The notes under the pieces were generated by a model. The model saw nothing but the letters and a program-made list of their open reading frames with translations. It made no database searches and was not told the origin of the DNA. Positions 1-60,874 of a stretch of 60,874 bases of DNA are shown piece after piece (positions within the stretch are counted from its first letter, which is position 1; every line of letters begins with the position of its first letter). This DNA is from Pseudomonadales bacterium (GTDB lineage Bacteria > Pseudomonadota > Gammaproteobacteria > Pseudomonadales > Azotimanducaceae): positions 1 through 60,874 of the forward strand of contig JAJEIQ010000037.1 in NCBI GenBank assembly GCA_022827905.1. The letters are read 5' to 3'. The translations under genes and the position numbers were made by a program.

Positions 1-66
1 GGCTGCCACGTCCTTCATCGCCTGTTGCCGCCAAGGCATCCACCATATGCGCTTGGTCGCTTGACC
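1..66 (-). rRNA. rrl: 23S ribosomal RNA, 5' end (partial)
   Basis: Read on the minus strand, the start GGTCAAGCGACCAAGCG followed by GGTGGATGCCTTGGC is the conserved 5' end of bacterial 23S rRNA. Only about 66 nt lie in the window; the rest is beyond position 1. It is the third RNA of an rrn operon transcribed leftward after 16S, tRNA-Ile and tRNA-Ala. The exact 5' end is inferred by comparison with the E. coli start. Confidence 0.93.
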
Positions 67-200
67 ATATAACCCCAAACGATTTCCCTCCTGCACCGGA
101 AGTCTCGCAGGAGTCTGGAGTCATGTGCTGGTCACGAATACAACATACCCTTGGACGGGGCGTCCGAACGGCAACCCCGTCCAGCGTCATTACGACTCTC

Positions 201-216
201 TGAATTGTTAAAGAAC
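201..216 (-). promoter_or_regulatory. rrn boxA antitermination site before 23S
   Basis: The minus strand reads GTTCTTTAACAATTCA, matching the boxA element (core TTCTTTAACAAT) that recruits the Nus-factor antitermination complex. It lies in the spacer between tRNA-Ala and 23S, the usual place for the second boxA of an rrn operon. Confidence 0.7.
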
Positions 217-274
217 CCGGACTGAAACCGGAGGTTTCATGCGCCCTGGTATTCGATACGACATGCGCCGGTGC

Positions 275-350
275 TGGTGGAGCCAACCGGAGTCGAACCG
301 GCGACCTCCTGCGTGCAAGGCAGGCGCTCTCCCAGCTGAGCTATGGCCCC
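275..350 (-). tRNA. tRNA-Ala (TGC anticodon)
   Basis: The 76-nt minus-strand sequence starts GGGGCCATAGCTCAGC and ends GGCTCCACCA, with the CCA encoded. The anticodon loop reads CTTGCAC, giving TGC. The T arm GTTCGA is intact and the acceptor stem closes. It sits in the 16S-23S spacer, typical of proteobacterial rrn operons. Confidence 0.96.
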
Positions 351-461
351 CCGATTGCCTGTCGACAATGCGAAGGCGCGCCGCTGCTGCCCGTGCTTCC
401 GTTCCATTCGGCAATGCCTGCGGAGCGCCATTCTCATACCGCACCATCGGCACTTCGTATG

Positions 462-538
<77 letters not shown>

Positions 539-609
539 GCGATGGCAAATCGGCAAAGTCAGGCAAATTGTGTGGGCGCTTACGCGGGAGAGAGCATCCA
601 GAGACGAGA

Positions 610-2160
<1,551 letters not shown>

Positions 2161-2340
2161 AAGTTTGCTGCGCTCCCGGTCAAGCGGCATTGCCGCCCAA
2201 GCGGTCACGCGAATGGTCTGGCTCCCAAATGAATCTTCGTGTTACCCACACGAATGGCTTGATTTGCAGCCGAAATCCGCAACCGCGCCCAAAGGCCGGC
2301 CAGCGGTTCCGACTGCCGCGTACATGGTCTACTTTTTCAC

Positions 2341-2352
2341 GTTTAAAGAGCG
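2341..2352 (-). promoter_or_regulatory. rrn leader boxA
   Basis: The minus strand reads CGCTCTTTAAAC, close to the E. coli leader boxA TGCTCTTTAACA. It lies between the rrn promoter (2385-2412) and the 16S 5' end, the expected place for the leader antitermination site. Confidence 0.65.
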
Positions 2353-2384
2353 ATCCGGCGCTCTCAGCCCCGGAAGGGATGCGG

Positions 2385-2412
2385 ATTATACGCCTGCTCG
2401 CGGGCATGGCAA
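2385..2412 (-). promoter_or_regulatory. rrn operon sigma70 promoter
   Basis: On the minus strand a -35 TTGCCA (2412-2407) and a perfect -10 TATAAT (2390-2385) are separated by 16 bp. The DNA upstream of the -35 is A/T-rich, like an UP element, and the discriminator downstream is C-rich. It lies about 225 bp upstream of the 16S 5' end. tyrS, upstream and in the same direction, could also read into it. Confidence 0.75.
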
Positions 2413-2483
2413 GAGATAAGTTCAATTGATTTTCGAGCGGCCGGACGCGCACCGAACGGCCTGTGCCGCCGCCTGCGCTGCGT

Positions 2484-3749
2484 TCAACCCGGACCGGTCA
2501 ACAAACGCCAGTTCTTCTTGCCGCGCCGCAGCAGGTAGTAGCGCCCGTGGAGGGCGTCGGCAAAGTCGAGTTCGTGGGCCGGGTCGTCGCGCACCTGGCC
2601 GTTCACGGAAACGCCCTTGGCGACCACCAGCTTGCGCGCCGCGCCCCGGGAGGGTGCCAAGCCGCAGGCCACCAAAGCCGCCAAAAGCCCCAGCCGCCGT
2701 TCAGGAATGGCCGTGCTGTCGATTCCACCAAGCTCCAACTGCCGCAAGTCGCCCCGTTCAAGCCGGTTCGGGTCGCCACCGAACAGGCAATCGGTGATCC
2801 GTCGCGCTGCGCTGAGGCCTTCGGCACCGTGCACGAGTTGGGTGACCTGCTCAGCAAGCCTGGTCTGCGCCTCGCGTCGCTCCGGCGCCCGGGCCGCGGC
2901 CTGCGCCAAGTCGTCGATGGTCGCCAGATCCAGCAGCGTGAACAGCCGCAAGTAGCTCACTGCGTCCGCATCCGCCACGTTGAGCCAGAATTGATAAAAG
3001 GCGTAGGGCGAGGTCTTGGCCGGGTCGAGCCAGACGGCACCGGCGGCGGTCTTGCCGAACTTGGCGCCATCGGACCGGGTGACCAATGGAACGGTCAACG
3101 CATGGGCCTCCCTGCCCAACCGGCGGCGCACCAAGTCGATGCCGGAAACAATGTTGCCCCATTGATCGCTGCCGCCGATCTGCAGGGAGCAGCCGTGGCG
3201 CCGCGCCAACTCCAGATAGTCGTAGGCCTGCAGGAGCATGTAGCTGAATTCGGTGTAGGAAATGCCCTCGTCATCGCGCTGCAGCCGGTTGCGGACCGAC
3301 TCCCGCCCGATCATGGCGTTGACGGAAAAGAACTTTCCCACATCCCGAAGATAGGATATGACATCAAGCTCCCGGGTCCACTCGAGGTTGTTTTCGATCC
3401 GGGCGCCGGTTTCGCCGTCAAGTTCCAGAAAGGGCTCCACCTGCCGCCCGATTCGATCCACCCACTCCGCCACCAATTCAGCGTCGTTGAGACCGCGTTC
3501 CGCCTCGCGCCCGGACGGGTCGCCGATCAATCCGGTGGCCCCGCCAAGCAGCAGTATGGGCCGGTGGCCGGCGCACTGGAACCGGCGCAGCGTCAGCAAG
3601 GGCACCAAGTTGCCGATGTGCAGGCTGTCGGCAGTGGGATCGAAGCCGCAATAGAGCGTGCGCATCGTCCCGGTCAGATGGCTGCGCAACCGGCTTGCAT
3701 CGGTCGTCTGCGCCACCAGCCCGCGGGCCTTTAACTCGTCAAGCAGCAT
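2484..3749 (-). CDS. tyrS: tyrosyl-tRNA synthetase
   Basis: This enzyme charges tRNA-Tyr with tyrosine through tyrosyl-AMP in the cytosol. The 421 residues are the normal size for the bacterial TyrS class (E. coli 424). The class I HIGH signature is HIGN at residues 44-47, and the KMSKS-type loop is KFGKT near residue 230. A C-terminal S4 RNA-binding domain (about 360-421) is recognisable from SRGAARKLVVAKG. The gene runs into the rrn operon in the same orientation. It is divergent from the M23 peptidase gene, and this tyrS-M23-anmK order is conserved in gammaproteobacteria such as Pseudomonas. The start is the ATG at 3749. Confidence 0.96.
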   Translation of the reverse strand: MLLDELKARGLVAQTTDASRLRSHLTGTMRTLYCGFDPTADSLHIGNLVPLLTLRRFQCAGHRPILLLGGATGLIGDPSGREAERGLNDAELVAEWVDRIGRQVEPFLELDGETGARIENNLEWTRELDVISYLRDVGKFFSVNAMIGRESVRNRLQRDDEGISYTEFSYMLLQAYDYLELARRHGCSLQIGGSDQWGNIVSGIDLVRRRLGREAHALTVPLVTRSDGAKFGKTAAGAVWLDPAKTSPYAFYQFWLNVADADAVSYLRLFTLLDLATIDDLAQAAARAPERREAQTRLAEQVTQLVHGAEGLSAARRITDCLFGGDPNRLERGDLRQLELGGIDSTAIPERRLGLLAALVACGLAPSRGAARKLVVAKGVSVNGQVRDDPAHELDFADALHGRYYLLRRGKKNWRLLTGPG

Positions 3750-3874
3750 CGAATCGTCAAGAGAGCGGTTGAGGATTGCGGCGGGAATTTAGCAGAACCA
3801 AGGGCATATTCCGGCAAAATTCCACTTTTTTTAGCATTTTCAACGCCTTGTCAGTGTGGTTTATGGCTTTTTTC

Positions 3875-3903
3875 TGGACAATCCAGCCCGTACCCTGTAT
3901 GAA
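3875..3903 (+). promoter_or_regulatory. candidate promoter for the M23-anmK pair
   Basis: TGGACA (3875-3880) and TATGAA (3898-3903) are separated by exactly 17 bp in the intergenic region between divergent tyrS and the M23 peptidase gene. The -35 is close to consensus and the -10 matches moderately. Position and spacing support it; there is no other evidence. Confidence 0.35.
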
Positions 3904-3993
3904 AAGGTCCCGAGTTCGTCAACAGCGCCTCGCTTCCATGCCCAACAGGCAATGGGGGCGGGAAAGTAGCCAAGGCCGAAAGCGGAACGTCAC

Positions 3994-5301
3994 TTGAACA
4001 GCAGCCGTTTTTCCACCGCCTACCCACTCGGCATCGCGCTCGCCTGCCTGTGCCTGTGTGCCATCGGCATTGCCAGATACGAGAGCCGCCCAGAAGCGGA
4101 CGCGGACTGCGTTGCCGCGCAATTGGCCCCCCCACCCCCTCCTCCGACACCCGCGCCGCCCATCGATCCCATTCCCGAGACCCCAGCTTCCTCCAGCGCC
4201 GACAGCCGAACCGTCGTGGTCCGCCCCGGCGACAACCTGGCCCTGATATTCAACCGCGAGGGCCTCTCCGCTCAAACCCTGCACCGCTTGGTCAGCGCTG
4301 ACCCCTGGGGCGCACAGCTAGCCAAAATCGCACCCGGCGAGGAGTTCAGCTTCCTGTTGGATGAAGACAACCGATTGCTGAGCCTGAGCTATGCGCCGGA
4401 TCCCCTCAAGACCCTTAGGTTCAGCCGCGAAGGCGACCGCTTTCGGGGCGAGGAGATCATCGTCGAGCCGCAACGGACGACGGCCTACGTGCACGGCGTC
4501 ATCAAGGACAACCTGTTCACAGCCAGCCAGCGGGCTGGCCTGCCGGACCAAGAAACCATGGAGCTGGCCCAGATTTTTCAGTGGGACATCGACTTCATCC
4601 TCGACATCCGGACCGGCGACTCGTTCTATGCCCTGTTGGAAAAACTGTACTTGGATGACGAATTCATTGGCTTCGGCAACATCCTAGCCGCCGAGTTCAT
4701 CAATCAAGGCGACAGCTATAGAGCCGTTCGCTACGTTGAATCCACTGGCGACGCAAATTACTTCGATCCCCAGGGCCGGAGCATGCGCAAAGCATTCCTG
4801 AGGGCACCGGTATCCTTCACCCGCATCAGTTCAAATTTCAACCTGCGCCGCAAGCACCCGCTGTGGAATCGCGCCATGCCGCACCGGGGCATCGACTACG
4901 CCGCCCCACGGGGCACGCCGATATTCGCGTCCGGCGATGGCGTGGTCACCGAAGCCGGCAAGGGCCGCGCGAACGGCAACTACGTGGTGCTCCGGCACGG
5001 TGAGCAGTTCATGACCAAGTACCTGCACATGTCCCGATTCGCCCGGGGCATTCGAGCCGGCAAGCGAGTGCGGCAAGGCGAAACCATCGGCTACGTCGGC
5101 GCCACCGGCTGGGCCACCGGTCCCCACCTGCACTATGAGTTTCTGGTCAACGGCGTACACCAGAACCCCCGCACGGTGAAGCTGCCCGACGCCGAACCGG
5201 TGCCCGCGGCCGATACCGAGCGCTTCAAGGCAAGCACCGCGCCACTACTGGCGACGCTATCGGCCCACCGGGACCAGTCCCACCTTGCCGTCGGACGATA
5301 G
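3994..5301 (+). CDS. M23 family murein metallopeptidase (OapA/LysM-type N-terminus)
   Basis: This is a probable cell-wall endopeptidase that cuts peptidoglycan cross-bridges in the periplasm. The N-terminus has a hydrophobic anchor or signal (PLGIALACLCLCAIGIA), then a proline-rich linker, then an OapA/LysM-like region beginning VVVRPGDNLALIF. The C-terminal LytM/M23 domain carries the zinc motifs HRGID and HLHYE with the GDGVV strand. Length (435 aa) and order resemble MepM/YebA-type proteins. The start is a TTG at 3994; no better in-frame start lies before the hydrophobic segment. Its 3' end overlaps anmK by 17 nt, suggesting co-translation and a joint role in wall turnover and recycling. 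Confidence 0.88.
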   Translation: MNSSRFSTAYPLGIALACLCLCAIGIARYESRPEADADCVAAQLAPPPPPPTPAPPIDPIPETPASSSADSRTVVVRPGDNLALIFNREGLSAQTLHRLVSADPWGAQLAKIAPGEEFSFLLDEDNRLLSLSYAPDPLKTLRFSREGDRFRGEEIIVEPQRTTAYVHGVIKDNLFTASQRAGLPDQETMELAQIFQWDIDFILDIRTGDSFYALLEKLYLDDEFIGFGNILAAEFINQGDSYRAVRYVESTGDANYFDPQGRSMRKAFLRAPVSFTRISSNFNLRRKHPLWNRAMPHRGIDYAAPRGTPIFASGDGVVTEAGKGRANGNYVVLRHGEQFMTKYLHMSRFARGIRAGKRVRQGETIGYVGATGWATGPHLHYEFLVNGVHQNPRTVKLPDAEPVPAADTERFKASTAPLLATLSAHRDQSHLAVGR

Positions 5302-6385
5302 TCACCTCTACCTCGGTGCGATGACCGGCACCAGCGTCGATGGGCTGGACTTGGCCCTCATCGAGGTGGCCGGCAGCACGGTCAACCTCATCGCCCAACG
5401 CACCTTCCCCCTTCCGAGCGCACTACGCAAAACCTTGCTTGAACTCGGCCAAGGAATCGGCGACAACCTTGACGCCCTCGGCGAAGCCGATGCCGCGCTG
5501 GGCCGGTTCATCGGCGAAACGGCCCGTGGTTTCATCGACAGTCAAGGGCTGGCGAACGAAGCCTTGCGGGCCATCGGCAGCCACGGCCAAACGGTGCGCC
5601 ACCGCCCCCGCGGCCGCAACGCCTTCACCCTGCAGATCGGCGATCCCAATCGCATCGCCGAGCTGACCGGCGTGACCACGGTGGCCGACTTTCGCCGCCG
5701 TGATCTGGCCGCAGGAGGGCAGGGCGCGCCCTTGGCGCCGGGCTTTCATGCCGCGCTGTTCAGCCATGCCCGCGAACGCCGCACGGTGCTGAACGTCGGC
5801 GGGATCAGCAACATCACCCGGCTCTGCACGCCACTGCAGGGCTTCGACACCGGACCAGGCAACGCGCTCATGGACCCATGGTGCGCCAAGCATCAAGGCG
5901 CCCCGTTCGATGAAGGCGGCGCTTGGGCGGCCACTGGCCGGGTCGATGAGGCGCTGCTGGAGTCGTTGCTCAGCGACCCCTATCTGGACCAAGCGCCGCC
6001 CAAGAGCACCGGGCGCGAGCACTACAATCTCGAATGGCTGAGCGAGCGCTTAAGGCCCGCCCTTAAGCCCCAAGACGTGCAGCGGACCCTGCTGGAGTTC
6101 ACCGCTGCCTCGATCGCCTACGCCGTGTCCAACTGGGCGCCGGAGACCGAACGCATCATTGTCTGCGGCGGCGGCCGGTTGAATCGCTTGCTCCTGCAAC
6201 GGCTGAAGGCGCTTGCCAACGCAACGGTGGACACCGCCGACGAGCACGGCTGGGACGGCGACGCCATCGAAGCCGGCGCCTTTGCCTGGCTGGCCCATCA
6301 ACGTCTCAACAACGCACCAGCCAACGTGCCCAGCGTCACTGGCGCTGCCGGGTCCCGCGTAATCGGTGCCATCTACGCGCCCTGA
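5285..6385 (+). CDS. anmK: anhydro-N-acetylmuramic acid kinase
   Basis: AnmK cleaves and phosphorylates 1,6-anhydro-MurNAc to MurNAc-6-phosphate, returning cell-wall sugar to metabolism. The 366 residues match the family length. The nucleotide-binding start GAMTGTSVDGLDLALIEV corresponds to the family motif GVMSGTSLDGVD, and a second motif FDTGPGNALMD plus CGGGRLN near the C-terminus are typical. The start is a TTG at 5285 inside the end of the M23 gene; a later start would remove the ATP-binding loop. The pairing with a murein hydrolase fits peptidoglycan recycling. Confidence 0.93.
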   Translation: MPSDDSHLYLGAMTGTSVDGLDLALIEVAGSTVNLIAQRTFPLPSALRKTLLELGQGIGDNLDALGEADAALGRFIGETARGFIDSQGLANEALRAIGSHGQTVRHRPRGRNAFTLQIGDPNRIAELTGVTTVADFRRRDLAAGGQGAPLAPGFHAALFSHARERRTVLNVGGISNITRLCTPLQGFDTGPGNALMDPWCAKHQGAPFDEGGAWAATGRVDEALLESLLSDPYLDQAPPKSTGREHYNLEWLSERLRPALKPQDVQRTLLEFTAASIAYAVSNWAPETERIIVCGGGRLNRLLLQRLKALANATVDTADEHGWDGDAIEAGAFAWLAHQRLNNAPANVPSVTGAAGSRVIGAIYAP

Positions 6386-6420
6386 ACGCAAGGAGCAAGT
6401 GGGCCTAAGGCAGCGCCTCG

Positions 6421-6756
6421 TTAAATCGCAAACGAGTTGCCGCAGCCGCAGGTGGATGAGGCGTTGGGATTGTTGACCACGAACTGCGAGCCCTGCAGAT
6501 CTTCCGTGTAGTCGATTTCGGCGCCCAAGAGGTATTGATAGCTCAAGCCATCCACGACCAAGGTCACGCCGCCGCGGTTGACCACCGCGTCGTCATCGGC
6601 GACCGCCTCATCGAAGGTGAAGCCGTAGGAGAACCCACTGCATCCGCCGCCAGTGACGAAAACGCGCAGCTTCAGATCAAGACCCTCGTCATCGATCAAC
6701 CGCCTTACCTTGGCGGCGGCGCGTTCCGTAAAGGCGATATCGGCTAGGTCGGACAT
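6421..6756 (-). CDS. erpA: A-type iron-sulfur carrier protein ErpA
   Basis: This small (111 aa) A-type carrier delivers Fe-S clusters to apo-enzymes, including those of isoprenoid synthesis and respiration. The three conserved cysteines are visible: [11 protein letters not shown] in the middle and STCGCGNSF at the C-terminus. The motif [13 protein letters not shown] begins the HesB/IscA domain. Its ATG overlaps the stop of the bactofilin gene by one base (TAATG), so the two are translationally coupled. ErpA rather than IscA is preferred because of the neighbourhood (anmK, tyrS) and the absence of isc genes. Confidence 0.92.
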
Positions 6757-7151
6757 TAGCCGTCCTTATAGTCCGCCGACGGAAACGCATGGACTTCCGC
6801 CCCGGCCTTCTCCTGCTGCGCAAGTTGGCCGTCCATCCGGGCGCCGATGCGCATCTCGATGCGCTTGTAGCACAGGTTGCCGGAAACCCGGGCCTTCTCG
6901 GCGAGCACCACTTTGCTGCTCGCGAACACCGTGCCTTCGAATTCGCCGTTGATCACCACCACCGGCGCTCGAACGTCGCCCTTGACCCGGCCCTGCTCGC
7001 CAATCACCAAGGTCGCCTTGTCACCGCCAGCCCGGATGTTGCCTTGGACTTGGCCATAGACGTAGAGCTCGTTGTCGAAGGCGATTTCCCCTTCCAGCCT
7101 GGCGTTTTTGGCAATGAGGGTGACGCCTTTATCGGACTCCGCTTTGGCCAT
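6756..7151 (-). CDS. bactofilin (polymer-forming cytoskeletal protein)
   Basis: Bactofilins form right-handed beta-helix filaments that act as membrane-associated scaffolds for cell-shape enzymes. This 131-residue protein is mostly the beta-helix core: short repeating turns such as [31 protein letters not shown] and ARVSGNL. The disordered tails are short. It is transcribed with erpA and the small coiled-coil membrane protein upstream, and sits near wall-recycling genes, which fits a cell-envelope role. The partner hydrolase is not proven. Confidence 0.9.
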
Positions 7152-7235
7152 TTGCCGCTCCCGATCGTCCCGTCAGCGCCGCCATCGCGGCGGCGATGCC
7201 TCTCATTTTAGCAGCATGCGCGAACCTTCGGGCCG

Positions 7236-7625
7236 CTACTGCGCGCTTTCCGAATCTGAGGAAAGCAAGGCCTCGTAAAGCGCCACCTTCTCGCGAAGCC
7301 CCACAATTTCACCCCGCTGATCGTTGATCTTGGCCTGCAAATCGACCCGGGCCTGCTCGTTCACCTCGCTCTCAAGCCGTTCCTCAACCAACCGCCTTTG
7401 GAGCGCCTCCACCTCTTGGCCCAACAAGCGGCTGCGCCCCTCAAGTGCCGCCAACTCGGCGCGGTCGAAACCCGCTTGCCGAAGCCCCGTACGGTAGCCT
7501 GCGAACGACAAGGCCGCGCACACCAGAACCAGCACGGCCACAGACGCCCAACGCCGCAACGGTCCGTGCGGCAACACCGCCATCTGCTCATGGCGTTGAA
7601 AATCCCTGAGAAATCTAAGCCCCAT
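7236..7625 (-). CDS. membrane-anchored coiled-coil protein (DUF6776-like)
   Basis: This 129-residue protein has one N-terminal transmembrane helix (about residues 25-42, VAVLVLVCAALSFAGY) followed by a continuous coiled coil rich in E, R, L and Q. Its place beside the bactofilin and erpA matches proteins annotated DUF6776 in gammaproteobacteria, but it is shorter than those I remember. The ATG at 7625 is chosen because AGGGGTG precedes it and the hydrophobic segment follows at the expected distance; a longer frame to 7691 would run into the divergent channel gene. Function is unknown. Confidence 0.7.
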   Translation of the reverse strand: MGLRFLRDFQRHEQMAVLPHGPLRRWASVAVLVLVCAALSFAGYRTGLRQAGFDRAELAALEGRSRLLGQEVEALQRRLVEERLESEVNEQARVDLQAKINDQRGEIVGLREKVALYEALLSSDSESAQ

Positions 7626-9419
7626 AGCCGCACCCCTAGTATTCCGTTCAGAGTCTATACTGCATCCCTTGCGCCCAACGAGGAAGCTCAAACGGCAAGC
7701 CCACCCAAATCAATCGAGTTCCTTCGACGCCATCTCGGCAATTCCGATGCGCTGCCACAACTGGTTGCGCTGGCCATCGTCAGCGGCATCCTCACCGCCT
7801 TGGTCATTCTGGCCTTCCGCCTGCTCATCGACTACCCATTGACCCTCTGGCTAGGCGACGCAGAGGCTTTTGAAACCCTAGGGTACCTGCAACGGGCATC
7901 CCTGCCGCTGGCGGGCGCCTTCGTCATCGGATTGGCACTGAGCGTTCTCGGCCGCGGCCAACGTCGAGTCGGCGTGCCCCATGTCATGGCCTGCTTGAGC
8001 GAGCGCCGCGGACGGCTGCCAGCCAGCAACGCCTTGGTGCAGTTCTTCGGCGGTGCCGCCGCTCTGCTCTCCGGCCAATCCGGGGGCCGGGAAGGTCCAG
8101 CCATCCACCTGGGTGCCGCCACAGCAAGCCTGCTCGGCCAATGGCTGCGGCTGCCCAATGACGGCATGAGAACGCTGGTCGCCTGCGGAACCGCCGCCGC
8201 CTTGGCCAGCTCCTTCAACACGCCCATCGCCGGCGTCATCTTTGCCATGGAAGTGGTGATGATGGAATACACCATCGCCAACTTCCTGCCCGTGATCATC
8301 GCCGCCGTGGCTGCTTCGCTCACGGTCGATGCCCTGTTGGGCACGGAGCCGCCGTTCACCGTCGCATTGATCGAAGTCCAATCGCTCCCCGAAGTGCCCC
8401 AGATCATTCTTGCCGGCTTGGTTATCGGCTGCCTGGCAGCGGGGTTCAATCTGCTCATCCAGCAGTTCGCGCGCCTGAATCAGTGGCCCTTCCTCGCCCG
8501 CGTCACGCTGGCCGGGGGCATTACCGGCCTCGCCGCGCTGGCAGCACCCGGCGTACTGGGCATCGGCTACGACACCCTCAACAGTGCCATGCTCGGCGAG
8601 CTGGCGGTCGGCTCGCTCATCGCCCTCGCCGTTCTCAAGCTGGTGACCAACGCAGCGGCATTCGGGCTGGGGTTGCCGGTCGGCTTGATCGGACCGGCGT
8701 TGGTCATCGGCGGCTGCGCTGGGGGCGCGATCGGTGGGTTCGGACTCGCCTCCGAACAGGACGCTTCGGTTCAAGCGTTCTACGTCATGCTAGGCATGGC
8801 GGCCATGATGGCGGCGGTGCTGCGGGCGCCGCTGGCGGCGCTCATGGCCGTGGTTGAGATGACCCTGAACGCCAACCTCATCCTGCCGGCCATGCTCATC
8901 ATCGCCGTGGCCATGCTCACCACCAACGAGGTGTTCAAACACCAATCCCCGTTTCTCACCACCGTGCGCAGTTACGGCGTGGTCTATCCCCCCAATCCGG
9001 CCGTCTGGAAGCGGACGGAGCCTCAGGTCGCAACCATCATGAACCCCAAACTCGAGCGTTTGCCCTGGACAGTTGAGCGCCCGCAGGCTGAGGTGGCACT
9101 AGCCCGCGGTCCCACTTGGATTCTGTGCGAGGGCATCTCCGGGGATTGTCCTGGATTGCTGAACGCGGCAGACTTGCGCACCGCGCTTGGCGAGGATGGG
9201 GCAACTGGATCGGACATCGACCTTCGGGCGTTCCCTGCAGTGCGCAGGAACATCTCGGAAATTGACGCGGACGCCACCGTGGACGAAGCGGAAGCGCTGA
9301 TCGGCGCGGGCGAACTAGTGGCGCTGATCGTGCGCGCCGACTCCTCGGCGGCGGCGCCAAGCGCCATCGGCATCGTCACGGAGCGGGAAATCGACCGTTA
9401 CCGCGCCTTGTCCTCCTAA
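7590..9419 (+). CDS. ClC-family chloride channel or H+/Cl- exchanger
   Basis: This is an inner-membrane chloride transporter with about ten or more hydrophobic helices. The family motifs are present: SGGREGPAIHLG (the gating Glu of GREGP is kept, which favours an exchanger) and GLPVGLIGP in place of GxFxP. The first selectivity loop reads GVPHV rather than GSGIP. After the membrane part (ending near VFKHQSPFLTT) a cytosolic tail of about 150 residues resembles a degenerate CBS region. The start is uncertain: the ATG at 7590 (or TTG 7596) lies inside the 5' end of the divergent gene, and no later ATG, GTG or TTG precedes the first helix. Confidence 0.87.
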   Translation: MALKIPEKSKPHSRTPSIPFRVYTASLAPNEEAQTASPPKSIEFLRRHLGNSDALPQLVALAIVSGILTALVILAFRLLIDYPLTLWLGDAEAFETLGYLQRASLPLAGAFVIGLALSVLGRGQRRVGVPHVMACLSERRGRLPASNALVQFFGGAAALLSGQSGGREGPAIHLGAATASLLGQWLRLPNDGMRTLVACGTAAALASSFNTPIAGVIFAMEVVMMEYTIANFLPVIIAAVAASLTVDALLGTEPPFTVALIEVQSLPEVPQIILAGLVIGCLAAGFNLLIQQFARLNQWPFLARVTLAGGITGLAALAAPGVLGIGYDTLNSAMLGELAVGSLIALAVLKLVTNAAAFGLGLPVGLIGPALVIGGCAGGAIGGFGLASEQDASVQAFYVMLGMAAMMAAVLRAPLAALMAVVEMTLNANLILPAMLIIAVAMLTTNEVFKHQSPFLTTVRSYGVVYPPNPAVWKRTEPQVATIMNPKLERLPWTVERPQAEVALARGPTWILCEGISGDCPGLLNAADLRTALGEDGATGSDIDLRAFPAVRRNISEIDADATVDEAEALIGAGELVALIVRADSSAAAPSAIGIVTEREIDRYRALSS

Positions 9420-9438
9420 AACCGCGGAGACTGAACCA

Positions 9439-9870
9439 ATGACTGTGATCCTCTGGACCAAGGCCGCGCACCTGATCGCGATGGTGTGTTGGTTCGCGGG
9501 CCTGTTTTACCTGCCGCGGCTGTTCGTCTACCACGCAACCGCCACCGACGCCCCAAGCCGCGAGCGCTTCGAAGTGATGGAAGCGAAACTCTACCGAATC
9601 ATCATGAATCCGGCGATGATCGCCACCTTGGTGTTCGGCGTTTGGCTGCTCATCGAAACTTGGAACGCCCATGCCGCCAGCCTGTGGCTCTGGATCAAGG
9701 TCGCGCTGGTCGTCGGGCTGGTCGGCCACCACCACATCTGCCGCCGCATCATGCGGGCCTTGGCGGCAGGGGAGCAGCCGGCCAGCGAGCGCTTTCTGCG
9801 CCTGTTCAACGAGGTGCCCACCATTGCCTTGGTGCTGATCGTCATCCTCGCCGTCATCAGGCCGTTTTGA
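9439..9870 (+). CDS. hemJ: protoporphyrinogen IX oxidase HemJ
   Basis: HemJ (UPF0093) is the membrane heme-dependent enzyme that oxidises protoporphyrinogen IX in many bacteria lacking HemG or HemY. The 143-residue protein has four hydrophobic helices and the hallmarks [20 protein letters not shown] and RLFNEVPT. The conserved histidine near residue 11 and the lysine of WLWIKVAL are present. It is 10 nt upstream of hemL, so two heme-synthesis steps share a transcript. Confidence 0.94.
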
Positions 9871-9880
9871 GTTTCCCCAT

Positions 9881-11164
9881 ATGAAGAGAACCGAGTCCGA
9901 ACAACTGATCGACCGTGCCCAACGCACCCTGGTCGGCGGGGTCAACTCCCCGGTGCGTGCCTTTAAAGGCGTCGGCGGGCATCCCGTCTTCTTCCGATCA
10001 GGTAGGGGCGCATGGCTTGAAGACGTGGACGGCAACCGCTACATCGACTACGTCTCCTCCTGGGGGCCAATGATCCTCGGCCACAGTGACCCGCGGGTGG
10101 TGGAGGCGGTCCGCTCACAGGCGCAACAAGCCCTTGGCTTTGGCGCGCCGACGGAGTTGGAGATTAGGCTGGCCGAACTCATCGTCGCAAGGGTGCCGGG
10201 CATCGACAAGGCGCGCTTGGTGAACTCCGGCACCGAGGCCACAATGACCGCCATACGGCTCGCCCGGGGTTTCACGGGCCGCGACCTCATCGTCAAGTTC
10301 GAAGGTTGCTACCACGGCCACTCCGATGCGCTGCTGGCCAAGGCAGGCTCCGGCTTGTTGACCTTGGGCATCCCCAATTCCCCCGGCGTGCCCGAGGCGG
10401 TCGCCGCGCGGACCCTGACGCTGCCGTTCAATGACGCGGCGGCGGTGCGCGATGCCTATGCCGCCTACCCGCAGCAAATCGCCGGCCTGATCGTCGAGCC
10501 GGTAGCCGGCAACATGGGCTGCATCCCGCCGCGGCCCGGCTTTCTCGAGACCCTTCGCGAGGTCACCGAAAGCGACGCCAGCCTGCTGATCTTCGACGAA
10601 GTGATCACCGGCTTCCGGGTCGCCTTGGGTGGCGCCCAAGCCCGGTACGGCATAACGCCCGACCTCACCACCCTTGGCAAGATCATCGGCGGTGGGCTGC
10701 CGGTCGGCGCACTGGGCGGTCGAGCCGACATCATGGACCGGCTGGCACCGCTCGGCGACATCTACCAAGCGGGCACCTTGTCCGGCAATCCGCTGGCCGC
10801 CGCCGCCGGCATCGCCACCTTGGAAGCCTTGGACGAAGGCTTCTTCGCCGATCTGGAACAGCGCACGGCGTATCTGGCCAACGAACTCAAGGCCTTGGCC
10901 CGCAAGCACGGAAGACCCATCGCGATCAATCACGTCTGTGGCATGCTGAGCCTCTTTTTCGACGCTCCGCAGCCGGTCACGGCATTCGAACAGGTCGCCA
11001 ACGCCAACAGCGACGCCTTCGCCCGCTTCTTCCACGCCATGCTCGACCGGGGCGTGTACTTGGCGCCGAGCGCTTTTGAAACCGCGTTTCTAGGCGCCCA
11101 GCACACCGAGGACGTTCTCGACGCCACCCTAGCCGCCGCCGACGACGCCCTGCAGCAGCTATGA
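9881..11164 (+). CDS. hemL: glutamate-1-semialdehyde 2,1-aminomutase
   Basis: HemL converts glutamate-1-semialdehyde to 5-aminolevulinate, the first committed tetrapyrrole precursor of the C5 pathway. The length (427 aa) is normal. The N-terminal [15 protein letters not shown], the PLP pocket [15 protein letters not shown] and the catalytic lysine in [15 protein letters not shown] (about K267) are all present. Its stop overlaps the start of the following kinase gene (ATGA). It follows hemJ directly. Confidence 0.97.
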
Positions 11165-12189
11165 GCGCTTCCAACGCGACCGGGCGGTCCCGGTCCATCT
11201 ACGATGTTTATGGCCTCGGCAATGCCTTGGTCGACATGGAGTACCGGGTGGATGACGCCTTCCTGGCTCGGCATGGCATTGCCAAGGGCCACATGACCCT
11301 GGTGGAGGAGGCCTTCCTGGACCGCCTGGAGGAGGACCTCTCCGAGCGCCCCCACGAGCGCATGAGCGGCGGTTCGGCGGCCAACACCATCATGGCGGTC
11401 CAGGGCTTCGGTGGCCGCGCCCTGTATTCCTGCAAGGTGGCGAGCGACGACGTGGGCCGGCACTTTCTCGACGACTTGGCCAGCGCCGGGGTGGCCACCA
11501 ACCCCAACGCGGGGGCATCCGACGGCCTGACCGGACGTTGCATCGTCCTGGTTACGGATGATGCGGAACGCTCCATGAACACCTTTCTCGGCGTGTCCCG
11601 CAGCCTGGGCGTCGCCGAGATCGATGAAGCGGCCTTGGCCGCCGCGGGATCGCTGTACATCGAAGGCTACCTCAGCGCCCAGCCGCCGGGATTGGAAGCC
11701 GCCTGCCGCACCCGTCAACTCGCCGAAGGCTTCGGCGTTCCAGCCGCCGTCAGCCTGTCCGATCCCAGCATGGTGACGTTCTTCCGCGACGAGCTTCAAG
11801 GTCTGCTGGGCAACGGCGTTCAGTGGCTGTTCTGCAACGAAGAGGAAGCCCTGACTTGGGCCGGCACCGATCGATTGGACCTCGCCATCGCCGAGCTCAA
11901 GGACATCGGCCGAGCCTGCTTCATCACCTTGGGCAGCCGCGGCAGCGTCAGCGTGGTCAACGGCCGCCACCGCGAAGTGCCAGGCTTCGCCGTCGAGGCC
12001 ATCGACACCACCGGCGCCGGCGACATCTACGCCGGCGCCTGCCTGCATGGCTTAGGCTTAGGCATGGCCGAACCACAGGCCGCCCGGTTCGGCAACTACG
12101 CCGCAGCGGCGCTGGTGCGGCAGTACGGCGCCCGGCTGCGAAGGCCCGAGGACTACCGGCAGCTGCTGCAGGGCTTCAGGGATTCTTGA
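11161..12189 (+). CDS. PfkB-family carbohydrate/adenosine kinase
   Basis: This is a ribokinase-fold sugar or nucleoside kinase, 342 residues. It has the first PfkB signature [16 protein letters not shown] and the second, with the catalytic base, [18 protein letters not shown]. The N-terminus [19 protein letters not shown] is typical of the adenosine-kinase-like branch common in gammaproteobacteria. The substrate cannot be fixed from sequence alone. The start overlaps hemL by 4 nt (ATGA). The 3' end overlaps the convergent sfsA gene by 14 nt. Confidence 0.88.
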
Positions 12190-12910
12190 CCTGCCGAGAT
12201 GGCGGACTGACAAACGGCAAGCGTCCATCAACGATGAGCGCTTGCGGCGTGGGCAGGCAGCGCCACGCATAGACCTTGACGCCTTCGGCCATGGCTTGGC
12301 GGACCTGCTCGCCGTAGGCGGGCTGAATGGCGTCGGCGGTGGTGGCGATGCGCACGCCGTTGTGCATGACGCAGAACATCAGCACCGTCCGGCATTGCAA
12401 CTCGGACCGAACCCGGCGCAGCTCAGCAACGTGCTTGAGCGCCCTTTCGCTGGGCGCGTCGGGGAAGGCGCCGTAGCCATCGGCCAAGCCCAGGGTGAGA
12501 CTCTTCAACTCCACGTAGCAGTCGCCTTTTGCTGCGTCCGAAAGCAGCAGGTCGAAGCGCCCCTTGCCGCCTGGAATCGCCGGCTCGCGCTTTAACGACT
12601 CATAGCCCGCCAGCGGCGGGATCTGCCCATCCTCGATCGCCGCCGCCATCACCTGGTTGGCCCTGGCTGTGTTCACGCACACCCAATGATCCCCGGCGGC
12701 CACCAATTCCAGCGTGTGCCGGTACTTGCGCCGCTCATTGCCGGAATCCCAAAGCCAGACCCGGCTGCCGGGCTCGGAGCAGCCGGTCATGGCACCGGTG
12801 TTGGGGCAGTGGGCGCGCAGCGGGCTGCCGTCCGCGAGTTCCACATCGGCAAGAAAGCGCTTGTGGCGGCGCACGAGGCGGGCTTCGATCAGGGGCGGCG
12901 AGTAGATCAC
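12176..12910 (-). CDS. sfsA: SfsA family DNA/RNA-associated protein
   Basis: SfsA (sugar fermentation stimulation protein) has an OB-like N-terminus and a PD-(D/E)xK-like fold; its exact job is unsettled. The 244 residues contain the family landmarks RFLADVELADG, CPNTGAMTG, GRFDLLLSDA, CYVELKSLTL and MFCVMHNGV. The start is a GTG at 12910 overlapping the aminotransferase stop (GTGA), so it is translationally coupled to it. The same neighbourhood (aminotransferase, sfsA, dksA, gluQ) is seen in many gammaproteobacteria. Confidence 0.94.
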   Translation of the reverse strand: MIYSPPLIEARLVRRHKRFLADVELADGSPLRAHCPNTGAMTGCSEPGSRVWLWDSGNERRKYRHTLELVAAGDHWVCVNTARANQVMAAAIEDGQIPPLAGYESLKREPAIPGGKGRFDLLLSDAAKGDCYVELKSLTLGLADGYGAFPDAPSERALKHVAELRRVRSELQCRTVLMFCVMHNGVRIATTADAIQPAYGEQVRQAMAEGVKVYAWRCLPTPQALIVDGRLPFVSPPSRQVKNP

Positions 12911-14091
12911 GCTTCGCCGCCGACGCTGTCCCAGACCTCAAGCGCCTGGCCAATCCGCTCCAACCCCAAGCCGATGGATTCATCGTCGGTGGTGTAGGCG
13001 AAGCGGACGAAGCGGTGCGCCTCGCGCTCGCCAAAGTCGATGCCCGGCGTGGCGGCCACTTGGAACTCGTCGATCAGGCGCCAGCAGAAGTCGTAGGAAT
13101 CCATGCCGGAACTGGAGACATCCATGTAGAGATAGAACGCCCCTTCCGCTGGGGCTGCGGCTTTGAACCCCAACGCCTCGAGGCCGCCCAGCAACTGTCG
13201 GCGGCGGGCGTCGAAATGCCGTCGGCGCGCTTCGTGAATGGCCATGGCCTCCGGGGAAAACGCGGCCAAAGCCGCCTGCTGGGCCACGCTGGAAGGTGAA
13301 ATGAAGAGATTCTGCGCCAACCGCTCAATCGGTGCCATCAGCGCCTCGGGCACGACCACCCAGCCGAGGCGCCATCCGGTCATGCCGAAGTACTTCGAAA
13401 AGCTATTCAGCGCGATCAGCCCGTCATCGACCCGCAGCCCGGTGTCAGCGGTGGGCGGCCGACCGTAGGTGAGCCCTTGGTAGATCTCATCAAGAATGAA
13501 GAAGCCGCCGGCCCCGCGGACAAACTCGGCCACTTCGGCTAGCCGCGTGCCATCCATGACAGCGCCCGTGGGGTTGGCCGGCGAAGCGAGCAACAGGCCG
13601 GCCGTGTTGGGGCGCCAAGCCGCCGCCAAATCGTCCACCCGAGGCAGGTACCCTTGCTCCGCACGCAATGGCACGGGCCGGGCTGCGCCGCCGACAATGC
13701 GCGGAAAGGCCGCATTGCAGGGATAGCCGGGATCGGTGACCAGCAGGCCGCCGCCCGGGTCGATGAGCAGGGCGTTGAGCAGCAGCAATCCACCGCTGGC
13801 GCCCGCCGTCACCAGGATGCGTTCGGCGGGAATCGCCACGCCGAGCCGTTCCTGGTAGTCCCGGGACAATGCCTCCCTGAGCGCCTCCGTGCCCAGCGCG
13901 TGGGTGTACTTGGTGTGCCCTTCCAACAGCGCCCTGCGGCCCGCCTCAACGATGGGTTCGGCGGTGTTGAAGTCCGGTTCGCCCACCTCGAAGTGCACCA
14001 CTCGGTGCCCCTCCGCCTCCAACTGGGCGGCCCGCTTCATCAGTTCCATGACCCGGAACGGTGCGATTGACTTCAACCTGCCGGCAACCAA
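12907..14091 (-). CDS. PLP-dependent class I/II aminotransferase
   Basis: This is a fold-type I aminotransferase. The Schiff-base lysine is in NSFSKYFGMTGWRLGW, and other family marks are EVGEPDF, KYTHALGTEALREAL, SPANPTGAVMD and FILDEIYQGL. The substrate is not determined; aspartate- or alanine-type enzymes look like this. I place the start at TTG 14091, which has GGAG eight bases upstream and gives 394 residues, the usual size. An ATG at 14190 would add 33 residues (MANAFRQSHNARAPS...) that do not look like the family and has no clear ribosome site. It ends overlapping sfsA and is divergent from dksA. Confidence 0.86.
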   Translation of the reverse strand: MVAGRLKSIAPFRVMELMKRAAQLEAEGHRVVHFEVGEPDFNTAEPIVEAGRRALLEGHTKYTHALGTEALREALSRDYQERLGVAIPAERILVTAGASGGLLLLNALLIDPGGGLLVTDPGYPCNAAFPRIVGGAARPVPLRAEQGYLPRVDDLAAAWRPNTAGLLLASPANPTGAVMDGTRLAEVAEFVRGAGGFFILDEIYQGLTYGRPPTADTGLRVDDGLIALNSFSKYFGMTGWRLGWVVVPEALMAPIERLAQNLFISPSSVAQQAALAAFSPEAMAIHEARRRHFDARRRQLLGGLEALGFKAAAPAEGAFYLYMDVSSSGMDSYDFCWRLIDEFQVAATPGIDFGEREAHRFVRFAYTTDDESIGLGLERIGQALEVWDSVGGEA

Positions 14092-14301
14092 GACGCTTTC
14101 TCCACGGCTTCCTGTCGCTTTGGGAACCGCGCCTGCCGAGCGCGGACTGGGAGCCCTCGCATTGTGGCTTTGGCGGAACGCATTTGCCATATGGCCAAGC
14201 CGCGAAGGTTTTGGTAGTTTACGCGCCCTTCAATCGAGCGCCTCCCTTGGCTCGCCAAGCCAGCCGGGAGGTGACGGCAACCAGCAAGGAATCCACAGCA
14301 C

Positions 14302-14760
14302 ATGGCAGAAGCAACACCCCGCCGTCCCCAACCCGGCGCCATTGATTCTCCATTCACCAATTTCACGCCCTACGAGCCGAAGGCGGACGAGCCCTACATG
14401 AGCCCCCCTCAGCTTCAGCATTTCCGCACCATTCTGACCCGCTGGCGCATGGACCTGATGGAGGAGGTTGACCGCACGGTGCATCACATGCAGGACGAAG
14501 CCACCAATTTCCCCGACCAAGTGGACCGCGCCACCCAGGAGGAGGAGTTTACGATTGAGCTGCGCACCCGGGACCGGGAGCGCAAGTTGATCCGCAAGAT
14601 CGACCAGACCATCGAGCTCGTCGATCAGCAGGACTACGGCTACTGCGACACCTGCGGCATGGAGATCGGGTTGCGGCGTCTCGAAGCCCGGCCAACCGCC
14701 ACCCAATGCGTTGACTGCAAGTCCTTGGCGGAAATCAAGGAACGGCAACTGCACGGCTGA
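14302..14760 (+). CDS. dksA: RNA polymerase-binding transcription factor DksA
   Basis: DksA enters the RNA polymerase secondary channel and, with ppGpp, adjusts rRNA and amino-acid gene transcription. The 152-residue protein has the coiled-coil region followed by a zinc finger CDTCGMEIG ... CVDCKSLAEIKE with two CxxC pairs. The coiled-coil tip region carries VDRATQEEEF, matching the acidic D-x-x-D/A-type tip. It precedes gluQ by 9 nt, the classical dksA-gluQ pair. Confidence 0.97.
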   Translation: MAEATPRRPQPGAIDSPFTNFTPYEPKADEPYMSPPQLQHFRTILTRWRMDLMEEVDRTVHHMQDEATNFPDQVDRATQEEEFTIELRTRDRERKLIRKIDQTIELVDQQDYGYCDTCGMEIGLRRLEARPTATQCVDCKSLAEIKERQLHG

Positions 14761-14769
14761 TCCCCTCCC

Positions 14770-15630
14770 GTGGCAGCCGGTCGATTCGCGCCGTCGCCCA
14801 CCGGGCCGTTACACATCGGCTCCCTATACACGGCGCTGGCCAGCTTCCTCGATGCCCATGCCGAAGGCCTTGCGTGGCGGCTTCGATTCGACGACCTCGA
14901 CGAGCCGCGCAACCAGCCCGGCGCCGAAGCCCGCATTCTGCGCAGCCTGGAGACGCACGGCCTGCACTGGGACGGTGCCGTGGCGAGGCAGAGCGAACGC
15001 TTGGACCGCTACCAAGCGGCTCTGGAAACGCTGCACCGCCAAGCCAAGACCTTCTACTGCACCTGCTCGCGCAAGGCGTTGGCTGATTCACCCACCTACC
15101 CCGGCCATTGCCGGGAACGCATCACCCCCATCTCCAACGCCGCGATACGAGTGCGGGTCGATGGCGCAGCATTGGAATTCACCGACCTCGTCCAAGGCCG
15201 CCAACGAACGCGGCTCGACCGAACGGTCGGCGATTTCATCGTCAAGCGCCGTGATGGCCTGTTCGCCTACCAAATGGCCACCGCCGTGGATGATGGGAAC
15301 TCAAGCATCATCCGGGTGCTGCGCGGACGGGACCTGCTCGCCACCACGCCCCGCCAACTCCACGTCATGGCACTGCTCGGCCTGCCCGCGCCCACCTACG
15401 CCCACATTCCCGTGCTGGCGAATCGCGCCGGGGAAAAGTGGTCGAAGCAAACCGGGGCGCCCCCGGTCAACGACCAGACACCCCAAGCCAACATCCGCGC
15501 CTGCTTGACCCTGCTCGGCCTGCCCCCGCCGGACCTCGACTTGGAACCCATGATCGAATGGGCAAAGTCCCGTTGGCATATCAGCCGAATCGGCCACCAG
15601 GACCAAGCATTCGACCCGCGCCCAGGCTAG
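14770..15630 (+). CDS. gluQ: glutamyl-Q tRNA(Asp) synthetase
   Basis: This truncated GluRS paralogue attaches glutamate to queuosine at the wobble base of tRNA-Asp. At 286 residues it lacks the anticodon-binding domain, as expected for GluQRS. The start GRFAPSPTGPLHIGSLYTAL holds the HIGH motif, and GEKWSKQTGA holds the KMSKS equivalent. A cysteine-rich zinc region TFYCTCSRKAL is present. The start is a GTG at 14770 right after dksA. Confidence 0.95.
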   Translation: MAAGRFAPSPTGPLHIGSLYTALASFLDAHAEGLAWRLRFDDLDEPRNQPGAEARILRSLETHGLHWDGAVARQSERLDRYQAALETLHRQAKTFYCTCSRKALADSPTYPGHCRERITPISNAAIRVRVDGAALEFTDLVQGRQRTRLDRTVGDFIVKRRDGLFAYQMATAVDDGNSSIIRVLRGRDLLATTPRQLHVMALLGLPAPTYAHIPVLANRAGEKWSKQTGAPPVNDQTPQANIRACLTLLGLPPPDLDLEPMIEWAKSRWHISRIGHQDQAFDPRPG

Positions 15631-15677
15631 GGTCAACGCCCATACCGGCCCTCCCCTTCTTTGCTACCATCGCATGC

Positions 15678-17036
15678 ATGGCGTTGATGCCCCATCTCCT
15701 GTTGGCCCACGGCAACCCTGACCAGCGAACCCAGCTGGCCGGCATCCTTGAGAAGGGCGGCTACCAAGTGACGAGCAGCGCCCTTGAGGATGGGTCGGAC
15801 GACCCACATCTCGACGGCTTCGACGCGCTGCTGGCCAGCTCCGAGGCGGTCAAGCGCCACAACCTGCTGCGCCTGCGCGGCAGCCGCCCGCTGATCGTCC
15901 TCGCGGACCACGGCGATGTGCGCCAAGCCGTCGAGGCCATCAAGCAAGGCGCTGCCGACTACCTTGTCCTGCCGGTTGAAACCGGCGAATTGCTCGGCGC
16001 GGTCGGCAACGCGTTGGCCGCGCTGTCCACCCAGAGCGAGGGCAAACGCCGCCCGCCGTTCGCCATTATCGGCTCAAGCGGCGCGATGGCCGAAGTGCGC
16101 GAACGCATCGCCCAAGTCGCTCCAACGAACTCAGCAGTGCTGATTGAGGGGGAGTCCGGCACCGGCAAGGACTTCCTCGCCCACGCCATTCACGCCGCCA
16201 GCCTGCGCCGCAGCGCGCCCTTCATCACCGTCAACTGCGCCGCCATTCCCGACGCCATGATTGAGACCGAACTGTTCGGCCAGCCATTCGGCGAGCCTCT
16301 CGGCGAGCCTCTCGGCGGGCAATCCTCCCCAGCCGGTGGCCGTGCCGGCCTCGCGGAGGCGGCCAGCGGCGGAACCCTCTACCTCGATGAGGTGGGCGAA
16401 CTGCCGCTTGAGGTTCAGGCCCGGTTGTTGGCCATGCTGGACCACCTATCAGCGGAGGATCGCACTACCGGCTCTTCGCCCCCGCGGATCATCGCCACGT
16501 CGCATCGGAACGTGCAGCAACTCGCTGAGCGAGGCTACTTCCACGAAACCCTGTCGCGGCACCTGAACGAAACCCGCCTGCGGTTGCCCGCGCTGCGCGA
16601 CCGACAGCACGACGCCATCGAGCTGGCCCATCATCTGCTTGGCCGCTTTTGCCGCAAGCTCGGCAAACCCTTGCTGCGGATGTCGGAGGATGCCGTTCGC
16701 GCCATCGAGGCCTACCACTGGCCAGGCAACGTGCGGGAACTGAGCAACCTAATCGAGCGCGCGGCGATTCTCTGCGACGGCGAGGAAATCGACGCCTCAA
16801 TGCTGGCCATCGACGCGGACGCCCCGAAGATCGGCGATCTCTCCGCAACCGAAGGCAGCGGGCCGGTCTCCCTGGAAGACTACTTCATCGCCTTCGTCAC
16901 CCAGCACCAAGAGCAGCTCACCGAGACGGAACTCGCCGAAAAGCTCGGCATCAGCCGAAAAAGCCTGTGGGAGAGGCGCCAACGGCTCAACATGCCGCGC
17001 ACCAAAACCCGCAAACGGGGGCCGCGGCGTTCCTGA
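15678..17036 (+). CDS. degenerate CbrB/NtrC-like response regulator
   Basis: This is a 452-residue protein with receiver, AAA+ and Fis-type HTH order, at the place where CbrB lies in Pseudomonas (gluQ-cbrA-cbrB-pcnB). The receiver is degenerate: the phospho-acceptor position in FDALLASSEAV is serine (about S54), the N-terminal acidic cluster reads LLLAHGNPD and the KP switch reads LPVE. The AAA+ part keeps Walker A GESGTGKD (158-165) and Walker B GGTLYLDEVGEL. The GAFTGA sigma54-contact loop is replaced by FGEPLGEPLGGQSS, encoded by tandem 12-bp repeats. The C-terminus has a Fis-like HTH (ELAEKLGISRKSLWERRQRL). It probably cannot use classical phosphorylation or sigma54. The ATG at 15678 is the only sensible start after gluQ. 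Confidence 0.85.
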   Translation: MALMPHLLLAHGNPDQRTQLAGILEKGGYQVTSSALEDGSDDPHLDGFDALLASSEAVKRHNLLRLRGSRPLIVLADHGDVRQAVEAIKQGAADYLVLPVETGELLGAVGNALAALSTQSEGKRRPPFAIIGSSGAMAEVRERIAQVAPTNSAVLIEGESGTGKDFLAHAIHAASLRRSAPFITVNCAAIPDAMIETELFGQPFGEPLGEPLGGQSSPAGGRAGLAEAASGGTLYLDEVGELPLEVQARLLAMLDHLSAEDRTTGSSPPRIIATSHRNVQQLAERGYFHETLSRHLNETRLRLPALRDRQHDAIELAHHLLGRFCRKLGKPLLRMSEDAVRAIEAYHWPGNVRELSNLIERAAILCDGEEIDASMLAIDADAPKIGDLSATEGSGPVSLEDYFIAFVTQHQEQLTETELAEKLGISRKSLWERRQRLNMPRTKTRKRGPRRS

Positions 17037-17095
17037 AGCGGCCCGTGCTATCATGACGCCCTCTCAGGTTCGAATCGGCAAGCAAGATACGCGCT

Positions 17096-18352
17096 TTGGA
17101 AACGGAACCCTCCGCCGCGGCACTCGACTCCAAGCCACTCAACGTCTCCCGTGAGCAGGTTGACCCCAACGCCGTCGATGTCGTGGCTAAGCTCAAGGGT
17201 GCGGGTTTCCAGGCATGGCTTGTCGGCGGCTGCGTCCGTGACCTTCTGCTCGGCGCCCACCCCAAAGATTTCGACGTAGCGACCAACGCCACACCCGAGC
17301 AGGTGCGCGGCCTGTTCCGCCGCTCGCGCTTGGTCGGGCGGCGGTTCAAGATCGCCCACGTTCGCTACGGGCGTGACGTCATCGAAGTCTCCACCTTCCG
17401 CAAGGCGCCGTCCGGCGACGCGAGGATCAATGGCAACGCCAAGGCCAACGGGCTGATCTTGCGCGACAATGCCTACGGCACCCTGCGCGAGGACGCCTTT
17501 CGCCGCGACTTCACCGTCAATGCGCTCTACTACGATCCCCACGAAGAACGGATTCTGGACTACGTGGGCGGCCTTGAGGACATCACCCGCCAGCGCCTAC
17601 GATTCATCGGCGATGCCCGGCAGAGGCTGCGTGAGGACCCCGTTCGCCTGCTTCGGGCCATCCGCTTCCAAGCGAAGCTCGGCTTCGGTCTTGATGCCGA
17701 CGTGGACGACGGCCGCATGGTCGCCCATCTGCGCGAAATTCCCGGAGCGCGCCTGTTTGACGAGTTCTCCAAGATGTTCCTCGGCGGCTACGCAGCCCGG
17801 GCTTGGCAGCTCCTGGAGCGCACGCCCATTCCCGGCATCCTCTTTCCGGCCGCCCCAAAAGGCACCCGCCTAGTGCAACTGGCGATGGAGAACACCGACC
17901 GCCGCGTTGCCGCCGGTCTCCCCGTGACACCCGGATTCCTGCTCGCCGTGCTGCTCTGGGAGGATTTCCGGGCGCGGGCCAAGGCGCTGTCCTCGGGCCC
18001 GGGCGGTGCGAAGAGCGGCGACGCCGCCGTCCTCGCTGCGCAGTCCGCCTTGGCCGATCAACGCCGCATCATGGCCATGCCGCGCCGCCACTCGCATTTC
18101 ATTCAGGATGTCTGGCACCTGCAGCGCCATCTGCGCGCAAGACGGCCCAAGCGTGTTCCGAAGGTGCTGCAGCATCCCAAGTTTCGCGCCGCCTACGACT
18201 TTCTCCTGCTGTGCGCCGATGCCGGCCTCATCAATCCCACCATCGGCCAGTGGTGGACCGAAATTCAGGAAGCCAGCGCCGACGGGCGCGATGCCATGAT
18301 CAACGCCCTGCAACCTGCGGGGCGACGGCGCGGTAAGTCCCCGCAGCGGTGA
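17096..18352 (+). CDS. pcnB: poly(A) polymerase I
   Basis: PcnB adds poly(A) tails that mark RNAs for decay; it belongs to the class II nucleotidyltransferases with CCA-adding enzymes. The nucleotidyltransferase signature WLVGGCVRDLLLGAHPKDFDVATNA with the catalytic DxD is followed by RRDFTVNALYYDPHE and EDPVRLLRAIRFQAKLGF. The length of 418 aa and the basic C-terminus (RRRGKSPQR) favour PcnB over a tRNA CCA transferase. The start is a TTG at 17096. The end overlaps the next kinase gene by 4 nt. Confidence 0.94.
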   Translation: METEPSAAALDSKPLNVSREQVDPNAVDVVAKLKGAGFQAWLVGGCVRDLLLGAHPKDFDVATNATPEQVRGLFRRSRLVGRRFKIAHVRYGRDVIEVSTFRKAPSGDARINGNAKANGLILRDNAYGTLREDAFRRDFTVNALYYDPHEERILDYVGGLEDITRQRLRFIGDARQRLREDPVRLLRAIRFQAKLGFGLDADVDDGRMVAHLREIPGARLFDEFSKMFLGGYAARAWQLLERTPIPGILFPAAPKGTRLVQLAMENTDRRVAAGLPVTPGFLLAVLLWEDFRARAKALSSGPGGAKSGDAAVLAAQSALADQRRIMAMPRRHSHFIQDVWHLQRHLRARRPKRVPKVLQHPKFRAAYDFLLLCADAGLINPTIGQWWTEIQEASADGRDAMINALQPAGRRRGKSPQR

Positions 18353-19029
18353 GGGCGCCATCGAACAGGGCGTCGGCGGAGAGTTTTCAATGGCCCCGCC
18401 ATTTGGTGGTCGAAGGGCCAATCGGCGTCGGCAAAACCACCTTGGCACACCGGCTGGCGGAGGCCTTGGGCCACTCACTATTGCTCGAGCCGGTGCTGGA
18501 GAACCCTTTTCTGGACCGCTTCTACCTGTCCAAGGGCGCGAACGCCCTCCAGACCCAACTGTTTTTTCTGCTCACTCGCGCGCAGGTCATCGGCGAAGCG
18601 CCAGAGGACGACCTGCTCGATTCGCTGGTGGTGGCCGATTTCCTGATGGAAAAGGATCGCCTGTTCGCCCGGCTCACCCTTGATGAGAATGAGTTCAGCC
18701 TTTACGACAGGATTCACGCGGCACTGGATCCCAAACCCCTGCGCCCGGACTTGGTCATTTACCTGCAAGCTCCGGTCAGCGTCCTTCAGCGCCGCATCCG
18801 CCGCCGAGGAATCACCTTCGAGCAGACCATCGAAGCCAGCTACCTGGACCAAGTGGCCACGGCCTACACCCGTTTCTTCCATGCCTATGACCAAGCGCCG
18901 CTGCTGGTGGTGAATGCCGCCGAAATCGACTTTGCGAACAACGCCGCCCACCTGCAGGCACTGCTCGATCACATCAAGCGCATGGAAGGCGGGCGCAGTT
19001 ACTTCAATCCGAACCCGACCCTGATCTAG
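18349..19029 (+). CDS. deoxynucleoside kinase (deoxyguanosine/deoxyadenosine kinase family)
   Basis: This salvage kinase phosphorylates deoxynucleosides using ATP. The 226-residue protein has the P-loop VEGPIGVGKTTLAHRLAE, the substrate-site motif YDRIHAALDP and the LID-type arginines LQRRIRRRGITFEQ. It starts at a GTG overlapping the pcnB stop (GTGA). In other gammaproteobacteria, as I recall, folK and panBCD occupy the space between pcnB and pgi; here only this kinase is left. Confidence 0.88.
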   Translation: MRAPSNRASAESFQWPRHLVVEGPIGVGKTTLAHRLAEALGHSLLLEPVLENPFLDRFYLSKGANALQTQLFFLLTRAQVIGEAPEDDLLDSLVVADFLMEKDRLFARLTLDENEFSLYDRIHAALDPKPLRPDLVIYLQAPVSVLQRRIRRRGITFEQTIEASYLDQVATAYTRFFHAYDQAPLLVVNAAEIDFANNAAHLQALLDHIKRMEGGRSYFNPNPTLI

Positions 19030-19055
19030 CCCCCGATGGAGTAAACGGGGCAGGC

Positions 19056-20688
19056 ATGACCGAAGACCAAAGCGCAAGCGGAGAGCCACGCCCGGCGGCG
19101 GCTGACTTGGCAGCCTGGGGCCGTCTGGCGGGTCTGGCCAGCCAAGCGCACTCAGCAAGCTTGGCGAGCCTGCTGCGGGACAGCGCCCGCTGCCGCGCCT
19201 TGCGCAGCGCCGCGGCCGGCATCCTTTTCGACTTCTCGCGGCAGCCCATCGATCTCGTGGTTCTTGAAGCCCTGCTGGAACTGGCCGAGGAACGCCGCTG
19301 GAAGGCGCGGCGCGAAGCCCTGTTTGCGGGCGAGCCGGTCAACACCAGCGAAAACGCCCCCGCCTTGCACACTGCCCTGCGGGCGCCCGACGCCGACCAA
19401 CCCGAAGCCGCCGCGCAAACGGTTCCGGCAACCCGGCAACGGCTGCTGGCGTTCGCCGAATCAGTCCGCGACGGACGCCGCACCGGGCACACCGGCCGGG
19501 CGTTTCAACGGGTCGTCCACATCGGCATCGGCGGCTCCCAGCTCGGCCCGGAACTGGTCGCCGAGGCATTGCGGAGCGCGGATTGCCCACTGACCTTCCA
19601 CTTCGTCGCCAACATTGACGGCCACGCCATCGCGGACGCATTGGCCGATGCGGACCCGGAAACCACGCTGTTCATCGTCGTCTCCAAATCCTTCACCACC
19701 TTGGAGACCCTGACCAACGCAGCGACGGCGCGCAATTGGCTGTTGGAGCGCACCAACCAACCCGAGGCGGTGGCTGCGCAGTTTGTCGCCGTCACCGCCC
19801 GAACGGAGGCCGCCACCGCCTGGGGCTTGCGGCCAGAGAACATCTTCCCCCTGTGGAACTGGGTGGGGGGACGGTTCTCGCTGTGGTCGGCGGTCGGCGC
19901 GCCGGTCGCCCTCGGACTCGGCAAAGCCGGCTTCGAGGCGCTCCTGGACGGCGCCCACGCCATGGACCAGCACTTCCGTCAGGCGCCGCCCGAAGCCAAC
20001 GCGCCGCTGCTGGCGGCGCTGATCGACATCTGGAACATCAACTTTCTCGGCATCGCCAATCACGCCGTGCTGCCCTACGACCATCGCCTTCGGCGCCTCC
20101 CGGCCTATCTGCAGCAACTGAAGACCGAGAGCAACGGCAAAAGCACCCGCCATGACGGCTCCGACACTGGCGTCCATACCATACCCGTGGTTTGGGGCGG
20201 GGAAGGCACCACGGGGCAGCACGCCTTTCATCAAATGCTCCATCAAGGCACCCGCGCCTTCAGCGCCGACTTCATTCTTACCGGTTTGGACGGCCACCAA
20301 CCGCCGCGGCCGGAACTGGCCGACCACCACCGCTGGCTGCTGGCCAACGGCCTCGGCCAAGGCCAAGCCATGGCCCTTGGCTGGGCGCACGAGGACCCGC
20401 ATCGCGCCGCACCGGGCAACCACGGCACCAACACCTTTGTGCTCGACCACCTCGACGCCTCGAGCCTCGGCGCCCTGCTCGCCTTCTACGAGCACCGGGT
20501 GTTTTGCCAGGGCTTGATCTGGGACATAAACTCCTTCGATCAATGGGGCGTGGAGTTCGGCAAGCGACTGGCCGAGACCCTTTTCGAGCAACTTGGGCGG
20601 GCCGGCGCGGCCCTCGGCCCGGACGCGGCCACCCACGCCTTGGTTGCACACCTAAGAGCGCTCAACGCGCCGGCAAAGGAGGAAGGCA

Positions 20689-20708
<20 letters not shown>
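19056..20708 (+). CDS. pgi: glucose-6-phosphate isomerase
   Basis: Pgi interconverts glucose-6-phosphate and fructose-6-phosphate. The 550-residue protein shows [16 protein letters not shown], the phosphate-binding [37 protein letters not shown] and [11 protein letters not shown], with the catalytic Glu-His-Lys set in place. Its 3' end overlaps acs by 20 nt, so the pair is probably co-transcribed. Confidence 0.97.
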
Positions 20709-22623
<1,915 letters not shown>

Positions 22624-22625
22624 CT

Positions 22626-23033
22626 CTACAGCTTGTCGACGATCATGGCGCCCACGATGCCCGCCATCCCCACCGTGATGGAGAGGGTTAGCGTAAACAG
22701 CCGTGAGGTCACGGCCCGCAGTTCCGTGCCAAGGGCTTCAAACTGCTTGTTCATGTCCAACCTGAAGTCATTGAAGCGGGCGTTGGTGTCCGACCGGTGA
22801 TCTTCGAATCGGGCATTCATTACGGCGTTCTGGTCCTCGAATCGGGCAATCATCTCGGACCTGTGCTCGTCAATTGCCTCTTTCAGGATGCCGCGTAGCA
22901 CGTCGGGCGTCACCGCGAACTTCTCGATGGAATTGGCGATGGCGCGTACGGTCGCATCCGCCTCACGCCGCTCGAACCCCGATGCTTCAAGGCTCTTGGT
23001 CATCGCCCCGATTTCCTCGACTGCCTGCCGCAT
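22626..23033 (-). CDS. coiled-coil protein with C-terminal transmembrane helix (DUF1640/CCDC90-like)
   Basis: The 135 residues are helical: an N-terminal segment (MRQAVEEIGAMTKSLEASG) and a repeated coiled coil in which a unit like ARFEDQNAVMN recurs three times (ARFEDHRSDTN, ARFNDFRLDMN). A C-terminal hydrophobic helix (about 110-130) ends in VDKL. AGGAGG lies nine bases before the ATG at 23033, so I prefer that start to one at 23072. It is convergent with acs, with two bases between stops. The molecular role is unknown; it resembles small DUF1640 proteins of bacteria and mitochondria. Confidence 0.72.
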   Translation of the reverse strand: MRQAVEEIGAMTKSLEASGFERREADATVRAIANSIEKFAVTPDVLRGILKEAIDEHRSEMIARFEDQNAVMNARFEDHRSDTNARFNDFRLDMNKQFEALGTELRAVTSRLFTLTLSITVGMAGIVGAMIVDKL

Positions 23034-23602
23034 GAGTATATGCCTCCTAGTCCGGGTTTGGAAAAACGTCATCTAACCCGGCGTTTGGGGGGCTGTCTGT
23101 AGGCTAACTCCGCCCTTCTTGTAGGAAATCGACGCTTTGTGCCCGCAAATCCGCCGGTTCAGAGACGTCAGCCGGAGGAACAGCCCCGAACCGCGACCCG
23201 CTCAAGGCAATCTTGCCCTCGGACGGCGCGCAGCCCTGTCATTCCAGGATACGCATCGCCCTACGGAGAACGCTTGTTCCTTGCACGTCCGCGGAACACT
23301 CACACCAATCTTTTTGTTTTCATATAGTTAGGTGGACATGTCCAGTTGCAATACTCCTTCGGAAACCACCCTGACCGGAAGAGCTGGAGCGCCGTTTCGA
23401 TGCGGAGTCTGGATTTGAGCGCACACAAAATCATGCGACTTCCTACAACACGGGACTAGGACTTGCAGGGAACGCCGCCGCTCTCAGCCCTTGGGACTTC
23501 TGAGTTACAGCGAGAACTGCGAACTCGCCGTTCAACAGTACAATCCAGAGCCAGCGGTCAAGCGCCAATCGGAGGGGGCGCAAGCGTTGAAAGGTGTTCG
23601 TG
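23034..23602. other. non-coding junction between core and island
   Basis: About 570 bp without a convincing gene. It marks the change from GC-rich core DNA to the mixed composition of the island. A perfect 12-bp palindrome TGGACATGTCCA lies at 23333-23344, preceded by CATATAGT, which could be a -10-like box. Short open frames at 23137-23331 have no ribosome site and no recognisable sequence. I see no RNA gene. Confidence 0.5.
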
Positions 23603-24445
23603 ATGAACGAAAGGCAAATGGAAATCATCGTCAGCAGAGGCATCGACCGCGTACTGGGTGGGGGGCATGAGTTGAAGGCCCAGCAGGTCGGCGTGGGCGG
23701 GTGGCGGTTGGACTTGTTAGTGTCGCGGCCAGATGGCACACCGATGGTGGTGGAACTCAAGAAGGGCCGTTTGGCGAAAAATCATGTGGAGCAGGTCAGA
23801 AGCTACGCAACAGCGCTGTCGAAAGACGCACGAACGAAGGTCACGGCAATGGTCATTGCAAATGAAGCGAGCCACCGGATGGTTGAGTTCGCGGAAGAGG
23901 GCGGCGTTCGCGTCAAGACGATTTCCGAACGCCGGCTCGGTGAATTGGGGAAGCAAATCGGTTTGTCCGAGTCGGACCTCTTGGGTGATCGGCGGAAGCA
24001 CGGCGTGCTCTATGGTGGCGGGACCGGCCTTCGCACGACAGTCCCTCTCCAGGAGGCCCTCGCGGGGTGCCCGAAACAAATCAGGCGCTTGGTGCAATCC
24101 TTGCGTGCGAACTTCATTTGTTCGCGGTTCAGTGCTGGCACATCACAAATCGTCCTGCACTACAGGGGAATCAAGGTCGGCGGCTTGAATCGGCGGGAAC
24201 GAGGCGGTCACACCTATGTTTCCACCGGCGTGGTGCTGTCTGCGGAGCACGAGGTGGCGCTCCATGACAATCGGTTTTTCAGGTCATCGAGAAGCACCAC
24301 CGGAAAGCACGAGCACATTTGGTGGGAACGGCAATGGATTGGGGATGAGTACGCCTGCCAGTCGAAGAAGGCATTCCGGTTCTTTTTCAACGTGATAGAC
24401 GACGTGCTTGGCTCCGACTTGGATCTGGATGCGCGTGCAAGGTAG
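23603..24445 (+). CDS. DUF91/NucS-like PD-(D/E)xK endonuclease with extra C-terminal domain
   Basis: The N-terminal 150 residues look like the DUF91/NucS nuclease fold: GGWRLDLLVSRPDG with the metal Asp (about D37), then MVVELKKGRLAKNHVEQV with the E-x-K pair (E51, K53) and the following QVRSYAT helix. The C-terminal half (about 150-280) is not familiar and is basic and aromatic-rich (WWERQW, FRFFFNVIDD). The ATG at 23603 has AAAGGTG upstream; a GTG at 23594 is possible. It faces the island from its left edge. A DNA-cleaving defence or repair role is inferred from the fold only. Confidence 0.75.
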   Translation: MNERQMEIIVSRGIDRVLGGGHELKAQQVGVGGWRLDLLVSRPDGTPMVVELKKGRLAKNHVEQVRSYATALSKDARTKVTAMVIANEASHRMVEFAEEGGVRVKTISERRLGELGKQIGLSESDLLGDRRKHGVLYGGGTGLRTTVPLQEALAGCPKQIRRLVQSLRANFICSRFSAGTSQIVLHYRGIKVGGLNRRERGGHTYVSTGVVLSAEHEVALHDNRFFRSSRSTTGKHEHIWWERQWIGDEYACQSKKAFRFFFNVIDDVLGSDLDLDARAR

Positions 24446-24612
24446 CGGCTCGTTCGACCAATGAGGCTCCTCCCCTAGCGGGGCAGGAAAGCGGCGGTCG
24501 TTGCCGTCAAGGAGAGGGGTTTCGTCGAAGGTGACGAGCGCTTTGAAAGCGGGTTGGCAGACAAGTCTTGGGACCAGCGGCGGTTTGACGGATACAGCTG
24601 TGCTTGACGAAG

Positions 24613-25659
24613 TCACTTGCCGTGTCCATCACCTGACGTCTCGAAGTTCGGCTGCAGCGAAAACTGCCAAAGCGGCAGAGAACGGCTGCCGCCCCCCATG
24701 TCGAGGAGCGGCTTGAACCAGTTAGGTCGGAGCGGTGCCCGCAGCTGGACGACCTCACCGGATTCGATTGTGTGCTGAGCGTAATAGCGAGCGAACATGT
24801 TGCTCAGGGTTCCAACCAGCGCAAATCCTTGCTCGGTTGGCTCCACGGGGTTCCATCGAAAGTCGATGGCGAGAAGCCTATTGTGGTCGATGATCGCCTC
24901 CGGCGCCTCGTCCTCCAGCCAGTCGCCGTGTTGGATGAACACCCAAGCGATCTCCTGCTCATTGGGGTCGGTGATTTCTTGGTCTTCGCAATACAGCGCA
25001 GTACCTCCGATAGTGGCAGACACGTTCCCTTGAGCGTCTATTGTGCTAGTACGTTGTGGATCCATCAGGACTCGGAGACGCAGGGGTGGGCGCGTACCGA
25101 TCGTGCGGTCCCCCAGGGCGGAAAGTTCATTCACGCGAATCGCCGTTCCCATGTCGAGATCGACTCCGCCGTCGGTGCCGATGAGACGGCCAGGAGAAAC
25201 CAGCGTCCAGATCGACCAACGAGCCCAATACACGGCGATCTTGAGTTCAGCGCCCGTCGCCTTAGCGTAGGAATCGAGCTTTTCCAAGTATCGCCGTGAC
25301 AGCAAACGGCGATGCTGCTGAGACGGGTCGGGTTCGTACACGTTCTTGACCTCAACCAGCCAGTGAGCACCGTCCCGCAGGACAATCCGGAAGTCGGGAA
25401 CGACATAGCGATCCTCGGGAAAGCAGCGACCGCCATCTTCCGCCTTCAGCAGCTGGAACTGCCCAAGACTGAGGATAAGTGATTCGAACATGGCCTCGGT
25501 GCGGTGACCATGGAGAAGCGCCTCATTGCTAGTGGCGCGTTGAACTTCGCCACTCGTATGACGAAGGAATTCGGCGATAGTCTTGGGGTCGCGCAGCGAT
25601 ATCCTGCGCTCGCGGCTGAATTTTCCCAGCTCCGCGAGGAGCTCGAAGGGCTTGTCCAT
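24613..25659 (-). CDS. predicted PD-(D/E)xK nuclease, orphan
   Basis: This 348-residue protein is not one I can name. The N-terminal part has a typical restriction-fold core: an acidic residue in AMFESLILSL (about E60), then YVVPDFRIVLRDGAHWLVEV with D89 and the pair E103/K105 in EVK. The rest is a mixed alpha/beta domain with DLDMGTAIRV and WVFIQHGDWLED, possibly for target recognition. It is the last gene of a minus-strand cassette with the 49-residue zinc protein and the Sel1 remnant upstream. No methylase lies beside it. Confidence 0.62.
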   Translation of the reverse strand: MDKPFELLAELGKFSRERRISLRDPKTIAEFLRHTSGEVQRATSNEALLHGHRTEAMFESLILSLGQFQLLKAEDGGRCFPEDRYVVPDFRIVLRDGAHWLVEVKNVYEPDPSQQHRRLLSRRYLEKLDSYAKATGAELKIAVYWARWSIWTLVSPGRLIGTDGGVDLDMGTAIRVNELSALGDRTIGTRPPLRLRVLMDPQRTSTIDAQGNVSATIGGTALYCEDQEITDPNEQEIAWVFIQHGDWLEDEAPEAIIDHNRLLAIDFRWNPVEPTEQGFALVGTLSNMFARYYAQHTIESGEVVQLRAPLRPNWFKPLLDMGGGSRSLPLWQFSLQPNFETSGDGHGK

Positions 25660-25707
25660 TTGCCGATCACTGGCCGGATGGTGGGAACCGAGAAAGGCGC
25701 GGACCAG

Positions 25708-25875
25708 TTAAGTCGTGCGCACTGTCCGGCTTGGCGTCATCTTGGCTCCAAAGCGGGCCCGATGGTCCCGAGCTTCGTCGAATCCATTGGCGCTGGCGAT
25801 GTTGGGCCACATGTGCGCTGGCACATAGTCCTTGATGGCACCGCAGCCGTCAACTTGCTTTCCACCCGGTCCCAT
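25708..25875 (-). pseudogene. Sel1-repeat protein remnant (55 codons)
   Basis: The open frame from ATG 25875 to TAA 25708 contains KDYVPAHMWPNIASANGFDE followed by ARDHRARFGAKMTP. This matches one complete Sel1/SLR repeat, whose common form is DYVxAHMWFNLAAAxG...ARxxRxxxxxxMTP. A natural protein normally continues with more helices after MTP; here it ends ten residues later, so I read it as a truncated relic. GAGG lies nine bases before the ATG, so it may still be translated. It lies between the zinc protein and the orphan nuclease. Confidence 0.5.
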
Positions 25876-25891
25876 CTGGGCCAGCCTCGTG

Positions 25892-26041
25892 CTATTGACG
25901 TACGTCCCTCATGCCGTTCTCGTAACGGCACTGTCTGTTGTTCAGGTGCCTGACAAAACCCTTGCCCGCCCGATCCCTGGAAAGCTTGTCCCCACACTTC
26001 GGGCAAACGTAGCCCGCCTTTTCAGCGGTTGAGGTTCTCAC
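25892..26041 (-). CDS. small zinc-binding protein (49 aa), CxxC-H-C type
   Basis: This short gene starts at GTG 26041 with AGGAG eight bases before it and ends at TAG 25892. The protein contains YVCPKCGDKLSRDRAG, then KGFVRHLNNRQC and RYENGMRD: a CxxC pair, a His and a fourth Cys, spaced like a single zinc ribbon or C2HC finger. I remember similar small proteins in accessory DNA but cannot name a family. It would be the first gene of the cassette leading to the 348-residue nuclease. An IS66 element is inserted 32 bp upstream of its start and has probably removed its promoter. Confidence 0.6.
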   Translation of the reverse strand: MRTSTAEKAGYVCPKCGDKLSRDRAGKGFVRHLNNRQCRYENGMRDVRQ

Positions 26042-26072
26042 TTCGATATGCTCCTTTCTGCAATCCAAGACC

Positions 26073-26080
26073 CCTTAATA
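26073..26080. repeat. IS66 target-site duplication, left copy
   Basis: The 8-bp sequence CCTTAATA immediately left of the element is identical to 28647-28654 on its right. Eight base pairs is the duplication size of the IS66 family, so this marks a clean, rather recent insertion. Confidence 0.92.
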
Positions 26081-26109
26081 GTAAGCGGAGCGTCGGCACC
26101 ACCTGGCTT

Positions 26110-27705
26110 TCAGCTTGAGATTGGCGTAAAGGCCCAGGGTAGCAGTTGATCGATTTTCGAGGCCGGATGGCCATTTGCGATGGCTTCGAGCGTGGCTTTG
26201 AGGTAGGCGTGGGGGTTGACGCCGTTCATCTTGGCCGTTTCGATCAGCGTAGCGATGCGGGCCCCGGCCGCGGCGCCTTCGTCATGGCCGGCGAACAGCG
26301 CATTCTTGCGATTCAGCGCCAGCGGCCGGATGGCATTCTCCACGACGTTGTTGTCCATCTCCACCCGGCCGTCGGTGAGGAACACCTGCAGCCCATCCCA
26401 ATGATTGCCGATATAGGCCAGCTTCTCGCCCAGGCGCGACTTGGGTGAGACCCGGGCACGTTGCTGGCGCAGCCACACGCCGAAGTCCTCGACCAGCGGT
26501 GCGCTGCGTGCCTGGCGCTCGGCAAGCCGGACCTCGGGCGGCTCACCCCGGATCTCCTTCTCAATGGCATACATCTCCGCGATCCGCCGCAACCCTTCGG
26601 CGGCGACCGCCGAGCGGTGGCTGTCCTGGATCTCGCACAGCTTGCGCCTTGCGTGCGCCCAACAAAAGCAGCGGACCACCCCCTTGCCGGGCGCCGCCAC
26701 GGCGTTGTAGCCGGCGTAACCGTCGACGTGCAGTTTTCCATCGAATCCTTTGAGAAAACCCTTGGCGTGGCGTCCGCCGCGCCCGGGCGCGTAGAAGAAC
26801 ACCACCCCCGGCGGGTCCGGACCGGCCCAGGGACGTTCATCGCGGGCCAGCGCCCACAGATACCCCGTCTTGGTCTTGCCCCGGCCCGGATCCAGCACCG
26901 GCGCACGGGTCTCGTCCATGAACAGATGCCCGGACTGCTTCAGGTGCCAGGCCAGCCGGTCCACCACCGGGGTCAGATGAAACGATGCCTTGCCCACCCA
27001 GCCGGCGAGCGTTGAGCGGTGCAGGTCCACGCCCGAGCGGGCGTAAAGCTGCGATTGACGGTACAGCGGCAAATGGTCCGCATACTTGGAAACGAGCACA
27101 TGCGCCAGTGCCCCCTCGGTCGGCAGTCCACCCTCGATGAGGTGCGCCGGCGCCGGTGCCTGAACGATGCCTTCCTCGCAGCTTCGGCAAGCGTACTTCG
27201 GGCGCACCGTGACGATGACCCGCAACTGCGCCGGCACGATGTCCAGCCGTTCGGTGCGGTCCTCGCCGATACGCACCATCTCTGCGCACCCGCAGGGACA
27301 TTGAATGTTGTCCGGTTCGATGACCTCTTCGATCCGCTCCAGGCCCTTCGGCAAATGACCGAGGTTGCGTTGCGGGGCTTGGCGCCGGGTGGCGGGCGAT
27401 GACCCTGGGCTGCCCGCCGCGACCGCGGCCTGCTCGACCTCGGCCACCGCGCCCTCCAGGTCCTCGAACGCCAACTGGCGGGCGTCGACGGTGAGCTTCT
27501 CCGATTTCTTGCCGTAGATGAACCGCCGCAACTCGCTGACAAGGTGTTCCAGGCGGCGGTTGGTGTCGGTGAGCAGCTCGACCTGCGCGCGCAACTCAAC
27601 GTTGGCTTCCCGCTCCTGCTCGAAGGCCGCTTGCTGCTCCTCGAACAGTGCCCGGTGGGCTTGTGGCAACGCCTTGAGATCGACCGCTTGGGGGTGGGCC
27701 TGCAT
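26110..27705 (-). CDS. tnpC: IS66 family transposase TnpC
   Basis: This is the DDE transposase of the element, 531 residues. It starts with a leucine-zipper region (VELLTDTNRRLEHLVSELRR), followed by an IS66 zinc-binding domain with CPCGCAEM and KYACRSCEEG. The catalytic core shows FMDETRAPVL (Asp), LHVDGYAGYNAV (Asp) and MDNNVVENAIRPLALNRKN (Glu). The C-terminal IS66 segment is complete. No frameshift or stop is seen. Confidence 0.95.
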   Translation of the reverse strand: MQAHPQAVDLKALPQAHRALFEEQQAAFEQEREANVELRAQVELLTDTNRRLEHLVSELRRFIYGKKSEKLTVDARQLAFEDLEGAVAEVEQAAVAAGSPGSSPATRRQAPQRNLGHLPKGLERIEEVIEPDNIQCPCGCAEMVRIGEDRTERLDIVPAQLRVIVTVRPKYACRSCEEGIVQAPAPAHLIEGGLPTEGALAHVLVSKYADHLPLYRQSQLYARSGVDLHRSTLAGWVGKASFHLTPVVDRLAWHLKQSGHLFMDETRAPVLDPGRGKTKTGYLWALARDERPWAGPDPPGVVFFYAPGRGGRHAKGFLKGFDGKLHVDGYAGYNAVAAPGKGVVRCFCWAHARRKLCEIQDSHRSAVAAEGLRRIAEMYAIEKEIRGEPPEVRLAERQARSAPLVEDFGVWLRQQRARVSPKSRLGEKLAYIGNHWDGLQVFLTDGRVEMDNNVVENAIRPLALNRKNALFAGHDEGAAAGARIATLIETAKMNGVNPHAYLKATLEAIANGHPASKIDQLLPWAFTPISS

Positions 27706-27746
27706 TGCCGAATACTATCACAAAATCAGATATTTATAAACGAAAA

Positions 27747-27764
27747 TCGGCCCGAAAACGGGCC
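27747..27764 (-). terminator. hairpin between tnpB and tnpC
   Basis: The minus strand forms the perfect stem GGCCCG/CGGGCC around a TTTT loop, followed by GATTTTCG and A/T-rich DNA. It lies between the tnpB stop (27796) and the tnpC start (27705). It may be a weak terminator or attenuator limiting tnpC, but the T-run is interrupted, so function is uncertain. Confidence 0.35.
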
Positions 27765-27795
27765 TATCGAAGCGCTTTTACAGCAGTCTTGAGCG

Positions 27796-28146
27796 TTAGG
27801 CAGCAGTGCGTGGACGGCGCACCCTCACAGACCACGCACGGCGCCAGTCCAGACCCTCGAACAACGCCTCGAACTGCGCCCGGCTAAGCCGGATGACACC
27901 GTTGCGAACCGCGGGCCAGGCGAATCGCCCCTGCTCCAGTCGCTTGTAGGCCAGAGCCAGGCCCGTGCCGTCGAACCACAGCACCTTGATCCGGTCGGCC
28001 CGCTTGGCCCTGAAGACGTAGGCCACCCCAGAATACGGGTCCAGACCCAACTCGTTCTGAACCACCGCGGCCAGCCCGTCGTGGCCCTTGCGGAAGTCCA
28101 CCGGCGCGCTCGCCACCAGAATCCGGGCCCCGCCCAACGATGCCAT
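27796..28146 (-). CDS. tnpB: IS66 family accessory protein TnpB
   Basis: This 116-residue protein is the IS66 Orf2 protein required with the transposase. Typical sequence is visible: PVDFRKGHDGLAAVVQ, VAYVFRAKRADRIKVLWFDG and LALAYKRLEQGRF. The ATG at 28146 overlaps the tnpA stop by one base (TGATG), so translation is coupled. A longer frame upstream belongs to the tnpA shadow. Confidence 0.92.
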   Translation of the reverse strand: MASLGGARILVASAPVDFRKGHDGLAAVVQNELGLDPYSGVAYVFRAKRADRIKVLWFDGTGLALAYKRLEQGRFAWPAVRNGVIRLSRAQFEALFEGLDWRRAWSVRVRRPRTAA

Positions 28147-28565
28147 CACGAACCGCCCGCCAGCGCCACGACGATCGCCGCGATCCCGGCCGTGTCGGTG
28201 ACCCCCTCCAGCCGGACCGTCACGCCGCGTCCTTCGATCACCGCCGAATGCGCCGCCTCCACTTCCACGGCGGCAAACCCCACATCCGGCTGCGCCTGCG
28301 CCGGGGACGGCGCCACCAGCTGGCCCCGGCGCAACAGCGTTCGCCACGACGACAATCGGTTGCGCGGAATGCCGTGACGCTTGGCCACCGCCGTGATCGT
28401 CTCCGCGGATGCGAAGCTCTCGCGTGCGATCCGGACCTTCTCTTCCACGCTCCAGGACCGACGCGTTCTTCGCTTCCTCGGCTTGCGCCCAACCGCAGCT
28501 GCTCCATTGGTCGCAGCCGTCCCGCCACTGACTTCAACCCCGGCATCAAAATCATGGTTCCGCAT
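28146..28565 (-). CDS. tnpA: IS66 family protein TnpA (helix-turn-helix)
   Basis: The 139 residues begin with a low-complexity Ala/Gly stretch and a basic segment (RKPRKRRTRRSW), then an HTH of the IS3/IS66 Orf1 type: VEEKVRIARESFASAETITA and VAKRHGIPRNRLSSWRTLLR. It is the DNA-binding partner of the transposase. AGGAGGG lies just upstream of the ATG. It is about 80 bp inside the right end of the element. Confidence 0.9.
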   Translation of the reverse strand: MRNHDFDAGVEVSGGTAATNGAAAVGRKPRKRRTRRSWSVEEKVRIARESFASAETITAVAKRHGIPRNRLSSWRTLLRRGQLVAPSPAQAQPDVGFAAVEVEAAHSAVIEGRGVTVRLEGVTDTAGIAAIVVALAGGS

Positions 28566-28646
28566 TGGATAACCCTCCTATAGGGAAAGGAGTCATCCAA
28601 TCTCAACAGCACCACGAACGGAAGGTGGGCTCGGCTAACCGCTTAC

Positions 28647-28654
28647 CCTTAATA
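28647..28654. repeat. IS66 target-site duplication, right copy
   Basis: CCTTAATA, identical to 26073-26080. On the minus strand this copy contains TATTAA, which forms the -10 of a candidate promoter (28649-28677). Confidence 0.92.
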
Positions 28655-28677
28655 CCGTCGATCGCGAAAATAATCAA
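28649..28677 (-). promoter_or_regulatory. candidate cassette promoter, now pointing into the IS66 element
   Basis: On the minus strand TTGATT (28677-28672) and TATTAA (28654-28649) are separated by exactly 17 bp. Before the insertion this would have driven the zinc-protein gene at 26041. The IS entered right at the -10, so this promoter copy now reads into the element toward tnpA. The copy of the duplication next to the zinc gene keeps the -10 but has no -35 at 17 bp. Confidence 0.35.
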
Positions 28678-28818
28678 AAGCGTCCCACCATGACGCCATT
28701 TGGAGTCGCCGTGAGTCAATCGAGAACGCGAACGCCGCAGTCTGTAGCCGGGGGTCCGCTCCAATGTGGGAACGCAGCTAGCACCCAGATGCGGAGACGA
28801 GCGCTTTGAACGGCGTAG

Positions 28819-29022
28819 TCAGATCATCTCGAAGTGACGGAACGCCTCGAAGATTGCGGGGCGCTTGTCCGCCGGGCAGGGCTTCTCGCGGGCACCCCTG
28901 CGGTTGTGCGCCTGCCTTACACGCAACCCCTTGAGTTCCTTGCAGTGCGCTATCCAGCACGTCTGCGCCACCCACCCGTGTTTCCGTTCTATCCGTTCCT
29001 GAATCTGCTCATATGTCGCCAT
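28819..29022 (-). CDS. small conserved hypothetical protein (67 aa, TCWIAHCKE type)
   Basis: The sequence starts MATYEQIQERIERKHGWV, contains TCWIAHCKELKGL and ends KRPAIFEAFRHFEMI. I recall small proteins with the same layout in many bacterial accessory regions; their function is unknown to me. It is helical, with two cysteines in the middle and one near PCPADKR. The ATG at 29022 is chosen over a longer frame to 29049 because the protein then begins like its relatives. It lies 56 bp downstream of a predicted nuclease gene and may act with it. Confidence 0.68.
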   Translation of the reverse strand: MATYEQIQERIERKHGWVAQTCWIAHCKELKGLRVRQAHNRRGAREKPCPADKRPAIFEAFRHFEMI

Positions 29023-29078
29023 TGGTCTGTAAGCTCCCGTATAAAACAAGCTGGAGAACGATCGCTGGGGATTCTAGG

Positions 29079-29651
29079 CTACTCGAACCCTTCGATCCAA
29101 ACTGGAGCACCCTCTGGCGCCATCCAGTGTGGCCAACCGCTCGTATCGACACGAACGGGCCGGGCCTTGGAAAGCAGTACGAAGCTGGGGGTTACGCAGT
29201 TCGCCCACACCATGTCCGGATTGAATAGCTTCGAAAGCCAATCGGCCTTGTTTTGCAACTGCTTGTTGTCCCAAGCTCCCTCGTATTTCGCCTCGACCAA
29301 TGCAATGCGAGTCGAATCGATTCCATGTTGAAAGACGACCATCAGGTCAATGTCAATAACCGACCTAGGAAGGCCAGTCGAGTCGAGATTGCGCCGCCGT
29401 GGCTCTCCGGGTCGAATCGCACGATTGCCGCCAAAGGTATCGGAAAGCGCCTCCTCCAAACAGGCTAGCTGATAGTCAACCACGACGTAGGCGTTGTGGG
29501 GGACTGGTGTCCCAATCGCTCTTCCCAACTCCTTTCGGAAGGCGGGACCGAGCGATAGCGAAGAGCGCTTTAATCCCATGACGTAGCGGATCAGATGGAA
29601 ACGCTCCCGAACGTTATGACGCGCTAAAGCGTTTCTGAAAGTCTGCGACAT
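29079..29651 (-). CDS. predicted PD-(D/E)xK endonuclease (190 aa)
   Basis: The protein ends with a restriction-like core: VIDIDLMVVFQHG with aspartates (about D100 and D102), then IALVEAKYEGAWDNKQLQNK with the E-x-K pair (E120, K122) and a Gln (about Q131) where many such enzymes carry one. The N-terminal 90 residues are helical and basic. The ATG at 29651 has GAGG nine bases upstream, which excludes the longer frame to 29771. No specific enzyme can be named. It pairs with the 67-residue gene downstream. Confidence 0.62.
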   Translation of the reverse strand: MSQTFRNALARHNVRERFHLIRYVMGLKRSSLSLGPAFRKELGRAIGTPVPHNAYVVVDYQLACLEEALSDTFGGNRAIRPGEPRRRNLDSTGLPRSVIDIDLMVVFQHGIDSTRIALVEAKYEGAWDNKQLQNKADWLSKLFNPDMVWANCVTPSFVLLSKARPVRVDTSGWPHWMAPEGAPVWIEGFE

Positions 29652-29964
29652 TGAGCGGTTCCTCAGGGGAGTGGTGATTGAGATTTGGGCACGGTCGCCT
29701 CGCCAAGCTCCTCTAGTACCACTTCCCGCTTCGCTTGACCACACTCCATGATTGCACCGCACGTCAAACACATCGCAGCACCGAGGCCACTCCTATTGTA
29801 TCGCCCCGAAGCCCCACGAATAGCCCAATGAGCAGACCAATCCGCGCTACTCCAACCAAAACGCGCAGCCACACGTTGGCTTTCTGGCGTTTTGCCGCCG
29901 CGTAGCAAGGACCAGCATTCCTTCAGCTAGTGCGTACTTGCGCAAGTCACGACCGGGCATGGCC
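29652..29964. other. intergenic stretch after the six-gene operon
   Basis: This region lies between the stop of the phospholipase-D-like gene and the 190-residue nuclease. Two very short minus-strand frames overlap here: one encodes a hydrophobic stretch (VLVGVARIGLLIGLFVGLRG, without an ATG start) and one encodes 36 residues starting MCLTCGAIMECGQ. Neither has a good ribosome site, so I do not call them genes. No terminator was recognised. Confidence 0.4.
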
Positions 29965-30855
29965 TTAGCGAATACGCTCTGACGCCAGCAGCTTCCCTGG
30001 CATCAACTGTGCGGAAGTGGTAGCCGTGGCTGAAACCATGACAGTGTTCTCGCCAAACTCGCCAAGCCACTGACACAGCCGCTCCGCCGTCTCCCTTGAA
30101 AGTCCTTCCATTGCCGAGGAGGCTTGGCTTGAAAGCAGGGAGCGAAGCTCAGGGATGCCCATGGGCGAAACCCTGCCCTCGAATGCGGCGCGAACAACTC
30201 GAAACGCGGTCGCATTGAATGTTGCTTTCCGAATCTCAGCCCGCCCGGCGGCATTTTCGCCGAGCCGTAGGGCATCCCTGTCCCGCACAGACTCGTCGTT
30301 GTGAGGAATTTCTCCCGCCATTGCCTTAAGGAAACGAGCGGGGTCCGATTCAGGGATCCAGACAGGAATCCTGTCGTGATGGCCAACATCGCTTGCGAGT
30401 GGATCTTGAAGTGCGACATCCTCTCCCATCGGGCTAGCTGGGGACGAGATTTCCTGAACGCGACGAACCAGCTGTTTGATCGGATCAATTCCTGCATCTT
30501 CGAGAACGAGCAATTCGAGATTGCCCTTCGGGGGGCCGCTCAACCCAGGCGTCGTGGCATTTGCGGAACCGAGAAGTGCCTTGTTGTCTGCTATGTAGAG
30601 TTTCGCATGAAGCCCGGGGCACGCAAAAATAGGAACTCCATGTCGGCGGGCCACATCCCATGATCGCCAGTCGGATGCGCCCGATGCAATGTCCTGCAAG
30701 TCCCACCGGACATAGACACTACGCTCAGGCACCCGCCTAGCCGATTCAAGCAAGGAATCCAAGGCTTCCGCACCAACAAAGGCTGAGACGATGATGACCC
30801 GCCTGTTAGCCCGAGCGAACAACTGTCGTATTTGGCCTATGGGTGTCTCAATCAC
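29965..30855 (-). CDS. phospholipase D-like HKD-domain protein, last gene of six-gene operon
   Basis: The protein (296 aa) begins with a PLD-type fold: VIIVSAFVGAEALDSLLESA, then one HKD motif GLHAKLYIADNKALLGSANA (H83, K85, D90, followed by GSANAT). Only one HKD is visible, so a dimer would be needed to form an active site, as in nuclease-type PLDs. The C-terminal half is helical and not recognised. The GTG start overlaps the stop of the GHKL ATPase gene by 4 nt (GTGA). PLD proteins act as nucleases in systems such as DISARM (DrmC) and Dpd (DpdK); a similar effector role is inferred here. Confidence 0.78.
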   Translation of the reverse strand: MIETPIGQIRQLFARANRRVIIVSAFVGAEALDSLLESARRVPERSVYVRWDLQDIASGASDWRSWDVARRHGVPIFACPGLHAKLYIADNKALLGSANATTPGLSGPPKGNLELLVLEDAGIDPIKQLVRRVQEISSPASPMGEDVALQDPLASDVGHHDRIPVWIPESDPARFLKAMAGEIPHNDESVRDRDALRLGENAAGRAEIRKATFNATAFRVVRAAFEGRVSPMGIPELRSLLSSQASSAMEGLSRETAERLCQWLGEFGENTVMVSATATTSAQLMPGKLLASERIR

Positions 30856-32789
30856 TCATCGAATTCCAATATGTGCGCGGCTTTTTCGCTCCACAGGCTG
30901 AGGCTCAAGTTCAATGCACGTGCCTCGTCGTGTTTTCTTAAGGCATTGGCTTCAGCAAGCGAGCGCGCGAAAGATGCAATCAATCCGCGAATCACACGGA
31001 GGGCGTCCCCTGGATTGGGCGGCTCCCCCTCATCCTCACTATCACTCTCATCCCCATCATCAATTTCTTCGGAAACTAATAGCCCTGCCATTGCTTCGCT
31101 AAGTGGGTGCCCTCCGTGAAACTTCACAATCAAATGGCCGGGACCCTGCGCGATGCTGAACATAATGGTTGGCTGTCCATACGGGTCCAAGACGTAATCT
31201 AGCTTTAGCCCATTGTCCATGACTTCACTGGGCCTGACATCCTGGGCCCGCTCGTCGCCTGCCAACGTGTCGCCATACGCTTTAGCGGTTCCTTCCCGGT
31301 CGGAAGACGGCTTCGTGTTGTCCATGGGAATTTCCCGTCCCTTCTTGGACAGCGAGTCCCCGTCTTGCTTAAGTTCGTCCACGGGTGGGGTGTAGGGGTC
31401 TTGAGGGCCTCCATTCCAGTTGCCTCCCGATCTTGCATCTTTTCTTTGTTTGCTGACGATCTTTTGCATGTGCCCGAGCAGATCCTTGATCTCTTCGGCC
31501 ACTTCCAAACACCTTATGTCCTTCCAATCCTCTGCCGGTTCTCCTTCCTTCCGTAGCACATCCAGACGTTCCTTGATTTCCTTGATAGGAATGGGAGCGA
31601 GATCGGCGAGACCCCGGACCTGCTGTTTGTCGTTGGAAACGCCGAACACATCATCAAGGTCTGGATCAAAGTCAATGCTCACGGACACCCAGCGGTCAAC
31701 CGTGCGGTCGCCCCTCAGCCACGCCGGATCAAGCGCAATTTCGCGCTCAGACCGCATCAGCGATACTCCCCTAAGTCGATTCGCGAGTTTTCCAAAGGGG
31801 GCTTGGCCCGGATCTCTGTACTTGTTCTTCAGTTTTTCATCTTTAACAACCCGCTGTCTGCGGTACGAGGCCGTAAGCAGATAGTTGCCAACAACATCGC
31901 CTTCAGGCCCCCTGACTTCTTTCAAATCCGGTTGGTACTTCCCGTCCATGTCTTTTCCCTCATCACCGGGGTGCCCGGTGTAAGGGGTGAACAACGTTGA
32001 GTCGCCAGTGAATCCGTCGTCACTCAGATCATCGTCTTTCCAATTTGTCAGAAACGTGGGGTCCACCGGCTCCGCCCACATAGGGGTTCCGAGCATAGCG
32101 TTCGCAGCTTTGTCAAAAACGTTCACCATAATCGAGAGCCGCCCACTCTTGATGAACTCCCTGTGGATGCGTCCGCACAGATCGCAGATATTCCGTTTTA
32201 GGGTTTCCGCCAGTCTCTGGTGGGTCGTGGAAACATCCCTCCAGACAACCAGCGTTCCGCTCTTCATCTTTGAGATTGGTTCAGGCATCCCGTGGAACGC
32301 CGCAGCCGCCCACTCGGGAATTTCCTCGATGGAGGGTTCCGGTAGCAGATTAGCGGCGATACCAGCCTCATCCGACAGGCGGAGACGAGTTGCTGGCACC
32401 TTGTCGGCTGCGGTTTCGCCCTCCTGCCATGACATGACCTGAAGGTCGGTGCACTGGCTGAAGGAAGAGGCGACAAGCCCCACACCGAACTTGCCAAGGC
32501 GCTTCGAGGCCTTCGTCCCATTGCTGGCCTCGCCTTCGTCTTTCGCTGTTCCGTACCCATATTGCACGCAACGCCGTAGCAAGTCGCGGTCCATCCCCAC
32601 CCCATTGTCCAGAACAGCTATTTCCGAGGGGCGCCTACCCCCGTCTACAATGAGCGCCACCGCAATTTCTTTCGCCTTTGCATCCGCGCTATTGTCAATG
32701 AGTTCGGAGATCGCGTATGCCTCGTTACGGTAAGGCCCAGATCGAAGAGCCCTGAGAACCAAGCTGGCCGGAAAGATGTGGTCAGTCAT
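30852..32789 (-). CDS. GHKL (Hsp90/MORC-like) ATPase, fifth gene of six-gene operon
   Basis: The N-terminus is a clear HATPase_c domain: EAYAISELIDNSADAKA is the N-box (E29, N33) and VLDNGVGMD is the G1 box (D61, G63, G65). A later SKRLGKFGVGLVASSF is the G2/lid region. The middle continues as an S5-like transducer region. The acidic tail (EEIDDGDESDSEDEGE) precedes helices up to residue 645. Start: AAGGAG nine bases before ATG 32789; the upstream GTG at 32816 would include the ribosome site itself. GHKL ATPases of this type clamp around DNA or clients and occur in several defence systems. Its exact family is not determined. Confidence 0.83.
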   Translation of the reverse strand: MTDHIFPASLVLRALRSGPYRNEAYAISELIDNSADAKAKEIAVALIVDGGRRPSEIAVLDNGVGMDRDLLRRCVQYGYGTAKDEGEASNGTKASKRLGKFGVGLVASSFSQCTDLQVMSWQEGETAADKVPATRLRLSDEAGIAANLLPEPSIEEIPEWAAAAFHGMPEPISKMKSGTLVVWRDVSTTHQRLAETLKRNICDLCGRIHREFIKSGRLSIMVNVFDKAANAMLGTPMWAEPVDPTFLTNWKDDDLSDDGFTGDSTLFTPYTGHPGDEGKDMDGKYQPDLKEVRGPEGDVVGNYLLTASYRRQRVVKDEKLKNKYRDPGQAPFGKLANRLRGVSLMRSEREIALDPAWLRGDRTVDRWVSVSIDFDPDLDDVFGVSNDKQQVRGLADLAPIPIKEIKERLDVLRKEGEPAEDWKDIRCLEVAEEIKDLLGHMQKIVSKQRKDARSGGNWNGGPQDPYTPPVDELKQDGDSLSKKGREIPMDNTKPSSDREGTAKAYGDTLAGDERAQDVRPSEVMDNGLKLDYVLDPYGQPTIMFSIAQGPGHLIVKFHGGHPLSEAMAGLLVSEEIDDGDESDSEDEGEPPNPGDALRVIRGLIASFARSLAEANALRKHDEARALNLSLSLWSEKAAHILEFDE

Positions 32790-32831
32790 TGTTTTTTTCT
32801 CCTTGATTGGATGCACTGGCTTTCGGACAGG

Positions 32832-34061
32832 TCATGCGGGAGTATCGCCCTCCCAGAGGCTCTCCCACTGACAGAACATGTCGGCCAACTCAGCGTACTC
32901 GGCATAGGACGCGTCCACGATCATGTGGATGGTTGCCTCTTTCGTCCCGCCTGATTTCGGTCCCCTCAACGCCCTGCCGACCATCTGCTGAAGTCGAACG
33001 GCGCTCTTGGTCGGTTGGCCGATTACAGCCCCACTAATTTCAGGGGCATCGAACCCGGCGGTGAGAACGTTGCAGTTGAACAGCACTTGGGGAGGTCCGG
33101 TGGCCGCGGGCTGTTGGAAGGTCTTCGTGTAGTGTTCCCGATCTTTCACAGGGGTTTCTCCAGAAACCGCATGGGAGTATGCATATCCACCGCCTCGCAT
33201 CGCGGCGGCGCATTCCTCAGCAGAGGCAACGGACGGCGTGAAGGCAATTACGCGCCGATGGCCCTCGTCAAATAGCCTCTGGACAAGTCCTAAGATCCTA
33301 TTGTTTCGCTCCCTGTCCTCCCCCAAGTCCGCAAGTGCGCTGTCAGAATACTCCGCCCCCTGCTCGTTGGGCACCGATGTACTTTCGATGTCGTGCGTCT
33401 CAATAACTGCACGGGCCAAATACCCCTCGTTGACCAAGTAGCGCACCGGGTTGCCCATCTCTCCTATGCCGACTTTCCGTCCTTCGTACATTTTGACCAG
33501 CCTTCTTGTCTCGTCGGGACTTGCCCTTCCGGGTGTTGCGCTTAGACCCAATAGCCTCCGCTTTGCAAGGCCGCCGCCAGCCAGGATGCTCTCCACAAGG
33601 TCGCGAAACGTAGGGGCCACCGAGTGATGCGCCTCGTCGAACACCACCAAGCTGACCCTATCTAGCAGCGACTGCTCGATCCACTGACTGGCGCTGATTG
33701 ACTGGCCTGCCATCTGGAGGCCTGCGATAAGGACCGTGTTGCGGCGGATTGTGGTTCCGTGTGTAAACCGCTCGCCGCCACCACGCCACTGTATCACTAC
33801 TGCTTTGACATCCCCTTGGGCTTCCCAAGCAGCGCTGAACGCCTTCGCCGCTTGCTCAACCAGCTCCTTGGTTGGCGCGAGCCAAAGCACCATGGTGGGT
33901 GCGTTTTGTCGAAGGTGCATGGACACGACAGACATTGCCATGCGGGTCTTTCCCGCCCCAGTCGGGGCGTGCAGCAGCACCCGGTCGTGATTTTCCAGAG
34001 TGCGGAGCACCGCATCCACAGCATTCTTCTGGTAGGGCCGCAACGAGTAACGCGGCGACAC
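32832..34061 (-). CDS. SF2 DEAH-box helicase, fourth gene of six-gene operon
   Basis: This is a two-domain helicase of 409 residues. It has the Q-motif-like RYSLRPYQKNAVDAV, Walker A PTGAGKT (33-39), DEAH (142-145), SAT (174-176) and motif VI QMVGRALRG (about 365). It resembles the SSL2/RAD25-like or type III restriction helicases without extra domains. The listed start is GTG 34061. A better ribosome site, GGGAGG, lies five bases before an in-frame ATA 15 codons upstream (34094-34096), so a rare ATA start is possible. It is separated from the DndC-like gene by 123 bp, the only sizeable gap in the operon. Confidence 0.84.
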   Translation of the reverse strand: MSPRYSLRPYQKNAVDAVLRTLENHDRVLLHAPTGAGKTRMAMSVVSMHLRQNAPTMVLWLAPTKELVEQAAKAFSAAWEAQGDVKAVVIQWRGGGERFTHGTTIRRNTVLIAGLQMAGQSISASQWIEQSLLDRVSLVVFDEAHHSVAPTFRDLVESILAGGGLAKRRLLGLSATPGRASPDETRRLVKMYEGRKVGIGEMGNPVRYLVNEGYLARAVIETHDIESTSVPNEQGAEYSDSALADLGEDRERNNRILGLVQRLFDEGHRRVIAFTPSVASAEECAAAMRGGGYAYSHAVSGETPVKDREHYTKTFQQPAATGPPQVLFNCNVLTAGFDAPEISGAVIGQPTKSAVRLQQMVGRALRGPKSGGTKEATIHMIVDASYAEYAELADMFCQWESLWEGDTPA

Positions 34062-34184
34062 TTCGTCAAAGGTAGGTGTTTCGCTTGCTATGGTGACCTC
34101 CCTAGGGACGTGCTGTGAAGTGTGTTAACAGGTGACTTGTAACGTACCGAAACCCAGCCAAGGGCCGCTCACACTGGCAGTGAA

Positions 34185-35087
34185 CTAAAGCGAGCAGACT
34201 GCGCAAGCTTGGTCGTGCGGGTCATCCTCGGCAAGGTTTGCCGCCAGCAAGGACTCCTGCCAAGACCGCGGACCATCACTCGCGATTATCTCGCCATCCC
34301 TCTCGCCCATGGATCCGGCCTCTTGATCGAGGTCGGCCAAGGAAATCTTGTCCATCCATGTGTACATGCGGCCAGTGTCGGGGTCGAAGGTCTCCTCCTC
34401 GTAGCGCATGGCCTTCTCAAACAGGTCGGGATGCTCCCTGCGCAGCCCCAACCATTCGCTTTTGCGCTGGAAAAAGCAAAAGTAGCAGCCCGAGCGCGAC
34501 CGCCACCTGTAGTAGTCGGGCAATCCTGTCGTTTCCTCAAGCAGCGCAACAATGTCATCCCGCACCAGCCCGTCGCGAACGAACGGATAGACGGCGGTCA
34601 CGTTCTTGAGTGAACTGAGCTTGGAGCGCGAGGCTTCGTCAGCACGAATGCCAACATAGTTTATTGTGGGGGCATCGCCGACAAAGGCGTTCATGGGCTT
34701 GATCTTCATTTTGTATGTGCACCACCGCTGCCGCCTTGACGGCAGAAGGCCACCATGCTCCGCCCACAGGAAATGGTCGAACGGGGCCGCGTTGGCATCA
34801 CTGCCGTTTGGGAACGGGCTCAGCCTGCGCACTGGCTTGCCGAGAAACTTCTCCAGTATCCCAAGGTATTCGTAGACTTCCGGCAGTTCCTTACCCGTGT
34901 CGGTGAAGAAGTGCTCAATTGCCGGCGCCTGGCGAGCCTGTTCAATTTCCCGGGCAGCGTCGGCGCAGTCTGATGCGGCGAGCAGTTCGCAGAAGTAGCG
35001 CCAGTCCCCCTCCTTGCGGGCGAGGTGGATGGCGAGCGCCGCTGAGTCCTTGCCGCCGGAAATCCCGAGGATGTGCCTAGTTTTCAT
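34185..35087 (-). CDS. DndC/BrxP-like PP-loop protein (PAPS reductase fold), third gene of six-gene operon
   Basis: This 300-residue adenine-nucleotide alpha-hydrolase has the PP-loop ISGGKDSAALAI (residues 9-20), the second motif FFTDTGKELPEVYEYL and a cysteine set RRQRWCTYKMKI plus SGCYFCFFQRKSEW that could hold an Fe-S cluster, as in DndC and SspD. Those proteins activate a substrate with ATP before sulfur transfer to DNA; BREX type 4 BrxP has the same fold. Here no DndA, DndD or DndE homologue is adjacent. The C-terminus ends CAVCSL, another CxxC. Its ATG overlaps the stop of the large ATPase gene (ATGA). Confidence 0.83.
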   Translation of the reverse strand: MKTRHILGISGGKDSAALAIHLARKEGDWRYFCELLAASDCADAAREIEQARQAPAIEHFFTDTGKELPEVYEYLGILEKFLGKPVRRLSPFPNGSDANAAPFDHFLWAEHGGLLPSRRQRWCTYKMKIKPMNAFVGDAPTINYVGIRADEASRSKLSSLKNVTAVYPFVRDGLVRDDIVALLEETTGLPDYYRWRSRSGCYFCFFQRKSEWLGLRREHPDLFEKAMRYEEETFDPDTGRMYTWMDKISLADLDQEAGSMGERDGEIIASDGPRSWQESLLAANLAEDDPHDQACAVCSL

Positions 35088-38000
35088 GCGGTCTCCCTGA
35101 ACGTTTGGGCCAGACTTGCGATGACAGCCATGCGCCGCGCCTTGGGAACGGATGCCAAAATTGCCTTGGCCTCTTGCTCCTGCGGCACCGTGTTCCTGGT
35201 GCCTGCCCCCGGCAAGAAGACTACGAAGGGTTTTGCATCAGGAGGCGCCTCGGCGTCCTCCAACATCCGTCCGGCCTCCTGCACGGCCATGAGTGTCCGA
35301 CGCAAGGCGAATTCGGCCTGCGCTACATGGGCATCGGACCACAACTCCAGCGGCTGCCGAATGCCCAGTCCATCATCGACAATGCGCGCGAGCCAAGCGA
35401 GGTCGTCAAGATTTCCATGTCCCAATGCCGCTTTCACAAAATCGCCGTATCCGTGGTGTATGCGGCTGTCTCGCAACACTGATTCAGCGCAACCGACGCA
35501 TTCCCGCCTAGCTTCTGAGAGCGTCCCCTTACCCCAAACCTCCACGACAACGTCAGCCAAGGCTCGCAGGAGCGACACGTCAGCGCATTCAAGGGAAACA
35601 CGCGCATCCTCGACGTGAGCAAGGTACTCCTTGGCATCTGCGCCGCGCGACGGTAGCCGACTGTGTCCCAACGCGCTTGGAATGGCTCGAAACAGCATAT
35701 CGCCTGGCGACTTGGCAACACGAAACGCACGCCGAAAGGCACATGCAGTTTCGGACACTGTTTGCGTGCTGCGAGCATAGTTGGAAAGCTCCGCGTGGCG
35801 TTTAAGGGCGGCCCTCGCAACGGCGACCGGCGTGACATGCTCCGAAGGCTCCCTCTCCCCAGAGAGGGCTTGCCGGTACTTTGCCATGAACAACTTGCCA
35901 ACCGGGGCATCGGTCGTTGCGGAAACGCTGAACCTCTTTGGCGCCTTGACCATCCGCACCAGCGTTTGCGGCCCCCAATCAGGGAGGTAGCCGCCGGACT
36001 CGTAGAGTTCATAGCGGTCCCGTTCGACCAACAGGATGACGGCGCACAGCAGCAGCGCAGGACTCCGCTTGACACCAAAGGGTGTTTCGCTCAAAGCACA
36101 CACCATGTCCTCGACCGATTTCGCGCCACCTTCCGCCGCAAATTGCTGGCGGATTTCCGCGAGTACCTGCCGAAGTCCGTCGGGCATTGCTCTTCCCGTT
36201 GTGGTGAGCCGCCAAGTTCCGTCACGCCCCTTCACATGCAGCCGGCTTCCCTTGATGAACACCTCGTACAGGATGCGCTCAGCAGGAAACCGCTCAATAC
36301 CTAGCCTCTCCGTCGAAGGGGATCTGCACATGGCTTCGATGAGCTTCCTAAAAGCCGCTGAAGCTTGCCCACTGAGCTGATCCCGGTTGAACATGTCCAG
36401 ATGGAGTTCGAACGCCATTGGGTACGCCTTATCCATGGCCGCGGTCGCCGCTTCTTGCATCGAGCCAAACTCCTGACCTCCAAGCCTCCATTCGGTTTTG
36501 GATAAGGCGAGCCACTCTTCAACAAGAGCCGAGACCGCGCCGTCGTGATGCTCAAGGCGAATGCGCATCTCCTTGGCTGCCACTTTGTCTCCCAGCAGAT
36601 CCGCATCGCCTTCCAAAAGCCGCCGGATGGCCGCACTTGCCTTCAAGTGAGGGGTCAGGGCGGCACTGGAAATGAAGGCGTGAACATCCACGCCAGTGCA
36701 GGTCGCCACTTCGGGAGGCGCACCAAGTCCAACAAGGATGCGCGGCCCTCCAGCGGGCGGGGGAACGTGCTGGCCCGGATTCAGCCACATTAGGCGAGCC
36801 ATGCGGCGATTTCCCGTCTCTATGTAGTGACGGTGGGCGAGCACATCGCGCGCGAACCTCTGGTTCATCTCCAACGCGGCATCCAATTCAACCATGGACA
36901 TTTCCGCGTCGATCTTCCCGACGACATCATAGTCACTTCCCTCCCACACGACGTATTCGCTGCGGAATTCGCGATGGACAAGCAGGGCTCGGCTGACCAA
37001 GCACTCAACGTTGGCCTCAAAGGGAAAGCGGGCAGGCAGGCAGGCGAGTGCACCTCCTTGGTCAGCGGAGATTCCACGCCCGCTGCAGAAGCTGAGCAGC
37101 GCCATGACCTTGAAAAGTGACCGCGTCCTCGCTTCCAAGTCATCCCCGACCCGTTCCCAAGCTCCATAAATGGCGGCAAACCGCTTGGCGAACACGGGGT
37201 TTGAAGGGGTTTTCAATGCATCCGCGAAAAAGTGGTCGAAGAGCGCCTCTGGACGCACCCAGCCTCCCCGCGCCGATTTACGGGCAGCGGCGAATCCCGC
37301 GGGTTTTTCTGAAGACAGCCAGCCCACAACCGTGCGATCCTGCTGGCCCAGAAGGCGTGAAAGGCGTGTGAGCAAAGCAATGGTCATAGGGTGCAGCGGA
37401 CGACAGGCTGCGCATGCGTCAAGGAATTCCTGATCCCGCATCAATGTCGGGCTCAACTTGCTCTTGTCGGGGGCAATTGAGCGGGGCACCTGCCCGCTTT
37501 GGAGTTTAGGAAGTGAGCGCAGGGCGCTCGCAATGATACGGGCGGTGTCCGTCTCAGAGTTCTGAAGAACCGTCTCCCTGAACCGCCCCCTAACCTTCTC
37601 CCACTCTGTCCGATCGTCGCCGAGCAGCCTGTCGGCGTAGTGGTCTAATCCATGGTGCTGCACTATGACTAAGGTGAGCGGCGCATCCGGACGCCCGGTC
37701 GACTCCGCGATTTCCTGAAGCAGATGGAGATCCGCGCCGCCCGCGGGGCCAAGCATTTGTTCCAGATGCCTGCCGAACTCGTCAATGGCTAGGAGAACGC
37801 CAGCGCCCCCACTGGCGCGGATGGACTTGGCGAACGTCCTCAGAGACTCTGCCGCCAGCGCTTGGGAGCTTTTGCCAACCGAAGCGGACAGCGCGACGCG
37901 CAGGGCACATGCCCCTGGGGCGTCCGGATTGCGTTCGGCAAAGTCCTCCGCAACAGAGAGGATTTTCGATGCGAGACTTTCCGTTGAGCCAGTGAAAGCC

Positions 38001-38299
38001 AAGGGGACCAACCCGCCCGCCTCGCGCAATCGGATTGCCGGGCAATCCTCTCCCCGGAACAGCTCAGACGAAGACGTCGACGGGTTTTCGATTGTCGAAC
38101 GGGTAACTTGGTTCAGCAAGAAGGCCAGCAGGGATGACTTTCCTGCCCCATACGGCCCTTCTAGCGCGAGTGCGGCGCCACCATGGAGGGCCTTCTCAGA
38201 CAGCTCCCCAATGAACTCCTTTGCTTGGCTAGTTGGGTAATACCATTCCCTCGCCCACCTGATGTCCTCTATGCTCTCAATGTTGGTGGAAAGTCGCAT
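35084..38299 (-). CDS. large BrxC/PglY-like P-loop ATPase, second gene of six-gene operon
   Basis: This is a 1071-residue protein. Walker A GPYGAGKSS lies at residues 48-56 and Walker B GVLLAIDEFGRHLEQML about 185 residues in. The N-terminus begins RLSTNIESIEDIRWAREWYY, like ATPases that sit at the core of BREX (BrxC/PglY) and related systems. The remaining 800 residues are helical and lack familiar domains. I place the start at ATG 38299, eight bases after the DUF4007 stop; an ATG at 38341 would add 14 residues and overlap that gene by 35 nt. It probably works as the motor or assembly platform of the system; this is inference. Confidence 0.78.
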   Translation of the reverse strand: MRLSTNIESIEDIRWAREWYYPTSQAKEFIGELSEKALHGGAALALEGPYGAGKSSLLAFLLNQVTRSTIENPSTSSSELFRGEDCPAIRLREAGGLVPLAFTGSTESLASKILSVAEDFAERNPDAPGACALRVALSASVGKSSQALAAESLRTFAKSIRASGGAGVLLAIDEFGRHLEQMLGPAGGADLHLLQEIAESTGRPDAPLTLVIVQHHGLDHYADRLLGDDRTEWEKVRGRFRETVLQNSETDTARIIASALRSLPKLQSGQVPRSIAPDKSKLSPTLMRDQEFLDACAACRPLHPMTIALLTRLSRLLGQQDRTVVGWLSSEKPAGFAAARKSARGGWVRPEALFDHFFADALKTPSNPVFAKRFAAIYGAWERVGDDLEARTRSLFKVMALLSFCSGRGISADQGGALACLPARFPFEANVECLVSRALLVHREFRSEYVVWEGSDYDVVGKIDAEMSMVELDAALEMNQRFARDVLAHRHYIETGNRRMARLMWLNPGQHVPPPAGGPRILVGLGAPPEVATCTGVDVHAFISSAALTPHLKASAAIRRLLEGDADLLGDKVAAKEMRIRLEHHDGAVSALVEEWLALSKTEWRLGGQEFGSMQEAATAAMDKAYPMAFELHLDMFNRDQLSGQASAAFRKLIEAMCRSPSTERLGIERFPAERILYEVFIKGSRLHVKGRDGTWRLTTTGRAMPDGLRQVLAEIRQQFAAEGGAKSVEDMVCALSETPFGVKRSPALLLCAVILLVERDRYELYESGGYLPDWGPQTLVRMVKAPKRFSVSATTDAPVGKLFMAKYRQALSGEREPSEHVTPVAVARAALKRHAELSNYARSTQTVSETACAFRRAFRVAKSPGDMLFRAIPSALGHSRLPSRGADAKEYLAHVEDARVSLECADVSLLRALADVVVEVWGKGTLSEARRECVGCAESVLRDSRIHHGYGDFVKAALGHGNLDDLAWLARIVDDGLGIRQPLELWSDAHVAQAEFALRRTLMAVQEAGRMLEDAEAPPDAKPFVVFLPGAGTRNTVPQEQEAKAILASVPKARRMAVIASLAQTFRETA

Positions 38300-38306
38300 T
38301 TGCGGA

Positions 38307-39209
38307 TCACATATTTCTCTCGAAGAACCGATCATCCACATCCGCCGTCAGCCCGTTCCTGCATATCTCGCCCCATTCCCCGCAAGCCACGAGCATGGAG
38401 TCCCCGCCCGGCATCGCAGACAGTGAAAGGGGGGCTTGCCGCCTTCGGCAGATGCGTTCGACTGAGCCATAAAAGCCGTCGCTTGTGAGACCGAAAACCA
38501 CACCTGGAGAGGTCAGTGCGTTGCGGTTGAGGTACAGCGAGGACAGAGTTGAGGATTCAGCCCTTCTCTTCGCTAAGGACGAAAGCAAAGCGTGCTCAAC
38601 GACCCGCTCCGTGACGTGGGCTCGGTTATTCTCCCACGTCCGTCTATGCCGCCCTCGACGACCGTGTCCGCCTTCCGTCAGCAGCCCCAGTTGCGCAAAG
38701 AAGCGGTCCCCGATGTCCTCGTTTAGACCACTGGCGTCTCGCGTGTGCATTCGTATCACGGCTTCGACGTCCCCACGCACGGTGCCTTTCGAGTAGGCGA
38801 CGCCAGCGGCAGATGACAAATGCTGAACAAACTTGTCTATCGCGTCGTCAGTCGTGAAGCGGTCGTAGGTGATGCGATTGAATGCCCATGCCGCGGCGGA
38901 GGCCCTTTCGACGTTCCCGGCAATTTGCCAATGCAGGAACGCAATGCTCTCGGGCCGCTCAAGAAATGGGTCGTGGTCAACAAACAGGCGTCTTCCAAGC
39001 CGTGTAATTTCGCCACCATCGCCCAGAACGCCGCTCACCCTGCCCCATGCGCGCATGGACTTCGCCATGTTTTTCCCAACGCCCAAATCGCAGGCGATGG
39101 TTTCGAGATTGGCAGGCACTCTCCCCGCCCCTCCGTATCTGTGGACCATTCGAGGAAGCCAAGAAAGCCTGAGCGGGAACCCGCCAAAATGCCCCACAAC
39201 ATAATGCAT
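38307..39209 (-). CDS. DUF4007 family protein, first gene of six-gene operon
   Basis: The 300-residue protein matches the DUF4007 layout: GHFGGFPLRLSWLPRMV at the start, then CDLGVGKNMAKSMRAWG and RLGRRLFVDHDPFLERP. The middle carries basic segments (GGHGRRGRHRRTW) suited to nucleic-acid contact, and it ends with a winged-helix-like region. As I recall, DUF4007 genes often accompany DndC-like genes in defence islands, but no activity is established to my knowledge. The ATG at 39209 is used because the longer frame (39251) would start inside the -10 box of the operon promoter. Confidence 0.8.
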   Translation of the reverse strand: MHYVVGHFGGFPLRLSWLPRMVHRYGGAGRVPANLETIACDLGVGKNMAKSMRAWGRVSGVLGDGGEITRLGRRLFVDHDPFLERPESIAFLHWQIAGNVERASAAAWAFNRITYDRFTTDDAIDKFVQHLSSAAGVAYSKGTVRGDVEAVIRMHTRDASGLNEDIGDRFFAQLGLLTEGGHGRRGRHRRTWENNRAHVTERVVEHALLSSLAKRRAESSTLSSLYLNRNALTSPGVVFGLTSDGFYGSVERICRRRQAPLSLSAMPGGDSMLVACGEWGEICRNGLTADVDDRFFERNM

Positions 39210-39250
39210 TTCGATCGTTCGCCTGCCCGCCGTCGTTGCTGTCGGCAACA

Positions 39251-39279
39251 ACTATACCGAACGTAAGCAGACCCCTCAA
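39251..39279 (-). promoter_or_regulatory. promoter of the six-gene operon
   Basis: The minus strand shows TTGAGG (39279-39274), 17 bp, then TATAGT (39256-39251). Transcription would begin near 39244, leaving a leader of about 35 nt before the DUF4007 ATG at 39209. The match in both hexamers and spacing is good. Confidence 0.55.
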
Positions 39280-39830
39280 ACAGATGATTGCACAACCCAC
39301 CCTATTGCTGGATTCCCCCGGCCGCTGCCTTTGATCTACGCTTTCACGGATTCGGACCCCAGTTGGGTCAACAGCGACTACTTCCTATAACGAGATTGTC
39401 CAACTCGATGCTCCGATGTCCTAATTTCAATATTTTCAATCACTTGAAGATCCCTCGCTCTGTCTTAACTGGTCCCAAACGCCCCAAGTTTGAACCCGCC
39501 TCCCGCGACACCTTCAGCGTAGATGCGCACCACTCAGTGATCCTCGAGATCAAAGTCAGGGCGGTTCCTCCGCTTCAGTACTCGGCGCGGGCTAGGAACT
39601 TGGGGGCGGCGGCGTGTGGCTGCCATATAGCTTCCCCCCAATCGCCGGGGACGGCTGTCGAGCTGATCCTTCATGGTGCCATGTTGGCAGGCCGCCAACA
39701 GGTTGTCTGTACGCTTTCTCGGCACCAATTGTGGGAGATCGCCACCGCGAAACCGCAGACATCACCTCCTATGGGTCAATGTCGCACAAGCCGTCGGCCA
39801 GATTCCTGAGCGAAGGGCTGTCCTTCATCC
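39280..39830. other. non-coding stretch upstream of the six-gene operon
   Basis: About 550 bp of A/T-richer DNA. Open frames here (for example 39288-39809 plus, 39534-39728 minus) have no ribosome site, no recognisable sequence and many rare-looking codons. Together with the argG relic at its end, I read it as decayed DNA between two insertions. Confidence 0.45.
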
Positions 39831-39985
39831 GCAACCATACGCACCGCGATCATCCTGCAAGGTCACCACGTCCTTGTCATAAAGGCTTTCGGGGGACCGG
39901 CGGCCGAGCACGGAGACCGTGCCCTTGTAGAGCTTCAGCTGCACTGTGCCGCTGACCGGCTCCTGGGAAGCATCGATTTGAGCAG
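39831..39985 (-). pseudogene. argG: argG 3' fragment (argininosuccinate synthase relic)
   Basis: The minus strand encodes [20 protein letters not shown] followed by [20 protein letters not shown] and AYG, then a stop. This matches the C-terminal region of argininosuccinate synthase, whose common form is V.G.VRLKLYKGN..V.GR.SP.SL.D...ATF..DRGAY. About 45 residues are recognisable; the upstream frame is unrelated and the last 40 or so residues of a normal ArgG are missing. It is a broken remnant. A complete argG must be elsewhere if the cell makes arginine. Confidence 0.6.
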
Positions 39986-40128
39986 GACGGTGCCGCCGGA
40001 CGATACTCAAGCCGAGGAAACCCCGCTCAGCTGCTGCCAAATCCGGAGGACTTGGGTGGCAGCACCCAAGCAACATCCCCAATCCCGCGGACGGTGCCGC
40101 GTTGGCTCATGCGTAGATCCAGTCGGAT

Positions 40129-40398
40129 TCAATCTTCCGATTCCGGCTCCTCATGTTCCGTGCTGTTGCGATCTTCCACGATTTGCTGCTGCAAGGATGC
40201 CAGGGAACCCACCAACGCCAGATCATGTACGCCACCAAGCGCGCCCCACGACCGCATATCGACGCCGTCCTCAAAGATCGCGCAAAACGCATAGGCAACG
40301 ACGGGGTTGTCGTCGATATCTTCGTCGAGCGTCTTGATGAGGCCCGCCAACTCCTCGTTGAGAAACGCCTCACTGCGGTCAAACCTAACGACCTTCAT
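40129..40398 (-). CDS. hypothetical protein (89 aa), acidic
   Basis: A small acidic protein beginning MKVVRFDRSEAFLNEELAGL and ending in a charged tail (EDRNSTEHEEPESED). I do not recognise it. The composition is protein-like (ordered hydrophobic positions, VVAYAFCAIFEDG) and the frame is longer than its shadows. The ribosome site is weak (GAGA about 14 bases upstream). It follows the larger nuclease-like gene in the same direction with 150 bp between. Confidence 0.45.
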   Translation of the reverse strand: MKVVRFDRSEAFLNEELAGLIKTLDEDIDDNPVVAYAFCAIFEDGVDMRSWGALGGVHDLALVGSLASLQQQIVEDRNSTEHEEPESED

Positions 40399-40549
40399 GT
40401 TTAACTGGTCTCGCTGCTTTTCTTTGTCCAGACCAAAAAAAGGGCCCGCCTATCACCCGCGTATGCCAAGCCGCTGAATATTGTGCCCACAAGTGACCTC
40501 ACTGACCTGCGTTGCTTTGGGACTAGTCTGCTGTCGAGACAACCCACAA

Positions 40550-41374
40550 TCAGCTTTGAATGCGGTAGCCATTCGACCTCATTACGTTTCCAATGTGTCC
40601 CAACTGTCCATCGGTTGCTTCGTTCTCCCTTGCGAATGCCTTTGCTTTCTCCCAAATTTGACCAATAGCTTCCTTATCCTCCTGTTCTGGAAGTCCCCAA
40701 CTCTCCTTCGAACCGTTTTGGTACTCGATCACGAGGTAACCTTCTTCAATTCGCACAGACTGCTTATTCGTGGCTTTGCGCCGAGCTCTTTGTCTTTGAG
40801 AAATAACCTTCTCATCGTCCAACAACATTGAGCGGGCGATGACCTCTTTGTCAGCGATTTTGAAGTATGAGAACGTCGCCGCGTTGATGTCCACACCGTG
40901 GGAAGTGGACAAGTACTCCACGATTCGCTGTGTCGGGGCATCAAGCGATGACGCAACTATGTATACGTGTTGCCTTTCGTTCACGACCTCCGGAGGTTCG
41001 CTTCCGAAGGTTTTCTGGAACGCATCTTCGAAAGACTGACCCTTAAAGTGCTTTTTGGCTATTTCCTCAACATCGTCTCGGTCAAGCTCGTTTACCCAAG
41101 ACGCGTAGTCCAATACCTGCGCAACCACGTCCCTAGGCGTCTTTTCCCGCTTCAGTTCAATGACAACAAGATGGCCTTGTGAATTGACGGCTAGCAGGTC
41201 CAGAATTCCGCCATACTTGTGAATCTGTGAACCGATAACCAGCAGATTGTTGCTGAGCAGGCCGATGTCCTGCTTCAGCCAATCTTCGAGCCGTTCTTCC
41301 AAGTCTAGCCGCTCAGGCTCAACTTCAGTGGGACGGTTGGTCTCCACCGTCCAGAGTTTCGTTTTCAGAGCCAT
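40550..41374 (-). CDS. DUF91/NucS-like PD-(D/E)xK protein
   Basis: A 274-residue protein with a nuclease-type core: IHKYGGILDLLAVNSQGHLV (D59) followed by VIELKREKTPRDVVAQVLDY (E73, K75), and the typical QVLDYASWV helix. The N-terminus contains LEDWLKQDIGLL as in many DUF91-like proteins. A second domain runs from about 115, and the C-terminus ends with a helical region (QIWEKAKAFARENE). It stands at the right edge of the island just before pnp, mirroring the other DUF91-like gene at 23603. Substrate unknown. Confidence 0.72.
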   Translation of the reverse strand: MALKTKLWTVETNRPTEVEPERLDLEERLEDWLKQDIGLLSNNLLVIGSQIHKYGGILDLLAVNSQGHLVVIELKREKTPRDVVAQVLDYASWVNELDRDDVEEIAKKHFKGQSFEDAFQKTFGSEPPEVVNERQHVYIVASSLDAPTQRIVEYLSTSHGVDINAATFSYFKIADKEVIARSMLLDDEKVISQRQRARRKATNKQSVRIEEGYLVIEYQNGSKESWGLPEQEDKEAIGQIWEKAKAFARENEATDGQLGHIGNVMRSNGYRIQS

Positions 41375-41492
41375 GCACTTCTCCCATCAGGCAACTCGTA
41401 AGCTATCCGTGTGTTGCATCCGAGCTAAACAAATCTGGCGCTCGGTGATCCTCCGTTCATTCCCCGCAGAGTGAGACAATGTAAATGACTCC

Positions 41493-43592
41493 CTAAGCGG
41501 ATTCCGCGTAGTTCTCCACCTCCTTCATGCTCAGCTTGATGCGGCCGCGCTGGTCGATGTCGAGCACCACCACGTCCACGTTCTGGCCTTCCTCGAGGTA
41601 GTCGGTGACCTTCTCCACCCGCTTGTCGGCGATCTGGGAGATGTGCACCAAGCCGTCCTTGCCCGGCAGGATGTTGACGAAAGCACCGAATTCGACAATG
41701 CGCGCCACCCGGCCGTTGTAGATCTTGCCGATCTCCGCCTCGGCGGTGATTTCCTGGATGCGCGCCACGGCGGCGTTCATGCCTGCGGCGTCCTCGGCGT
41801 AAATGCGCACCGCGCCGTCATCGTCGATGTCGACGTCCGCGCCGGTCTCATCGACGATAGAGCGAATGGTCGCGCCGCCCTTGCCGATAATGTCGCGGAT
41901 CTTGTCCTTGGAGACGTGGATCACGGTCATCGAGGGCGCATGCTCGGAAATCTGCTCCCTGGAGGCCGAGAGCACCTTGTTCATCTCGCCCAAGATGTGC
42001 AGCCGCGCATCAAGCGCCTGCAACAACGCCTCCTCCATGATGTTCTCGGTGATGCCGTCGATCTTGATGTCCATCTGCAGCGCCGTGACACCCTGTTCGG
42101 TGCCGGCCACCTTGAAGTCCATGTCGCCGAGATGGTCCTCATCGCCGAGAATGTCGGTCAGCACCGCGTACTTGTTGCCGTCCTTGACCAAGCCCATGGC
42201 GACCCCCGCCACCGGGCGCTTCATCGGCACGCCGGCGTCCATCAAGGCGAGGGACGAGCCGCAAACGCTGGCCATGGAGCTGGAACCATTGGACTCGGTG
42301 ATTTCCGAGACCACCCGCAGCGTGTAGGGAAAATCCTGCTCATTGGGCAGCACCGCGCCGAGCCCCCTGCGCGCCAAACGGCCGTGGCCGATCTCGCGCC
42401 GCTTGGGGCCGGTCATCATGCCCGCCTCCCCCACCGAGTACGGCGGGAAGTTGTAGTGCAGCAGGAAGTGGTCCTTGTAGGTGCCCGGCAGGCCTTCCAC
42501 CAAGGCGGCGTCGCGCAGCGCGCCGAGCGTCGCGGTGACGACCGCCTGGGTTTCGCCGCGGGTGAACAACGCCGAGCCGTGGGCTCGGGGCAGCAGGCCG
42601 ACCTCCACGGAAATCGGCCGCACGGACCGCAGGTCGCGGCCGTCGATGCGCGGCTCGCCGTTCAGCACCCGGCGTCGAACCAAGTCCTTCTCGACCTTGC
42701 TGAAGACCTCGCCAACCGCTTCCGGATCCGCCTCCGCGGACTCGCCACCAGCCAACTCCTCGACTACCTGCTCCTTCAGAGCGCCGACCTCGGCCAACCG
42801 CTGCACCTTGTCGGTGACCCGGTAGGCATCGCCGAGCCGGCCCTTGGCAACGTTCGACACCCGTTCAACAAGTGCCTCGTCAACCGGTGCCGGGGTCCAG
42901 TCCCAAGTGGGCTTGCCGACCTCAGCAGCCAATGAGGCGACCGCTTCGATGACCACCTGCATTTCCTGGTGGGCGAACAGCACGGCGCCGAGCATCTCAT
43001 CTTCGGAGAGTTCCTTGGCTTCGGACTCAACCATCAGTACCGCATTGCCGGTGCCGGCAACCACCATGTTGAGCTGCGAGTCCTCCAGCGCCTTGTAGCC
43101 CGGGTTGAGCACGTAGCGATGGTCCTTGTAGCCGACCCGAGCCGCGCCGATCGGCCCCGCAAAGGGAATGCCGGAGAGGGCGAGGGCGGCGGAGGTGCCG
43201 ATCATGGCGGCGATATCGGGATCCTGATCCTTATCGGCGGACATGACCGTGGCCACCACTTGCACCTCATTCATAAACCCCTTGGGAAAGAGGGGCCGAA
43301 TGGGCCGGTCGATAAGCCTCGACGTCAGGGTCTCCTTCTCGGTGGGCCGCCCCTCGCGGCGGAAGAAACCGCCGGGAATCTTGCCGGCGGCGTAGGTCTT
43401 CTCCTGGTAGTTCACCGTGAGCGGGAAGAAGGCGGCGCCGGGGCGTCCCCTCTTCATGCCGACGGCGGTGGTCAGCACCACCGTGTCGCCCATGGTGACG
43501 AGCGCCGAGCCGCTCGCCTGGCGGGCAACGCGGCCCGTCTCGATGCGAACCTGCTGGTCGCCAAACTGAAATTCTCTTGTCGTTGGATTCAA
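41493..43592 (-). CDS. pnp: polyribonucleotide nucleotidyltransferase (PNPase)
   Basis: PNPase degrades RNA 3' to 5' by phosphorolysis and is part of the degradosome. The 699-residue protein has two RNase PH domains ([20 protein letters not shown] in the first, [19 protein letters not shown] in the second), then KH ([17 protein letters not shown]) and S1 ([18 protein letters not shown]) domains. The start is TTG 43592 with AAGGAG six to seven bases upstream; no ATG fits. It follows rpsO as in nearly all gammaproteobacteria. Confidence 0.97.
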
Positions 43593-43677
43593 AATGTTCT
43601 CCTTCCAATGCTCTCTTTCAAGAGCTCTCTTTGCTGTTACTTGCTGTGTTGTTGTTCAATCTGTTGTTGACCCATTG

Positions 43678-43947
43678 CTACCGTCTGAGTTGAAGGCGCT
43701 TAATCAGCGCTTGGTAGCGCGACCGGTCCTTGTCCTTTAAGTAGTCGAGCAGCTTGCGCCGCTGGTTCACCATGCGGATCAAGCCCCGGCGCGAATGATG
43801 GTCCTTCTTGTGCGCCCGGAAGTGCTCCTGCAACGTGTTGATGTTGGTGGTCAGCAAAGCCACCTGAACCTCAGGTGACCCGGTATCGCCCTGCTGGGTT
43901 TGATACGCCTTGATGACCTCCGCCTTGGTTTCGGCTGACAACGCCAT
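43678..43947 (-). CDS. rpsO: 30S ribosomal protein S15
   Basis: S15 (89 aa) binds the central domain of 16S rRNA early in 30S assembly. The sequence [20 protein letters not shown] and [20 protein letters not shown] is diagnostic. GGAG lies seven bases before the ATG. It is between truB and pnp; the leader may form a regulatory structure (43981-44017). Confidence 0.97.
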
Positions 43948-43980
43948 GTTATTTCTCCAAATATGCTCAATTTAGGTTAA

Positions 43981-44017
43981 GCAAGGCGCGCCGCGCATAT
44001 TTGCAGCCGTGCCTTGC
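43981..44017 (-). promoter_or_regulatory. candidate structured rpsO leader
   Basis: Upstream of rpsO the minus strand can form a 7-bp stem GCAAGGC/GCCTTGC around a 23-nt loop that itself holds a GC-rich GCGCGGCGC. It lies about 35 nt before the rpsO start. Ribosomal protein S15 represses its own mRNA through leader structures in several bacteria, so this may be such a site. On the plus strand it is followed by ATTTTT but the loop is too long for a normal terminator. Confidence 0.3.
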
Positions 44018-44075
44018 ATTTTTGGCCCCAACCTCTAGGGCAGGCCCAATTTCTGAAACCTGAATTCGTTCACCC

Positions 44076-45014
44076 CTATGCTTGGCTCACCAACCGGCGA
44101 GGCGCGATGCGCCCGTCTTCAAGCACCTCGCCGACGCCGAGAAAGCGTTGCGCCGACTCCTTGGCTTCGCCGCATTCGCCGGCCTCGGAAAGCCGCACCC
44201 AGCCGCTGGTGGGGGCATGGGGCACCATGACCGGCTGCCCGTTGCGCACATGATAGGCGGCGGCGGGCGGCAAGCGAACGTCCGGCCATTGGCCCACCGT
44301 GCTGGACACCGGCAGCAGGAACGGGTCCAGCGAGCCTTGCGCCCGCGCCTGCTCCAAGGCGTCAAAGGTAACCAAATCCTCTTCGCCGTAAGGGCCGGCC
44401 TGCAGACGGCGCAACGCCGATACATGAGCGCCGCAGCCGAGCCGCTCACCGAGCTCCTCGGCGATGCAACGCACGTAGGTGCCTTTGCTGCAGTGAATTT
44501 CCAACTCCACCTCATCGCCCTCGAAGGCGGTCATTTCGTTGGAATAGATGGTGGCGTCACGGGCCTCGCGCTCCACTTCGATGCCTTGGCGGGCCAGCTT
44601 GTACAGCGGCTGCCCCTTGTGCTTGATGGCGGAAAACATGGAGGGCACCTGCTTGATGGGGCCGCGGAAATGCGCCAAGGCGCTTTCCACGTCCGCCCGG
44701 CGAACAGCGGCCGCCGACCTTGAACAGACCACCTTGCCGTCGGCGTCACCGGTATCGGTGGCAACGCCGAGCTTGAGGCGCGACCAATAGCGCTTGTCGG
44801 AGTCGAGCAGGTAGCGCGAAAACTTGGTTGCCTGCCCGAAACACAGCGGCAGCACACCGGTGGCGAGGGGATCCAAGTTGCCGGTATGGCCCACCTTGCG
44901 CGCCCCGAACAGGCGCTTGGTCTTCTGCACCGCGTCGTTGGAACTCATGGCGGCGGGTTTGTCGAGAACCAGCACCCCATCGACGTCACGCCCCCGGCGG
45001 CTGCGCCTAGACAT
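44076..45014 (-). CDS. truB: tRNA pseudouridine(55) synthase
   Basis: TruB makes pseudouridine 55 in the T loop of tRNAs. The protein (312 aa) has the start VDGVLVLDKPAAMSSNDAVQ and the catalytic Asp in GHTGNLDPLATGVLPLCFG, with KRYWSRLKLGVATDTGDADG following. A C-terminal extension carries a PUA-like piece. I start at ATG 45014 (MSRRSRRGRD), which overlaps rbfA by 8 nt; the longer frame to 45050 has no family support. Confidence 0.95.
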   Translation of the reverse strand: MSRRSRRGRDVDGVLVLDKPAAMSSNDAVQKTKRLFGARKVGHTGNLDPLATGVLPLCFGQATKFSRYLLDSDKRYWSRLKLGVATDTGDADGKVVCSRSAAAVRRADVESALAHFRGPIKQVPSMFSAIKHKGQPLYKLARQGIEVEREARDATIYSNEMTAFEGDEVELEIHCSKGTYVRCIAEELGERLGCGAHVSALRRLQAGPYGEEDLVTFDALEQARAQGSLDPFLLPVSSTVGQWPDVRLPPAAAYHVRNGQPVMVPHAPTSGWVRLSEAGECGEAKESAQRFLGVGEVLEDGRIAPRRLVSQA

Positions 45015-45384
45015 GGCCCTCATCCCTCTGGCCGACCGCGACGGCCTCATCGATCAGCTTCTCGAGCCGACGGCCGCGCTCCACCGACTCATCGTAGTGA
45101 AAGCGCGGCTTCGGGGTGGTGCGCATGCGATGGCGCCGGGCGAGCTTGGAGCGGAAATAGCCCGAGGCGCCGTTCAGGACTGCCACCAGCGCCTCCTGTT
45201 CCGCCGGCGACCCGGACGGCATGGCCGACACGTAGACATCTGCAAAGGCGAGATCGCGGCTGACGCGCACATCGTTCACGCTGACCATGCCGATGCGCGG
45301 GTCCCGCATCTCGAATTGAATGATTCGGGCGATTTCCTCGCGCGCAAAGTCAGCCATGCGCAGATGGAGTCCGGCTTCGGGCAT
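45007..45384 (-). CDS. rbfA: 30S ribosome-binding factor A
   Basis: RbfA helps mature the 30S subunit and process the 5' end of 16S rRNA. The 125-residue KH-like protein shows ARIIQFEMRDPRIGMVSVND, RDLAFADVYVS and the typical ASGYFRSKLARRHRMRTTPK and FHYDESVERG. It lies between infB and truB in the universal order and overlaps truB. Confidence 0.94.
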   Translation of the reverse strand: MPEAGLHLRMADFAREEIARIIQFEMRDPRIGMVSVNDVRVSRDLAFADVYVSAMPSGSPAEQEALVAVLNGASGYFRSKLARRHRMRTTPKPRFHYDESVERGRRLEKLIDEAVAVGQRDEGHV

Positions 45385-45408
45385 GTGCTGCTGCGGGAGC
45401 CTGCGCCC

Positions 45409-47964
45409 TCAAAGGGCGCGCGCGATCTCTTGCGACTCGAAGACCTCGATGAGGTCGCCGAGCCGGACATCGTTGTAGTTGCGCACCCCGATGCCGCACT
45501 CGGTGCCGTGGCGCACTTCGGTGACATCGTCCTTGAACCGGCGCAAGGACTCGAGTTCGCCCTCGTAGATCACCACGTTGTCACGCAGCACGCGGATGGG
45601 CTTGTTGCGATGCACGGTGCCTTCGGTGACCATGCAGCCAGCGATCTGGCCCAAACGCGGCGAATTGAACACGTCGCGCACTTCGGCGACGCCCAGAATC
45701 TCCTCGCGCACCTCCGGCGCCAGCATGCCGCTGAGCACTTGCCTCACGTCGTCGATCAATTCGTAAATGACGCTGTAGTAGCGCAGGTCCACGCCTTCGG
45801 ATTCAATGACGTCTTTGGCGGCGCCATCGGCGCGCACGTTGAATCCGAAAACGGCGGCCCCGTAAGTGAGCGCCAAGTTGATGTCGCTTTCGGTAATGCC
45901 GCCGACGCCGGAGCCGAGCACGTTGACTGCGACCTCATCGTTGCCGAGCTCCGCCAAGGCCTGCACGATGGCCTCCAAGCTGCCCCGCACATCCGCCTTG
46001 ACCACTAGTTTGAGCACCCGCTTTTCGCCCTCGCCGAGGCTGGCGAACATGTTGTCGAGCTTGGCCGCCTGCTGCATCGCTTGGCGTTGCTCCTGGGTCT
46101 TGTCGCGGCGAAACTCCGCCAATTCCCGAGCCGAACGTTCGTCGGTGACGGCGGAAAAGGCGTCGCCGGCGGCCGGCGTGCCGTTTAGCCCGAGCACCTC
46201 CACCGGCTCCGAGGGTCCGGCACTCGACGCCTGCTCGCCCTGATCATTGAGCATGGCGCGCACCCGGCCGTGATGTTCGCCGGCGATGATGATGTCGCCG
46301 CGCTTCAAAGTGCCGTTTTGGACGAGGATGGTTGACACCGGACCGCGGCCGCGGTCGAGGCGAGACTCCACCACCACGCCCCGTGCTTGAGCGTCGGGCA
46401 CCGCCTTGAGTTCCAAAATCTCGGCCTGCAGCAGCACCGCTTCGAGCAGGCTGTCGAGGCCTTCGCCGGTCACCGCCGACACGTTGATGAACTGGATGTC
46501 GCCGCCCCAAGCTTCCGGCGCCACGTCCTTGGCCGCCAACTCCTTAGTGACGCGCTCCGGATCCGCGCTTTCAAGGTCCATCTTGTTGATCGCGACAACG
46601 ATTGGCACGTCGGCGGCCTTGGCGTGCTGAATGGCCTCCTCGGTCTGCGGCATAACGCCATCGTCAGCGGCGACCACGAGAATGACGATGTCGGTCACCC
46701 GAGCGCCCCGCGCCCGCATGGCAGTGAACGCCGCATGGCCCGGCGTGTCGATGAAGCAGATGCGGCCGTGGTCGGTGTCCACGGAGTAAGCACCGATGTG
46801 CTGGGTGATGCCACCCGCTTCGCCACTGACCACCCGAGTGTGGCGAATCTTGTCAAGCAGCGACGTCTTGCCGTGATCGACATGGCCCATCACGGTCACC
46901 ACCGGCGGCCGGGACTCCCCCTCGCCTTCGATGCGCAGGGATTGCTCGAGTGCCTGCTCCATGGCGTCCTCATGGATGAGCTTGACCTTGTGGCCCATCA
47001 CCTCGACCACCGTGGTCGCCGTATCCTGGTCGATGGCCTGATTGATGGTGGCCATCAAACCCAAGTCCATCAGCGTCTTGATGACTTCACCCGCCTTGAC
47101 GGTCATGCGCTGGGCGAGTTCGCCGACGGTGATCATCTCCGGCACTTCAACTTCCCGCGCAATGAACTCGGTGGGCTTGAATTCACCGCCCTGCTGCTCG
47201 ACCTTGATCGGCGCATGGGCGCGGCGGATTTTTCGGCGCCCGCGGCGCTCCGACTTCAGCGACAGTTCCCGGCGCCCCGTTCGGCCCTGGCCAAAACCGT
47301 CCCGGTTGGAGCGGTCCCGATCCTTGCCCTTGACCCGCTTGCCCGCCTTTTCCGTGGCTTGGACCTTGGCTTGGGCTTCGGCCGCCGCCACCTCCGGGCT
47401 GATGGCTTCCACGCCAGCCCGATTCGTCGGCCGGTTCGCCGACTCCGCCTGCTTCAGCGCCTTGGCGGCCTGCTCCTCTTGCGCGCGCTGCTCCTCCTGC
47501 CGCTGCCACTCAGCTTCCTCCGCCTTGCGTTCCGACGCGCGGCGCGCCTCCTCTTCCGCCTCCTTGCGCTTCTGCTCCTGCTCTCGGATGCGCTGCGCTT
47601 CAAGCTCCGCCGCTGTGGGCTCGCGAACCGCTGGGGAGGCGGGCGCCGCAGCCTCTTCGTCCGGCTTGACGTAGGTGCGCCGGCGCATCACCTCGACCTT
47701 GACCTTGTGGCCAGTGCGGCCTTGGCTCACCGCCTTCACGGTGCCGACCGAACGGCGCTTGAGGCTGATCGTGCCCCGTGGTTTCAGGGTGGCGCCAGCG
47801 CCGTGGCTGCTGCGCAGATGGGCGAGCAGATCGTGTTTCTGCTGTTCGGAAACGCTCTCCTCGCCACTGGTGTGGGGCAGCCCGGCATCCGCCATCTGCT
47901 TGAGCAGGCGCTCCACCGGGGTTTTCACCGTGGCGGCGAGTTCCTCGACCGTAACATCAGCCAT
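45409..47964 (-). CDS. infB: translation initiation factor IF-2
   Basis: IF-2 is the GTPase that brings fMet-tRNA to the 30S subunit. The 851-residue protein begins with the IF2-N domain ([19 protein letters not shown]), then a long charged linker of E/R/A repeats, a second IF2-N ([20 protein letters not shown]), and the G domain with [22 protein letters not shown] and NKMD. Domains II-IV follow. The start ATG 47964 follows GGGAAAG and gives the standard MADVTVEEL start; the frame extending to 48045 overlaps nusA. Confidence 0.96.
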
Positions 47965-47983
47965 TGACTTTCCCTTGCGCCCC

Positions 47984-49516
47984 TCAGACCCCGTTGCCGG
48001 CGCCTTCGACCGATTCATCCTGCGCGCCGCTTTCCGCTTCCTCAAACCAGGGCGCTCGGGCGGTCATGATGAGCTCCGCCGCCCGCTCCTCGTCGAGGTC
48101 GTCAAGCATCTCCAACAACTCACCCACCGCCAGCTCCGCCAAGTCCTCCATGGTGAGGATCTCGTGTCCCGCCAAGCGATAGGCGAGGTCGCGCTCCATG
48201 CCCGCCATGTTCAGCAGGTCTTCAGCCGGCTCTCGGGCCTCCTCGCTGGCAATCGCCCGGGTCAGCAAGGCGTCCCGAGCCCGGTTCCTGAGTTCCTCGA
48301 CAATTTCCTCATCGAAGCCCTCGATGGCGTTCATTTCCTCCTCGGCGACGTAGGCGACCTCCTCCAAAGTGGTGAAGCCTTCCTCAACCAGCACCGTAGC
48401 GACGTTCTCATCCACGGATAGGGACTCCATGAAGTCCTCCACCATGCGCACCGCCTCGGCCTCCTGCATATCGGCCGCTTCCTGCTCGGTCATGATGTTC
48501 AACGTCCAGCCGGTCAGGTCGCTCGCCAAGCGGACGTTCTGGCCACCCTTGCCGATGGCTTGCGCGAGCTTGTCCTCGGCAACGGCGATGTTCATGGTGT
48601 GGGCGTCTTCGTCAATCTGGATGTAGGCGACCTCAGCAGGCGCCATAGCGTTGATGGTGAGCTGGGCGGGATTGTCGTTCCAAGGCACGATGTCAATGCG
48701 CTCGCCAGCCAGCTCTCCGGAGACCGCCTGAACCCTGGAGCCGCGCATGCCCACGCAAGCGCCCACCGGGTCGATGCGCCCATCATTGGTGCTGACCGCG
48801 ATCTTGGCGCGGGAGCCCGGGTCGCGCGCCGCGCCGCGAATTTGAATGATGTCCTCCGAAATCTCCGGCACTTCGATCTTGAACAGCTCGGCAAGCATCT
48901 CCGGGGAGGTTCGGGACAGAATGAGTTGCGGGCCGCGGTTTTCGGGGCGCAGCTCCACCAGCATGGCCCGCACCCGTTCGTTGACGCGGAAGGTCTCCCT
49001 CGGTATGAGATGCTCCCGGGTGAGCAGGCCTTCGGCGTTGTTGCCGAGATCGACGATGACGTTATCCCGGCCAACGCGCTTGACGGCGCCACCGACGAGC
49101 TGGCCGACCTTGGGGGTGTACTCCTCGAAAACGCGCGCCCGTTCCGCCTCGCGCACCTTCTGCACGATGACCTGTTTCGCCGTCTGCGCGGCGATGCGGC
49201 CGAACGCCACGGATTCGACGGGTTTTTCAATGGTGTCGCCGATTTCGAGCCCGGCGGCACGAGGGTCGTCCGGCGTGAGTTCGGCAGCCGGATTGAGCGG
49301 CTCCTCGAGTTGCTCCACATCCACCACGGTCCAGACCCGGAAGGTCTCGTAGTCGCCAGTTTCCCGGTCGATGGCAACCCGGAACTCCGCGTCCTCGTCA
49401 TAGCGCCGCTTGGTGGCGCTCGCCAAAGCGCTTTCCATGGCGTCAAAAATGACCTCCTTGGAAACGCCCTTCTCCAGCGAAGCCCCTTCGATGGCCTGAA
49501 AAATCTCTTTCGTCAT
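47984..49516 (-). CDS. nusA: transcription termination/antitermination factor NusA
   Basis: NusA modulates pausing, termination and rRNA antitermination. The 510-residue protein has the N-terminal RNAP-binding domain ([20 protein letters not shown]), S1 ([20 protein letters not shown]), two KH domains ([35 protein letters not shown]) and two C-terminal acidic repeats. It is between rimP and infB, 19 bp from infB. Confidence 0.97.
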
Positions 49517-49585
49517 TCTCTTGATACCGCAGTTACCGCGCCCTTACCGACCTATGCCGCTTCATCGCCAAAATTCGTCCGTGAA

Positions 49586-50044
49586 CTAGTCAAACGTCGG
49601 AACCACCCGCGCCCGTTGGACGTTCTCCAAGGGCAGCACATACTCCTCATCCTCAATCCGCACCAGCGCCTGGCCGTCCTCGACGCCCGCCAACAACCCG
49701 ACGAACCGCTTGCGGCCCTCAAACGGGAAGTTCAGCCGCACATCCACCGTCTCGCCGACGTGGCCGGCGTACTGATCCGCGTTGAACAGAATGCGGTCAA
49801 GCCCAGGCGACGACACCTCGAGGTCGTAGCTGCCGCCGATCACGCCCTCAAGGTCCAACAGGTCGCTGAGGTCGTGGCTAACCCGCTCGCAATCGCCGAT
49901 CGAAACGCCACCGGACTTATCGATGTACACCCGCAGCCGCGACCGCTTGCCAGCCGCCTGGTACTCCACGCCCCAAATGGCGCAGCCAGCCGCCGCAACC
50001 GTCATTTGCACAAGATCCTCAATTTGCCGTTCCGTTCGATTCAC
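49586..50044 (-). CDS. rimP: ribosome maturation factor RimP
   Basis: RimP aids early 30S assembly. The 152 residues include LEVSSPGLDRILF, the signature segment, plus RLRVYIDKSGGVSIGDCERV and the C-terminal Sm-like part VRLNFPFEGRKRFVGLLAG. It opens the nusA operon after the tRNA pair, as in E. coli metY-rimP-nusA. Confidence 0.94.
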   Translation of the reverse strand: MNRTERQIEDLVQMTVAAAGCAIWGVEYQAAGKRSRLRVYIDKSGGVSIGDCERVSHDLSDLLDLEGVIGGSYDLEVSSPGLDRILFNADQYAGHVGETVDVRLNFPFEGRKRFVGLLAGVEDGQALVRIEDEEYVLPLENVQRARVVPTFD

Positions 50045-50250
50045 AGTCCACCAACAAAAAATGGGCTAGACCCCCTGCCGCGCCAGCTCCAATCGCAAAG
50101 GCTGCCACGGCTTTCGGGTCACGCCCATCTTCAAATTCAGCCCAACGAAAACAGGCGACCTCGCCTTACGGGCAAGCCACCTCAAGGACCGACATCACCG
50201 GCCCGCCGCCCTAACCACTATGGCGGCGAAACCTACTAAAAGGCCCCGGC

Positions 50251-50275
50251 CAAAAAGGCCCGAAACCGGGCCTTT
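50251..50275 (-). terminator. Rho-independent terminator between tRNA-fMet and rimP
   Basis: On the minus strand the stem AAAGGCCCG/CGGGCCTTT closes over a 4-nt loop GTTT and runs into TTTTT. It lies downstream of the tRNA pair and upstream of rimP, so the tRNA transcript can end or be attenuated here before the nusA operon. Confidence 0.72.
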
Positions 50276-50338
50276 CCGCATAGGGGCCTCATTTGCGCGC
50301 CGCCCTGCCAAACAGGCGGACAGCGCACCTGCATCCTT

Positions 50339-50415
<77 letters not shown>

Positions 50416-50473
50416 TCAGCAAGGGAGCGGATTATAGGGACGCTAACAGCCGCCTGCAACCACGACTGGTTTA

Positions 50474-50562
50474 TGGTGCCGAAGGCGAGACTCGAACTCG
50501 CACGGGCTTACGCCCACTACCCCCTCAAGGTAGCGCGTCTACCAATTCCGCCACTTCGGCAC
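50474..50562 (-). tRNA. tRNA-Leu (GAG anticodon)
   Basis: 89 nt on the minus strand, starting GTGCCGAAGTGGCGGAATTG and ending CTTCGGCACCA. The anticodon loop CTTGAGG gives GAG. The long variable arm (GTGGGCGTAAGCCCGT) is typical of Leu. It lies between secG and tRNA-fMet, as leuU does in E. coli. Confidence 0.95.
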
Positions 50563-50584
50563 GGTTGCGCGGTGATTTACGGAA

Positions 50585-50941
50585 TTACACGTCAGGAATG
50601 CCTGAATCTAATTCCTCGTCGTCGGAAGTCAATGGCTCGGAGGACTCGACCGGGTCGGCGACGACGGGCACGCCAACTTCCTGCAGCCCGGCAGCCCGCT
50701 CCTTGGCGAACCAAGCCAAGCCGAAGGAAATCACGAAAAAGCTGACCGCCAGCCAAGCCGTGGCCTTGACCAGAAAGGACGTGGAGCCGCTGCTGCCGAA
50801 CATCGTGTTCGACGCCCCGGAGCCAAAGGCCGCCCCGGCATCCGCCCCGCGGCCCTGCTGCAAAAGCACCAAGGCGCCCAAGGCCAAGGCGATCAGCACC
50901 AACAGCATCATCAATACGGTTTCAAAGGTCGTCATGTCCAC
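50585..50941 (-). CDS. secG: preprotein translocase subunit SecG
   Basis: SecG is the small two-helix subunit of SecYEG. The protein (118 aa from GTG 50941) has a first helix (VLMMLLVLIALALGALVLLQ), the loop GRGADAGAAFGSGASNTMFG that is characteristic, and a second helix (ATAWLAVSFFVISFGLAWF). GGAG eight bases upstream supports the GTG at 50941; an ATG two codons later is nearly equivalent. Between tpiA and tRNA-Leu, the usual order. Confidence 0.94.
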   Translation of the reverse strand: MDMTTFETVLMMLLVLIALALGALVLLQQGRGADAGAAFGSGASNTMFGSSGSTSFLVKATAWLAVSFFVISFGLAWFAKERAAGLQEVGVPVVADPVESSEPLTSDDEELDSGIPDV

Positions 50942-50981
50942 GATTGCCACTCCTGTCCTATTCGCATCCCGCCTTGGACCC

Positions 50982-51728
50982 TCAGGCTGCAGCCACTATG
51001 GCCAGAAAGCTCTCCGCCTGCAATGAAGCGCCGCCGATCAGCCCGCCGTCTATGTCCGGCTCGCTGAACAACGCAGCGGCATTATGCGGGTTGACGCTGC
51101 CGCCGTATATCACCCGGACCGACCCGGCCAGCGCGGCGTCCGCGGCGCCAATGGTCTCCCGAATTAGACCGTGCATGGCCGCCGCCTCATCCGGTGCCGC
51201 CGTCTCGCCAGTGCCGATCGCCCAAATCGGCTCGTAGGCAACCGCGCCTTGGGCGACGCCATCGACGCCAACCGCCTCGATCACGGCCTGAACCTGCCCG
51301 GCCACGACCGCCTCCGCCTCGCCAGCCCGCCGCTGCGCCAACGTCTCGCCAACGCAGAGGATGGGCCTTAATCCGGCGCCCAGCGCCGCACCGAACTTGG
51401 CCGCCACCAACGCATCGCTCTCGCCCTGTTCGCTACGGCGTTCGGAGTGCCCCGTCAGCACCCAGCGCCCACCAAGGTCGGCAATCATGGCAGCGGAAAC
51501 CTCGCCGGTATGGGCGCCTTGGGCCGCCGGATGCAAGTCCTGAGCCCCCACTGCCACGCCTGCGTCCCCAACCCCAGCCACGAATTCGCCAAGATAGGCC
51601 ACCGGCGGAAAGACCAACACGTCCAACTCCGCACCAAGGGGCGCCCGGCGCAACGCTTTGCAGAAGTCGGCCACGGCTTCCCGCGAACCATGCATCTTCC
51701 AGTTGCCGGCCACGATTGAACGGCGCAT
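50982..51728 (-). CDS. tpiA: triosephosphate isomerase
   Basis: TpiA interconverts dihydroxyacetone phosphate and glyceraldehyde-3-phosphate. The 248-residue barrel shows RRSIVAGNWKMHGS (catalytic Lys), LTGHSERR (catalytic His) and VAYEPIWAIGTG (catalytic Glu), then YGGSVNPHNA. The ATG at 51728 gives the normal start; five residues upstream (MVWFL) are unlikely. Lies between glmM and secG. Confidence 0.96.
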   Translation of the reverse strand: MRRSIVAGNWKMHGSREAVADFCKALRRAPLGAELDVLVFPPVAYLGEFVAGVGDAGVAVGAQDLHPAAQGAHTGEVSAAMIADLGGRWVLTGHSERRSEQGESDALVAAKFGAALGAGLRPILCVGETLAQRRAGEAEAVVAGQVQAVIEAVGVDGVAQGAVAYEPIWAIGTGETAAPDEAAAMHGLIRETIGAADAALAGSVRVIYGGSVNPHNAAALFSEPDIDGGLIGGASLQAESFLAIVAAA

Positions 51729-51808
51729 CAAGAACCACACCACCGCCAGGGGGCGCGAATGGTAGCCGCAAGCACCCTGTCCTGCAATTAGGGCCTAGCC
51801 AACCCGCC

Positions 51809-53143
51809 CTATACTGCCTTTTCGATGACCGCCGCGAGCTCCTCGGCGATGGTGGCCACGTCTTGCGAATCGTCGCCCTCCACCATCACCCGCACCACGG
51901 GTTCCGTGCCGGAGGGACGGATCAGCACACGATAGTCATCGCCTAGCGCCTTTTCCTTCCTGCGCAGGGCTGGCGCTGCCCGTTCGCAGACGCTTGCGGT
52001 CGGCGCGCCGTCCACCGCCACGTTGACTATTGCTTGGGGAAGCTTGGTCATGCCCTGCTTGAGTTCATGCAAGGCCTTGTCCGCTTCCACCATCAACACG
52101 AGGGCCTGCAACGCGGAAACGATGCCGTCGCCGGTGGTGGTCAAGTCCAGGCAGAGAATGTGGCCGGAGGACTCGCCGCCCAAGCCCCAGCCCCTCTCGC
52201 GCAGCAGCTCGAGCACGTAGCGGTCGCCCACAGGGGAGCGGGCGAAGGGAATCGCCAAGCGCGCAAGCGCCTGCTCCAAACCTCGATTCGACATGACGGT
52301 GCCGACCACGCCCCCCTGCAGCACGCCCTGCCGCTGCCGATGGCTGGCAATCAGGTAAAGCAGTTCATCGCCATCGACGACCTCGCCCTTGGCATCGACC
52401 ATGATGACCCGGTCGCCGTCGCCGTCGAAGGCAATGCCTAGGTCGGCCCCCAATTCCCGCACCTTCCCCGCCAGATGCTGCGGATGCGAAGAGCCCCGGC
52501 CCGCGTTGATGTTGAAGCCGTTGGGGGAGGCGCCAACGACGGTGATTTCCGCGCCGAGCTCCTCGAACACCCCTGGCGCTACGTGATAGGTGGCCCCATG
52601 GGCGCAATCGAGCACGATGCGCAGGCCATGCAGCCGAAAGCCGCGACCGGCGGTGGCCTTGCAGAATTCGATGTAGCGTCCGGCGGCGTCCTCGATTCGG
52701 GACGCCCGGCCGAGCCGGTCCGAGGGAGCACAGACCATCTCAACGCCCAACTGCCGCTCAATCTCGGCTTCGACGCCGTCATCAAGCTTGTTGCCATCGC
52801 CATCAAAGAACTTGATGCCATTGTCGCCGTACGGATTGTGGGAAGCGCTAACGACAATGCCCGCGTCGGCCCGCAGCGTACGGGTCAGATAGGCCACCGC
52901 CGGGGTCGGCATCGGTCCCATGAGGCTGACGTCCGCCCCCGCCGACACCAAGCCCGACTCCAGCACCGACTCCAGCATGTAGCCGGATATGCGCGTGTCC
53001 TTGCCAATGAGGATGTGGCTGCTGCCTTGGCGGGCGAAGACCTTGCCCACGGCCCAGCCGAGACGCAGGCAAAACTCCGGGGTGATGGGGAAACGCCCGA
53101 CCGCACCACGTATGCCGTCAGTTCCAAAGTGCTTCTTGCTCAC
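51809..53143 (-). CDS. glmM: phosphoglucosamine mutase
   Basis: GlmM converts glucosamine-6-phosphate to glucosamine-1-phosphate for UDP-GlcNAc. The 444 residues start KKHFGTDGIRGAVGRFPITP, contain the phosphoserine loop VVSASHNPYGDNGIKFF, the metal loop AFDGDGDRVIMVD and the C-terminal phosphate loop RPSGTEPVVRVMVEG. It is 32 bp after ftsH. In most relatives folP lies in that gap; here it does not. Confidence 0.96.
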   Translation of the reverse strand: MSKKHFGTDGIRGAVGRFPITPEFCLRLGWAVGKVFARQGSSHILIGKDTRISGYMLESVLESGLVSAGADVSLMGPMPTPAVAYLTRTLRADAGIVVSASHNPYGDNGIKFFDGDGNKLDDGVEAEIERQLGVEMVCAPSDRLGRASRIEDAAGRYIEFCKATAGRGFRLHGLRIVLDCAHGATYHVAPGVFEELGAEITVVGASPNGFNINAGRGSSHPQHLAGKVRELGADLGIAFDGDGDRVIMVDAKGEVVDGDELLYLIASHRQRQGVLQGGVVGTVMSNRGLEQALARLAIPFARSPVGDRYVLELLRERGWGLGGESSGHILCLDLTTTGDGIVSALQALVLMVEADKALHELKQGMTKLPQAIVNVAVDGAPTASVCERAAPALRRKEKALGDDYRVLIRPSGTEPVVRVMVEGDDSQDVATIAEELAAVIEKAV

Positions 53144-53175
53144 ACCGAGCGAACGGGTCTCGATTGGCCGATTCC

Positions 53176-55074
<1,899 letters not shown>

Positions 55075-55200
55075 GGGCTTGCCTCACTTCGGAGCACGAA
55101 CAGCCAGCGTCGGCCCCACGCTCCGCGAAAAAGTCAATTAACCAACCTTAGAAGCCTACACCACCAAGCCATGCGTCGCCAATGGCCAATGTCTTACAAC

Positions 55201-56277
55201 TTAAGCATCGAAATCCAAGGACACCTTGCCCGGCAGCGGATGGCTTTGGCAGCTGAGGATGTACCCAGCCGCCACCTCCTCCTCGGTCAGCGCGTGATTG
55301 ACGTCCATGTCCACCTGCCCTTCGAGCAGGCGCGCCTTGCAGGTGGCGCAAACGCCGTCCTTGCAGGAAAACGGCAGTTCGATGCCAAGGGCGCGGGCCC
55401 GGTCGAGCAGGTTTTCGCCGTCGCATTCCAAGTCGAACCGATGGCGGCGTCCCTGGAAGCGGATGGCCACTTGGCAACTCCGGCTGCCGTAGCGGCTGGC
55501 CCGCTCCTCCTGCTTGCGCACCCGGCGGGCGGCATCCTCGGCGGAGGCCGAGAAGAGCTCGACGTGGATGCGCGCCTTGGACACGCCCTCCCCCCGCAGG
55601 CCGCGGGTGACCTCCGACACCATGGACTCCGGCCCGCACAGGAAAAAGTCGTCGAAGCCTTCGAGCGGCAGCAGGCGCTTGATGAACTCCGCCCCCTTGG
55701 CGTTGTTGATGCGGCCGTTGAACAGGTCATTGTCCTGCAGTTCCTGGCTGAACACCGTGATGAAGTGCAATCGATCCATGTGCCGATTCTTAAGGAACAT
55801 CAGATCGTCCCGAAACATCATCGAGGCGGCGGTCTTATTGCCGTAAAGCAGGGTGATTCGGTTGCTCGGATGGCGCTCCAGCGTCGCCCGCGCGATGGAC
55901 AGGATCGGCGTGATGCCGCTGCCGGCAGCGATGCAAAGGTAATGGACCCCATCAAGGCGGCTGGGGTCGCGGGTGAACAACCCCTGGGGCTCCGCCACCG
56001 GCAACCGATCGCCGGCCGCCAAGGACTGGTTGGCGTAGCCGCTGAAGCGGCCGCCGGGCAAGTGCTTGATGCCCACCTCAAGCGGTTCGCCGGGCAGGCT
56101 GCAAATGGAATAGGCCCGTTTGAGCCGCTCGCCGCCGATGGTCTGGGTGAGGGTGAGATACTGGCCGGGATCGAAGTCAAACCGGTCTTTGAGCGCCTCC
56201 GGCACCGCCAAGCGCACCCGCACCGCCTGCTCAGTTTCGGCAACGACCGCCGCCACCTCGAGTTCATGCTGGCTCAC
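55201..56277 (-). CDS. paaE: 1,2-phenylacetyl-CoA epoxidase reductase subunit PaaE
   Basis: PaaE passes electrons from NADPH through FAD and a plant-type 2Fe-2S cluster to the PaaABC monooxygenase. The 358-residue protein has an FAD domain (KRAYSICSLPGEP), an NAD domain (YLCIAAGSGITPILSIARAT) and the C-terminal ferredoxin cysteines in CKDGVCATCKARLLEG and SCQSHPL. The GTG start overlaps the paaD stop (GTGA). Last gene of the paa operon. Confidence 0.94.
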   Translation of the reverse strand: MSQHELEVAAVVAETEQAVRVRLAVPEALKDRFDFDPGQYLTLTQTIGGERLKRAYSICSLPGEPLEVGIKHLPGGRFSGYANQSLAAGDRLPVAEPQGLFTRDPSRLDGVHYLCIAAGSGITPILSIARATLERHPSNRITLLYGNKTAASMMFRDDLMFLKNRHMDRLHFITVFSQELQDNDLFNGRINNAKGAEFIKRLLPLEGFDDFFLCGPESMVSEVTRGLRGEGVSKARIHVELFSASAEDAARRVRKQEERASRYGSRSCQVAIRFQGRRHRFDLECDGENLLDRARALGIELPFSCKDGVCATCKARLLEGQVDMDVNHALTEEEVAAGYILSCQSHPLPGKVSLDFDA

Positions 56278-56795
56278 TTAAGCGTCTTGAAGTGGTCGAA
56301 GGGTTCCAAGCAGGTTCGGCAACGGTAGTGCGCCTTGCAGGCGGTCGATGCGAATTCGCTGACCAAGGCCGTCTCAGCGCTGCCGCACACCGGACAGCGC
56401 ACCGGGCCAGGGACCGGCGGCGCAATGCCGCCGGCCTGCAACTGGGCGCAGGCGGCGCGGCTCATCAGGGCGGTGGTCCAGGGCGGACGGGTCTCCTCGA
56501 CGATCTCGAACCCTTGGCAGCCCGCCTCATTCAAGCAGGCGGCGATGTCCTCCCGGATCACGGCCAACGCTGGGCATCCGGAATAGGTGGGCGTGATGGC
56601 GACGGTCAGCTCGCCGCCGTCCTCCCGCACTTCGCGCAACACGCCCAAGTCCCAAATGCTCAGTTCCGGCAACTCCGGATCGCGCACCGCGTCGAGCAGC
56701 GCATAAAGCACCCCGTGCCGCGACGCTTGGCGTTGGGCCAAGCGGGCAGCGTACTCCGGCGTCTCCAAGGGGATGGCGGCTTTCGACGAGGTCAC
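56274..56795 (-). CDS. paaD: phenylacetate-CoA oxygenase maturation factor PaaD
   Basis: PaaD is a DUF59/MIP18-like protein thought to help Fe-S or diiron assembly of the epoxidase. The 173 residues contain VRDPELPELSIWDLGVLREV and ITPTYSGCPALAVIRE, and a C-terminal zinc ribbon-like part with CPVCGSAET and YRCRTCLEPF. The start is GTG 56795, overlapping the paaC stop (GTGA) and preceded by GGGAG; the longer frame is a shadow of paaC. Confidence 0.92.
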   Translation of the reverse strand: MTSSKAAIPLETPEYAARLAQRQASRHGVLYALLDAVRDPELPELSIWDLGVLREVREDGGELTVAITPTYSGCPALAVIREDIAACLNEAGCQGFEIVEETRPPWTTALMSRAACAQLQAGGIAPPVPGPVRCPVCGSAETALVSEFASTACKAHYRCRTCLEPFDHFKTLK

Positions 56796-57532
56796 CAGCG
56801 CGCTCCCGGATGGCTGCGGTGCAAATGCTGCATCTCCGCGAGCATCGGGCTCAAGTGCTCGGTGTGCTGGCCTTGGCGTCCGCCATCGATGCGCCCATCG
56901 GCACCGGGCGGCGCGAGGGTTGCCTCGTCCAAGGTGGCCGTCACAGCCGCGAGCCACTGCGGACGCAGGGCGGCCCGATCCGGCAGAACGCCTTTCGCGA
57001 TCAGATCGGCTTCCGCCTCGACCGGCGCGAACAGCTCAGCGTGATAGCCCCAGACGTCCGCCAGCGCCTTTTGCATGCGGCAACGGCTTTCGGCCGTGCC
57101 ATCACCGAGCCGCACCAGCCAGGCCACCGATCGGCGGTGATGGTAAAGCGCCTCCTTGTGGGCCTTGGCAGCAATGCCGGCCAACTCAGCGTCGGCGCTT
57201 TCGGACAGCCTCTCCAAGTGGAGCGCATCGAAGGCATCAACCAGAAACTGACGGGCGCAGGCCGAGGCGAAATCGGCGCAGGGCAACTCATAGATCAGCA
57301 GATTGGTGAAGTCCCGGGCGTCGCGTTGGAAGGCGTAGGCATCTTCATCGCAGCCGCCGAGCGCTTCAGCGTAGCCGTAGAGGAGGCGGGCGCGGCCGAG
57401 AAAGTCCAAGGCGGTGTTGGCCATCGCCAAGTCCTCCTCCAGCCACGGCGACTTCCCGCACCACTCTGAGAGCCGCTGGCCGAGCACCAGGGCGTCATCG
57501 CCCAAACCAACGACCGCCTCCAGCAGGCTCAT
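56792..57532 (-). CDS. paaC: phenylacetyl-CoA epoxidase structural subunit PaaC
   Basis: PaaC is the ferritin-like partner of PaaA in the epoxidase, without a complete iron site. The 246-residue helical protein shows LGDDALVLGQRLSEWCGK, EEDLAMANTALDFLGRARLL and EALYHHRRSVAWLVRLGDG, all typical. It overlaps paaB upstream and paaD downstream by 4 nt. Confidence 0.94.
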   Translation of the reverse strand: MSLLEAVVGLGDDALVLGQRLSEWCGKSPWLEEDLAMANTALDFLGRARLLYGYAEALGGCDEDAYAFQRDARDFTNLLIYELPCADFASACARQFLVDAFDALHLERLSESADAELAGIAAKAHKEALYHHRRSVAWLVRLGDGTAESRCRMQKALADVWGYHAELFAPVEAEADLIAKGVLPDRAALRPQWLAAVTATLDEATLAPPGADGRIDGGRQGQHTEHLSPMLAEMQHLHRSHPGARW

Positions 57533-57801
57533 AGGCCCTTGACCTCCTTCGGCAGCGCATAGTAGGTCGCATCCCGATAGGGCTTGTCGTCGGCTGGGTC
57601 AAAGAAGGCTGGCGCATCGTCCTCCTGGGAGGCGGTGATGTCCGACGAGCGAACCACCCAGAGGCTCACTCCCTCCCGGCGGCGGGTGTAGATTTCCCGG
57701 GCGTACTGCAGCGCCAACTCCGCATCCTCCGCCCGCAAACTGCCCGCATGTTGATGCTGAAGGCCGCGCCGGGGGCGCACGAAGACTTCAAACAGCGGCA
57801 T
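57529..57801 (-). CDS. paaB: phenylacetyl-CoA epoxidase subunit PaaB
   Basis: PaaB is the small bridging subunit. The 90 residues include [20 protein letters not shown] and [20 protein letters not shown], the standard pattern, and end in [11 protein letters not shown]. The ATG at 57801 overlaps the end of paaA by 14 nt. Frames further upstream are shadows of paaA. Confidence 0.94.
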
Positions 57802-58774
57802 CGGGCGCTCCTTCAACGCCAACCCGTGCGCCGCGGGCCCGAGCCTTCGCCGCATGGGCTTCGACTGCCTCCCGAACCCAGGCGCCGTCCTCCCGCACAC
57901 GCCGGTGATGGGCGAGCCGTTGCCGGTTGCAGGGGCCGTCCCCGGCCACCACGCGCTGAAACTCATCCCAATCGATGGGGCCGATGCGGTAGTGGCCACT
58001 GGCCTCGTCCCAAGCCAAGTCCGGGTCGGGAATGGCGAGGCCCAGCACCTCCGCTTGGGGCACTGCTTGATCGATGAACTTCTGGCGCAGTTCGTCGTTG
58101 CTGTGCCGCTTGATCTTCCAAGCGAAGGACTGGGAGGTGTGGACCGACTCGGCGTCCGGCGGCCCGAACATCATCAAGGTCGGCCACCACCAGCGGTCCA
58201 GGGCGTCCTGGGCCATGGCCTTCTGCGCGGCGGTGCCCCGCGCCAGCGTCAGCATGATGTCGTAGCCTTGGCGCTGGTGAAAGCTCTCCTCCTTGCAGAT
58301 GCGCACCATGGCTCGGGCGTAGGGGCCGTATGAGCAACGCTGCAAGGGGATCTGGTTGACGATGGCGGCGCTGTCCACCAGCCAGCCGATGGCCCCGATG
58401 TCCGCCCAGGTGAGGGCCGGGTAGTTGAAAATGGAGGAGTACTTCGCCCGGCCCTCTTGCAAGGCATCGATCATCTCGTCGCGGCTGGCGCCCAAGGTCT
58501 CGGCAGCGCTGTAGAGGTAGAGGCCATGCCCGCCCTCATCCTGCACCTTGGCCAGCAGGATGAGCTTGCGCTTGAGCGATGGCGCCCGGGTGATCCAGCT
58601 ACCCTCCGGCTGCATGCCGATCACCTCGGAGTGGGCATGCTGGGAGATTTGCCGGATCAGGGTGCGCCGATAGCCATCCGGCATCCAGTCCTTCGGCTCC
58701 ACGCGCTCGTCGCGCTTGATGCGCTGGTCAAAGCGCGCCTCGGCATCACGCAACTCGTTCGCCGCTTCGGCCAT
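57788..58774 (-). CDS. paaA: phenylacetyl-CoA epoxidase catalytic subunit PaaA
   Basis: PaaA is the diiron monooxygenase that epoxidises the aromatic ring of phenylacetyl-CoA. The 328-residue protein has the iron-binding [16 protein letters not shown] and the second site [15 protein letters not shown], plus [13 protein letters not shown]. It opens the paaABCDE operon 58 bp after the SDR gene. I start at ATG 58774; the earlier frame to 58831 extends into the upstream gap. Confidence 0.95.
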
Positions 58775-58832
58775 CGAATTGTCCCAAATGCAGTCTGACG
58801 AATGGCCAGAATAGCGCAAAAAACCATTCAAT

Positions 58833-59642
58833 TTAGCCGACGTTTATCCCCCCGCTCGGAAAGAGCGTCTGGCCGGTGAAATAGGACGACTCGTCGCTGG
58901 CGAGGAACAGCGCCGTGCTGGCGATTTCCGAAGGCTGGCCGAAGCGCTGCAAGGGCGTCATCGCCATCACCATTTCCAGGCCTTCGGGGTCCTGGCGGAT
59001 GCCCGCCGTCATGGGTGTTTCGATGAAGCCCGGCCCGATGGCGTTCACCCGGATGCCGTGGTCCGCCAGTTCCCGGGCCAGCACTTGGGTGAGCATGATG
59101 ACGCCCGCCTTCGAGACGCAGTATTCGGCGGCGCCGGGCAGCGGCACCCGTCCGGCGACCGAGGCGATGCTGATGATCGAACCCCCGTTGCCCAAGCCGA
59201 TCATGGCTTGGGCTGCTGCCCGGGCGGTGAGCATCACCCCCGTCAGGTTGATGTCCAGCACCCGGCGCCAGTCGGCGGCGGGCTTGTTGATGAGGTAGTT
59301 GGTCTCCGGGTCGTCGATACGCACCGTCACTTGGCCGCTGACGTAGCCCGCGCTTGAGACGCCCGCTGCCGCCAACACCACGTCAAGCCGGCCGAAGGCG
59401 TCGACGGCGTGGCGCATCAACGCCTCGGTCTGGTCCTCGTCGGTGACGTCAAGCGCGACAAACTCCACTTGCCGCCCGGTCTCGGCAGCAATGGCGGCAG
59501 CGGTCTCCTCACCGGCCCTCGCGTTCAAATCCGCGAGCACCAAGTCGGCGCCTTCCGCCGCGAACCGCTCAGCCGAAGCCCGGCCCAAGCCGCTGGCCCC
59601 GCCCGTGATGACCGCCACCCGGCCCTTGAGTTTTGAGTCCAT
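58833..59642 (-). CDS. short-chain dehydrogenase/reductase
   Basis: A classical SDR of 269 residues. It shows the NAD(P)-binding [18 protein letters not shown], the acidic residue after beta-2 in LADLNARAG that favours NAD(H), and the catalytic YCVSKAG with the upstream Ser in [15 protein letters not shown] precedes ATG 59642. It lies just upstream of paaA in the same direction and may serve the same pathway or an alcohol/ketone step; substrate unknown. Confidence 0.88.
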
Positions 59643-59777
59643 GAACCTTCCTTCCTTGTTTCCCTGCCAACCAGCGCACGCAATCCGTGTTGCCGGCACC
59701 CAAGCTGCGCATCATAGGCCAGTTGGCAGCCTGACCGTGCGTTTCGGCCTGAATGAAGGCAAGATAGGCGCCTTTGA

Positions 59778-60731
<954 letters not shown>

Positions 60732-60734
60732 GCC

Positions 60735-60874
60735 CCTAGTGTTATGTGCCACAAATAGATTGAAATAACAAATATTCCGTGCCATGGTTGCCGGAGGGAA
60801 CATGGAGACGGTTGCGATGGCACGGCCAATATCGATTCTGGAACTGACCACGGAAGAGGAAGCGGAACTCGATC
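60735..60874 (+). mobile_element. IS630-family element, left end (partial)
   Basis: Four bases after the trxB stop the sequence changes to A/T-richer DNA (CTAGTGTTATGTGCC...), followed by a ribosome site and a transposase start. IS630-type elements insert at TA, and a TA is present at 60739. The window ends within it, so the right end cannot be seen. Confidence 0.55.
60802..60874 (+). CDS. IS630-type transposase N-terminus (partial)
   Basis: The frame begins ATG 60802 with GGAGGG five bases upstream and reads METVAMARPISILELTTEEE and then AELD before the window ends. This is the typical opening of IS630-family transposases (RPI.LT.EE.AEL). An internal ATG at 60817 (MARPI) is the alternative start. 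Too short to judge intactness. Confidence 0.6.
   Translation, partial: METVAMARPISILELTTEEEAELD

What the first reader, a model, noticed from the sequence alone, without database searches (positions are those of the whole stretch)
29965..39279. Six-gene operon with DUF4007, giant ATPase, DndC-like, DEAH helicase, GHKL ATPase and PLD: candidate uncharacterised defence or DNA-modification system
Six intact minus-strand genes follow one promoter. Several junctions overlap by 4 nt (ATPase/DndC-like ATGA; GHKL/PLD GTGA), the DUF4007-ATPase gap is 7 nt, and the largest gap is 123 bp. Every product has a fold known from phage-defence systems, but the combination is not Dnd (no DndBDE), Ssp (no SspB/C), BREX (no PglZ, no methylase), DISARM (no DUF1998, no methylase) or Dpd (no 7-deazaguanine enzymes). 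A PP-loop enzyme with Cys motifs suggests DNA modification; helicase, GHKL ATPase and single-HKD PLD suggest the restriction side. I recall DUF4007 genes beside DndC-like genes in other genomes, so parts of this set may already be listed as a candidate.
Basis: partly seen in the sequence, partly recalled or inferred. Interest (0 to 1): 0.85.

Follow-up and report, generated by a model that had tools for sequence, protein, structure and literature searches.

The report
DNA-sulfur defence operon, unnamed cutting half
This bacterial gene cluster probably marks the cell's own DNA with sulfur and uses a helicase, a MORC-like ATPase and a nuclease against unmarked invading DNA; the marking half is a known system, while the cutting half is one we could not find described.

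Summary
The six minus-strand genes are real and intact. The downstream half (SF2 helicase, GHKL/MORC-like ATPase, single-HKD PLD) shows no match to SspF/G/H models that do work on a control locus, and no SspE-type domain was found in the genome. In a sample of 398 Pseudomonadota genomes the GHKL gene occurs in 6, all among the 11 with SspD and all beside ssp genes (Fisher 9e-11). Cyanobacteria agree. In one congener the same six genes, split over two contig ends, lie at the same pnp-side site; in another the site is empty. All six genes are under purifying selection. Best reading: a phosphorothioate restriction-modification system with an undescribed restriction half resembling a split PbeA plus a MORC-type ATPase, and a candidate for the partner that Wang et al. 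2021 found missing beside most sspBCD. Untested: chemistry, phage defence, and whether the trio attacks unmodified DNA or is licensed by the mark.

The parts
38307..39251 (-). SspB (DUF4007); TTG ORF start at 39251, ATG at 39209 is the likelier start
   Evidence: PADLOC SspB 6.9e-42, Pfam DUF4007 1.2e-35, solved SspB 6juf 4e-11; dN/dS 0.09 against congener
35084..38341 (-). SspC, large ATPase with Walker A (GPYGAGKSS); likely start ATG 38299
   Evidence: PADLOC SspC 8.4e-146 over residues 32-1018; BrxC weaker, 9.5e-56; dN/dS 0.17-0.19
34185..35087 (-). SspD, PAPS-reductase-like PP-loop enzyme with SGGKDS and four conserved Cys (C201, C204, C295, C298)
   Evidence: PADLOC SspD 2.1e-82; alignment A4 of 7 sequences; dN/dS 0.09
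32832..34061 (-). SF2 helicase, restriction-half component 1; motifs APTGAGKT, DEAH, SATPGR, QMVGRALRG intact; lacks the N-terminal extension of most relatives
   Evidence: Pfam ResIII, DEAD, Helicase_C; PADLOC best PbeA 5.1e-23; alignments A1, A7
30852..32816 (-). GHKL (HATPase_c_3) ATPase, MORC-like, restriction-half component 2; E38, N42, D70, G74, G108, G111, G113, T188 conserved; GTG 32816 or ATG 32789
   Evidence: Pfam HATPase_c_3 6.9e-20; profile best PDB match human MORC2 1.9e-9; A2, A5
29965..30855 (-). single-HKD PLD protein, likely nuclease, restriction-half component 3; H83, K85, G96, S97, N99, E114 invariant in 9 sequences
   Evidence: Pfam PLDc_2 1e-4; alignment A6; fold matches include SauUSI, NgoAVII R-protein, Nuc, NucT
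22610..41492 (.). about 18.9-kb inserted island between pnp (41493-43592) and an acetyl-CoA-synthetase-like gene (20689-22623); it holds the six genes, an IS66-type element and side nucleases
   Evidence: congener G962 joins the two flanks with 4 bp between, G960 with 124 bp (L139, L142); congener G958 has the six genes and one 340-aa ORF there (L141, L149)

Best explanation
A phosphorothioate (PT) restriction-modification system. SspB, SspC and SspD, with sulfur from a housekeeping IscS-like desulfurase, put a sulfur on the DNA backbone at some sites of the host genome. The other three proteins form the restriction half: the SF2 helicase translocates on DNA, the MORC-like GHKL ATPase closes on or loops DNA in an ATP-dependent way, and the PLD protein, as a dimer, cuts. 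My best guess is that lack of the mark triggers the attack (as published for SspFGH and DndFGH); licensing by the mark (as for SspE) remains open. Shown here: gene identities, motifs, linkage, selection, presence of the set at one insertion site. Inferred: PT chemistry, complex formation, cutting, phage defence, direction of discrimination.
For: SspB/C/D identity. No GmrSD_N domain (my proxy for SspE) in the genome; the SspH model hits only one 768-aa FtsK-like frame. A desulfurase gene beside an IscR-like ORF at G000:C37 (IscR and IscS named by my reading of the ORFs). GHKL in 6 of 398 Pseudomonadota genomes, all 6 among the 11 with SspD; 7 of 7 distinct Pseudomonadota hits (with G185) carry helicase, GHKL, PLD and at least two ssp genes in the stretch seen (Fisher 8.7e-11, or 3.1e-9 without the own genome). 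Cyanobacteria, 292 genomes: 11 strong GHKL genomes, 10 with an ssp gene on the same contig; 9 of the 11 are among the 19 with strong SspD (p 1.3e-10). Distances of helicase and GHKL track those of SspC (r 0.68 and 0.78, 23 loci). The set at the same site in congener G958, empty site in G962; dN/dS 0.09-0.25 for all six. The PLD model matches restriction nucleases among others. In L007 and L009, both beside SspBCD, the PLD gene is replaced by another putative nuclease.
Against: No chemistry or phage data. Some relatives lack the PLD gene (9 of 37 GHKL loci: 2 have the other nuclease, 1 is cut by the region edge, 6 cyanobacterial ones have none seen), so the nuclease may not be essential. In G958 the helicase is split over two frames, so that copy may be dead or misassembled, and its two contig ends share 68 bp at 98.5% but no exact overlap, so their adjacency is not proven. 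Two cyanobacterial genomes with weak GHKL hits (167-179 bits) have no ssp, helicase or PLD match in the one stretch fetched from each; the second hit of G830 was not opened. The promoter scan gives no support for one transcript. PbeABCD, the nearest relative of the helicase, was reported not to cut viral DNA (PMC6459918, passages).
Confidence: 0.7

Rival explanations
1. PT-licensed effector, as SspE: the trio binds the host's own mark, which switches on its ATPases, and then attacks foreign DNA; without SspBCD it is silent.
For: SspE works this way with the same SspBCD (PMC13251355, passages). One cyanobacterial locus (L051) carries an SspE-like gene together with helicase and GHKL.
Against: Pfam recognised no PT-reader domain in the trio. 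By my coverage cut-offs, 5 of the 6 PLD-less cyanobacterial loci have a broken SspC, SspD or helicase, against 3 of 28 loci with PLD, which fits toxicity on unmodified DNA better; but the genomes are few and related, general decay explains it too, and several PLD-bearing loci lack one or more of these genes in the stretch seen.
Confidence: 0.3
2. It is simply SspABCD-SspFGH or SspE in a divergent form.
For: The modification half is the same, and SspF is also a Walker A protein (PMC8092258).
Against: PADLOC SspF, SspG, SspH models hit the control genes of L007 at E < 1e-200, but no SspF/G/H appears in the full GHKL and PLD hit lists nor in the helicase's best 25 of 61. The Agrobacterium plasmid of L007 carries helicase and GHKL genes beside SspFGH and SspBCD, so they are separate modules. 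No GmrSD_N domain in the genome.
Confidence: 0.03
3. MORC-like silencing rather than cutting: the GHKL ATPase compacts or clamps unmarked DNA and blocks its replication; helicase loads it; PLD is an accessory or back-up.
For: Best solved match of the GHKL profile is MORC2; PLD missing from some loci; PbeABCD and SspFGH were reported to stop phage replication without visible DNA breakdown.
Against: PLD catalytic-type residues are invariant in 9 sequences, and another putative nuclease takes its place in two loci, which suggests that cutting matters. SspFGH did give TUNEL signal in PT-lacking cells.
Confidence: 0.15
4. Chance or decaying neighbours: the trio and SspBCD are two unrelated gene sets of a defence island.
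For: Module orientation varies between loci (for instance L008, L080, L100, L103); the window island also holds IS66 and NucS-like genes.
Against: Linkage statistics, the set in a congener at the same site, purifying selection.
Confidence: 0.06

Closest known systems
SspABCD-SspFGH (Wang et al. 2021, PMC8092258)
   Same: SspBCD modification half; three-gene restriction half next to it; sulfur from IscS
   Different: SspF/G/H models do not match the window trio; SspH has an FtsK-like C-terminus, none of the trio has an FtsK domain in Pfam
SspABCD-SspE
   Same: SspBCD modification half
   Different: No GmrSD_N domain in the whole genome; that SspE is of GmrSD type is recalled
DndCDEA-PbeABCD (PMC6459918; PMC10853773)
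   Same: PT-based; PbeA joins a PLD domain, a ResIII-type SF2 helicase and a helicase C-terminal domain; the window helicase matches PbeA best in PADLOC (5e-23)
   Different: Here PLD and helicase are separate genes, the partner ATPase is GHKL rather than the ABC-type PbeC, and the modification half is SspBCD rather than Dnd
MORC/paraMORC restriction-modification operons (Iyer et al. 2008, PMC2292703)
   Same: GHKL ATPase + SF2 helicase + nuclease, including a few HKD cases
   Different: Those gene neighbourhoods frequently carry DNA methylases; here the modification half is SspBCD
CglI / NgoAVII (PMC4267653) and SauUSI
   Same: PLD nuclease that needs an SF2 ATPase (CglI, NgoAVII); the PLD model matches 4rct and 7clg
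   Different: C5-methyltransferase partner for CglI and NgoAVII; no GHKL protein in their gene lists; SauUSI appears in the PDB as a putative helicase / ATP-dependent restriction endonuclease, one chain with the PLD-like stretch
Type-4 BREX
   Same: Shares SspB-, SspC- and SspD-like proteins (PMC12839542, passages)
   Different: No PglZ or BrxL among the window proteins scanned; SspC and SspD models beat BrxC and BrxP

Membership tests
SspBCD phosphorothioation module | SspB, SspC and SspD together in order | tested here: met
   PADLOC 6.9e-42, 8.4e-146, 2.1e-82 in adjacent genes
SspBCD phosphorothioation module | Cysteine desulfurase SspA in cis or IscS in trans | tested here: met
   No desulfurase recognised among the island genes scanned; desulfurase beside an IscR-like ORF elsewhere, G000:C37; IscS substitution is published for E. 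coli 3234/A. Activity not tested
SspBCD phosphorothioation module | Phosphorothioate in genomic DNA | not testable with these tools
   Needs LC-MS of native DNA
SspABCD-SspFGH | SspF, SspG, SspH genes | tested here: not met
   No SspF/G/H hit for GHKL or PLD, none in the best 25 of 61 for the helicase; positive control in L007; SspH model finds only a 768-aa FtsK-like frame in the genome
SspABCD-SspE | SspE, sought as GmrSD_N domain | tested here: not met
   0 matches in own genome, 8 of 14 control genomes ring
DndCDEA-PbeABCD | PbeA as a PLD-SF2 fusion | tested here: not met
   Helicase matches the SF2 part of PbeA (model from residue 250 on), but PLD is a separate gene
DndCDEA-PbeABCD | PbeC ABC-type ATPase and Dnd modification genes | tested here: not met
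   The GHKL protein is HATPase_c_3 and has no PbeC hit (that the library holds a working PbeC model was not checked); SspD beats DndC by far
MORC/paraMORC restriction-modification operons | GHKL ATPase beside an SF2 helicase and a nuclease | tested here: met
   7 of 7 Pseudomonadota hits
MORC/paraMORC restriction-modification operons | DNA methylase as modification component | tested here: not met
   No methylase among the island genes scanned; SspBCD in its place
Type-4 BREX | PglZ and BrxL | tested here: not met
   None among the eight proteins given to PADLOC or the island proteins given to Pfam; not searched in the rest of the genome
DISARM | DrmA, DrmB and a methylase | tested here: not met
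   Only weak DrmC hits to the PLD gene, 6.8e-6 at best, among the eight proteins scanned

The most novel reading that the evidence does not exclude
A bacterial MORC-like machine guided by backbone sulfur: the GHKL ATPase, loaded by the helicase, traps and compacts DNA that lacks phosphorothioate, so that unmarked phage DNA is silenced, and the PLD protein cuts only what has been trapped. It would be a prokaryotic counterpart of eukaryotic MORC silencing that reads an epigenetic mark.
Probability: 0.12. Interest if true: 0.87.

Novelty: new variant of a known kind. Interest (0 to 1): 0.62.

Why it matters
Wang et al. 2021 reported that most sspBCD loci (2,211 of 2,678) have neither sspE nor sspFGH and named further restriction partners as one possibility (PMC8092258, passages). 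The helicase-GHKL-PLD trio is such a candidate, with tight linkage in two phyla and separate motors and nuclease that can be deleted one by one. It also ties a MORC-type ATPase to a DNA mark that a bacterium probably makes itself, which makes the role of MORC-like ATPases in restriction testable in E. coli.

Tried and rejected
Rejected: 'not Ssp'; trio = SspFGH; SspE elsewhere in the genome; Type-4 BREX, DISARM, Dnd, PbeABCD as membership. Side genes as system members: the 29079-29771 ORF, the NucS-like gene 40550-41374 and the 89-aa ORF 40129-40398 found no relative at E <= 0.01 in the loci then searched, and the first two none in the G958 and G961 stretches. The third genes of L007 and L009 were first aligned as PLD and then dropped from the PLD profile because they are not PLD.

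Led nowhere: structure of the PLD C-terminal half (pLDDT mostly below 55); GHKL model of middling confidence (65.8) whose fold search mainly returns Hsp90 at high rmsd, besides SMCHD1, MutL and topoisomerase IV; solved relatives of SspC and SspD by single-sequence search (none convincing); promoter scan; naming the species by 16S in the plasmid set (87.0% for the first row). Ten paper searches showed, in the rows listed (lists were cut, for instance 30 of 2,368 and 10 of 146), no paper that describes SspBCD with a GHKL-SF2-HKD partner; the library holds open-licence papers only and no preprints, so a description elsewhere cannot be excluded.

Biases: the 80 SspD loci were found with an alignment whose members all came from loci with the GHKL gene and kept by best score, so the 12 of 80 with strong GHKL is not a frequency. 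SspE and SspFGH were sought with one or two queries each and are lower bounds. The Mantel test used 23 loci chosen for having all five genes and does not separate co-inheritance from species history. Fisher tests treat species as independent and the two samples as the same genomes (same handles).
Full report
What is there. The window is a whole contig (60,874 bp) of a 4.44-Mb, 81-contig genome. Minus-strand ORFs at 29965-39251 encode six proteins in one direction, with two 4-nt overlaps, one 15-nt gap and one 123-nt gap; SspB and SspC overlap as longest ORFs or lie 7 nt apart from the inner ATG. Pfam gives DUF4007, a weak AAA/BrxC-like ATPase signal, PAPS_reduct, ResIII/DEAD/Helicase_C, HATPase_c_3 and a weak PLDc_2. 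PADLOC then names the first three: SspB 6.9e-42, SspC 8.4e-146, SspD 2.1e-82; BrxC, BrxP and DndC models score far lower. The DUF4007 protein also matches the solved SspB 6juf (4e-11).

The downstream half. The helicase has intact SF2 motifs and matches PbeA best in PADLOC (5.1e-23); the GHKL protein matches only MzaB (1.6e-11) and a type II restriction enzyme model (1.2e-9); the PLD protein matches ZacB (5.6e-9) and DrmC weakly. No SspF, SspG or SspH hit is listed (all hits shown for GHKL and PLD, the best 25 of 61 for the helicase). That the library can see SspFGH was checked with an Agrobacterium plasmid locus (L007): its three genes score 2.8e-237, 5.9e-219 and 0 against SspF, SspG and SspH. 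The same plasmid carries, within 22 kb, desulfurase, DUF4007, ATPase and PAPS-reductase genes, SspFGH, and a helicase-GHKL pair with a third gene that is not PLD, so the two restriction modules are different things. In the own genome a GmrSD_N search (my proxy for SspE) found nothing while 8 of 14 control genomes rang, and the SspH model found only a 768-aa FtsK-like frame.

Protein detail. A 13-row GHKL profile has human MORC2 as best solved match (1.9e-9), then MORC4, MORC3, SMCHD1 and, more weakly, Hsp90-type and MutL/PMS proteins; the residues of the ATP site are conserved in the alignments. The AlphaFold model (mean pLDDT 65.8) returns mainly Hsp90, also SMCHD1 and MutL. In the PLD family H83, K85, G96, S97, N99 and E114 are invariant in 9 sequences; in its model the N-terminal half is the confident part (overall pLDDT 60.3), and matches include Zucchini, Nuc, NucT, the NgoAVII R-protein and SauUSI, but also non-nuclease PLD folds and TrmBL2. 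By recall, H, K, N and E are also the catalytic set of BfiI. One HKD motif implies a dimer, as shown for R.CglI (PMC4267653, passages). The window helicase lacks the N-terminal extension of most relatives; the 123 nt before it hold stops in frame.

Is the set conserved? On plasmids, the GHKL protein has 28 records with a match. Of eight regions opened, six (L004, L005, L006, L008, L010, L011) hold helicase-GHKL-PLD together with SspB and SspC (SspD only as a weak partial hit in L011); L009 holds SspBCD, helicase and GHKL with another gene in place of PLD; L007 was described above. The third genes of L007 and L009 are related (471 bits), and that of L007 matches a PADLOC 'Effector, Endonuclease' model (1.7e-10), which I take to be Cap4-like (recalled). 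Hosts of the six are Alphaproteobacteria, Cyanobacteria and a spirochaete. In whole genomes, the GHKL profile at E <= 1e-40 found 6 of 398 Pseudomonadota and 13 of 292 Cyanobacteria, of which 11 score 776-911 bits and two 167-179 bits; the two weak genomes show no ssp, helicase or PLD match in the one stretch fetched from each (L128, L129; a second hit of G830 was not opened). The GHKL protein alone at 1e-20 found 2 of 274 genomes of the own class, one of them new (G185). All seven distinct Pseudomonadota genomes have helicase, GHKL and PLD and at least two ssp genes in the stretch seen. Of the 11 strong cyanobacterial genomes, 10 have an ssp gene on the same contig (in G719 about 10 kb away) and one (G796) is a 12-kb contig with SspD on another contig (G657 seen as L043). 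SspD at E <= 1e-40 occurs in 11 of the same 398 Pseudomonadota; all 6 GHKL genomes are among them and none of the other 387 has it (Fisher 8.7e-11; without the own genome 5 of 10 against 0 of 387, 3.1e-9). In Cyanobacteria SspD occurs in 31 of 292 genomes, 19 with strong scores; 9 of the 11 GHKL genomes are among the 19 (p 1.3e-10; 2.6e-8 if all 31 count).

In the 80 named SspD loci, 12 carry the strong GHKL (350 bits or more: L015, L018, L021, L034, L042, L043, L051, L059, L076, L080, L087, L090), 9 an SspE-like gene (one of them, L051, both), 6 an SspF, G or H relative above 100 bits (two more, L071 and L086, at 36-37 bits) and 8 a second, more distant GHKL family. Two loci (L028, L045) have a helicase relative without GHKL, and most loci show none of these partners. 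The sample is biased (see Tried and rejected) and many loci are cut by contig ends. In 23 loci with all five genes, pairwise distances of SspB, SspC and SspD agree at r 0.90-0.96, helicase with GHKL at 0.83, and across the halves at 0.67-0.78 (p 0.0005 each): the halves travel together, somewhat less tightly than genes within a half.

The insertion site. Congeners (same genus by kinship) show what was inserted; six of the eight were fetched. In G962, window base 41493 (end of pnp) is followed after 4 bp by window base 22609, so 22,610-41,492 is an insertion of about 18.9 kb there; in G960 the two flanks are 124 bp apart, in G961 about 0.65 kb, in G956 about 6.7 kb with little DNA similarity to the window; in G955 the far flank was not found (L138-L143). 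In G958 the contig with pnp continues into a 340-aa ORF, SspB and the first part of SspC (L141), and another contig starts with the rest of SspC, SspD, helicase, GHKL and PLD, then about 150 bp, then window base 22607 (L149). The two contig ends share 68 bp at 98.5% identity but no exact overlap, so that they are neighbours is likely, not proven. No IS66 or side nuclease of the window was matched there. In that copy the helicase lies in two frames. dN/dS between window and G958 is 0.09 (SspB, SspD), 0.17-0.19 (SspC), 0.12-0.14 (helicase pieces), 0.14 (GHKL) and 0.25 (PLD), so all six look under purifying selection. G961 contains an 8-kb stretch identical to JAQAJJ010000015.1 of Candidatus Azophilus lithoversatilis on a contig of the same length, which places the window in that genus or its genome-taxonomy equivalent; NCBI files it under Gammaproteobacteria, Pseudomonadales, Ca. 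Azotimanducaceae.

How it most likely works. SspBCD, with a desulfurase such as the IscS-like one beside an IscR-like ORF at G000:C37, mark host DNA. The helicase, GHKL and PLD proteins act as translocase, ATP-driven clamp or looper, and nuclease. Precedents: PbeA joins PLD and SF2 in one protein of a PT system (PMC6459918 and PMC10853773, passages); MORC-like GHKL ATPases sit with SF2 helicases and nucleases, in a few cases HKD, in predicted restriction-modification operons and were proposed to loop DNA (PMC2292703, passages); CglI needs its SF2 ATPase for its PLD nuclease to cut. Against a simple picture: PbeABCD was reported to stop replication without cleaving, although Rakesh et al. argue for cleavage. 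Direction of discrimination is open. A hint for attack on unmodified DNA: of 37 strong-GHKL loci, 28 have PLD, 2 the other nuclease, 1 is cut by the region edge and 6 cyanobacterial ones have no PLD; 5 of these 6 have an SspC, SspD or helicase broken by my coverage cut-offs, against 3 of the 28 with PLD (tally). A further seven PLD-bearing loci (L011, L021, L076, L101, L123, L125, L126) lack one or more ssp genes or the helicase in the stretch seen, in part because the stretch ends there. The genomes are few and related, so it is only a hint.

What is known and what is not. The modification half is known. The GHKL + SF2 + nuclease theme is known from predicted restriction-modification operons. 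Their combination as SspBCD + separate helicase + GHKL + PLD was not found in the rows listed by ten paper searches, nor do PADLOC 2.0.0 models name the trio. Nine papers were seen only as passages found by terms (one of them with its outline); none in full. Wang et al. state that 2,211 of 2,678 sspBCD had neither sspFGH nor sspE and that more restriction counterparts may exist. I therefore call it a new variant of a known kind.

A side result. Small cyanobacterial genomes carry up to seven SspD-like genes, most of them tail to tail with a dual-PLD gene: 24 of the 27 such genes examined (of 30 weaker SspD hits) abut one (the PLD profile was seeded from five of these proteins). It suggests that HKD nucleases have paired with SspD-type enzymes more than once.

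Noticed in passing
L151-L175 (11 unnamed cyanobacterial genomes of 1.7-2.3 Mb): SspD-like PAPS-reductase genes, up to 7 per genome, sit tail to tail with a dual-HKD PLD gene (ORFs of about 350-670 aa; 2 of 5 tested have an N-terminal SNase domain): 24 of 27 SspD-like genes examined abut one, and 7 loci also hold a gene like the C-terminal part of SspC (112-124 bits). No SspB at E <= 1e-10. Could be a compact, multi-copy phosphorothioate restriction-modification unit.
   Followed up: partly
L016, L033, L035, L038, L041, L056, L078, L089: A second, more distant GHKL family (49-247 bits to the trio profile; MzaB-like in PADLOC for the two tested) lies near SspD, in some loci followed by a short gene of 158-165 aa without a clear family or, in L016, by a gene with weak GIY-YIG and HEPN hits. 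Perhaps another SspBCD partner.
   Followed up: partly
L007/L176 and L009: Variant with a helicase that has lost DEAH and other motifs, the GHKL gene, and a putative nuclease (PADLOC 'Effector, Endonuclease' for L007) in place of PLD; on the Agrobacterium plasmid it stands beside SspFGH and SspBCD.
   Followed up: partly
window 40550-41374: NucS_C-like protein that matches the PADLOC candidate defence family PDC-S11 (1.2e-69) just upstream of the operon; a second NucS_C-like gene at 23594-24445.
   Followed up: no
window 29079-29771: ORF after the PLD gene, likely starting at an inner ATG (about 190 aa), with an EAKYE stretch that could be part of a PD-(D/E)XK nuclease (my reading); no Pfam, PADLOC or NCBIfam hit at E <= 0.1 and no relatives in the loci searched.
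   Followed up: partly
window 22610-41492, downstream of pnp: Insertion hotspot: flanks 4 bp apart in congener G962 and 124 bp in G960, ~0.65 kb in G961, ~6.7 kb of other DNA in G956, the six genes plus a 340-aa ORF in G958; far flank not found in G955.
   Followed up: yes
window 26110-28565: IS66-type element (IS66 transposase, TnpB, HTH_Tnp_1 gene) inside the island; no DNA match to it in the G958 stretches.
   Followed up: partly
L150 (G958:C86) and L148 (G961:C12): Congeners carry a divergent SspBCD-helicase-GHKL-PLD set elsewhere (GHKL about 28-30% identical to the window's), with GHKL split in L150 and SspD split in L148.
   Followed up: partly
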